DNA of 40,261 bases from Fidelibacterota bacterium (GTDB lineage: Bacteria; Fidelibacterota; UBA8477; JABMPR01): assembly GCA_018650795.1 (NCBI GenBank), contig JABIFG010000058.1, forward strand, positions 73,497 to 113,757, read 5' to 3'. Shown here piece by piece: positions 1 through 40,261 of this stretch. A program made the position numbers and the translations under genes. The notes under the pieces are model-generated. The model did not search any database. It was not told the DNA's origin and saw only the letters and a list, made by a program, of their open reading frames with translations. Positions within the stretch are counted from its first letter, which is position 1; every line of letters starts with the position of its first letter.

Positions 1-382
1 TACCGGCGAAACCTGTAAAATATCCGGCCTGTCGCATGAGGACTGGATAGGATTGATTCCATTTGGCTGATTCAAGGGATCCACGGCTGAAGCTACAGCC
101 ATGACGGTATTGATACTGACCCATCATATGGGTGGCACGACTGGGCATACAGATCGAGGTTGTATCATAATGACGATCAAAGATGACACCATCCGCAGCC
201 AACTTGTCAAAGTTCGGCGTTTTTACCTGAGCATTTCCGTTATACCCCAGAAGATGCCAGGCCTGATCATCGGTGAGGAGAAAGACGATATTGGGGCGCT
301 TCTTTTTCTTCCCCCAGGCCAGACCGGTTGCGCTGGCAGCCAACACTCCTCCGGTTATTCTTAAAAACTCTCTGCGTTGCAA
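1..382 (-). CDS. Sulfatase, N-terminal part (cut by window edge)
   Basis: N-terminal 127 residues of a formylglycine-dependent sulfatase; the rest lies beyond the left edge. A Tat-type signal (RREFLR, residues 3-8) is followed by the sulfatase start RPNIVFLLTDDQ, whose two Asp are metal ligands. CMPSR has Cys78 as the residue converted to formylglycine (C-x-P-x-R). I chose the TTG at 380-382 because an AAGGAG ribosome site lies just upstream and it gives a complete twin-arginine signal; no ATG is available there. It follows the LysE-type gene by 30 bases, so it probably belongs to the same transcript. Family is clear; substrate cannot be read from this fragment. Confidence 0.9.
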   Translation of the reverse strand, partial: MQRREFLRITGGVLAASATGLAWGKKKKRPNIVFLLTDDQAWHLLGYNGNAQVKTPNFDKLAADGVIFDRHYDTTSICMPSRATHMMGQYQYRHGCSFSRGSLESAKWNQSYPVLMRQAGYFTGFAG

Positions 383-412
383 ATATAACTCCTTATCCTG
401 CTACCCCTAAAT

Positions 413-1042
413 TTATTGACTCGAAACTGCCAGTAATGCTGCAAAACTAATAAATATGACGCCACTGACCCGACTCACCAGCATGCTGCTCCTGGGATTG
501 CTTAACCATAATTTCATTTTATGGGCCAGTACTGCATAGCCCATTAGAAACACAAAGGAAGAAATCATGAGAGTAACAATCAATCCTGCGAACTGAGGAA
601 CTAAAGCAGCTTCAGTATTCAAGAATTGTGAAAACAGTGTGGTCAGGACCAGAATAGCTTTGGGACTACTGGAGACAACGCCCAATGCCTGAATAAACAA
701 CCTCTTATCTGAGATTTCCTTATGCTCCTCTGAACCGGAAGAAACCTCGATTGGAGCATGCATTTTTAAAATGAACATGACACCCAGACCAAAAAGATAG
801 ATCACACCACCAAACTTAAAAACGGTAAAGGCGAACTCTGATGTCTTTAACAAAGTCCCCAATCCAATTACTGAAAGAACTCCCAGCAGGAACAAGGCAG
901 CCACATTCCCCAGCGCTGTAAAAGCGGATTTTCTCCAGCCATATAAAACGGAGTTTGTCACAATTAAAATAGTTGAAGGACCCGGCGAAGAAGTCGCAAC
1001 AATGACCATCGTCAAATATACTAACCAGGATTGGAAGCTCAA
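413..1042 (-). CDS. LysE/RhtB-family exporter
   Basis: A 209-residue inner-membrane protein with about six hydrophobic segments, the usual size for LysE/RhtB amino-acid or metabolite exporters. The family hallmark is in the first helix (SSPGPSTILIV, residues 18-28). The start is TTG at 1040-1042; the next ATG (residue 12) would remove most of the first membrane helix. It lies 38 bases after the esterase gene and 30 bases before the partial sulfatase, so it is probably co-transcribed with glycan-degradation genes. Family members export amino acids or related small molecules. A role in polysaccharide use, such as export of a by-product, is only inference from position. Confidence 0.82.
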   Translation of the reverse strand: MSFQSWLVYLTMVIVATSSPGPSTILIVTNSVLYGWRKSAFTALGNVAALFLLGVLSVIGLGTLLKTSEFAFTVFKFGGVIYLFGLGVMFILKMHAPIEVSSGSEEHKEISDKRLFIQALGVVSSSPKAILVLTTLFSQFLNTEAALVPQFAGLIVTLMISSFVFLMGYAVLAHKMKLWLSNPRSSMLVSRVSGVIFISFAALLAVSSQ

Positions 1043-1080
1043 TTTAGAAATTCTTTCCAGGTCAACTCAACACCTATCCT

Positions 1081-2670
1081 CTAATCATTCTTATCGGATT
1101 CAGAGAGATCATATCTAAAGGGGGCTACTGGTAAACCAGCATCATTTTTTAAGGATACATCCGGATCATTTGCCCAGGCATATCTGATGAAGACTGGTTT
1201 GCCTATTGTTGAGCAGATTACCTTGACCTGATTTCGTCTTTTTTTAATGAATCCAGTTGTCACAATATTGGCTGTTGCCGCATGATATTTGCCGTCTGCT
1301 CCAGCTAATTCAAATCCTAACACTTCATCCCCAATTGTTGAAAGTCCACCTTCAGCAAATTGGAAACTAATCATTACCGCTGTCCCTTTGAGACTCACGG
1401 TTCTTACCTCTGGACCAGAATATATAATTTCCTTTTGATAGGTATCACCCAATGCCAGGAGTGCCAAGCGATAGCCCACATCCTGTTTATTCCTGGGATG
1501 CAGATTTTTTGAACCTTCCAAATCGATGGTCACCACCATACCAGTATTTGATGTAGTTCTATGGACTTCGGACATGGACTCTCGAGTAATAGGCCAGGAT
1601 ACCTTTTCTGATTTGAGAGCAGGCAATTGGACAAAATAGAAGGGGAAATCTCCTTGACCCCATGACTGTCGCCAATTAACGATCATTGATACCAGAAGGT
1701 CACGATATTGAAATGCATCCTGCTCAGTTTTCGAGTTTGCTTCACCCTGATACCAGATAGCACCCTTCATCGCATAGGGAATTAATGGATGTATCATTCC
1801 ATTGAAGAGTCCTGAAGGAGCATTTTTATTTTTAGCCGGGCTTGGTTTGCGCTTGGGTTTCTTTGCATCAGGATTGCGTAATTTCTTGGTTTCCCATTTT
1901 TTGAGAGTTTCTTCGTATTCTGCTGTGGATTTTTGGGGGTCAAATGTGGAGAGTTTATTCTCATAGTCTTGCAGAGCTGATGTCCCTATCTCATGCTGTT
2001 CAAGCGTAGTTCGAGAGGTCCAGGCTTCCACTCTCGTCCCACCCCAGGATGAGTGGATCAAACCAACGGGAACATTCAGGTCTGTATGAATTTTACGACC
2101 AAAGAAATAAGCAACTGCTGAAAATTTCCCGATGGTTCCAGGCGAGCATGATGTCCACTCACCAACACAATCAGACTTTGGTTCATCATAGGCGGGTGTT
2201 CGTTTTACTTCGAACAGGCGAATGCTTGGATAATCGGCCATAGCAATTTCATTTTCGGAATCATTAGATTTTGCCACTGTCCAGGCCATATTGGATTGAC
2301 CGGAGCAGAGCCATACTTCACCGAGAAGGATATCATTCAAAACGATTTCATTTTCAGCATATAGGGTCATCTGATAGGGACCACCATAAGGCATGGGTGC
2401 TAGAGATGTGCTCCATTCACCCGCTTCATCGGCAATGATCTCTTGTTGCTGACCGGCAAACTCCAGATGAATCTGTTCTCCCGGATTCGCCCAACCCCAC
2501 ACGGGAATTTCTACATTTTGCTGCAAAACCATATGGTCTTGAAACAGAGCCGGTAAACGCACCTCAGCAAAAATAGTTACTGAGCTCAGTAATAATATTA
2601 TCAGAAATAGCTTATGCATTGATATAGCATTGTTTTGGTGGCTAATGTTTGGATGTCCGAGTCTCGGCAT
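1081..2670 (-). CDS. Sialate O-acetylesterase-like SGNH esterase
   Basis: A secreted carbohydrate esterase that probably removes O-acetyl groups from a glycan. It resembles 9-O-acetylesterases: an N-terminal beta domain (VRLPALFQDHMVLQQ), the catalytic-Ser block GEVWLCSGQSNM (Ser about residue 126), a Lys/Pro-rich insert, then GAIWYQGEAN and the C-terminal LHPRNKQDVGYRLA block. I chose the ATG at 2668-2670 because GGGTGATC directly precedes it and it lies 36 bases from the 17-bp operator, as in other genes here. ATGs at 2691 and 2619 are alternatives; the latter begins a compact signal peptide (MHKLFLIILLLSS). It heads the leftmost transcript. Sialic acid is not implied by the family name; acetylated algal sugars are equally possible. 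Confidence 0.87.
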   Translation of the reverse strand: MPRLGHPNISHQNNAISMHKLFLIILLLSSVTIFAEVRLPALFQDHMVLQQNVEIPVWGWANPGEQIHLEFAGQQQEIIADEAGEWSTSLAPMPYGGPYQMTLYAENEIVLNDILLGEVWLCSGQSNMAWTVAKSNDSENEIAMADYPSIRLFEVKRTPAYDEPKSDCVGEWTSCSPGTIGKFSAVAYFFGRKIHTDLNVPVGLIHSSWGGTRVEAWTSRTTLEQHEIGTSALQDYENKLSTFDPQKSTAEYEETLKKWETKKLRNPDAKKPKRKPSPAKNKNAPSGLFNGMIHPLIPYAMKGAIWYQGEANSKTEQDAFQYRDLLVSMIVNWRQSWGQGDFPFYFVQLPALKSEKVSWPITRESMSEVHRTTSNTGMVVTIDLEGSKNLHPRNKQDVGYRLALLALGDTYQKEIIYSGPEVRTVSLKGTAVMISFQFAEGGLSTIGDEVLGFELAGADGKYHAATANIVTTGFIKKRRNQVKVICSTIGKPVFIRYAWANDPDVSLKNDAGLPVAPFRYDLSESDKND

Positions 2671-2706
2671 GATCACCCTTTCAGGAAGCATATAGTGGAT
2701 TAATAT

Positions 2707-2723
2707 AGTATATTCAGTATACT
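2707..2723. promoter_or_regulatory. Putative regulator operator, site A
   Basis: AGTATATTCAGTATACT is an inverted repeat AGTATA-N5-TATACT, 36 bases upstream of the esterase ATG at 2670. It differs by one base from site B at 13978. On the minus strand both sites have ACTGG exactly 19 bases before the shared TATACTGA, so the element probably overlaps a -10 region. Binding by the GntR/LacI-type regulator of this window is inferred from the shared motif and from the copy before that regulator's own gene. Confidence 0.62.
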
Positions 2724-2841
2724 TTATCTAGGCATAAAGTCCAGTACTTTTTGCATTCAAGCCCTGTCGATTCTGTTACAAAGATAGTGTTGAGAATCAA
2801 TGTGCGATACCATTATTCTAAACAGGTAAGGCTTTGACTTA

Positions 2842-4557
2842 TTACTTCATTAGCTTTTTAATTTCTTCTGATTTTTCAAATGAGTTCAATCTCTCAGCAT
2901 TATTTTTCAGATGATTTGAGATTCTTATTGATTCAGTCAAGTCATCATCCCAATGTCGTTCTACTACCGCTTTGATATGAGGATATGCCTCATCCGAATC
3001 ACCCAGGTCATCACGCAAATCCTTGAGCTGGCGCTTCAATTGTCTGGTGATCTTTGCATATCGGGACTTTCCGTAGAGATTGATCCTCTCGTGGGGATCA
3101 TTTTTCATATCATACAATTCCCAGCCAGGTGGAGTAATAAGTGATTTGGGAGATTTTTTCTTCCCCTGCTTTTGAACCTTTTCTGGCTGTCCGTAAAAGA
3201 AAATAAGCTTCCATTCCTTGGTACGAATTCCAAAATGGGCAGGATTATAATGGTGCGCCATATGTAGCCAGTATCTATAGTAGGTAGCTGTGCGCCAATT
3301 AGGGGGCTCTTTACGAGTTTCCAGAATAGACCTGAAACTATAACCTTGCATACTTTTCGGTTTCTTCACACCGGCATATTCAAGCATCATGGGTGCAAAG
3401 TCTGTGTTGTTAATGAGAGCATCCGTTGTGGTTCCAGCTTTGATCGCTCGTGGATAACGAACAATAAATGGCATGCGCAAAGATTCTTCATACATCCAGC
3501 GTTTATCAATAAAATCATGTTCACCCAAAAACATGCCCTGATCAGCGGTATAGATGATTATGGTATTATCCAACTGACCTTCTGATTTGAGATAATCCAG
3601 CATCTTTTTAATATTGTCATCCACACCTCGGACACAACGGAGATAGCCTTTAACATAGGCCTGATACGACATCCTCTTAATCTCATCATCTGAGAGATCG
3701 TCCAGCTTATCTCTAATTGACTGATTACCGGTTCTGGCAAGTTCCTTTTTCAGAAACTTGGTTTGAGTCCGAGAACGATGCCTACGCCCAACTGATGAAC
3801 CAATTTGAGAAATAAGTTCGTCATTATGACCACGGGTTGCCATTGAACCATGCCCTTCATTGTCCCATAAACTCTCAGGCTCGGGTATGTCAATATCATT
3901 GTATAATGAAGCGTATCGATCGTGATAATCCCAGGGACCATGCGGCGCTTTAAAATGATAAAATAACGCGAAAGACTTTCTTTTATCCCGCTGCTCCAAC
4001 CACTTCACCGAACTTTCATAGATCAAATCTGAGCTATAGCCAGTCTCCTTTAACTTTGCTTCCTTTGAATCAGGTGACCTTCGCTCAAAAAATGCTGGGT
4101 TATGATATTTCCCCTGACCTTTAAAGACCTTATAGTAGTCAAACGCAAGAGGTTGCGTATTGAGATGCCATTTCCCCACAATTGCAGTTTGATAATCTGC
4201 CTGGCGCAAGTTGACAGGCAGCGTTTGATCTTTTTCGGCAACTCGCCCGCCCAGGGAAGTCACTCCATTTATATGACTGTATTGACCCGTGAGAATTGAA
4301 GCTCTGCTGGGGCTGCAGATTGAATTATTGCAAAACGTATTTTTGCAGATGATGCCTTCAGAAGCCAGTTTATCAATGGTGGGAGTAGGATTTAGTTTAG
4401 CTAAGCGCCCTCCATAGGCACCGATAGCCTCAGACGAATGATCATCTGACATGATAAATAGAATATTGGGTCTTTTTTCAGCAGCATTCAATGGGATATT
4501 GCTGAGCATGCTTACCGATGCCAGGGATGCAATTTTTAGAAATTGTCTCCGTTCCAT
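2842..4557 (-). CDS. Exported sulfatase (GlcNAc-6-/choline-sulfatase-like)
   Basis: A 571-residue sulfatase that hydrolyses sulfate esters outside the cytoplasm. A Tat-type signal (MERRQFLKIA) precedes RPNILFIMSDDH (metal-binding Asp pair), the formylglycine site CSPSR (Cys81), GKWHL near residue 130, TADQGMFLGEH and DKRWMYEESLRMPF. The C-terminal subdomain contains the YYRYWLHMAHH...HFGIRTKEWKLIFFYG block. The closest relative in this window is the sulfatase at 33888-35501, which shares the last two blocks; 12348-13940 is more distant. It lies between the GH29 fucosidase (91 bases upstream) and the esterase. Exo-acting removal of a sugar 6-O- or similar sulfate is plausible from the family, but the substrate is unproven. 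The ATG start directly begins the Tat motif. Confidence 0.93.
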   Translation of the reverse strand: MERRQFLKIASLASVSMLSNIPLNAAEKRPNILFIMSDDHSSEAIGAYGGRLAKLNPTPTIDKLASEGIICKNTFCNNSICSPSRASILTGQYSHINGVTSLGGRVAEKDQTLPVNLRQADYQTAIVGKWHLNTQPLAFDYYKVFKGQGKYHNPAFFERRSPDSKEAKLKETGYSSDLIYESSVKWLEQRDKRKSFALFYHFKAPHGPWDYHDRYASLYNDIDIPEPESLWDNEGHGSMATRGHNDELISQIGSSVGRRHRSRTQTKFLKKELARTGNQSIRDKLDDLSDDEIKRMSYQAYVKGYLRCVRGVDDNIKKMLDYLKSEGQLDNTIIIYTADQGMFLGEHDFIDKRWMYEESLRMPFIVRYPRAIKAGTTTDALINNTDFAPMMLEYAGVKKPKSMQGYSFRSILETRKEPPNWRTATYYRYWLHMAHHYNPAHFGIRTKEWKLIFFYGQPEKVQKQGKKKSPKSLITPPGWELYDMKNDPHERINLYGKSRYAKITRQLKRQLKDLRDDLGDSDEAYPHIKAVVERHWDDDLTESIRISNHLKNNAERLNSFEKSEEIKKLMK

Positions 4558-4648
4558 TACGCTTTGCCACTGCTACTCATTTAGCCTTTAACCAGAGAAG
4601 TTACTCAATGAATTACATGTTAATTGCTTAATTCGATTGGATTCCCCA

Positions 4649-6112
4649 CTAGGGTTTTGGTGGAAAACCCTTTTCCTGCTTACCGGTGTTCTTATCAAAA
4701 TGCCAGACATCCGATTTTTCATGTTTGACAGGTTTGGACCATTTCTGTTTCACCTTGAGATCACCAGAGTAGTCTACAGCGATAACTGATACATACTTAT
4801 CTGGTGCGGAGGTGGATAGATTAATCTTGATCCCGTCCTTCGTATTGGAGTATTTAACCTTTTTATTATTGGCAAGCAGAGAAACCCTCTTCACCTGCTT
4901 CGCTGGAATATCCAGAGCTAGCTCTGACCCCTCTTTCCAATCCCAAACCATGAGGTAGAGACGATTCCCTTTAGTTGAAATCCGACCCCAGGCTGGAGGA
5001 TCCCCCCAGGGACTTGCTGTGGTTCCATAGATGGCTTCACTGTTGTTATCCATCCACTTTCCAATATCCATCAAAGCTGCCACTTCTTGGTCGGCAATGC
5101 TCCCATCCGGTTTGGGGCTAACATTCAGGAGGAAATTCCCGCCTTTTCCAACCACATCTACCAGGATGTATAAAAGTTCTTCACCGGTCCTGTACACTGC
5201 ATTTTCACCCTTATACCAGAAGCCCCCTCCTCCGCTGCTGGCGGTAGGACAGTTAAATTCCCAAAATTCGGTTTTGGGTGGTACGTTTGGAACCCACTGC
5301 TCCTGGACCTTATAATCTACATAATCCAGTGTACCGCGATTGTCGAAAATGATATTGGGCTGTTTCTCACGTATCATTTGATAGATGGGAGCAGCATCTT
5401 CGCTTCCATTTTTGGGCCAGTGAATGTCAAACCAGACAATATCGATGGGTCCATAATTTCCCATGAGTTCTGAGAGTTGATCATATTCCTGCTGGACATA
5501 ATTTTTCCACAGCTCAGGGGCTTTTTCCTTATAGTCTTCGACCCAGCGATTCACTGATTTCCGCTTTGCACCCGGTTTGGCATCGATCATGGCACCCATC
5601 CCACCTGGATCTGAATAATTCAAGTGCGATGAATAGAGACCAACCTTCACATCAGCTTTGCGAAAGGCTTTGACATATTCACCCACGATATCAGGATTTT
5701 TTGATTTGCTCCACGGACAATCTGGATTAGTAATGGTCCGTTCACTCACCTTGGAGTCCCAATTGCAGAATCCATCATGATGTTTGGCCACCAATACGGC
5801 ATAACGCATTCCAGCATCACTGGCCAGCTCTGCCCACTGGTTAGGATCATATTTGACTGGATTAAAGGTTTTGTAATAATTCAAACCCTGCTCCAGATCC
5901 TTGCGCATGCTGGAGATTCTACCATTGGGAGCACCTGCCTGTGCAAAGGGTCCCCAGTGGATAAACATTCCGAATTTCCAGTCCCGCCATTCCTCCATGC
6001 GCTCTGGAGAAGCATTCTTTGCCACCTCACCGGCAGAGAGAGATGTGAGAATAAGTAGACTACAGGTAACTATTGTAATCACTAGATTTGTATGTTTTTG
6101 ATTCAATTTCAT
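4649..6112 (-). CDS. Alpha-L-fucosidase, GH29
   Basis: A retaining exo-fucosidase that would remove alpha-L-fucose from oligosaccharides in the periplasm or outside the cell. The 487 residues begin with a Sec-type signal (about 1-28, ending SLSAG). GH29 signatures follow: WFKFGMFIHWG-like WKFGMFIHWG (46-54), YAVLVAKHHDGFCNWDS (104-120, active-site His pair) and GPIDIVWFD (221-229), whose Asp229 fits the catalytic nucleophile. The acid/base residue varies in GH29 and I do not assign it. It is 31 bases from the sulfatase at 6144-7907 and flanked by sulfatases on both sides, which is the main reason to suspect a sulfated fucan or fucose-bearing glycan as the substrate of this locus. Confidence 0.93.
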   Translation of the reverse strand: MKLNQKHTNLVITIVTCSLLILTSLSAGEVAKNASPERMEEWRDWKFGMFIHWGPFAQAGAPNGRISSMRKDLEQGLNYYKTFNPVKYDPNQWAELASDAGMRYAVLVAKHHDGFCNWDSKVSERTITNPDCPWSKSKNPDIVGEYVKAFRKADVKVGLYSSHLNYSDPGGMGAMIDAKPGAKRKSVNRWVEDYKEKAPELWKNYVQQEYDQLSELMGNYGPIDIVWFDIHWPKNGSEDAAPIYQMIREKQPNIIFDNRGTLDYVDYKVQEQWVPNVPPKTEFWEFNCPTASSGGGGFWYKGENAVYRTGEELLYILVDVVGKGGNFLLNVSPKPDGSIADQEVAALMDIGKWMDNNSEAIYGTTASPWGDPPAWGRISTKGNRLYLMVWDWKEGSELALDIPAKQVKRVSLLANNKKVKYSNTKDGIKINLSTSAPDKYVSVIAVDYSGDLKVKQKWSKPVKHEKSDVWHFDKNTGKQEKGFPPKP

Positions 6113-6143
6113 GACAATAATTCCAAATACTATCGAGTTAGTT

Positions 6144-7907
6144 CTATCGTTTCTTTAAGATTTCGACATAATAGGCTGAGGTAACTTCACCACTCTTCTC
6201 AAATAGGAGTGCTTCCAGTTCGAGGGGTCCTTTAGCCAGCTTCGCAAAGAATCGAACCTGTTTATCTCTGGGATTGACACTCTGTTTCTGGAGTATTCCA
6301 TCAATTATCAACTGGGCTTCAGAGTAACTCCTTTTTTGCGCTTTGTGTGGAGATTCCGAAAAGCTCAGGCCTGATTCTCTGGGCCATCGGCTCAGGGCAA
6401 ATTCATAGTTACCAGATTCTTCAACTTCCAGAAGCCACTTCCCATGATTACGATTGCCCTTAAGTACATGGCTTTGATTCCAGACAATCTTGCCAGGTTT
6501 GGCTCCCTCAACCGGATAAACATCCATACAGGTTATACGGGTTGGATTCTCTTTCGGAGAACCAATCACAATGCGATTGATGGGTAAGAAGCCTTCCTCT
6601 ACCGACTGGTACCAGGCCTGATAATCCGACTGGAGTTGTTCAACAACCTGGGGATGACTGGGTGCCAGGTCCTGTTTCTGTCCCGGATCTTTTTCAATAT
6701 CGTATAATTCCTCACCTTTATCAACCAGACGCCACTGCTCAGTCATGATGGCAGCCGAAGCATACATCTGTGAACGTTTCTTGACCTTGGTCTCAGTAAC
6801 CAGAGTCCGGTTCGGCCAGGTTGTCTGGTTACCTTTCAATAGTGGTAGCAGGCTTGATCCATCAAGCGGGGATTTCGAATCCTGGTTCAAGCCACAGGCT
6901 TCTTGCAAGGTTGGCAATAGATCGATATGTGCGGATAATTCATCGATATCCATACCACGATTGATCCCTCCAGCGGGCCAATGGATAAAGCATGGAACCC
7001 TATGTCCACCGTCATAGGTCGATCCCTTTTTGCCGCGCATCCCACCATTGTGGAGTTTGTATTTGTCCTGCTTGTCACAGGCTGATCCATTATCTGTCAT
7101 GAATATCAATATGGTATTATCATCAAGATTGTTTTTCTTAAGAAAAGTTCTGAGACGACCCACATTGGTGTCCACATTGCTGGTCATGGCATAGAATTTC
7201 TGAACAGGTTCTGGCAGATCTTTGTACATCTCCAGATATTCATCAGGTGCCCCGATTGGAGCATGCACGGCTGTGGTTGCCAGATAACAGAAGAAGGGCT
7301 TCTTGCCTGAATCTTTAATGAATTCCATGGTGGCGTCGAATTGAACATCAGTGCAGAAACCTTTTGATGGATTCCATTTGCTACCATTCCAGTAATGCAA
7401 ATCAAAGATGTCATTGCCCCAGTAATCAGGAACTTGCCCCGGACTGCCGCCACCTATTCGGAAAACCTCATCAAAGCCTCTGTCTTCAGGACGATAGGGA
7501 TAATTATCACCGAGATGCCACTTCCCCACCATTTGAGTGCTATAACCATTAGCTTTGAATATCTGAGGCATGAGGGTTTCATCACGGTTGAGAATCTCTC
7601 TCCCACCTACGGTGTGCCAGATACCCACATGACTTGAATATTTGCCGGATAAAATGGCTGCTCTCGATGGTGAACACACAGAATTGACATGAAAATCATT
7701 CAAGCGGCTGGATTCTGAATACATTTGATCCAGAAAAGGGGTCTTGATAACAGTATTTCCGGTACAGCCCAGTTCACCATAACCCTGATCGTCGGTAAGA
7801 ATGAGAATTACATTTGGTTTACGAGCCGCTGCATTCAATAGTGAAGGCATGACTGCCATGGCCATCAGACCACCTGATAATTTCAGAAATTCCCTACGCT
7901 GCATCAT
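6144..7907 (-). CDS. Exported arylsulfatase-type sulfatase with extra C-terminal beta domain
   Basis: A 587-residue sulfatase. It has a Tat-type signal (QRREFLKLSGG), KPNVILILTDDQGYGELG, the formylglycine motif CSPSR (Cys78), VGKWHLGD, IFMTDNGSACD and MRGKKGSTYDGGHRVP, all typical of arylsulfatase A-like enzymes. After about residue 470 there is a further domain of about 115 residues (GKWLLEVEESGNYEFALSRWPRE) found in many planctomycete- and Bacteroidetes-type arylsulfatases; it is probably a beta-sandwich of unproven role. The gene starts 7 bases after the stop of the preceding sulfatase (7915-9471), so the two are surely co-transcribed. AAGGAT lies just before the tandem ATG ATG; either ATG may serve. 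Confidence 0.93.
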   Translation of the reverse strand: MMQRREFLKLSGGLMAMAVMPSLLNAAARKPNVILILTDDQGYGELGCTGNTVIKTPFLDQMYSESSRLNDFHVNSVCSPSRAAILSGKYSSHVGIWHTVGGREILNRDETLMPQIFKANGYSTQMVGKWHLGDNYPYRPEDRGFDEVFRIGGGSPGQVPDYWGNDIFDLHYWNGSKWNPSKGFCTDVQFDATMEFIKDSGKKPFFCYLATTAVHAPIGAPDEYLEMYKDLPEPVQKFYAMTSNVDTNVGRLRTFLKKNNLDDNTILIFMTDNGSACDKQDKYKLHNGGMRGKKGSTYDGGHRVPCFIHWPAGGINRGMDIDELSAHIDLLPTLQEACGLNQDSKSPLDGSSLLPLLKGNQTTWPNRTLVTETKVKKRSQMYASAAIMTEQWRLVDKGEELYDIEKDPGQKQDLAPSHPQVVEQLQSDYQAWYQSVEEGFLPINRIVIGSPKENPTRITCMDVYPVEGAKPGKIVWNQSHVLKGNRNHGKWLLEVEESGNYEFALSRWPRESGLSFSESPHKAQKRSYSEAQLIIDGILQKQSVNPRDKQVRFFAKLAKGPLELEALLFEKSGEVTSAYYVEILKKR

Positions 7908-7914
7908 GGGATCC

Positions 7915-9471
7915 TTAATAATTCTTCATCCAATCAATTTGGCGCCAGTCCTCTTCCCCATCATTTGACTGTGGACTACCTGCAGTACTTCGACCATTGG
8001 TTATATATTGTTTCATGAGACCAGCCAATTTATTGACAATTTCAGGATTTTGAACTGAGAACTCCTGGGTTTCAGTTTCATCGATTCTCATGTTGTAGAG
8101 TTGAATAGGCGGGGTCTTTACATCGGGATACTTATTGCCACCTGAACCATCATGGAGCAATAATTTCCAATCCCCCTGACGAATAGCGAAGAACCCTTTA
8201 GCTGAATGATGGACAACCGCCTCACGTATTGGTTGAGAATTGATCCCTTTCAGTGCAGGTAAGATACTTACTGAATCCTCACCAGCATTATCGGGAAGTT
8301 CCTGATCCGTAATTTCTGCACAGGTTGCCAGCATATCTGTTAAACAGATAAGTTCACTGGTTGAATGACCTGCCTGAATGGTTCCAGGCCACGTGGCGAA
8401 GAAAGGAATCCGATGACCCCCATCCCAGTTATCACGTTTACAACCACGGTATTGAGCTGAGCCATCATGACCAAACTCCTTGTGAATGGCATACATGATA
8501 CGTTCTGGACCGTTATCACTGGTAAAAATAATTAGAGTATTGTCTGCAATCCCTGTTTCTTGAACGGCCTTGACAACTTGACCTACCGCATGATCCGTCT
8601 CCATGACGAAATCGCCATATTCACCGGCCTCGCTTTTTCCCAGGAATTCTTTGTTGGGTGCTATGGGTTTATGAGGAGAATTTAAAGGCAAATACATGAA
8701 AAAGGGCTGTTCAGGCGATTTCTTTGTATGATCTTTTATATACTCAACTGCCTTATCCCTGAAACGAGGTAGTACATAATGTATATCCCAGCCTTCTACC
8801 ATCCAGCCTTCGCGTCCATTCAGTAATTGTTTAGCCTCGGGGGTTTTCTTTTTCACATAAATCGTCGGTTCTTCAACAACCCGTCGATTTTCAATAAACA
8901 CATGGGGAGGCATTCCCAGCGAACCAGAAATACCATAGTAATAATCAAATCCCAAATCCAGCGGGTTGTGTTGGATGTCCTGGTTGAAATCTACATTCTT
9001 GAGACCCAGCTTAGCCTCTTCACCATCCTTGGTTGGCCAATCCATTCCCAAGTGCCATTTGCCAATACATGCCGTTGCATATCCGGACTGCCTCAAAAGG
9101 GCTGGAACCGTTAGCCTATTTGTCGGGATCAGTGGTTTTGAATGCCCCTTTAACACGCCCCTTTTGAGTTTTGTACGCCAGGTATAGCGTCCGGCTAAAA
9201 CGCCATAGCGTGTGGGTGTACAAACACCTGAATTGGAGTGTGCATCCGTGAAATTTATGCCATTTGCTGCTAGTTGATCAATATGAGGCGTTTGAATCCT
9301 GGATTCGGGATTCAGACAACTCACATCTCCATATCCCAGGTCGTCCGCAAGGATGTAGATAATATTGGGATGTTTGCCTGACTTGAGTGGGACTTTTGGG
9401 CTGGGTGGTACACATGCAACCAGCCCCAGGGTTCCGATTCCAGCAACTTTTAGAAATTCACGGCGTTTCAT
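7915..9471 (-). CDS. Sulfatase, predicted Tat-exported lipoprotein
   Basis: A 518-residue arylsulfatase A/GALNS-like sulfatase. A Tat motif (KRREFLKVAG) runs into a lipobox LVAC with Cys20, so it is probably an exported, lipid-anchored enzyme. Key motifs are HPNIIYILADDLGYGD, the formylglycine site CTPTR (Cys84), the GRYTWRTKLKRGVL block, IGKWHLGMDW, IFTSDNGPE and WDGGHRIPFFATWPG. GAGGTGAT lies about 10 bases before the ATG. The next gene starts 7 bases downstream. The preceding intergenic region (9472-9626) holds a palindromic repeat. Related enzymes act on 4- or 6-sulfated galactose or GalNAc, but the substrate here is unknown. Confidence 0.93.
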   Translation of the reverse strand: MKRREFLKVAGIGTLGLVACVPPSPKVPLKSGKHPNIIYILADDLGYGDVSCLNPESRIQTPHIDQLAANGINFTDAHSNSGVCTPTRYGVLAGRYTWRTKLKRGVLKGHSKPLIPTNRLTVPALLRQSGYATACIGKWHLGMDWPTKDGEEAKLGLKNVDFNQDIQHNPLDLGFDYYYGISGSLGMPPHVFIENRRVVEEPTIYVKKKTPEAKQLLNGREGWMVEGWDIHYVLPRFRDKAVEYIKDHTKKSPEQPFFMYLPLNSPHKPIAPNKEFLGKSEAGEYGDFVMETDHAVGQVVKAVQETGIADNTLIIFTSDNGPERIMYAIHKEFGHDGSAQYRGCKRDNWDGGHRIPFFATWPGTIQAGHSTSELICLTDMLATCAEITDQELPDNAGEDSVSILPALKGINSQPIREAVVHHSAKGFFAIRQGDWKLLLHDGSGGNKYPDVKTPPIQLYNMRIDETETQEFSVQNPEIVNKLAGLMKQYITNGRSTAGSPQSNDGEEDWRQIDWMKNY

Positions 9472-9535
9472 TATTCACCATCACCTCTGTTAATTGATCA
9501 TAATCTTTGTCTCATTCCCATCGTACAGACCTGGA

Positions 9536-9593
9536 CCCTGAGCCTGTCGAAGGGACAATAACCTATAGTGCTCACCCTTCGAGAGCCTCAGGG
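9536..9593. repeat. REP-like palindromic repeat
   Basis: Two 19-base arms, CCCTGAGCCTGTCGAAGGG (9536-9554) and CCCTTCGAGAGCCTCAGGG (9575-9593), are inverted copies matching at 17 of 19 positions with a 20-base loop. This CCCTGAGC-TGTCGAAGGG unit resembles intergenic palindromes I know from many bacterial genomes. It lies between the GH18-like gene and the sulfatase at 7915-9471, both on the minus strand. A transcript through it would form a strong hairpin, so it may attenuate or stabilise the polycistronic mRNA. The rest of 9472-9626 shows nothing recognisable. Confidence 0.75.
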
Positions 9594-9626
9594 AGACACA
9601 AACAAACCCTCGGAATACAAGTCCCA

Positions 9627-10724
9627 CTATTTGTGTACCTCACTATGAACATAGCGCAACATGGCGCGATCATCACTCATAGGCAAATCATGGTTGATGG
9701 CCCAGATCATGATACCGCCGTAGCCCTCGTCTTTTACGTATTGAATCTTGTTAGAAAGCGTTTCATGAGAATTGTTAAAGCGGAATGTCTTCACATTTTC
9801 AGGATTATCTGGGTCGTCTAGTGTTATCTCGTCAGGAATGTTTCCTTCAGGGAACCAATCGACAAATTCGCGGTAATCATATGACTCTTTGGGTTTCCCT
9901 TGTTTTTTGATATAAAATCCAATACCACCATATAGTTTTTCCCGGGGTACGCTTAATTCGTTATGATAAAACTCCAGCCATTTTACAAAATTTTTATAGG
10001 GCTGGAGATAAGACATGAGATTGATTTGTGAGAGATACTGGTGATTATTTCTCACAAATTTTTGCATGAACTCACGATTGGGTCCCACCGTTACTGAGAC
10101 ACCAATACCTGCTGGATTTAATTGGTCATAGAGTGCACGGATGATGGCAGTCAGCATTGCCACATCATGATCATCATTTGGATGTTCATAATCCACATCC
10201 ACATTTTGGATTCCCCAGGTCTGACAAAAAGTTAATATCTCTAAAGCGAATTTCTTTTCATGTCCATTCTCAACCAGAGCATTGAAGATCGTCCGCTTCT
10301 TCCCCATGCCATTGATACCCAGGGTTTTACGAACCTGATACTTATCTGCATCTGCTGTGATTTGCTTGAGCATCCCAGTTGATAAGCCTGGACCTGAATT
10401 TCGACGGTAGAATATTTCACCTGTGGTGCTGGATACAGAATCAACAAAGATTTCTCCCGTTTCAGGATTTGGAGCCACTGCAAATATGATGAATTCATCC
10501 AGGTATTTCATATAGTCTGAGTCGTAATGATCCCAGCCCCCATTCCACCAGAAGGCAGTAATTTCAGGAGAGTTGGGTTTAACAGATTGAGTGACAGGTA
10601 TTAAAGAAATGGATTCCGTGTGACTAGTTAATGAACAGGAAAATACACTCAGCAGTAAGAGGCTGAATATCACAAAATATTTCACGGCGATTATATCCAG
10701 TTTCCTCTTGTAATTACCCCGCAT
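9627..10724 (-). CDS. GH18-like glycoside hydrolase, predicted lipoprotein
   Basis: A 365-residue protein with an N-terminal hydrophobic signal ending in FSC (Cys30), probably lipid-anchored. The body looks like a GH18 TIM barrel: a beta strand followed by GIQNVDVDYEHP (171-182) fits the GH18 D-x-D-x-E site, with Glu180 as catalytic acid and Asp178 as its partner. Later strands include GIGVSVTVGP, INLMSYLQPY and YGGIMIWAINHD, in the usual GH18 order. GH18 enzymes are chitinases or endo-beta-N-acetylglucosaminidases that cleave next to GlcNAc. This fits poorly with a simple fucan, so the target may be a GlcNAc-containing glycan. It starts 9 bases after the upstream sulfatase stop. An upstream-extended n-region or GTG start at residue 14 is possible. 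Confidence 0.8.
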   Translation of the reverse strand: MRGNYKRKLDIIAVKYFVIFSLLLLSVFSCSLTSHTESISLIPVTQSVKPNSPEITAFWWNGGWDHYDSDYMKYLDEFIIFAVAPNPETGEIFVDSVSSTTGEIFYRRNSGPGLSTGMLKQITADADKYQVRKTLGINGMGKKRTIFNALVENGHEKKFALEILTFCQTWGIQNVDVDYEHPNDDHDVAMLTAIIRALYDQLNPAGIGVSVTVGPNREFMQKFVRNNHQYLSQINLMSYLQPYKNFVKWLEFYHNELSVPREKLYGGIGFYIKKQGKPKESYDYREFVDWFPEGNIPDEITLDDPDNPENVKTFRFNNSHETLSNKIQYVKDEGYGGIMIWAINHDLPMSDDRAMLRYVHSEVHK

Positions 10725-10733
10725 AGAATGGTT

Positions 10734-12284
10734 CTATGATTTCTTTGTTTTCTTCTGGCGTTTTTTAATCTTTTTCTGCTTCTTATTTCCAGATTTTTTC
10801 TTCTTCTTTTGGTTAGGATCCCAGGGAATATTGGCCATATCCTGAAAACTACCAATGGGTGCATAGCCTGAGTTTTTGGGATAATCCAGACCGGAATGAC
10901 TTTTTTCGCAGGATTTTAGAAATTCCAGCGCATAGGCTCGCATTTTCTGAGCAGTCTCCGGTTTCTTATCGATAAGGTTTTTTTCTTCAGCCCGATCAGC
11001 AAAAATATCATAGAGTAAATCTCCAACGGGCTGATCTGTATCGAAATTTGTGTAATACTTATACTTGTCATCAATCAGAGCCAGACAGGGAGCAGTTAAC
11101 TTTTTGTGTCGGAATGGAATGGGTTTTTTGCGTTCATTTGTTTTTTGGGAAACAATATTTAAGACATTCTCGCCATCCACAGGTCTAGCATCAGGCATTT
11201 TTGCGCCCGTAGCCTCAAAAAGAGTAGGTAAAAAGTCCAGGGTTGACATAGGCGTTTTAATGGTCGATCCTGCTTCAACCTTACCCTTCCAATAGAGGAA
11301 TGCAGGAACACAGACACCACCGTTGAAGAGATAGCTTTTCTTTCCACGCATACCACCTGTTGACCCATAACCACCATTTCTAACATCGTGGGCGGGACCA
11401 TTATCAGAGCAAAACCAGAGGATGGTGTTATCCCACTGGTCTAATTCTTTAAGCTTTTTCTTGAGTCGTCCCACCTGATCATCCAGGGCTGTGATAGAAC
11501 CGTAGTATTTCACCTTGCCCTTGTCCAGTCCTTTTGCTTCATAGATTTTTGCATATTCGGGACCGGCCTCCAATGGACCATGGGGTGTATGGGACCAGAT
11601 GACAGAGAAAAATGGTTTTTGCTCTTTAACTGCCTCTTCGATAAAAGGGATGGCTCGATCCATAATAATGCGTGAATCATCTCCGGTTAACCGTTCGCTC
11701 ACTCTTTTGCCGTCTTCCCAATATGGATTATCCGTGGAGTCAATTTCACTCCCATCAGGTCCGTAGGGATTCCAGGTCTTGACCGAATGATGGGTCACAA
11801 AATATTTATCATATCCAAACCACTCGGGACGCGCAAGATGTTGGTCACTGCCTCCTCCCCCTTTACCCGTGTATTCGGGATGGGGAGATCCGAGGTGCCA
11901 CTTGCCAAAATGACCTGTTTGGTAGCCCACATCTTTTAGGCCTTGTGGTAATGTGTATTCCTGACGTGGTAACCGGCCGCTATTGGCCTGCCAGATTCCG
12001 TATCGGAAATAATGACGCCCTGAAAGGCATGTTCCGCGTGTGGGTGAGCAAACGGGTCCACCAGAGAAAAAGTGATATAGATTTGCTCCCTCGCTACAGA
12101 TACCATCCAGATTGGGGGTTGAGATTTCAGTATTCCCGTTGAAGCCAACATCACCCCAACCCTGATCGTCGGTCATCATCAGAATGATGTTTGGTTTTTT
12201 GGTCTTCTTTCCGAAGCTGAATGCTGGAATAGCCGAAGATGCTAATCCAACTGCAGTAAATTTAAGAAATTCCCGTCTATTCAT
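10734..12284 (-). CDS. Exported sulfatase with polylysine tail
   Basis: A 516-residue sulfatase. It has a Tat-type signal (NRREFLKFTAVG), KPNIILMMTDDQGWGDVG, the formylglycine site CSPTR (Cys79), GHFGKWHLG, LWFCSDNGPAHD and GMRGKKSYLFNGGVCVPAFLYW. The last 24 or so residues are almost all Lys/Arg/Gln (for example KKKKKSGNKKQKK), an unusual addition beyond the sulfatase fold that could bind anionic sulfated glycan. The closest relative in the window is 14106-15938 (shared GGPVCSPTR and GRHYFRYGIW-like blocks). AGAGG lies 9 bases before the ATG. It is followed after 9 bases by the GH18-like gene. Substrate is not readable from the sequence. Confidence 0.93.
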   Translation of the reverse strand: MNRREFLKFTAVGLASSAIPAFSFGKKTKKPNIILMMTDDQGWGDVGFNGNTEISTPNLDGICSEGANLYHFFSGGPVCSPTRGTCLSGRHYFRYGIWQANSGRLPRQEYTLPQGLKDVGYQTGHFGKWHLGSPHPEYTGKGGGGSDQHLARPEWFGYDKYFVTHHSVKTWNPYGPDGSEIDSTDNPYWEDGKRVSERLTGDDSRIIMDRAIPFIEEAVKEQKPFFSVIWSHTPHGPLEAGPEYAKIYEAKGLDKGKVKYYGSITALDDQVGRLKKKLKELDQWDNTILWFCSDNGPAHDVRNGGYGSTGGMRGKKSYLFNGGVCVPAFLYWKGKVEAGSTIKTPMSTLDFLPTLFEATGAKMPDARPVDGENVLNIVSQKTNERKKPIPFRHKKLTAPCLALIDDKYKYYTNFDTDQPVGDLLYDIFADRAEEKNLIDKKPETAQKMRAYALEFLKSCEKSHSGLDYPKNSGYAPIGSFQDMANIPWDPNQKKKKKSGNKKQKKIKKRQKKTKKS

Positions 12285-12347
12285 TTTGGAAGCCTCTATT
12301 ATGTGGACTGAATTCTATTATTAATCCTCGATGGCCCTATTGGATCA

Positions 12348-13940
12348 TCAGGATTTTTTCTGCTTATTCTTTTTCTTCTTCTTTTTGGGTTTTACTTTTC
12401 TAGCAGGTGCTTTCCATCGGCCTGGTAAATCTTTCTCGGTCAGATCGATAGCTTTCATCTCTTCGGCGAGTTGTTGCTCCAACTCTGTGAGAATTTTGGA
12501 ATATGATTTATCATTCAGAACACTTCTGAGTTCATTGGGATCATTGACCATATCAAATAGATCCTGACCAATGACTGATCCATCTTTTCCCATATATTTT
12601 AATAACTTATGCTGCTTGGTCCGAATCCCATAATGACGGGGCGTACCAGATGAATAGAAAGCATAGAAGGTAGCGGACCGTTGATGTGCTTTAGGATCCT
12701 CTCTAAGATTCTTCCTGAAGCTAAAGCCTTGCATATCAGCGGGGATTTCCGCTCCGGCGTAGTCAATCATGGTCTCTGGAAAATCAACGTTATTAACGAT
12801 GTCATCAAGCACAATACCTGCTTGAATTTCCTTCGGATATCTGGCGATAAAAGGCATACGCATCCCTTCATCCAGCCCTAGACGTTTGTCATAAAAGCCG
12901 TGCTCGCCTACGTACATCCCCTGATCTGAGGTGTAAATGATCAGCGTGTCATCCAGAATACCTTCATGTTCAAGGTATTCAATTAACCGCAGCACATTAT
13001 CATCAATCCCTTTGACACAGCGCAGGTAATCCTTTACGTATTTCTGATAGGTTGCCTTTTTAATTTCGCTGTCAGACATGCCAGAGACGTCCAGGTTTCC
13101 AGTGGGCCAATCTGCCACCTCACCTTTTTTATTCAAGCCCTGCATTCTGGTGGATAGGCTACCACTACCATCCGTTGAAAATATTTTTGATTTTTTTATA
13201 CCAATTCCGCCTTCGAATCGATTGCTATAGTCATCATGCAAGGTGGGTGGTTCAGGAATATCAATATCGGCATACAATTTTTCATAACGGGGAGCATACT
13301 GCCAGGGACCATGAGCTGCTTTGAAATGATGCATGAGAAAGAAGGGCTTTGTTTTGTCACGCTTTTCCAGCCATTCCAGCGAGATATTTGTATAAACATC
13401 AGAACTGTGACCTTCTTCATTCCGCTTTCCATCAGGGGTTGACATGGATGGATTGATATAGCGTCCCTGGGAAGTTCGGGTTAATGAATAGTAATCCAGA
13501 CCGTGCATATTGTCACCATGAACGTGCCACTTCCCGACTGCAGCTGTTTGATAACCTGCGTTTTTCATGACGACGGGCAAGGTATTCCAACCCGATGTAT
13601 TCATATCTTCTCGCAGGGTATAGACACCTGATTTGTGGCTGTACTTCCCGGAAATAATTGTCGCTCTGGAGGGAGCACATAACGAGTTGGTACAGAAGCA
13701 ATTCGTGAGACGAGCACCTTCCGCAGCCAGCTTGTCAATGGTTGGAGTATCTACGTATTCCTTGATCCAACTCTTATATGAACCAACGAAATTGGCATCA
13801 TGATCATCTGCCATGATGTATAGAATATTGGGTCTCGCACCCCCAGGTTTTTTGTTTTTACTCAGGGCAAATATGGTGGGAGGAATGAGCAGACTTGCCG
13901 AGCCGATACCCACACTTCTAAGGAACTCACGTCTTTTCAC
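12348..13940 (-). CDS. Exported sulfatase with polylysine tail, first gene after operator B
   Basis: A 530-residue sulfatase starting with GTG at 13938-13940 (AGGGA just upstream). It has a Tat-type signal (KRREFLRSVGIG), RPNILYIMADDHDAN, the formylglycine site CAPSR (Cys88), GKWHVHGDN, YTSDQGMYVGEHGFYDKR and MRMPFIARYP. It belongs with the sulfatases at 2842 and 33888 by its SDQGM-GEH-DKR block. The C-terminus is Lys-rich (KPKKKKKKNKQKKS), like that of the neighbour at 10734 although the two sulfatases are of different subtypes. Site B of the putative operator lies 37 bases upstream, so this gene probably opens a long transcript running to the fucosidase and beyond. Confidence 0.93.
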   Translation of the reverse strand: MKRREFLRSVGIGSASLLIPPTIFALSKNKKPGGARPNILYIMADDHDANFVGSYKSWIKEYVDTPTIDKLAAEGARLTNCFCTNSLCAPSRATIISGKYSHKSGVYTLREDMNTSGWNTLPVVMKNAGYQTAAVGKWHVHGDNMHGLDYYSLTRTSQGRYINPSMSTPDGKRNEEGHSSDVYTNISLEWLEKRDKTKPFFLMHHFKAAHGPWQYAPRYEKLYADIDIPEPPTLHDDYSNRFEGGIGIKKSKIFSTDGSGSLSTRMQGLNKKGEVADWPTGNLDVSGMSDSEIKKATYQKYVKDYLRCVKGIDDNVLRLIEYLEHEGILDDTLIIYTSDQGMYVGEHGFYDKRLGLDEGMRMPFIARYPKEIQAGIVLDDIVNNVDFPETMIDYAGAEIPADMQGFSFRKNLREDPKAHQRSATFYAFYSSGTPRHYGIRTKQHKLLKYMGKDGSVIGQDLFDMVNDPNELRSVLNDKSYSKILTELEQQLAEEMKAIDLTEKDLPGRWKAPARKVKPKKKKKKNKQKKS

Positions 13941-13977
13941 TTGTTTCCCTGTATTCGAAATATTATTCAGTTATAAT

Positions 13978-13994
13978 AGTATACTCAGTATACT
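13978..13994. promoter_or_regulatory. Putative regulator operator, site B
   Basis: AGTATACTCAGTATACT, a near-perfect palindrome (AGTATA-N5-TATACT), 37 bases upstream of the GTG start at 13940. It is the most symmetric of five copies. On the minus strand ACTGG stands 19 bases before TATACTGA, the same arrangement as at site A, suggesting a shared promoter. The rest of 13941-14105 holds no other clear element. Confidence 0.65.
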
Positions 13995-14105
13995 TAATTT
14001 TACAGTAAATACCAGTTCTTTTTTAAGGGTTTCCCGCCTGAATAGTCACAGTTAAGCCCATACTTAATATAATTTGAGGATTGCCGTATAGAGGAATAAT
14101 CAGGA

Positions 14106-15938
14106 TCATTTGATGTGCATACATTTGATGACTTCAATTTGGTTTGCCCCACTCTGAAGTTTGATGAAATATGTTCCTGATGGCAGATTCCCTGGAGTCC
14201 ATTGGATCAAATACTCTCCCCCGGGAAGCTCACCATCAACTAACTGCTCCACCCGTTTCCCCTGAAGATTATATACGGAGAGTTTTACAACAGATTGATA
14301 AGGGATGGTGTACTTGATCACAGTTCCATTGTTAAATGGATTCGGGTAATTTTCCTCAAGCATAAATCCGCCTGGCTTTGGATCGCGACTATAGATGGAA
14401 ACTGTCAGACTATCACAGGGGCTATATCCTTGCCATTGCCCCAGAGGACGCCAAGATCCAGTGGGACTGTAATCGTAATCCCCTCCATTATAGCTATTCT
14501 CAAAGGAAGTCATAAAGTCCTGGCAATGTTGACGAAGAGAATCGGCCAGCATCTGATTGCTTTCTAGAATATTGGTTTCCTCCCCACGGTCTTCATCCAG
14601 GTTGATCAACATATCTTCAACGGCACACTCTGATAAATTGGTCAAAAACTTATAGCGTGTTCCTGCAACAGTTGCCAGGGTGGCAATAGTTGGAGAATCT
14701 GCCATTTTGTTGATTTTCTGATAAAACCTGAATGGCACTGGTGTGGGGCGTTCCAGCATATTTCCTTCCAGAAGTGGCATCAGGCTGATGCCATCAATGG
14801 GACGATCATCGGGCATACTCTGTTCAAAGAAATCCATTATGGTCGGGAAATAATCAAGCGTACTACAGACGACATCGGTGCTGGGATATCCCAGATCATC
14901 AATCTCAGTTTCAAAAGCAGGATTATCTGTAAAATCAGGCCAATGCAGGAAGGCTGGCACACCAACACCTCCATTAAAGAGACTTCGCTTTCGGCCTCTC
15001 AATTCCCCAGTACTTCCATCCGTACCATTTTCAGGACCATTATCGCTACAAAACCACCATGATGTGTTCCCAAGTTCTCCAAGGTTCTCCAACTCACCCT
15101 TTAATCTACCGACTTGTTCATCCATGGCAGTAATACAGCCATAATACTTTTGCTCGCTCTCGCTATAATCTGAATAGATAGCGCGATGTTCGGGACTCGC
15201 ATCAATAGTTTTATGAGGTGCATGAAACCAGATCACAGCCAGAAAGGGTTGTCCATTCGCATTAGCTTGCTGCACAAAAGGGATGACCCGATCCATCATT
15301 ATTCGTGAGTCATCTCCAGTGATATTGTCCAAAACTCGCTCACCATTGTGCCAGTATGGGTTGTCACTGGTTGCCGCTCTTCCCCCGTTGGGACCATAAG
15401 GATCATAAAGCGCTACTGAATAAGCTGTGACAAAGTATTCATCATAACCGAACCAGTCGACATAGGCATGGTTGCTGGAATTTTGACCTGTATAGCCTTC
15501 TACAGGTGCGCCCAGATGCCATTTGCCAAAGTGTCCAGTGTTATAACCAATACCGTGTAGGACTTCCGGGATGGTGACTTCTTGCTGTGGTAATCGTCCG
15601 TCATTGGCTGACCAGATGCCGTAGCGATAATAATGGCGACCGGTCAGGCAGGTTGCCCGTGTAGGTGAGCAGACCGGTCCTCCAGAATAAAAATTTGATA
15701 GTTTGACGCCATCCTGGCACAATTGATCCAGATGAGGCGTTTGAATGATTGAATTTCCAGTGAAACCACAATCACCATAACCCATATCATCAGCCATCAT
15801 AAGGATGACATTGGGTGTCCCATCGCGTCTGGAGGCTGCCTTCATTAGAGGATTGGAAAGCGTTAGGGCTGCCATTCCAAGACCAAATGTTTTCAGGAAT
15901 GTACGTCTACTAAGGTTGTGGTTGTCTGTAGGTCTCAA
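14106..15938 (-). CDS. Sulfatase with Tat signal and T9SS sorting domain
   Basis: A 610-residue sulfatase. The N-terminus has a strong twin-arginine motif (SRRTFLK, residues 10-16), then TPNVILMMADDMGYGD, the formylglycine site CSPTR (Cys90), GHFGKWHLG, WWFCSDNGPENG and an LRGRKRSLFNGGVGVPAFLHW block. From about residue 525 it carries a T9SS C-terminal domain: FMLEENYPNPFNNGTVIKY, then VYNLQGKRVEQLVDG and a LPSGTYFIKLQSG ending. It should be secreted through the outer membrane or anchored on the surface. The start is TTG at 15936-15938, 13 bases after the upstream stop; it is needed to include the RR motif. It is paralogous to 10734-12284, which lacks the sorting domain. Confidence 0.92.
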   Translation of the reverse strand: MRPTDNHNLSRRTFLKTFGLGMAALTLSNPLMKAASRRDGTPNVILMMADDMGYGDCGFTGNSIIQTPHLDQLCQDGVKLSNFYSGGPVCSPTRATCLTGRHYYRYGIWSANDGRLPQQEVTIPEVLHGIGYNTGHFGKWHLGAPVEGYTGQNSSNHAYVDWFGYDEYFVTAYSVALYDPYGPNGGRAATSDNPYWHNGERVLDNITGDDSRIMMDRVIPFVQQANANGQPFLAVIWFHAPHKTIDASPEHRAIYSDYSESEQKYYGCITAMDEQVGRLKGELENLGELGNTSWWFCSDNGPENGTDGSTGELRGRKRSLFNGGVGVPAFLHWPDFTDNPAFETEIDDLGYPSTDVVCSTLDYFPTIMDFFEQSMPDDRPIDGISLMPLLEGNMLERPTPVPFRFYQKINKMADSPTIATLATVAGTRYKFLTNLSECAVEDMLINLDEDRGEETNILESNQMLADSLRQHCQDFMTSFENSYNGGDYDYSPTGSWRPLGQWQGYSPCDSLTVSIYSRDPKPGGFMLEENYPNPFNNGTVIKYTIPYQSVVKLSVYNLQGKRVEQLVDGELPGGEYLIQWTPGNLPSGTYFIKLQSGANQIEVIKCMHIK

Positions 15939-15951
15939 GAAATCAAGCTTT

Positions 15952-17739
15952 CTATTTAATTAAAATGCACTGCTTTGACATTGAGCTTGCCCCTGAGGTT
16001 AAGGTGTAGGTATAAATACCACTGGGAAGTCCGCTTCCCTTAAACTGAGCGTTGTGATGACCTGCAGATAGACGTTTATCGACCAGTGTTGAGATCAGCC
16101 TACCCTTGACATCATAAACCTCAAGTTTCACATCAGCAGATTTCCCAAGCTCAAATCGAATTTCTGTATCCGGATTGAAGGGATTGGGAAAATTCTGGTA
16201 AAGTTTGAAATTTTCTGGTTTTTGAGACTCATCCACGACATTTACCTCAGGAATTGGTCCATAAGTGGGGATGGCATCTACCGCTGGGAAGGAAGCCCAT
16301 ACTGTCAGCAATTCATTTAGTGCTGCTACAATGGTTTCATCTGTGCTGTCAATCAGGTTGACTGTCTCTCGGGGATCGGCAAAGAGGTCATAAAACTGAG
16401 TGGCAGAAGCAACCCCATCCTCACTGTTCTCGATCCAGAGCTTATACTGTTTATTCCGGATAGCCCTTTGCTTGTGATCAAATTCATTGACGGCCTGATA
16501 GTCTGGGACACCTTCCATTGGGGGGTCGCGTAGAATGTTGACAGTTCCGCCACCACTACCTACTCCAAGAATCCAATCCCGGGTTCCATCTTCAGTATTA
16601 CCCAGAATCACATCGGCTATTGAATGACCGTCCAGTACAAGTCCATCAGGTATGGTTGCCTCACCCAGGTCAGCAAATGTCGGCAGCATATCAGTAAAAT
16701 CTGTGAGGGTATCTGTGACGACACCGGCTGGTACGAGACCTGAACAATTCACTATGAAGGGCGCATTTACACCTGCTTCAGAGATTTTTGTCTTACCGCC
16801 CTGGACATCATCCCCGTCAATATTACCTGTATAACGCTTAGCGGTCCCATTATCTGTGGTCCAGATTATGATGGTGTTGTCACGTATACCCAAAGCATCC
16901 AGGCTATCAGTAAGTCTTCCCAGTAAGTGATCTGTATAGCGAATCATGGCCTTCACCATAGGCAATTTTCCATCAATTTCTTCTACCAGGTCTGGTTCTA
17001 GTGGGGTTGCAGTCACTGGATTATGAATGAGACACATGGGGAAATAGAGCATCATGGGGTGATCGACATTTTCTTCCATGAAATTGATGAGAAAATCGGT
17101 ATAGATGTCAGGACCAAATTGTCCCTCATAAGTCATACTTCCTTCTGTGGTGTGGATATATGGGTTCCAGTAGCGTTCAATCGCTACTTCGTTTCCACTT
17201 TCTTTGCCAGTCCATAGACAATAATCATCGAAGCCGTGCTCCAACATCACTTCTGGCTCCAGACGGAAGTCATTTATCTGCCATTTTCCGGCAACTGCCG
17301 TTTTGTAACCAGCGGATTGTAAAATGGTGGCAAAACTGGGATGAACTTCAGGATCAAATCGAATCTTTAACTCACCTTCAGGAAATTTAGTTGTACCCGG
17401 AACATCCCAATGATGGACCCAACCGGTTCTCCAGGGGTATTGTCCGGTTAAGAGCGTGATACGTGCAGGTGTGCATTGAGGCATGGAGTAGGCATTTGTG
17501 AAGCGCATTCCACCAGAAGCCAGTGCTTCAATGTTAGGCAGACCCATATCATCATGCTCAGCGCCACAGGTGGTCAGCCACTCTTTTCCAAGGTCATCGA
17601 TCATGATGAATATGATATTGGGTTGCTCGTCAAGTCGGCGATGGGTAGACCCAGATATGGATTTTATAAGTGACCCTGGCAGAATACCTGCAGCAGTGGT
17701 GCTGATTGCTGCTTTTTTAAGAAATTCACGTCGAAGCAT
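15952..17739 (-). CDS. Sulfatase with Tat signal and T9SS sorting domain
   Basis: A 595-residue sulfatase. It has a Tat-type signal (LRREFLKKAA), QPNIIFIMIDDLGKEW, the formylglycine site CTPAR (Cys89), TGQYPWRTGWVHHWDVPG, AVAGKWQINDFR (Gln in place of the usual His of GKWH) and IIWTTDNGTAKR. The C-terminal 80 residues are a T9SS sorting domain (FKLYQNFPNPFNPDTEIRF, then VYDVKGRLISTLVD and GLPSGIYTYTL). The closest relative in the window is 32390-33835, which shares the WRTGW-HHWDVP and GKWQVNDFR blocks but lacks the tail. AGGGA lies just before the ATG. It follows the regulator gene by 119 bases, in which I see nothing distinct. Confidence 0.92.
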   Translation of the reverse strand: MLRREFLKKAAISTTAAGILPGSLIKSISGSTHRRLDEQPNIIFIMIDDLGKEWLTTCGAEHDDMGLPNIEALASGGMRFTNAYSMPQCTPARITLLTGQYPWRTGWVHHWDVPGTTKFPEGELKIRFDPEVHPSFATILQSAGYKTAVAGKWQINDFRLEPEVMLEHGFDDYCLWTGKESGNEVAIERYWNPYIHTTEGSMTYEGQFGPDIYTDFLINFMEENVDHPMMLYFPMCLIHNPVTATPLEPDLVEEIDGKLPMVKAMIRYTDHLLGRLTDSLDALGIRDNTIIIWTTDNGTAKRYTGNIDGDDVQGGKTKISEAGVNAPFIVNCSGLVPAGVVTDTLTDFTDMLPTFADLGEATIPDGLVLDGHSIADVILGNTEDGTRDWILGVGSGGGTVNILRDPPMEGVPDYQAVNEFDHKQRAIRNKQYKLWIENSEDGVASATQFYDLFADPRETVNLIDSTDETIVAALNELLTVWASFPAVDAIPTYGPIPEVNVVDESQKPENFKLYQNFPNPFNPDTEIRFELGKSADVKLEVYDVKGRLISTLVDKRLSAGHHNAQFKGSGLPSGIYTYTLTSGASSMSKQCILIK

Positions 17740-17858
17740 ATTCCCTACTCTCCCGTTTGATCAGCAGTATGAAAATGATATCGCAAGTAAATGCTATCTG
17801 CAAATCAACCATTCTTGATACGCATATGATACGATCTATCTATGTGATAATATTCAGG

Positions 17859-18956
17859 CTAGTTGTTGCAGCAAGACTTCCTGACAATCAGCTTCGGTTC
17901 CAATAGTTTATGCATAGAGGGCGCTTCGCCACTTATCTTTTTAAGTAGACTTTCAACGGCAATTTGTCCTATCAGCTCTGTTGGCTGATGAATGGTGGTC
18001 AGAGGTACTGAAGCTGTTCTACCATTTGCAATATCATCGAATCCCACAATTGCGACATCTTTTGGAACGTTAATTCCAGACTCGCCTAATGCCTGAATGA
18101 ACCCGAGTGCGGAGAGGTCATTGTAGATAAACATAGCTTTGGGTCGATCTTTTAATTCGCAGAATTGCTTGCCAACCAGGTAGCCTGATTTCATATCATC
18201 ACGCTTCCCATCAACGGTAATTTGCAGCAAATTCTTCTGATCAACAGGTACATCATAGTCGGTCATGGCTTTGAGAAAACCCCGTTTCCGAGCTTCGCCA
18301 ACCAGATTGCCTTCTTCCCCATTCACATAACCTATATCAGCATATCCATTCTTTATCAGATGTTCGGTGGCCATGAAGCCACCCAGTTCCTGATCAGTCC
18401 CCACAAAATTGATGCTGGGATCTTCAGTATATGAAACCATGACAAAGGGGAAACGTTCAGCCTCGAGTTGTTTGATAAGTGAGTCTGTATAATGGCTGTG
18501 GAATAGGGATCCAAGAATTAATCCACTGACACCCATATCAATAAAATACCGGATTTTGCGTTCTTCATTATCATGACGGTTGTCTGATGAATAGAGCATC
18601 AAATTACTGTCATTTTTTGACAAATTTCTTTCAACACTTGATACGATGCTCTGGTAAAAGGGGTTATCCAGATCCTTAAGAACATAGGCAATGGTCAGGT
18701 GCTTTGAATAATCGATCTTTTGAGGACGCTGGGCAACATAAGTTCCCTTTCCAGCCCTGGCGTAAAGAACACCTTCACTGATTAAATCAGAAAGAGCTCG
18801 TTTTATTGTAATCAAACTCACATCATAGCGTTTGACCAACTCGCTCTGTGTTTCAAGCTTATCCCCAACTTTCAATTTGCCACTGTTTATCTGATTGACG
18901 ATTTCTTCCCCAACCTGCTTGTAAAATGGTTTTGGATTATGTTGATCGATACCCAT
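17859..18956 (-). CDS. GntR-type regulator with LacI-like sugar-binding domain
   Basis: A 365-residue cytosolic transcription factor. Residues 10-75 are a GntR winged helix: FYKQVGEEIVNQINSGKLKVG, SELVKRYDVSLITIKRALSDL and EGVLYARAGKGTYVA. From about residue 88 a LacI/periplasmic-binding-protein-like effector domain follows (LTIAYVLKDLDNPFYQSIV, GFLKAMTDY, VAIVGFDDIANG, TTIHQPTELIGQIAVESLL). This is the AraR-like arrangement, in which a sugar normally relieves repression. A 17-bp operator-like site (C) lies 51 bases upstream, suggesting autoregulation, and four related sites occur before other transcripts here. Its effector is probably a breakdown product of the glycan, which is inference. 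AGGGG precedes the ATG. Confidence 0.93.
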   Translation of the reverse strand: MGIDQHNPKPFYKQVGEEIVNQINSGKLKVGDKLETQSELVKRYDVSLITIKRALSDLISEGVLYARAGKGTYVAQRPQKIDYSKHLTIAYVLKDLDNPFYQSIVSSVERNLSKNDSNLMLYSSDNRHDNEERKIRYFIDMGVSGLILGSLFHSHYTDSLIKQLEAERFPFVMVSYTEDPSINFVGTDQELGGFMATEHLIKNGYADIGYVNGEEGNLVGEARKRGFLKAMTDYDVPVDQKNLLQITVDGKRDDMKSGYLVGKQFCELKDRPKAMFIYNDLSALGFIQALGESGINVPKDVAIVGFDDIANGRTASVPLTTIHQPTELIGQIAVESLLKKISGEAPSMHKLLEPKLIVRKSCCNN

Positions 18957-19007
18957 TTCGAACCCCTATCAAATCGTGTTTTCTGCTAATTATCTCATTC
19001 GACATTA

Positions 19008-19024
19008 TCTATACCCAATATACT
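19008..19024. promoter_or_regulatory. Putative regulator operator, site C (autoregulatory)
   Basis: TCTATACCCAATATACT; on the minus strand it reads AGTATA-TTGGG-TATAGA, the same AGTATA-N5-TATA core as the other four sites. It lies 51 bases before the regulator's ATG. The rest of 18957-19228 is AT-rich, with a weak 6-bp hairpin at 19104-19125 and an 8-bp inverted repeat (19170-19177 / 19214-19221) next to the maturase stop. Confidence 0.55.
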
Positions 19025-19228
19025 TAACATAACATTTAATCTATTTAATCCAAGATGAATTTAGATAAATGACTCGTAATCAGGGGGTTATATCGATTAT
19101 TTAAATCTCTTTAGATCAGGAGATTATTTTGCTTATCTGCATGTTTAAAATATTGATAACTTAGTAACCACTGCAATTCTTATAATTTTAGCACTCCCAA
19201 AGTCGCAAAACTCATTGCAGTCGTGTTT

Positions 19229-21283
19229 TTAATCAATCTTGACTGGTTGTGCTTTTGTAGGTTCCTGCAGGTGTAACTGTGACTGTTTAGCTTTCCAATC
19301 TTCAGCCAATTCCTTAAGCCGCACATCTGAATGTTCAAAGAAGGCAATATAGGATTCACAAAAATGGCTTAAGCCATTATCCTCAGGGTCTCGAAGTCTA
19401 TCTTTCGTGCATCCACCATAACATTGACGCTGCCATTTACACTTTTGGCACTTCTCAGGAAGATCGCTTTTCAGTTCCCCAAACTCCTTCTGCTTTTCAG
19501 AATTCAACATCACCAGGATATCATCATCATACAGGTTGCCCAATTTCCAAGTGGGTTCTACAAAGAAATCACAGGAATACACATCTCCATTATGCTCGAC
19601 GACGACATAATTCCCACACTCCTTGAGTAATGTGCATTCAGGGGCCTCAAGACCCACATAGCTATGAAACACAGAATCAAAGTGTCGGATGGACGTGGTT
19701 GCAATCCCATCTTCGAAATCATTCTGCCATAAGTCAAAGAGTTTGATCAGGAAATCCCCATAAGCTTTCTCTCCTACTGAATAAGCAGCGGATTTCTCAG
19801 GATTATCAGGGTCTGTCTCCACCAACGGGATGAACTGCATATATTCAAATCCCAATGATTTGTGGAACTGGTATATCTCTTCCGGGAATTTCACTGAGTA
19901 TTCATTCACAACGCTGAGGACGTTGACCTCAACACCGGCATCCATCAACATTCTGGTATTATCAACGACTTGTTGCCAGCTCGGTTTACCATTTACATGG
20001 GTTCGATACTTGTCGTGGATATGCTCTGGTCCATCGATGGATATACCCACCAGAAAGTTATTTTCTTTGAGAAAATTTGCCCAATCCTCATCTAGCAATA
20101 AACCATTGGTCTGCAAACCATTACCAACTGAGCGTCCTGATCCGTACCTTTTTTGCAACTTGACAGCCTGTTGGAAAAAAGGCAACCCCATGAGAGTGGG
20201 CTCTCCCCCCTGCCAGCCAAAGGAGACATGACCTGCAGTTTGCTGAAGTGTCTGCCGGATAAAGATGTCCAAAGTCTCAAGCGACATGCGATGTTTTTTT
20301 GTCTCGGTGAACAGGTCAGCCTTTTCCAGATAAAAACAATAGTCACAGTCCAGATTGCAATCAGGACCTGAAGGTTTAACCAGAACACTGGATAGACCCT
20401 TTTTAAATTTGATTTCATCCGGGAAATAATTTATCCGGGCTGTTTCTTTCACCCCATCAACATATTTCTCTACTTCAACATTCTGGGCATCTTCGGTCAA
20501 TTTTTCAATGATCTGTGATTTCACTTCATCAAATTCAATTTTCCGAGGTTCTTTTTTTTCAAATACTTTCGCAATATGGAAGCCAAAAGGTGACGGGAAT
20601 ACTTGACTCACTTCACCTGCTTCCATTTTGAAAACGACATCCTCAAATTCCTGAACCATTTGCCCCCGTGGAAAAACACCCAGGTCGCCAGAATTATCTG
20701 CGCAATCGGTCTGTTGCTCAGCCAATTCTTCATAGGTGGTACCAGATTGAATCTTCTCCCATATCTCCTGAATCTCAGTCTGGGCTTCTTTTTCAGTACG
20801 ATATCCTTCTATATGTTTGACGATATGACCTGCATGCACCATCTCAGGCAGCATGAATTGTTCAGGATTGCTTTGATAAAAAGCCTTGGCATCCGTTTCA
20901 CTTACTTGATTAGCCTTTGCGTGAAGTTCAGACATCAAATGCTCAACTTTATGCTGTTGCTCTATCTCAAGTAGGATATTTTCATCATCCTGATGTGTGA
21001 GACCGGTTTCTTTATAAAATTTTTCTTCTCCTCCGCGTTCTTCTTTGAGCTTAAGAAAAGCCTGGTCGAGTGTTTCAGGATTAATACTGTGTGAATCAGC
21101 ATGAGCCGATTGTCTGAGCAGCACACTTTCTATTACATTTTCGCGTGCCCATTCAGCTAGCTGCTTTTCCTGTTCTGCGCCGCTCTGCTCGCTAAAAACA
21201 GATTGAAAATGAGGCTGCAGTCTCTGAATTTCATCCTGGACCATTTTTTCCTGGATAAGCTCACCATTAACTATGAGGACCAT
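19229..21283 (-). CDS. Parvulin (PpiC)-anaerobic sulfatase maturase (anSME) fusion
   Basis: A 684-residue cytosolic fusion without signal peptide. Residues 1-140 resemble the chaperone part of SurA/NifM-type PPIases (starting VNGELIQEKMVQDEI). Residues 147-243 are a parvulin domain (DNSGDLGVFPRGQMVQEFEDVVF, PSPFGFHIAKV). Residues 296-684 are a radical-SAM/SPASM maturase: C309-x3-C313-x2-C316 binds the SAM cluster, WQGGEPTL and GISIDGP follow, and eight cysteines (550, 556, 571, 612, 615, 621, 625, 642) match known anSME auxiliary-cluster spacing, with Asp572 after Cys571 as the candidate base. anSME oxidises the sulfatase Cys to formylglycine before export, so it probably serves the ten Cys-type sulfatases here. 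AAGGAAT precedes the ATG. A PPIase fused to anSME is not an arrangement I know. Confidence 0.93.
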   Translation of the reverse strand: MVLIVNGELIQEKMVQDEIQRLQPHFQSVFSEQSGAEQEKQLAEWARENVIESVLLRQSAHADSHSINPETLDQAFLKLKEERGGEEKFYKETGLTHQDDENILLEIEQQHKVEHLMSELHAKANQVSETDAKAFYQSNPEQFMLPEMVHAGHIVKHIEGYRTEKEAQTEIQEIWEKIQSGTTYEELAEQQTDCADNSGDLGVFPRGQMVQEFEDVVFKMEAGEVSQVFPSPFGFHIAKVFEKKEPRKIEFDEVKSQIIEKLTEDAQNVEVEKYVDGVKETARINYFPDEIKFKKGLSSVLVKPSGPDCNLDCDYCFYLEKADLFTETKKHRMSLETLDIFIRQTLQQTAGHVSFGWQGGEPTLMGLPFFQQAVKLQKRYGSGRSVGNGLQTNGLLLDEDWANFLKENNFLVGISIDGPEHIHDKYRTHVNGKPSWQQVVDNTRMLMDAGVEVNVLSVVNEYSVKFPEEIYQFHKSLGFEYMQFIPLVETDPDNPEKSAAYSVGEKAYGDFLIKLFDLWQNDFEDGIATTSIRHFDSVFHSYVGLEAPECTLLKECGNYVVVEHNGDVYSCDFFVEPTWKLGNLYDDDILVMLNSEKQKEFGELKSDLPEKCQKCKWQRQCYGGCTKDRLRDPEDNGLSHFCESYIAFFEHSDVRLKELAEDWKAKQSQLHLQEPTKAQPVKID

Positions 21284-21385
21284 CTGATAATTCCTTTGAT
21301 GTTGAAGTCTCTAAAAAATATTGACACTCACTCCCGGTTCACGAAAATCCTCCGCATCCGGGTTAAGGATCCTATTCAAAATAAG

Positions 21386-21414
21386 ATGGGCTCTGGTGAT
21401 ATACCAAAGCCCAT
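21386..21414 (-). terminator. Stem-loop, possible terminator or attenuator
   Basis: ATGGGCTCTGGT (21386-21397) pairs with ACCAAAGCCCAT (21403-21414), a 12-bp stem with one G-T-type mismatch and a 5-base loop. It lies 31 bases after the stop of the kinase fusion and about 100 bases before the maturase gene. On the minus strand it is followed by CTTATTTTG, a weak U-tract. It could end most transcripts of the nine-gene operon and lower maturase expression, or it could only stabilise the mRNA. Confidence 0.5.
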
Positions 21415-21445
21415 TTCATTAGTATTTTTCTTTCTATTGCTGAGG

Positions 21446-22576
21446 TTAAAATCGAACTTTGATCTTAAAAGCTCCCTCAACAGGTTTATCAGAAGCAACC
21501 AGCACATAACCACCACCCGCACCGGAAAATCCAGCACCGGCATGCTGATCATACTTCTTAATCTCATCCCAGCAATAATCCGGAACTGTGAGAGGCAGGA
21601 TTTCATACCAGGCTTCCAGTGTGCCAGTCAAGGATGCCCCTAAACCTTTAACATCATGCTTCAATATACTGTCCCAACATAGTTGTCCAGACTCTGCGAG
21701 TCTTTTCACACCAACCTTGGTTACATTTTGTTCAAGCAATGGATTGTAACCATCTGGACGTTTTTTAAAGGGAACCATTTGCAGGACACTTGATAGCCAT
21801 TCGCAGGTTTCCTTATCAACAGCGGAATTGATTTGCTGTGGCCAGAAATTGCCATCATAGCATAGCTGATTCACACCAGGCATAAACAGTCCCAGCTGAT
21901 CTTGAGATCCAGATACATAAGGAGATCCCGGAGGGTTCTCAGCACCAAACAGGATTCGACCTAGCTCTTCCGGATCGCCTTCAGGGAGTTTATCACCCCA
22001 GATTTTTTTGGCGACTATTCTGGAGCTGGATGCCATACCACATCTGTTTTCAAAATCATGTTCTGCACTTAATGCCGCAACAACAACAGACCCGTGCTGA
22101 ATCTCTGAGACCCAGGGTTGATCCAACCAGCCACCAGCTATGCAGACCCTGTTTGGGAAACGCAATCCAAGTTTAGTCTCGGAGCTGGAACGAGCAGGTA
22201 AGCCCTCTTCAGGTATACGTTCTAGGACTTTAAGCTCGACACCATATTTATCACAAAGTTTCTGCTTACCCTCTGTGTATCCATCTTTGTTTACAACAAA
22301 GTAATCTGGTTTGATACGAGCAATCTCAGGTTCAAAATCCAGCATACCTTTCCCTGTCGCAACAAAGGCATCTTTCACATATTTGAACGACTTTATGATA
22401 AAGACGCGCTCTTGCTCGGAAAAATGAGGAGCGTGATCTTTCAATAATTGAATATTTGAATCGGCTCCGACAGAGACATGGAGATCACCAAATTGGGCAG
22501 CCGTTTTAAAGAAGGCGACATGCCCTCCATGGATGAGATCATAGCATCCACTAACCAGAACTTTTTTATTTTGCAT
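21446..22576 (-). CDS. Nucleotidyltransferase-GHMP sugar kinase fusion
   Basis: A 376-residue cytosolic protein of two parts. Residues 1-130 are a cytidylyltransferase-like fold (VSGCYDLIHGGHVAFF, an H-x-G-H-type site at 16-19, and a VVNKDGYTEGK block). Residues 140-376 resemble GHMP kinases of the HddA (heptose-1-kinase) type: RVCIAGGWLD, GSQDQLGLFMPG and the C-terminal AGAGFSGAGGGYVLV. The Gly-rich ATP loop seems reduced to MASSSR. A sugar 1-kinase joined to a nucleotide transferase would yield an activated sugar, as in fucokinase/GDP-fucose pyrophosphorylase salvage, although the order and families differ. It starts 17 bases after the epimerase stop. The sugar, nucleotide and true activity are not known. 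Confidence 0.72.
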   Translation of the reverse strand: MQNKKVLVSGCYDLIHGGHVAFFKTAAQFGDLHVSVGADSNIQLLKDHAPHFSEQERVFIIKSFKYVKDAFVATGKGMLDFEPEIARIKPDYFVVNKDGYTEGKQKLCDKYGVELKVLERIPEEGLPARSSSETKLGLRFPNRVCIAGGWLDQPWVSEIQHGSVVVAALSAEHDFENRCGMASSSRIVAKKIWGDKLPEGDPEELGRILFGAENPPGSPYVSGSQDQLGLFMPGVNQLCYDGNFWPQQINSAVDKETCEWLSSVLQMVPFKKRPDGYNPLLEQNVTKVGVKRLAESGQLCWDSILKHDVKGLGASLTGTLEAWYEILPLTVPDYCWDEIKKYDQHAGAGFSGAGGGYVLVASDKPVEGAFKIKVRF

Positions 22577-22593
22577 TTCAAATATTCTCTATT

Positions 22594-23571
22594 TTAAAGG
22601 GATTCAGCGTTTCTATCCATTTCACCTTTGATCCAGTCATAGGTCTTCTTCATGCCATCTTTCAATGGGTATGAAGGTGCCCAACCCAATAATTTCTTGA
22701 TTAGATCATTGTCACTATTGCGACCACGAACTCCCAGGGGAGCATTTAGATCGTGACTTCTCTCAAGTTTGACATCAGCAATTTCTTCTACATAGCTGAC
22801 CAGGGTATTAATGGAAACCATCTCATCGCTACCGAGGTTGAGTGGTTCAATTACGTCAGAATACATAATTTTCTGAATGCCTTCGACGCATTCATCGATA
22901 TACATAAAACTACGTGTCTGCTCACCATCACCCCAGATTTCGATCTTCATATCGCCAGATTTCTGAGCTTCCAATACCTTGCGACACATGGCTGCAGGAG
23001 CTTTTTCGCGTCCACCATCCCATGTTCCGTAAGGTCCATATACATTATGGAAGCGAGCTACTCGAGTTGTCAGACCATAATCCTCGCGGAAATGACGACA
23101 CATGCGTTCACTAAACAGTTTTTCCCAGCCATAACCATCCTCTGCCAGCGCGGGATAAGCGTCTTCTTCCTTCAATCCTGGATTATCAGCATCGGTTTGT
23201 TTATCACCGTTATAGACACAGGCTGACGAGGCATAGAAATATCTGGTTACATCAGCATCGTTGGCAGCTTGCAGTAGGTGTGTATTGATCAAGACACTTA
23301 ACATGCATAAGGCTTTATTATTCTCAATAAAACCCATTCCGCCCATGTCGGCAGCCAGGTTGAATACTTCGTCGACACCTTCTACAGCGGTGTGACAGTT
23401 TTCAAGGTACTGAAGATCCAGTACAAGATTGGTAACGCCCTCTGTTACCTGGTACCATTCTGATAAGGGTTTTTTATCTGCTACAACAACTTCATGACCC
23501 TGTTTGAGCAAATCTATGGCGAGGTGACCGCCGATAAAACCACCACCTCCTGCTACTAGTATTTTTTTCAT
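22594..23571 (-). CDS. GDP-mannose 3,5-epimerase-like SDR
   Basis: A 325-residue extended short-chain dehydrogenase/reductase closely resembling plant GDP-mannose 3,5-epimerase. It has the NAD-binding GGGGFIGGHL (8-17), NLAADMGGMGFI, ASSACVY with Cys118, the YGWEK catalytic pair (Tyr147, Lys151), and GTWDGGREKAPAA with Lys190. The spacings Cys118-Tyr147-Lys190 equal those of the Arabidopsis enzyme as I recall it (Cys145, Tyr174, Lys217). GVRGRNSDN near the end is also shared. The family converts GDP-D-mannose to GDP-L-galactose or GDP-L-gulose. A guanylyltransferase making GDP-mannose is encoded nearby at 31249. AAGGAG precedes the ATG. A role in L-galactose metabolism is inference. Confidence 0.88.
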   Translation of the reverse strand: MKKILVAGGGGFIGGHLAIDLLKQGHEVVVADKKPLSEWYQVTEGVTNLVLDLQYLENCHTAVEGVDEVFNLAADMGGMGFIENNKALCMLSVLINTHLLQAANDADVTRYFYASSACVYNGDKQTDADNPGLKEEDAYPALAEDGYGWEKLFSERMCRHFREDYGLTTRVARFHNVYGPYGTWDGGREKAPAAMCRKVLEAQKSGDMKIEIWGDGEQTRSFMYIDECVEGIQKIMYSDVIEPLNLGSDEMVSINTLVSYVEEIADVKLERSHDLNAPLGVRGRNSDNDLIKKLLGWAPSYPLKDGMKKTYDWIKGEMDRNAESL

Positions 23572-23613
23572 TTTGAATCTCCTTCTTTACTTCTTTTAAT
23601 TTTACAAATAATT

Positions 23614-25248
23614 TTATGAACCTAGACCCAGGGGCGAGAACAAACCCAGAACGGCAAACCAGAAAACGAATAATCCAATTAACACATAACGGTATTTTTT
23701 ATTCTCTTCATCTGACATCTTCTCAGTTGTCTTTGAGGTGCGGATCGCTTCAGCTTTGGCTAAATCTTCAGGGGTTGATCCAGTATAATGACTGACAATC
23801 AGCATCACGGCGACACAAATCAGAGTGATGATGAAACCATCGTTTAGCTTGTTCTGGAAATAGATCGGGAGGTTCGCCTTGACCTGAGCCAGCGCTGCCA
23901 TATTTAAGATAGCAAAGGTAATAGCTCCTAAAACAGATCCGACCGTCAGTGTTGCAATCGCTCCTTTGGAATTAGCCTTCTTGTAAAACAGACCAAATAT
24001 TACCGTCACGAATACCGGTGGTGCTATGAGTGCCCAGACTTGCAGCAGATAATTAAACAAGCCCTTGAAATCTCTAATAAACGGTGCCCAAGCTGTACAA
24101 ATCAGCAAAATACCAATCATCAAGTAACGGCCGATCTTTACAGTTTGCTCGTCGGTCATATCGGGTTTTCGTTTTCCGATAAAGTCAAAAGTGATTAGTG
24201 CAGCTGTTGCATTCAGCCCCGATGAGACGCTAGACATGATGGCCGCTATTAAGCCAGCCAAAACCAAGCCCTTTAAGCCGATGGGCATGAATTCAACAAT
24301 AATTCTGGCGTATGCAGCATCACCATTCTGGAGATTTGGAAAAAGGCTAGCAGCTACAACACCTGGAGCAGCAATAATAAATAGTGCCAGTACTTTCAGA
24401 AAGGCAGCAAATATTGCCCCCATTTTTGCGTGGTATAAGCTTTTTGCAGCCAGGGCTCTCTGGACATAGTCATGGTCGGTACAGTGTCCATGAACACCAA
24501 GGATGATCACACCAGTAACAAATGGTAGCCAACCAAAATCATGATTCCAGGGGCGGTACATGGACCACATGCTCATTCCCTGCGAATCCTTTAGCATTAA
24601 GACTTGATCAATACCTCCTGCCGCTGCGACAGAGACTACGAGGGTTACAACACCCCCAATAACCAGGATGAAGGTTTGTGCAAAATCAGTCCAAAGCACC
24701 GATCGTAATCCCCCCAGAACTGTGTAAGCTCCAGTGGTTGCAGCCAATACAATCACTGCAGTCCAGAATAGCGCGTTGCTATCCCATCCTAAAATTACAG
24801 TAAGTACGGTTGCTCCTGCGTATAGAGCTGCTGCAACGTTAGCACTTACCATCATCAGCATATTTATTCCAGATACAAATGACCTACTGCCCCTACTGTA
24901 TCTCTTTTCAAAAAATTCGGGAGAGGTATATAAGCGCAAGCCCATATAGGCTTCAAGAAAGAACATTGCCAGAAATGTAAATGCTAGTGCTCCGACCATC
25001 TGAAAGGCACCGGCCACAATACCAACTGAAAATGCCAGTCCGGCCTGTCCCACAAATTGTTGGCTGGAAATATTTGTCGAAAATAAAGAGGCTCCCAGAA
25101 CAGGCCAACTTGAATCTCGACCAGCTAAGAATAGATCTTCTCCACTTTTAACTTTTGACTTTGAAATCCAGATACCAAGGGAAACAATGCCAATAAAATA
25201 AGCGACGATTATCAGCGTATCCAGGATACTAATCCTTACTAAATCCAT
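23614..25248 (-). CDS. Sodium/solute symporter (SSS family)
   Basis: A 544-residue inner-membrane protein with about 13-14 hydrophobic helices, the usual SSS/SGLT size. Characteristic segments are VKSGEDLFLAGRDSSWPVLGASLFSTNISSQQFVG (family signature near residues 33-67, sodium-site region), an AYTVLGGLRSVLWTDFAQ block and IMSSVSSGLNATAALITFDF. It should import a sugar, sugar acid or similar solute with sodium. As no SusC/SusD or ABC importer is present in the window, it is the best candidate for uptake of products released by the sulfatases and fucosidase, possibly still sulfated. It sits in the middle of the nine-gene operon, 42 bases from the epimerase gene. Confidence 0.92.
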   Translation of the reverse strand: MDLVRISILDTLIIVAYFIGIVSLGIWISKSKVKSGEDLFLAGRDSSWPVLGASLFSTNISSQQFVGQAGLAFSVGIVAGAFQMVGALAFTFLAMFFLEAYMGLRLYTSPEFFEKRYSRGSRSFVSGINMLMMVSANVAAALYAGATVLTVILGWDSNALFWTAVIVLAATTGAYTVLGGLRSVLWTDFAQTFILVIGGVVTLVVSVAAAGGIDQVLMLKDSQGMSMWSMYRPWNHDFGWLPFVTGVIILGVHGHCTDHDYVQRALAAKSLYHAKMGAIFAAFLKVLALFIIAAPGVVAASLFPNLQNGDAAYARIIVEFMPIGLKGLVLAGLIAAIMSSVSSGLNATAALITFDFIGKRKPDMTDEQTVKIGRYLMIGILLICTAWAPFIRDFKGLFNYLLQVWALIAPPVFVTVIFGLFYKKANSKGAIATLTVGSVLGAITFAILNMAALAQVKANLPIYFQNKLNDGFIITLICVAVMLIVSHYTGSTPEDLAKAEAIRTSKTTEKMSDEENKKYRYVLIGLFVFWFAVLGLFSPLGLGS

Positions 25249-25299
25249 TAAAACACCACCCGTTCTTTCATAAAGAGTTAAGCTACAAAACTGAAGGGC

Positions 25300-26469
25300 T
25301 TATTTTTGTCCTTCGTAGTAATCAATAAGAATGTCAATGACCTCTGGTCGTCCAAATTCGACTGGGGGTCTTTCACCGTTGGCCAGCATATCACGTAATT
25401 TGGTCCCACTGATCATGAGATGATCGTCATTACCATGGGGACATGTTTTTGTGGAGACAATGGCTTCGCACTTATTACACCAGAATGTCCAATCCAACTT
25501 CAATGGTTTTAGATGAATATCACCTGGCTTCAGTTTATCAAAGATGTCCTGTGCATCGAAGGGACCGTAATAGTTCCCTACTCCAGCATGGTCTCGACCA
25601 ATAATCATGTGACTACAGCCAAAATTTTGTCTGATGATCGCATGCAGAATGGCTTCCCGCGGTCCACCATATCTCATTTCCATGGGATATACTTTGAGTA
25701 CCGTATTTTCAGGTTTGTAGTAATTATCCAACATGGCTTGGTAACACTTCATGCGAATATCTGCAGGGATATCGCCAGCTTTCAGTTTCCCAACCACAGG
25801 ATGGATCAAAACGCCATCGCACACTTCCATGGCTACTTTAGTGAGATACTCATGAGATCTGTGGATGGGATTACGTGTCTGGAATGCTGCGACGGTGTTC
25901 CAGCCCTTCTCAACAAACAAAGCTCTGGTTTCCTCTGGTCGAGCATACTCTGGATAAATCTCAGGATATTCTCCCTCACTAAAGACTTCTACGGGACCAC
26001 CAAGATATACCTCTCCTTGTTCAACTATCTTTTTTACGCCGGGATGTGCTTCATCTGTTGTGCAGAATACATTCTGTGCCTCAGATTCTTTGTCGTAGGA
26101 GTATTTTTCAGAGACAGACATCGTAGCCATAATCTCGTCCGTATCAGTCGCTACCAGTGCAATTTTGTCACCAATTGCTATAGATTCAGCTTGTGAATGA
26201 GACACGGGCAATACGATAGGGATAGGCCACAGCACACCATCAGCAAGTCGCATATCCTTTACAACAGATTCGTAATCAGCCTGTCCCATGAATCCAGAGA
26301 GTGGACTAAAGGAGCCAGTGGCTAACATGATCAAATCAGATTCTTCTTTTGATGCCAGTTTGATCCGGATCAGACTTGCGGCAGCCTCAACTGCAACGGC
26401 TCTCTGTTCTTGATCCTCAATCATTCGTGGATTGAGAGCGCCACCGTGTGGTGGTACAAGTTTACTCAA
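25300..26469 (-). CDS. sat: Sulfate adenylyltransferase (ATP sulfurylase), homomeric type
   Basis: A 389-residue cytosolic enzyme that interconverts ATP plus sulfate with adenosine 5'-phosphosulfate plus pyrophosphate. Clear motifs are FQTRNPIHRSHE (about 196-207), RYGGPREAILHAIIRQNFGC, IIGRDHAGVGNYYGPFDAQ and a zinc-type CNKCEAIVSTKTCPHG near 331-346. There is no fused APS kinase. I place the start at TTG 26467-26469, because GAGGAG lies just before it and the protein then begins MSKLVPPHGG as is usual; the in-frame ATG at 26484 overlaps that ribosome site. It lies between the symporter and the arylsulfotransferase pair. In this context it may activate sulfate, or run in reverse on APS; the direction is not readable. 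Confidence 0.94.
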   Translation of the reverse strand: MSKLVPPHGGALNPRMIEDQEQRAVAVEAAASLIRIKLASKEESDLIMLATGSFSPLSGFMGQADYESVVKDMRLADGVLWPIPIVLPVSHSQAESIAIGDKIALVATDTDEIMATMSVSEKYSYDKESEAQNVFCTTDEAHPGVKKIVEQGEVYLGGPVEVFSEGEYPEIYPEYARPEETRALFVEKGWNTVAAFQTRNPIHRSHEYLTKVAMEVCDGVLIHPVVGKLKAGDIPADIRMKCYQAMLDNYYKPENTVLKVYPMEMRYGGPREAILHAIIRQNFGCSHMIIGRDHAGVGNYYGPFDAQDIFDKLKPGDIHLKPLKLDWTFWCNKCEAIVSTKTCPHGNDDHLMISGTKLRDMLANGERPPVEFGRPEVIDILIDYYEGQK

Positions 26470-26502
26470 TGTGCGACTCCTCATATGAATTCATAAGCTG
26501 GA

Positions 26503-27741
26503 TTAGTAGCCCAAGTTTTCGAGTCTATTTCTAACCATATCAGCTTGAGACATTTGGGGCTGTACTGGTTCAGATTCTTCCTCCCTGTCAACCAGATAGG
26601 ATACCTTTGCAACATCTAACCAGGTTCTCCAGGTTGAAGTTACGCCAAGACATTTTTTCAAACAGTCCTCATTAAGAGAGTATCTGTATGCTGAAATAAT
26701 CCAATTGTTCTCGCCATAAATAGGGTCTGTACCCCAGTCAGGTGTGACATATTCCCAGACAACGCTATTGCGATAGTTCAATTCCATGATATGACCCCGA
26801 GTACCCTCGACAACCAGTGTACCACCATTATCAAGTTTCTGGGTATTCCCAAGAAATGATGAGAACAAGAAACTTGGTGGATCTTCTTCATAACCTGAAA
26901 GGATCTTACCGGTCTTAGGATCAACTACAATAGCTCTGGAATAATTAAGGGCTTCTCCTCTGAGATGGCGACCATTATCAAAAATGGCTACGGAATTATC
27001 TTCCAACATGGTGGCGTAGGTTTGATGATTTATCTCGTTAACCTTTTCACCTTCATGGATTTTCGTACCCCATTTCCAGTCAAACTCACCCGTCTTTTTA
27101 TCGATGAGGGCGACCTCGCTGATTCGCATAAAATTGATGAATATCTTATCTTCGCCAACCGCCTGAACGCAGGTTGCATGACCCCACTCAGTTGTAGAGC
27201 AGAGTGGACAAATATCATCAGTTTCAGGATCAAGGTGATCATGTGAATTCCATTCCCAGACGGTTTTCCCCCCTTTATCGATTTCTACGACGGCATCGCC
27301 CCACATTTTACCATCGGCTCCTTCTTTGGTAAAACCACCAGCAACCTTTGCAGCCAATTCAGCTGGAACTTCAACCCATTTCAGGATGAGGGTATTTCCA
27401 TTTTCTAGACGGTCAGCCCTGTGGTGCATGTACTGGTCTTTATGCTCCCAAACAACGTTGCCATCAGGATCGAGTTCCTGAATGATGCCGCTGGCGCCTT
27501 CAAATGAGGCTAATGGTCCGGTTTCATCTTTACCAGTTACGAGTAGGTTGCCATTATCTATGAGTTTTGCTTCGACAGGTAGATAATCCGTCTGCCATTC
27601 TTTAATAGCATCACCCTGCATATTGATAAGTCTGATCGTTTTAGAGCTGAATTGTGTGATCAAGGTGAAGCCAAAATGTGACTCAGATGGCAAATAGATC
27701 GCAACACCCTCGGTGGTCTGTCTAGCTGGACACTTTTTCAC
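26503..27741 (-). CDS. Arylsulfotransferase-family protein, no signal peptide (ASST2)
   Basis: A 412-residue beta-propeller of the arylsulfotransferase (ASST) family. Blade motifs such as LDPDGNVVWEH and RLENGNTLILK repeat along the chain. Candidate active-site residues are the His pair 106-107, NSHDHLD (165-171), His239 and AIFDNGRHLRGE (253-264). Known ASSTs are periplasmic and move sulfate from one aryl sulfate to another through a sulfohistidine. This protein lacks any signal peptide and should be cytosolic. It starts with GTG at 27739-27741, overlapping the previous stop as TAGTG, so it is translationally coupled to its paralogue at 27741-28922. They differ enough to suggest different substrates or a heteromer. 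The sulfotransferase activity is inferred. Confidence 0.82.
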   Translation of the reverse strand: MKKCPARQTTEGVAIYLPSESHFGFTLITQFSSKTIRLINMQGDAIKEWQTDYLPVEAKLIDNGNLLVTGKDETGPLASFEGASGIIQELDPDGNVVWEHKDQYMHHRADRLENGNTLILKWVEVPAELAAKVAGGFTKEGADGKMWGDAVVEIDKGGKTVWEWNSHDHLDPETDDICPLCSTTEWGHATCVQAVGEDKIFINFMRISEVALIDKKTGEFDWKWGTKIHEGEKVNEINHQTYATMLEDNSVAIFDNGRHLRGEALNYSRAIVVDPKTGKILSGYEEDPPSFLFSSFLGNTQKLDNGGTLVVEGTRGHIMELNYRNSVVWEYVTPDWGTDPIYGENNWIISAYRYSLNEDCLKKCLGVTSTWRTWLDVAKVSYLVDREEESEPVQPQMSQADMVRNRLENLGY

Positions 27742-28922
27742 TATTTCACCCCTTTCAAGCCGGCTGAACCAAACAGCTGGTTAATGACTTTGTGTTTTGC
27801 AGGATCGAGGTCTCTGCCTTTAAAGGCAGAATAATCCTTTGGAAATCTTGTTGTCCGATGAATTCTGGGTGAGTGACCCAAATCGCGGGGATCATCACCA
27901 ACCTGCTGGTTGAGAGAATAGAAGGGACTCATATACTCCCAGACAATATTGCCATCGGTATCCACTTCAAAGAGTCGACCAGCCTCTGTTTCACATGCCA
28001 GGGTATTTCCATTTGGTAATCTCTGTACACCTCCACAAAAGGTGGAGAAAAATTCTGTCTCAGGAACTGAGCTATAGGTCCATACGATTTCGTTCGTTTC
28101 AGGATTAACCTCAACCAGTCTAGAGCGACATACATACGAATCAGGTATGTGCATACCATTGTCAAACATCAATATGTTTCCATTTTCCAGACAGTTAGGA
28201 TTATGCATATGGTGGACTTGATCACGTCCCCATTTCCATAGAATTTTACCGGTGGATTTTTCAATTCTACAGACCTGATGAATACATCTGAAGGCAACCA
28301 GCAAATCGCCGTTTGGAAATAGCTCCATGTTATTGCCATGACTCCATTCACTGCGTTCTTCCAGCGCACAAATGGGATCCTCATCGAAATCAAGATGCTC
28401 GTGTGAATTCCATTCCCATACAACATTGCCACTCTTGTCAACTTCCTGAATATTGTCAGTCCACATGAAACCTTTATACTTTTCCTGCTTATCCTCTGAT
28501 CCGGGCATACCACCTTTGACCTGCTTTGCCATATCTGGCGGAACCTGGATGACACGCAATATGAGCGTATTACCGTTATCAAGACGTTTGACGGCATGAT
28601 GTTGAAAATCATCCTCATATTCCCAGACTATATTCCCATCCCAATCCACTTCATAGATTGTTGCTCCACAAAAACCGGGAAATTTGGGTCCATCCTTGAG
28701 ATTTTTTCTGACAGGAGCTAACACATTACCATTGGGCAACAGCTCCGTCCAATCAGCAAACATACCAGGCAGGTCCCAATAGTGAACAACATCACCATCA
28801 TTGTCAATCAGGTAAGCACGATTCTGCTCAAAATAAGGATCGAGATATGTATATCCCTGATAGGATTTCTGTCTGTTATGAAAAGTAACACCTAGATTCT
28901 TTCTGCGTGCGATGCCACCCAT
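27741..28922 (-). CDS. Arylsulfotransferase-family protein, no signal peptide (ASST1)
   Basis: A 393-residue ASST-family beta-propeller. It shows TELLPNGNVLAPV, DDFQHHAVKRLDNGNTLIL (His108, His109), VWEWNSHEHLDFDED (His174, His176), EWSHGNN (His195), QVHHMHNPNCLENGN (His237-His240) and LMFDNGMHIPDSYVCRSR. The last two blocks fit the region around the catalytic His of known ASSTs, but I cannot fix which His it is. There is no signal peptide, so it should act in the cytosol. GGAGG lies 7 bases before the ATG. Its stop overlaps the start of ASST2. A perfect stem-loop lies in the 91 bases between it and the PP-loop gene. An alternative is a PQQ-like propeller with a different job. Confidence 0.82.
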   Translation of the reverse strand: MGGIARRKNLGVTFHNRQKSYQGYTYLDPYFEQNRAYLIDNDGDVVHYWDLPGMFADWTELLPNGNVLAPVRKNLKDGPKFPGFCGATIYEVDWDGNIVWEYEDDFQHHAVKRLDNGNTLILRVIQVPPDMAKQVKGGMPGSEDKQEKYKGFMWTDNIQEVDKSGNVVWEWNSHEHLDFDEDPICALEERSEWSHGNNMELFPNGDLLVAFRCIHQVCRIEKSTGKILWKWGRDQVHHMHNPNCLENGNILMFDNGMHIPDSYVCRSRLVEVNPETNEIVWTYSSVPETEFFSTFCGGVQRLPNGNTLACETEAGRLFEVDTDGNIVWEYMSPFYSLNQQVGDDPRDLGHSPRIHRTTRFPKDYSAFKGRDLDPAKHKVINQLFGSAGLKGVK

Positions 28923-28958
28923 GGGCTAGCCTCCGATTATGTAACTTTTATTTGTTTT

Positions 28959-28982
28959 GGAGTCTGGTCGAGACCAGACTCC
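28959..28982. other. Perfect intra-operon stem-loop
   Basis: Arms GGAGTCTGGTC (28959-28969) and GACCAGACTCC (28972-28982) are exact inverted copies with a 2-base centre. In the minus-strand transcript it is followed by AAAACAAATAAAAG, so it lacks the U-tract of a terminator. It lies between the PP-loop gene and the ASST pair and may protect or process the mRNA, or bind a protein. The AGTCTGGTC arm recurs at 32336-32344. Confidence 0.7.
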
Positions 28983-29013
28983 TGTGTATTTATAAATAAC
29001 GCAAACGGATTGT

Positions 29014-29856
29014 TTACATGTATCCTAGCTGACGGAGACGTTCCATTGCAGCTTCTTTATCCTGGCGACGGCCAGCACGTTCGATAGTGTTTTCAAGATC
29101 CTGATCCCAGGCCTTTTTATCATCAAGTTTCAATGATGTTGTCTTGGCACCTAGTGAGCGGTAGCCTTGTTCATAAAGTGAACAGTAAGGAATGTCAAAA
29201 TAATGAGTTGCATCCCATAGATCACGTTCCGTAAAATGCAAGATCGGACGATAGCGTGTCTGCTCTGGTGTGTACTCATCTGCAGCAACATCTTCGAAAT
29301 AGGGATCCTCTGAACGAGTGGGTTGTTCATCCCAGCGTAGTCCCTGATAGAATGCCTTGACATCATGATCCTGGATGTATTTGTTAACGACTACTGATTT
29401 CATCAGGTGGTTGCCAATAAAGCTTTCAGCTTCAAAAGGAAATCTTTCCAGTTCACCAAAACCGATTCTATCAATTTCAGCCTGATTTTCTTTAGTGAGG
29501 TCACTAACAGTAACATCAGCGTTTAATTCCCAACCGGATGCTTCTACAACATCAATATTGATTCCCCAATCCAGACGGAGGTCCCATTTCTCGGCATAAA
29601 TCTTGAGCATGGCGTCGATTTCTTCAAAAACGTCGAACTCATCAATGGTAAAACAGATGGGCATGGGAAGATTATTTTCTTCACAAAACTGCTTACAGAT
29701 CCAGAGCATCAGGGTACTGTCTTTACCGGCTGACCATACCATTCTCTGATCTTTCACTTCAAAACGATCGTAAGCCATTTTGAAGATCTCTTTGGATTTT
29801 TCAATCTTCTGCTTCAGCTCGGCGACTCTCTCTTCACTCAATTCAATCTTAGGCAT
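29014..29856 (-). CDS. CysD/PAPS-reductase-family PP-loop protein
   Basis: A 280-residue cytosolic N-type ATP pyrophosphatase. The PP-loop is VWSAGKDSTLMLW (SAGKDS 42-47), followed by FYQGLRWDEQPTRS (169-182) and PILHFTERDLWDATHYF with LYEQGYRSLGAKTTS (227-241). These are the landmarks of the family that includes CysD (sulfate adenylyltransferase small subunit) and PAPS reductases. The GC-x-PC-type cysteines of reductases are absent (AKTTS), which argues against reduction. No CysN partner is encoded nearby, although a homomeric Sat is. I chose the ATG at 29856, with AAAGGG before it; the in-frame TTG at 29874 is an alternative. It may adenylylate sulfate or another oxyanion or acid; the substrate is unknown. 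Confidence 0.83.
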   Translation of the reverse strand: MPKIELSEERVAELKQKIEKSKEIFKMAYDRFEVKDQRMVWSAGKDSTLMLWICKQFCEENNLPMPICFTIDEFDVFEEIDAMLKIYAEKWDLRLDWGINIDVVEASGWELNADVTVSDLTKENQAEIDRIGFGELERFPFEAESFIGNHLMKSVVVNKYIQDHDVKAFYQGLRWDEQPTRSEDPYFEDVAADEYTPEQTRYRPILHFTERDLWDATHYFDIPYCSLYEQGYRSLGAKTTSLKLDDKKAWDQDLENTIERAGRRQDKEAAMERLRQLGYM

Positions 29857-29888
29857 GCTAAATTTCCCTTTCAATGGTTTTCAATATT

Positions 29889-31112
29889 TCAATCAAATGC
29901 AACGACGTGCATTTGCTCTGTTAATTTTGCCTTCATCCCCTCAGCAGAGCTTGAGCTTTCAATGATATTTTCTTGCTCAGCTGGATCAGCCTGAAGATCA
30001 AACATTTCCCATTTCTCATCCTCTACCCTGTAACTGATACGGAAATTTTCCTCCTGGTAGAAATATGCGGGTCTATCTGTTGGTTTAATTTTATGTTGGA
30101 GTTTTCCCATGGCCTCTCCAAAACTACCTTTACTCGAATAATCTTCAATGGGCAACAAGGGTTGACCACAATAGCTCTCGGGAGAATCCAGACCAAAGGT
30201 TTTGGCAATAGTGGGTGGAATATCTACCCCGCTAACAACTGTATCCGAGACCTGAGTTTCCTTGCAATCAGCATCATATACCATCAGCGGGACATTGATC
30301 AGTTCATCATACATGCGACCATCATGTGATAGGCTCCCATGATCACCAAATTCATCTCCATGATCTGAGGTGATGATGACTATTGTATCTTTCAAGACGC
30401 CACTTTTCTCAAGATTATCAAAAAATTGTTTTGCATAATCATCTACTTCCAGAACGTGGGCGAGATAAAGTTTTTTCAGTAATTCATTTTTGGATGCATC
30501 AGATGTATCACGTGGGAGTACAACATCTTTGAAAAGCTGAAACATCTCATCGTCGGTAATTTTTAATTCCGGATCTATACGAGCGATATACTCTTGCTTG
30601 GGTACATAAGGCTCATGGACATCCATATAATGTGCCCATAAAAAAAATGGAGTATACTCTTCACCTGAAGTGTGATTGTTCACCCAGCTATCTACCTTGG
30701 AGTTGATGACATCACCCAGGATATAAGGCGCATGATCTGTCACCTGATCCATCATTGAATCGTAAAAAGTATTCCAGCCACGATTCCAACCAAAAAATGC
30801 AGAGAGGAATGGATTTGAATGAAATCCTGCCGTAGTGAAGCCACCATTCTTTACTACTTCAGAAATTACGGTTCGTTTAGAAGAAATCTGTTTCTCTCTT
30901 CCAAACTCAAAATAGTATGATGAAGTTAAAATACCGGGAAAGGATGCCTGTGTATAAGGTCCCACGGACTGGCAGTTATTAAACCTGACGCATTTATCTT
31001 GAATTGAATCAAGAAATGGTGTGTAGCTCTCGCCCATACCATAACATCCTATAACATCTTTCCTAAGGGTATCAATTGTCAGCAGAATAACATTTTTTTG
31101 CTTTCTTGCCAT
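29889..31112 (-). CDS. Cytosolic sulfatase-fold hydrolase with Thr in place of formylglycine Cys
   Basis: A 407-residue member of the alkaline phosphatase/sulfatase superfamily. It has NVILLTIDTLRKDVIGCYG (Asp14 metal ligand), IITSDHGDEFGDHG (metal site) and a C-terminal EKWEMFDLQADPAEQENI block as in sulfatases. At the position of C-x-P-x-R it reads GPYTQASFPGILTS, where Thr54 lines up with the formylglycine Cys. A Thr nucleophile is known in phosphotransferases and phosphodiesterases of this superfamily, so phospho- rather than sulfoester chemistry is possible. There is no signal peptide, unlike every Cys-type sulfatase here. GGAGGGA precedes the ATG. It is the first gene of the operon after operator D. 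Independence from the maturase is a direct prediction. Confidence 0.85.
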   Translation of the reverse strand: MARKQKNVILLTIDTLRKDVIGCYGMGESYTPFLDSIQDKCVRFNNCQSVGPYTQASFPGILTSSYYFEFGREKQISSKRTVISEVVKNGGFTTAGFHSNPFLSAFFGWNRGWNTFYDSMMDQVTDHAPYILGDVINSKVDSWVNNHTSGEEYTPFFLWAHYMDVHEPYVPKQEYIARIDPELKITDDEMFQLFKDVVLPRDTSDASKNELLKKLYLAHVLEVDDYAKQFFDNLEKSGVLKDTIVIITSDHGDEFGDHGSLSHDGRMYDELINVPLMVYDADCKETQVSDTVVSGVDIPPTIAKTFGLDSPESYCGQPLLPIEDYSSKGSFGEAMGKLQHKIKPTDRPAYFYQEENFRISYRVEDEKWEMFDLQADPAEQENIIESSSSAEGMKAKLTEQMHVVAFD

Positions 31113-31166
31113 ATTCCCTCCAGATAATTCCTATTAAATTGTTAATCTTAGATCGAACCTAAATAA

Positions 31167-31189
31167 GGTATACCAAATATACTGAGTAT
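31167..31189. promoter_or_regulatory. Putative regulator operator, site D
   Basis: GGTATACCAAATATACT (31167-31183) reads AGTATA-TTTGG-TATACC on the minus strand, sharing the AGTATA-N5-TATA core of the other sites. A second, overlapping perfect palindrome ATACTGAGTAT lies at 31179-31189, so the region may bind two dimers. It is 54 bases upstream of the first gene of the nine-gene operon. The rest of the gap 31113-31248 shows nothing else clear. Confidence 0.58.
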
Positions 31190-31248
31190 CAACTATTCTT
31201 TCTTCTAAAATTGAAATTATTTGCCCGTGTTTTCATGTCCTGTGAGTT

Positions 31249-32316
31249 CTAAAGATAATCCAGGTTGTTGCCAGATTTTAAATCAGTGACTATTTGCTTC
31301 ACCTGCTCCGATTCTGTTCGATTGACTATGAGCAGCGCATTTCCTGACTTTACCACGATGAGATCTTTGACACCAACAGTCGATATCCTGAGATCATCAG
31401 TATGGAAAAAACAGTTTTCTGAGTTAAGAGCCTGGATATCTCCCCTGCTGACATTTCCAGAGGCATCCTTCTTGCTGATATCGTATAAGGCATCCCAGGA
31501 GCCCACATCGTTCCAATCAAAAGTACTTTTGATCACATATACATTCGTCGCCTGCTCTAAAACGCCATAATCGATGGATTCACTTTTAATCTCAGTCCAG
31601 GTTAGCTTGAAGAATCTCTCATAGTCTTTGCGTTCTCTACCAAGTCTAATTGATTCCAATTTTTTATACATATGAGGTAGATGATTTTCCAGCGCACGAA
31701 GTATGCTAGACACGCTCCAAATGAACATGCCACCATTCCACAGATAATCACCACTGGCTACCATAACTTCTGCTTTATCCAGATCAGGTTTTTCTACAAA
31801 TCGATCCACCTTATAAATCTGTTTACCACCACCAGGCGAATTGTGGTCATATTTGATGTAACCGTACCCAGTAGCGGGTTTAGATGGATTTATGCCAAAC
31901 GTTACCAAAGCATCTTCAGAACTCGCGAAATCTATCCCAGCCTGAACATCATTTCTAAAAGCGTCCACATCAGTTATAAGATGATCTGAGGGAAAGACCC
32001 CCATAACATCATCAGTGGTATCATTTTTCCGTAAAGCCGCCACCAATCCAATTGCTGGTGCAGTATTTTTGCCACTGGGTTCAACGATGAGGTTCTCGTC
32101 AGGCATCTCTGATAACTCTGATAAAATGGCGTCTTTCAGTGTGGGACCGGCCACAACATAAATCATACTTGTGTCTGTGATTTGACTTAATCGGTCGTAA
32201 GTCACTCGGAGCATGGTCTGTTCAGAGACAATATCAAGTAATTGTTTGGGACGCTGTGCCCTACTTCGTGGCCAGAATCTGGAACCAACACCACCTGCCA
32301 TAATTACTGCAATCAT
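31249..32316 (-). CDS. manC: Mannose-1-phosphate guanylyltransferase
   Basis: A 355-residue cytosolic enzyme making GDP-mannose from mannose 1-phosphate and GTP. The nucleotide-binding signature MAGGVGSRFWPRSR followed by RPKQLLDI lies at residues 6-28. VFPSDHLI, ATGYGYIKYD, KVDRFVEKPDLDKA and LWNGGMFIWS follow in the usual order, and WNDVGSWDALY is near 270. It lacks the C-terminal isomerase domain of bifunctional ManC/AlgA proteins, as in many single-function forms. It lies 73 bases after the sulfatase at 32390 and upstream of operator D. With the epimerase at 22594 it can form GDP-mannose to GDP-L-galactose-type sugars, which is inference. AAGGGTATGATAT precedes the ATG. Confidence 0.93.
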   Translation of the reverse strand: MIAVIMAGGVGSRFWPRSRAQRPKQLLDIVSEQTMLRVTYDRLSQITDTSMIYVVAGPTLKDAILSELSEMPDENLIVEPSGKNTAPAIGLVAALRKNDTTDDVMGVFPSDHLITDVDAFRNDVQAGIDFASSEDALVTFGINPSKPATGYGYIKYDHNSPGGGKQIYKVDRFVEKPDLDKAEVMVASGDYLWNGGMFIWSVSSILRALENHLPHMYKKLESIRLGRERKDYERFFKLTWTEIKSESIDYGVLEQATNVYVIKSTFDWNDVGSWDALYDISKKDASGNVSRGDIQALNSENCFFHTDDLRISTVGVKDLIVVKSGNALLIVNRTESEQVKQIVTDLKSGNNLDYL

Positions 32317-32337
32317 ATATCATACCCTTAATTTTAG

Positions 32338-32375
32338 TCTGGTCTATCTTCTCAATGACAGTGATTTCGACCAGA
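32338..32375. other. Inverted repeat TCTGGTC...GACCAGA
   Basis: TCTGGTC (32338-32344) and GACCAGA (32369-32375) flank a 24-base loop in the gap between the manC start and the upstream sulfatase stop. With the two bases before it, the left arm reads AGTCTGGTC, the same sequence as in the perfect stem-loop at 28959. There is no U-tract. The significance is uncertain. Confidence 0.4.
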
Positions 32376-32389
32376 ACAAGAATGAGAAT

Positions 32390-33835
32390 TTATTTATACT
32401 TGTCGCCCACCTGTAAATCCCAGGTCTGAGCCGGAGTTGGCTCATATTTTGGCCGGGCGTCCTTGTCTGGAAAACCTACTATAGCAGTTTCAAATTTTTT
32501 CCTGGCTGCGATGATAGCAGGCAGACTGCTATCGATTAGATTGGTGGTCTCTCCCGGATCGGCTGTCAGGTCAAAGAGCTTGACCCCACTCCCTTCCGAC
32601 ACCCACATTTTATATTGTTTGTCTCTGATAACTCTATCAGCATAATCCTTTTGAGGGATAACACCCTGGTCAGTGAGTTTTGCAACACCACCACCCATGG
32701 CCATGATCCACTCACGATCCGAATCTTCAGCTTTACCAGTCAGCAGTCGAGCTATGGAGTGACCATCAATGGTTTCGCCCTCAGGTAGACTGGCACCTCC
32801 GAATTCAGCAAAGGTGGGCAGCATATCAGTGAAGTCAGTCAGGGCATCTGTAACGGTTCCTTTGGGAATACGTGTGGGACAGCTCGCAACAAAGGGAACG
32901 TGCATACCGTTCTCACCCAGTTCACCTTTCCCGCCACGAACTTTACGTCCGTTCATGGTGGTTTTCATATTTCTTGCAGTCCCATTGTCAGTTGTGAATA
33001 TGATCACTGTTTTCTTTCGAAGCCCTAAATCATCAATGGATTTTACCAATCGACCGAGTTGATGGTCCACATGCTGTGCCATGCCCTTGAATTTTTCTTT
33101 ATTGCTCTCGGCTTCAGGTGAGTTAGGAGTATTTACTAGAGGACCATGAGGATCTACCATGGGATAGTAAATCATCATAGGCTTATCCCGATTCTCAGAC
33201 ATAAAATTTATCAGAAAATCCGTGAATACATCCGGACCAAACTGTCCGGGATAGGTTTTGCTACCATCTCTGGTAAATAGATAAGGATCCCAATACCTTT
33301 CGGCACTTGGTTTGTTACCGGTTTCATAACCGGTCCACATACACCAGTCATCGAAACCATGGTTTGTAAGGGCATCAGGTTGAACTCGAAAATCATTCAC
33401 TTGCCACTTACCAGCCACTGCGGTGGTGTAGCCAGTAGATTGCATTACTTTGCCAAAGCTAGTATAGTGTTTCCAGTCAAAATGACAACCTGCTCCCCAG
33501 CGAGGGACATCCCAATGGTTGATCCAGCCTGTCCTCCACGGATATTGACCTGTCAGGAGTGAAGCTCGAGTAGGTGTACATTTGGGCATGGAGTAGGCAT
33601 TTGTAAAACGCATGCCTTCAGTAGCCAGTTTATCAATATTTGGTGTTATGATTTCTTCGGCGCCATAGCAACTTACCCATTCGGGTCCCATATCATCGGC
33701 CATGACAAACAGGATATTTGGCTTTTCAACTGTTTCAGTTTTTTTTGTATAACATGCTATTGGTAGCGTGGCGGCAGCGAGACCGATACCAACATTTTTC
33801 AGAAACTCTCTACGACTTTGATTCATTTTTTGCAC
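32390..33835 (-). CDS. Sulfatase, predicted Tat-exported lipoprotein
   Basis: A 481-residue sulfatase. It has a Tat-type motif (SRREFLKNVG), then PIAC with Cys28 as a likely lipidation site, KPNILFVMADDMGPEW, the formylglycine site CTPTR (Cys86), TGQYPWRTGWINHWDVP, AVAGKWQVNDFR and IIFTTDNGTARN. It is the close counterpart of 15952-17739, which shares the WRTGW-HWDVP and GKWQ-NDFR blocks, but it ends without a T9SS domain. One paralogue would be lipid-anchored and the other secreted by T9SS. I used GTG at 33833-33835, with GGGGA upstream; ATG at 33826 is an alternative that keeps the Tat motif. It lies 52 bases after the next sulfatase. Confidence 0.92.
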   Translation of the reverse strand: MQKMNQSRREFLKNVGIGLAAATLPIACYTKKTETVEKPNILFVMADDMGPEWVSCYGAEEIITPNIDKLATEGMRFTNAYSMPKCTPTRASLLTGQYPWRTGWINHWDVPRWGAGCHFDWKHYTSFGKVMQSTGYTTAVAGKWQVNDFRVQPDALTNHGFDDWCMWTGYETGNKPSAERYWDPYLFTRDGSKTYPGQFGPDVFTDFLINFMSENRDKPMMIYYPMVDPHGPLVNTPNSPEAESNKEKFKGMAQHVDHQLGRLVKSIDDLGLRKKTVIIFTTDNGTARNMKTTMNGRKVRGGKGELGENGMHVPFVASCPTRIPKGTVTDALTDFTDMLPTFAEFGGASLPEGETIDGHSIARLLTGKAEDSDREWIMAMGGGVAKLTDQGVIPQKDYADRVIRDKQYKMWVSEGSGVKLFDLTADPGETTNLIDSSLPAIIAARKKFETAIVGFPDKDARPKYEPTPAQTWDLQVGDKYK

Positions 33836-33887
33836 TGGCTGTCCCCATTCGTGTTGGTCAGATTAATATTTTGTTTTTTGGAAATGT

Positions 33888-35501
33888 CTAGTCCCAATGA
33901 CTTTTCCTAACTGCCATAAGCTCAGGATACTTTTCATCCGTATCAGCATATTGCTGTTTAAGCTTTAACAATTCCGCTTTCAATTTGGGAATCACAGCCT
34001 GGTAAGTTGGATCCTTATACACGTTTTGTAATTCGTGTGGATCTTTTATCATATCGTACAATTCCCATCCAACTGGAGATGTTTCCTGCTTAGCGCCATT
34101 CGCGTCCAGTGGTAATCCATGGTAGAAGATGAGTTTGTGCTGTTTTGTTCGAATCCCATAATGCCCTGGTATGTCATGATGCGCACGATGCATCCAGTAA
34201 CGGTAATACATTGACTGACGCCAGTCATCGGGGGTTTTACCCTGCAAGTTTGATCGGATACTTTTTCCCTGTACTTCAGTCGGTACAGGAACTCCGGCAT
34301 AGTCCAGGAATGTGGGTGCAAAATCAATATTCAGTGAGATATCTTGATTTCTACTACCTCCCTCAATCTCTTTTGGATACCTGATTAAAAACGGCATCTG
34401 CAGAGATTCTTCAAACATCCAGCGTTTATCTATCAGATCATGTTCACCCAGCATCATACCTTGATCGGAGGTATAAATCACGATGGTGTTTTCGCTGAGA
34501 TTGTTTTCATCGAGATAATCCAGCATGCGACCTACATTTTCATCTACGGCAATGCAGCACCTCAAATAATCCTTTAGATATTTCTGATAGGCAGCTCTTG
34601 TGATCTCATCCTGAGTCAGCCCTTCAGTTTCAAGCATTCCCGTAGGCCATACTTTTTTTGGATCCGTCATACGTGCTACACGATTTCGGATGGGATTTTT
34701 ACTAGATAAGGTGGAGCCGTAATTCTGAGTAGCGATTGAGCGATGACTTTTATCTTCAAAAAGACTCGCTGGTTCTGGAATTGTAATGCCATCAAAAAGA
34801 TGTTCATGACGCTTGGCGTATTCCCAGCGTCCATGAGGGGCTTTGTGATGACACATCATGAAAAATGGCTGCTCCGTATCGCGATTCTCTAACCACTTTA
34901 GCGCTTCATCTGTAATCACATCTGTGACATAGCCGGGATATACCTCACCGCCAGCATTCCGTTTTTTCCAGGGTTTACCCTTCTCTTTTAGCAAGGGATC
35001 ATGATAGAGTCCTTGTCCTGGAAGTACGTTATAGTAATCAAATCCACTGGGTTCAGTATGCAGATGCCATTTCCCGATCATTGCTGTTTGATAGCCTGAA
35101 GATTGTAAGAGTTTAGCTACATTGGATCGATCCCGGTCAAAATCATCCTGAAGTGTGTTCACACCATTAATATGACTGTACTGACCGGTAAGAATTGCTG
35201 CTCTGCTAGGTGTACAGATTGAATTCGTACAAAAACAATTCTCCAGACGATTACCCTCTTGCGCCAATCGATCGATGTTTGGTGTCCTGGCATAATCAGC
35301 CAGTATACTGCCATAGCTACTAATGGCTTTTGCAGCGTGGTCATCAGACATAATGAACAGAATATTTGGACGTTTTGGAGCTAGCTTGAATATTTTTTCA
35401 AAGAATCCTGTTTGCACACATCCTGTCAGCGGCAACGTCATTGCCACAGCACCCATACTGGTCATCTTAAGAAATTTTCGACGATCTATATTTGAATGCA
35501 T
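33888..35501 (-). CDS. Sulfatase, predicted Tat-exported lipoprotein
   Basis: A 537-residue sulfatase. Its Tat-type motif (DRRKFLKMTS) is followed by LTGC with Cys28 as the probable lipid site, RPNILFIMSDDHAAKAI, the formylglycine site CTPSR (Cys96), IGKWHLH, YTSDQGMMLGEHDLIDKR and EESLQMPFLIRYP. The C-terminal YYRYWMHRAHHDIPGHYGIRTK block ties it to the sulfatase at 2842-4557. AAGGAG lies 6 bases before the ATG. It is divergent from the LVIVD gene at 35748, and the 246 bases between them carry two palindromes (35643 and 35696). It probably leads a transcript continuing through 32390 and manC. Confidence 0.93.
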   Translation of the reverse strand: MHSNIDRRKFLKMTSMGAVAMTLPLTGCVQTGFFEKIFKLAPKRPNILFIMSDDHAAKAISSYGSILADYARTPNIDRLAQEGNRLENCFCTNSICTPSRAAILTGQYSHINGVNTLQDDFDRDRSNVAKLLQSSGYQTAMIGKWHLHTEPSGFDYYNVLPGQGLYHDPLLKEKGKPWKKRNAGGEVYPGYVTDVITDEALKWLENRDTEQPFFMMCHHKAPHGRWEYAKRHEHLFDGITIPEPASLFEDKSHRSIATQNYGSTLSSKNPIRNRVARMTDPKKVWPTGMLETEGLTQDEITRAAYQKYLKDYLRCCIAVDENVGRMLDYLDENNLSENTIVIYTSDQGMMLGEHDLIDKRWMFEESLQMPFLIRYPKEIEGGSRNQDISLNIDFAPTFLDYAGVPVPTEVQGKSIRSNLQGKTPDDWRQSMYYRYWMHRAHHDIPGHYGIRTKQHKLIFYHGLPLDANGAKQETSPVGWELYDMIKDPHELQNVYKDPTYQAVIPKLKAELLKLKQQYADTDEKYPELMAVRKSHWD

Positions 35502-35642
35502 TGAACTCTCCTTAAGACCTGAAATACAGGGTGAAACAATTGGAGCATTCTCCCAGAAAAACGAAGATCCTTAGTACTTTCCAAGATTGGATTTCCATGA
35601 GCAAACCATCACAGTTATAAAATACAATTATTACTTCTCGCT

Positions 35643-35659
35643 GTCATTCTGATAATGAC
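35643..35659. promoter_or_regulatory. Palindrome with operator geometry
   Basis: GTCATTCTGATAATGAC is a perfect 6-5-6 inverted repeat (GTCATT-N5-AATGAC) in the divergent promoter region, 141 bases upstream of the sulfatase start at 35501. The geometry matches the AGTATA sites but the sequence differs, so a second regulator is possible. It appears only once as far as I can see. Confidence 0.4.
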
Positions 35660-35695
35660 CATTATAACAAATAAATAGGGAATAATCAATGATTT

Positions 35696-35712
35696 GTTAT
35701 ATTAGGTATACT
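35696..35712. promoter_or_regulatory. Putative regulator operator, site E
   Basis: GTTATATTAGGTATACT; on the minus strand it reads AGTATA-CCTAA-TATAAC, matching the AGTATA-N5-TATA core. It ends 35 bases before the ATG at 35748, close to the 36- and 37-base spacing of sites A and B. It is the weakest right half-site of the five. It would place the LVIVD pair under the sulfatase regulator. Confidence 0.52.
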
Positions 35713-35747
35713 TTTTATTTATTGTAATCATGGAGGGAAGAGAAATA

Positions 35748-38003
35748 ATGCTCAGATATCTACCAAATAGGATCTCATGGCTATGTTTATTCGTGTTGCT
35801 TCATGGCTTAAATTTCGCTCAGGACATCACCCTGCTTTCACAGCTGGTAAATGGCAGCGCAACCGTGAGTGCTGTGGACAATGGGATTTTATACTTTGAT
35901 AGTGGAAATAAAATCGTGATTTCCAATGTCTCTACTCCCCAAAGTCCAGTCGTTCTTGGAAGTTTTCTACTTGATGCAACCATCCTTGACCTTGATGTTG
36001 AATTTGAACAGCTTGCCATTCTGGATGCCGATGGTCTATTCAGCCTCTATAGTGTCTTTGTACCTGAAATGCCTGATCTTCTAGATAGTTTATCAATTGG
36101 ACCCGTCGAATTTGATCCCATTTTTGATACCTTCGCTGCCGAAATATCAATTGTTGGATCAAAGGTGTTTATTCTTAGAGAAGATAGTGGTTTATTGGTC
36201 ATTGATATAAGCGATCCAGAGAATGTACAAGTCGCTGACAGCTATATTGATATCTCATCCACTGGGTATTATAGTTTCGCTATTTCTGACAGTCTAGTTT
36301 TGATCGGGCGAGTGACCTCAGACCTTATCAGTGTTGTTACTGTACTTCAATATTCTGATGAATCCAATCTGGAAGTTGTAGGTGAGGTAAGCCTGGGAGA
36401 CACCCCCGAAGGCATAACTATAGCTGGAGATATTGCGTATATAGCCGCGGGTCAACAGGGGATAATCAGTCTGGATATAAATAATCCGACCTCCCCTACT
36501 ATTTTGGACGATGCCTATTGGGATGGGTGGTACACTCAAGTTGAAGTGTTCGGAGATTACGCCTATGTTGCAGCTGATGCAGCAGGAATGCTCGTAATAG
36601 ATATTAGCCAACCGAACAATATGGAGGATACACCAGTAGGTTTTTATGTCTCCTCCGAAGAGTATTCCTATCTCCAATACCTTACGCTTGATGATAATAC
36701 TGCCTATCTACCCTATGGGCTGGGAGGATTGAAAATTGTGGATATATCAGATCCTTTAGCTCCAACTTATTTGGCTGACGGATCTCCAAATTCAGGTGGA
36801 TCTGCTTTTGGAGTTGACTACAAAAATGATTTTGTCTATCTCGCTGACTGGTCCAACGATTTGACAATAGTCGATGTCAGTGATCCCGTCAATCCCGCAA
36901 TCATTCGTAATGTGGGCTTTGATGGTAGTGGGAAGAAAGTACGTATCTTCGGTGATTACGCCTATGTTACTGGATCCTATGGGGTACATATTGTTGATAT
37001 ATCAAACCCATTAGAGGCATCCGTTGTTGGTGAATTCATCCGAAGTGAACCTGGCTCAATCTATCCCCATGGTGTTGATGTCAAGGACGATAAGATGTAT
37101 GTCTCATTCAACGCGATGGGTCTTTATGTCGTAGATGTTTCCAATCCTGAAAATCCTATAGAACTTGGACATTTTGATGCCCTGGATTGGGCGAGAGATG
37201 TGGTTGTGGTTGATAGTCTGGCCTATTTATTAAATCTTAACGATGGTGGTAGTTTTTCTGAAGCACTTCAGTACATGCAAATTTTAAACATATCTGATCC
37301 AAACAATATTTATGAAATTGGAAATTGGACCGGATCAAGAAATTATGCCTGGTCCAACAACATCCTTGTCCGAGATGCCTTTGCTTATGTTCTCGGGGAC
37401 AAAGGTTTATTTATTATTGATATCTCTGATCCGACAAATCCCGTTACAACTGGTGTATGGAATCCAGGTGGATGGAATTTTAGATTGTCAGAAGATGGCA
37501 ACTTTGCCTTTATAGCAAAAGAAGGTGCCGGGTTAAAGGTAGTAGATGTTTCGAATCCAAGTAATCCATCGCTTGCTACGACATTCTCCACCTTTGATTA
37601 TTGTGCAGATGTCGCTCCCAGAGACAGTCTGGTTTACATCGCCGACGCTGATGGAGGATTACTCATTGCTCAACACGGTTTTGCTCCTGTTTCAATCAAC
37701 AATGATCATGAAATTGCAACACCACTTTCATTTGGATTAGATCAGAACTTCCCTAACCCCTTCAATCCAAGCACTACCATACAATACTCTATCCCTTTCT
37801 CGTCTCAGGTCGAATTGAATATCTACGATATGAAAGGACGTCTGATTAAAACTGACTCAGTTGAACATCCTGCCGCCGGCGTCTATTCATTAAACTGGAA
37901 CGGTACCGACATGGCTGGAAGATCAGTCCCCTCAGGTATGTACATCTTTCAGATCATATCAGGTGAATTCAATATGAGTCGCAAAATGGTTCTTTTGAAA
38001 TAA
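35748..38003 (+). CDS. LVIVD-repeat secreted protein with T9SS sorting domain
   Basis: A 751-residue secreted protein of unknown role. It has a Sec-type signal (MLRYLPNRISWLCLFVLLHG, cut near FAQD). Most of the chain is a series of LVIVD beta repeats of about 40-45 residues (for example GLKIVDISDPLAPTYLADG, NDLTIVDVSDPVNP), which should fold as one or more beta-propellers. From about residue 660 it ends in a T9SS sorting domain (DQNFPNPFNPSTTIQYSIP, YDMKGRLI, then VPSGMYIFQI). I chose ATG 35748 over 35730 because GGAGG lies ahead of it and it sits 35 bases from operator E. The tandem paralogue starts 26 bases downstream. Surface binding of glycan or of partner enzymes is possible, but no function is shown. 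Confidence 0.88.
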   Translation: MLRYLPNRISWLCLFVLLHGLNFAQDITLLSQLVNGSATVSAVDNGILYFDSGNKIVISNVSTPQSPVVLGSFLLDATILDLDVEFEQLAILDADGLFSLYSVFVPEMPDLLDSLSIGPVEFDPIFDTFAAEISIVGSKVFILREDSGLLVIDISDPENVQVADSYIDISSTGYYSFAISDSLVLIGRVTSDLISVVTVLQYSDESNLEVVGEVSLGDTPEGITIAGDIAYIAAGQQGIISLDINNPTSPTILDDAYWDGWYTQVEVFGDYAYVAADAAGMLVIDISQPNNMEDTPVGFYVSSEEYSYLQYLTLDDNTAYLPYGLGGLKIVDISDPLAPTYLADGSPNSGGSAFGVDYKNDFVYLADWSNDLTIVDVSDPVNPAIIRNVGFDGSGKKVRIFGDYAYVTGSYGVHIVDISNPLEASVVGEFIRSEPGSIYPHGVDVKDDKMYVSFNAMGLYVVDVSNPENPIELGHFDALDWARDVVVVDSLAYLLNLNDGGSFSEALQYMQILNISDPNNIYEIGNWTGSRNYAWSNNILVRDAFAYVLGDKGLFIIDISDPTNPVTTGVWNPGGWNFRLSEDGNFAFIAKEGAGLKVVDVSNPSNPSLATTFSTFDYCADVAPRDSLVYIADADGGLLIAQHGFAPVSINNDHEIATPLSFGLDQNFPNPFNPSTTIQYSIPFSSQVELNIYDMKGRLIKTDSVEHPAAGVYSLNWNGTDMAGRSVPSGMYIFQIISGEFNMSRKMVLLK

Positions 38004-38029
38004 CTGCTTAATGATTGGGAGACCCCCCA

Positions 38030-40162
38030 TTGCATCCACGTAAAATTAGATTCATATTAATGCTCCTCACTTTCATATGCATGGGACATCCACTTTTTGC
38101 CCAGAATATTGAGTTACTGTCACAGTTGGTAAATGGAGGTTCCAGCGTATCGACCCTGGAAGATGATATACTGTTCTTTGACAGTGGTAATAAGGTAGTT
38201 ATTTCTAGTGTGTATTTTCCTGGAACCCCGGATGTTATGGGTAGCTTCCTCCTCGATGCAACTATTCTGGATATGGATATTGAAAATAATTTTTTATCCG
38301 TTCTTGATGCCAATGGATATTTCAACCTATTCAATGTTACAGATCCAGAAGCAGTGGTTTTCCAAGATTCAATTTATCTTGGAGAGGTATTTTTTGATCC
38401 CATTTTTGACGAATATGCTGCTCAAGTAATTAGTCATGAAAATATGGTTTTCATATTACGAGAAGATCAGGGTCTCACTGTGATTGATATCAGCCAGCCC
38501 ACATCCTGCGAAATTATTGGTAGCTACGGATCACAAGGTCCATACAATTATCGGAGCATGGCAATATCAGCCAACCATATGCTACTTGGAGTCGGCGGAA
38601 GTGCCTGGGATGATTTTTTTCTAGAAACTATTGACATCACTGACCCCGCGAATCCTCTTCCTGTCGGAAGTGTTTCCCTGTCTGATGCTCCAGAAGGTGT
38701 CACTGTGAGTGGCAATACTGCCTTTGTTGCGGCGGCAATGCAAGGCCTGGTAAGTATTAATGTTTCAGATATGAGTTCACCAACTGTCTTAGATACCTCT
38801 TATTGGGATGGTTGGTACACTGAGGTCGTCGTGGCTGGAGACTATGCTTATGTAGCATGTGATGCCTCGGGAATGAATATCATTGACATTTCCGATCCAG
38901 CCTCAATGGATGATACACCTGTAGGCATATACCACCCTGAAGGTGAATTTACGCTTTGTACAGATATCGGGATTGATGGTGAGTATGTCTTCTTAGCTAC
39001 TGGAGGGACCGGACTTCATATTATAGATATCTCCTCTGCCACTGAACCAACATTCGTTGCATCAGGTTCTCCCAGTTCAGGTGGTGGCGCTTTTGGAGTT
39101 GACTACAAAGACGATTATGTATTTATCGCTGATTATCAAAATGATCTGACAATTGTGGATGTCGCAGATCCATATAACCCCTTTATCGTTAGAAACGTAG
39201 GTTTTGAAGGGATAGGCTTAAAAGTAGAAATATTTGAAGACTTAGCTTATGTCTCAGGTACCTATGGATTACATATTGTGGATATTTCTAACCCACTCGA
39301 GGCTCATATTGTTGGAGAATATCTCCATGGTCGATATGGTTATGCAGTCTGGGCTCACGGTGTAGATGTTCAAGGGGATATTTGTTATCTATCATATACA
39401 CGACGAGGTCTATACATCCTGGATGTTTCTGATCCCGCAAATATAATTGAGCTTTCCCATTATGCCCCAGAAGATAATGCTATAAACGACGTTCAAATTG
39501 TGGATAGTCTGGCATATTTGGTTTTTCGGAGCAACGGCGGGGTTTATCCTGATCCTGATCTCCCATATATGGAAGTACTCAATATCTCAGATCCTACCAA
39601 TCCTCAACTTGTAGGATCATGGACGGGATCTGTTGAATGGGCCTGGGGAAATTCATTAATTGTTCGTGATAGCATTGCCTACATGCTTGACAATGAAGGC
39701 CTATTCATACTTGACGTGAGCGATCCAACAGAAATTTCACAACTAGGGGTTTGGGATCCAGGTGGATGGAATTTTAAACTCAGTGATAGCGGTGATTTAC
39801 TCTTCATTGCCAAGGAAAACGGTGGTATGAAGGTTGTTGATGTATCAGATCCAACAAATCCAAACAGGGTAGCAAATTTTCATACCATCGATTGGTGTGC
39901 TGATGTAGCTATCAATGATAGTCTTGTATATATTGCAGATTATGACGGTGGACTGTTGATTGCTCAACACGACTTCCTTACTGTTGCAATTGATGAAGGT
40001 AAAAAGAGGACGATTCCTGAAACTTTTTCACTAGAACAGAACTACCCCAATCCGTTTAATCCAACAACCACAATAGCTTATAATATTCCGTATAGGTCAG
40101 AGACAAAGTTAACTATCCATGATATTGTGTGGAGTCAGACCAATTCGGTTCATTTGATCTAA
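38030..40162 (+). CDS. LVIVD-repeat secreted protein, sorting tail cut by mobile element
   Basis: A 710-residue paralogue of the gene at 35748, colinear with it along the whole repeat region (shared blocks such as SPSSGGGAFGVDYKDDYV and VWDPGGWNFKLS). It has a Sec-type signal ending LFAQ. The T9SS tail begins normally (SLEQNYPNPFNPTTTIAYN) but after IHDI (codon ending 40126) it changes to VWSQTNSVHLI and stops, about 58 residues short of its paralogue. The last 11 codons come from the adjoining mobile element. I use TTG 38030-38032, preceded by GGGAGA; TTG 38015 is an alternative. The protein may be misdirected or non-functional in this strain, though it could still fold. Confidence 0.85.
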   Translation: MHPRKIRFILMLLTFICMGHPLFAQNIELLSQLVNGGSSVSTLEDDILFFDSGNKVVISSVYFPGTPDVMGSFLLDATILDMDIENNFLSVLDANGYFNLFNVTDPEAVVFQDSIYLGEVFFDPIFDEYAAQVISHENMVFILREDQGLTVIDISQPTSCEIIGSYGSQGPYNYRSMAISANHMLLGVGGSAWDDFFLETIDITDPANPLPVGSVSLSDAPEGVTVSGNTAFVAAAMQGLVSINVSDMSSPTVLDTSYWDGWYTEVVVAGDYAYVACDASGMNIIDISDPASMDDTPVGIYHPEGEFTLCTDIGIDGEYVFLATGGTGLHIIDISSATEPTFVASGSPSSGGGAFGVDYKDDYVFIADYQNDLTIVDVADPYNPFIVRNVGFEGIGLKVEIFEDLAYVSGTYGLHIVDISNPLEAHIVGEYLHGRYGYAVWAHGVDVQGDICYLSYTRRGLYILDVSDPANIIELSHYAPEDNAINDVQIVDSLAYLVFRSNGGVYPDPDLPYMEVLNISDPTNPQLVGSWTGSVEWAWGNSLIVRDSIAYMLDNEGLFILDVSDPTEISQLGVWDPGGWNFKLSDSGDLLFIAKENGGMKVVDVSDPTNPNRVANFHTIDWCADVAINDSLVYIADYDGGLLIAQHDFLTVAIDEGKKRTIPETFSLEQNYPNPFNPTTTIAYNIPYRSETKLTIHDIVWSQTNSVHLI

Positions 40163-40261
40163 ATAAATAAGAGATACTTTGGGCGGCTAACAACCCGAAA
40201 AAGGAGCCAATAATGAGCCCAAAGTCAGAAGTAGAGAGACGAGTAAAAGCGATCAAAAGAA
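40127..40261 (+). mobile_element. Left end of an insertion sequence, runs off window
   Basis: Homology between the two tandem LVIVD genes stops abruptly at about 40126. The new sequence begins TGTGGAGTCAGACC, a plausible terminal inverted-repeat start (TG-first), and leads within 86 bases to a new small ORF start with a strong ribosome site. The right end and target duplication lie outside the window, so the exact boundary (40126-40128) and family are uncertain. Confidence 0.68.
40213..40261 (+). CDS. Probable transposase, first 16 codons (partial)
   Basis: An ORF opening at ATG 40213 with AAGGAG six bases ahead, reading MSPKSEVERRVKAIKR to the window edge. The basic start resembles the helix-turn-helix N-termini of integrase-core transposases as I recall them. 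Too little is present for a family call. Its position 86 bases inside the putative element end is typical of a transposase gene. Confidence 0.5.
   Translation, partial: MSPKSEVERRVKAIKR

Follow-up and report, generated by a model that had tools for sequence, protein, structure and literature searches.

A cytosolic SurA-like parvulin module fused to an anSME-type sulfatase maturase in Neomarinimicrobiota: a candidate self-chaperoning enzyme

Introduction

Sulfatase maturases of the anSME type act on the unfolded sulfatase chain. In the stretch of DNA analysed here (40,261 nt of contig JABIFG010000058.1 from a Fidelibacterota bacterium; hereafter the window), a preliminary description noted a gene in which a parvulin prolyl isomerase (PPIase) runs on into an anSME, and proposed that the built-in PPIase/holdase keeps the substrate unfolded or sets its Cys-x-Pro bond. 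The locus thus raises two questions: whether the two halves truly belong to one protein and, if so, what a parvulin could do for a sulfatase maturase.

Results

One gene encodes both halves

The gene occupies the position originally given for it and lies on the minus strand as a single uninterrupted frame, with an ATG start and zero internal stops. Its parts are the following:

19229..21283, minus strand: fused gene, SurA-like chaperone/parvulin plus anSME, 684 aa (Pfam and NCBIfam profiles)
20414..21283, minus strand: N-terminal SurA-like module, residues 1-290 (AlphaFold2 and Foldseek)
20549..20848, minus strand: parvulin PPIase domain, residues 146-245 (Pfam and active-site positions)
19229..20398, minus strand: anSME part, residues 296-684 plus stop (TIGR03942, 438 bits; 4k36 and 4k37 matches)
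20336..20359, minus strand: radical SAM CX3CX2C, residues 309-316 (motif and alignment with 4k36)
19358..19636, minus strand: SPASM cysteines C550-C642 including C571-D572 (PF13186 and 4k36 alignment)

The open frame around the gene is 693 aa long and leaves at most nine codons upstream of the ATG, so that a signal peptide cannot fit; given also the N-terminus MVLIVNGE, the protein should be cytosolic. An export signal of the SurA/PrsA type is absent.

A search for fused proteins and their taxa, as advised in the preliminary description, found fused genes in 8 of the 245 Neomarinimicrobiota genomes surveyed (families f1, f9, f12 and f13), with one open frame in each and identities down to 46%; the chance that a frameshift or assembly error joined two genes is therefore negligible. 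One relative (JADHVL010000001.1) is 85% identical and syntenic with the window. The survey used a match threshold of E≤1e-35, reached in 35 genomes, and scored the best three to four candidates per genome. In 27 of these 35 genomes the anSME stands without the module, three of the matches being partial and the one in G232 being cut by a contig end, so that its state is undecided. Sulfatase matches (the best nine at most per genome) were more numerous in the 8 fusion genomes than in the 27 others, with medians of 7.5 vs. 2 (p 0.005).

The C-terminal half has the features of a complete anSME

The maturase half matched the TIGR03942 equivalog with 438 bits (cut-off 349) over residues 300-661 and model positions 2-362 of 363, in agreement with the complete anSME noted earlier at residues 296-684. 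Pfam placed radical SAM at 306-456 and SPASM at 557-616 (PF13186), and the best solved relatives were the anSME chains 4k36 (E 6.8e-78) and 4k37 (E 2.9e-77). The features that we take to define anSMEs, namely CX3CX2C, eight SPASM cysteines and an Asp after the third of these, are all present, and the eleven cluster cysteines already recognized at the outset lie at positions 309, 313, 316, 550, 556, 571, 612, 615, 621, 625 and 642. Read on the alignment, C571 and D572 fall opposite C276 and D277 of the 4k36 chain, where D277 serves as the catalytic base. Judged by its profile and by the nine C-x-P-x-R sulfatases beside it in the window, the protein is a putative formylglycine-forming enzyme. 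It thus resembles known anSMEs (TIGR03942; solved structures 4k36-4k39) in its radical SAM and SPASM domains, eleven cysteines, Asp and sulfatase neighbors, but differs from them in the 290-residue chaperone/PPIase placed in front of the maturase.

A further difference concerns the C-terminus, as 4 of the 8 fusions end in a SEC-C motif (L022, L009, L011 and L012), which the window protein lacks. By pattern, 52 of 114 non-identical anSME frames, fusions included, carry SEC-C. The SEC-C tail of SecA binds SecB and the ribosome; by analogy, the tail on anSMEs may make contact with either of them. The same genome encodes two other anSMEs, both unfused, and within the 11 and 19.5 kb around them no neighbor matched any window sulfatase.

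The N-terminal half is predicted to fold as a SurA-like parvulin chaperone

Pfam assigned residues 146-244 to the parvulin family PF13616 (E 3.6e-24, 86 bits, cut-off 22.5), with PF00639 also above its gathering cut-off (E 1.9e-19, 70.8 bits vs. 21.7), while SurA_N_3 matched weakly, at 18.7 bits and under the cut-off of 27.2. When residues 1-290 were modelled alone with AlphaFold2 (mean pLDDT 91.5), the predicted layout was a helical arm (about 1-145), the parvulin domain (146-245) and a return helix (251-281). Foldseek matched this module to SurA (E 1.2e-12), to SurA without its second isomerase domain (2pv3, E 2.6e-12), to PrsA (E 2.9e-11) and also to PEB4, which together with the missing signal peptide fits the cytosolic chaperone/PpiC module first described. 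The parvulin domain alone reached target-normalised TM-scores of up to 0.81 against PrsA and Pin1; for full-length SurA/PrsA-type matches the query-normalised values were modest (0.28-0.47), as would be expected if the parvulin domain stood at different angles to the arm. A model of the whole fusion had a mean pLDDT of 69.8, with only four anSME rows in its alignment.

SurA and PrsA are exported parvulin chaperones. The fusion shares with them the arm, inserted parvulin domain and return helix, but it lacks a signal peptide and continues into an enzyme. Among named cytosolic parvulin families NifM (TIGR02933) comes closest, likewise a helical N-terminal part plus parvulin that serves one maturation pathway; the fusion, however, scored only 73 bits against its cut-off of 168, and among the window ORFs scanned there is no nif gene, sulfatases adjoining the fusion instead. 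NifM is reported to have a PpiC domain, its isomerase domain to predominate in NifH maturation, and its N-terminal region possibly to assist through NifH binding (PMC12691677).

As to catalysis, H153, C194, L201, M209, F213, S231 and H236 of the window protein occupy what we take to be the Pin1-type active-site positions. All seven are thus intact here, and the active site looks usable for prolyl isomerization; the parvulin domain does not look to be of the defective kind that, together with a lack of effect on maturation, the preliminary description had named as counting against its proposal. With Ser or Thr at 231 counted as kept, the seven positions are preserved in 6 of the 8 fusions and in all 5 parvulins from the Tat operons described below. 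Of the other two fusions, that of G233 has Gln in place of H153, and that of G005 (L010/L166) lacks residues 159-246 in frame, although the maturase is retained along with the arm and the return helix; with one MAG showing it, the loss of the isomerase core could be an assembly error. Position 194 is Cys in 7/7 fusions that keep the core, 5/5 operon parvulins and 26/40 other relatives vs. 1/28 outgroup parvulins. A trigger-factor C-terminal domain (PF05698, 25.8 bits, cut-off 22.7) was detected over the N-module in one of the eight fusions, that of G043, and a Cpn10-like gene lies directly upstream of the same fusion (L165:11046-11417).

Sulfatases surround the fused gene

The scan of window ORFs returned ten PF00884 proteins. 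The preliminary description had counted ten Cys-type sulfatases, all with C-x-P-x-R; this holds for nine, each of which also has an RR (Tat-type) signal, but not for the tenth (29889-31112), a protein in which C/S-x-P/A-x-R is absent throughout and no signal is visible. The nine sulfatases and the regulator gene next to the fusion are:

2842..4557, minus strand: Cys-sulfatase, CSPSR, RR signal
6144..7907, minus strand: Cys-sulfatase, CSPSR, RR signal
7915..9471, minus strand: Cys-sulfatase, CTPTR, RR signal
10734..12284, minus strand: Cys-sulfatase, CSPTR, RR signal
12348..13940, minus strand: Cys-sulfatase, CAPSR, RR signal KRREFLR (seen by eye, missed by pattern)
14106..15938, minus strand: Cys-sulfatase, CSPTR, RR signal
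15952..17739, minus strand: Cys-sulfatase, CTPAR, RR signal
32390..33835, minus strand: Cys-sulfatase, CTPTR, RR signal
33888..35501, minus strand: Cys-sulfatase, CTPSR, RR signal
17859..18956, minus strand: GntR/LacI-type regulator adjoining the fusion

In L022 (G012) and L164 (G244), too, the fusion has a close relative of this regulator as its neighbor. Further window genes encode an alpha-L-fucosidase, a GH18 protein and an acetylesterase-like protein. The tenth PF00884 protein belongs to a group of genes near one another, which is possibly a cytosolic sulfur-handling set:

25300-26484: ATP sulfurylase
26503-27741 and 27741-28922: two ASST-like (arylsulfotransferase-like) proteins
29014-29874: PAPS-reductase domain protein
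29889-31112: sulfatase-fold protein without signal or C-x-P-x-R

Both halves are conserved, but the module is not universal

Between the fusions of G000 and G012, dN/dS was 0.14 for the arm, 0.046 for the PPIase part and 0.025 for the maturase, values that are rough since dS (0.8-2.0) is near saturation, and that indicate purifying selection on both halves. In a first tree the eight N-modules formed one group (support 0.934); after two sequences were added, three unfused ones fell inside the fused group (0.897). Similarly, three standalone anSMEs nest within the fused anSME clade (0.915; 0.62 in a second tree). A single origin of the fusion was thus not upheld in either the N-module or the anSME trees. 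These standalone enzymes, together with the unfused majority of the surveyed genomes, show that the module is dispensable for maturation in general.

Outside the phylum, separate parvulin and anSME genes lie side by side

Standalone relatives of the module, with 34-44% identity, were found in six MAGs titled Planctomycetota, Phycisphaerales, Sedimentisphaerales, Lentisphaerota, Verrucomicrobia and Kiritimatiellia, and the N-module tree places the fused modules among such relatives. In G1104 (from the class of an Ignavibacteriales MAG), genes for a parvulin, an anSME and an RR-signal sulfatase follow one another on one strand; a fusion hinted at by the open frame was rejected there, as a stop separates two genes. 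In G246, also outside Neomarinimicrobiota, parvulin and anSME are divergent neighbors. Four genomes (G881, G793, G669 and G861) from the phylum of the Kiritimatiellia MAG, which we take to be Verrucomicrobiota in GTDB, have a row of anSME, parvulin, a TatA-like gene and TatC. The Tat genes were assigned by Pfam in L170 alone (TatC 187 bits; TatA 20.3 bits, just below the cut-off of 21) and by similarity to the L170 proteins in the other three operons (TatA E≤9e-40, TatC E≤3e-171). In G761 this row recurs with a 125-aa anSME piece, and in each of the five genomes the single TatC match is the one in the row. An Rce1-like gene also stands in the row at these loci (L170-L173 and L186). The four operon parvulins cluster with their G761 counterpart in one clade (support 1.0), so this adjacency counts as one event; in all, adjacency outside Neomarinimicrobiota was seen in three lineages. 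The four operon genomes gave 89, 99, at least 124 and at least 124 sulfatase matches.

For two Kiritimatiellales strains a single anSME each has been reported, and the words 'isomerase', 'Tat' and 'twin-arginine' were searched for in the main text of that paper without a hit (PMC6388578). At four loci of the Planctomycetota set (L205, L206, L211 and L212) a standalone parvulin gene adjoins a sulfatase gene, an adjacency that may be due to chance.

Parvulin and anSME co-occur across genomes

Co-occurrence was counted by hand in four groups totaling 965 genomes, with parvulins taken at E≤1e-40. Both genes were present in 25 of 30 parvulin genomes vs. 9.5 expected (CMH p 5e-10, kinship uncorrected). 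Three of the 25 (G246, G248 and G253) had led to the choice of groups; without them the count is 22 of 27. By group, the parvulin was found in 2 of 294 genomes (anSME in 29, including both of these), in 3 of 40 (all 3 with anSME; anSME in 13), in 8 of 343 in the Planctomycetota set (6 with anSME; anSME in 63) and in 17 of 288 in the phylum of G253 (14 with anSME; anSME in about 116). The last figure has a range of 115-117, as G829 and G876 lie outside the rows counted, and in the 294-, 343- and 288-genome groups the best three to four candidates per genome were scored.

The two genes are adjacent in 6 of the 25 genomes with both, four of the six being one clade. In the Planctomycetota set none of the 6 genomes with both showed adjacency, the closest pair being about 16 kb apart (G623), and in the phylum of G253 the parvulin lies away from the anSME in 10 of 14. 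Five of the 30 parvulin genomes gave no anSME match; three of these are among the 17 of the G253 phylum, one of them being G761 with its 125-aa piece.

Export signals of the sulfatases differ between fusion and operon genomes

Among the best-scoring sulfatase loci, 15 of 15 readable N-termini were RR-type in four fusion genomes (G000, G043, G052 and G058), with 2 edge-cut loci and 2 lacking a found domain start left out; in the four operon genomes 28 of 30 were Sec-like, with 7 edge-cut loci and 1 lacking a found domain start left out. One of the loci left out in the fusion genomes, L238, has RREFLK by eye. Given the RR-type signals in the fusion genomes, a client of the fusion should reach its folded state in the cytoplasm and only then be exported by Tat, so that the time for maturation would be short. 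The TatA-TatC neighbors had prompted the idea of a general Tat link, but the Sec-like signals of the operon genomes weaken it and point to an unfolded client, rather than Tat itself, as the common need.

Discussion

The protein is a real, conserved and selected fusion of two known families, and gene neighborhoods outside the phylum back it. The eight fusions, the adjacency in three lineages, the co-occurrence and the purifying selection on both halves give strong support to the view that this parvulin family and anSME are functionally linked. That much of the PPIase/holdase proposal stands; sulfatase binding, the holding step, an effect on formylglycine yield, Tat export and the relative weight of holding and isomerization are what we infer beyond it.

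We give a probability of about 0.6 to the reading that the fusion is a self-chaperoning sulfatase maturase, whose tethered cytosolic holdase/PPIase keeps precursors unfolded for the anSME. The N-module would capture the newly made sulfatase precursor and hold the region around C-x-P-x-R unfolded and soluble; the segment would then enter the radical SAM/SPASM site, where its Cys would be oxidized to formylglycine before folding. The matured sulfatase would fold in the cytosol and, in this organism, leave by Tat. Isomerization may be a second and sometimes dispensable function beside holding. In SurA, chaperone activity is reported to reside mainly in the N- and C-terminal core, with isomerase domains that are not fully expendable (PMC2556385).

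It is unlikely that isomerization is instead the essential task, with the parvulin bringing the Cys within reach of the radical site by setting the Cys-x-Pro bond or a different one. The mostly intact active sites, the Cys at position 194, the stronger conservation of the PPIase part than of the arm and the Pro in 9/9 window sulfatase motifs speak for it, and the reported predominance of the isomerase domain in NifM keeps it alive (PMC12691677). Yet the G005 fusion has lost its isomerase core in frame, G233 has Gln for H153, parvulin-free anSMEs are common, and C-x-A-x-R sulfatases occur as well, with CSASR in one sulfatase of G052, a genome carrying the fusion, and CAASR in at least three operon genomes. 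Setting of the Cys-x-Pro bond is only compatible with the data at hand.

We consider it quite unlikely that the parvulin acts in cis, helping the maturase to fold or to acquire [4Fe-4S] clusters in the way that NifM assists NifH. The client of NifM, the nearest named cytosolic family, is indeed an Fe-S protein; however, a sulfatase gene follows the pair in G1104, Tat genes follow it in the operon genomes, and unfused anSMEs of the same clade manage without the module. Still more improbable is the tolerated, accidental joining of a general cytosolic chaperone with no special link to maturation: the many relatives encoded away from any anSME, and those in genomes of the G253 phylum with no anSME match, would suit it, but adjacency is seen in three lineages besides the fusion and the two genes co-occur well above expectation.

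Full-text search, with most subscription journals outside its coverage, found no paper on the fusion or on a parvulin-anSME link, and literature searches found no dedicated chaperone for the anSME step on the unfolded chain. Beyond the self-chaperoning maturase itself, we tentatively suggest, at rather less than even odds, that cytosolic Cys-type SurA-like parvulins are an undescribed family of dedicated sulfatase-maturation chaperones present in several phyla. In bacteria rich in sulfatases, sulfatase activation would then be a chaperoned, possibly co-translational handover, passing from nascent chain to holdase/PPIase, radical oxidation, folding and export. The fusion and the separate neighboring genes name a candidate chaperone for the anSME step, for which simple tests are possible; if the reading is true, a higher formylglycine yield may be within reach for sulfatases and aldehyde tags in anaerobic or heterologous hosts.
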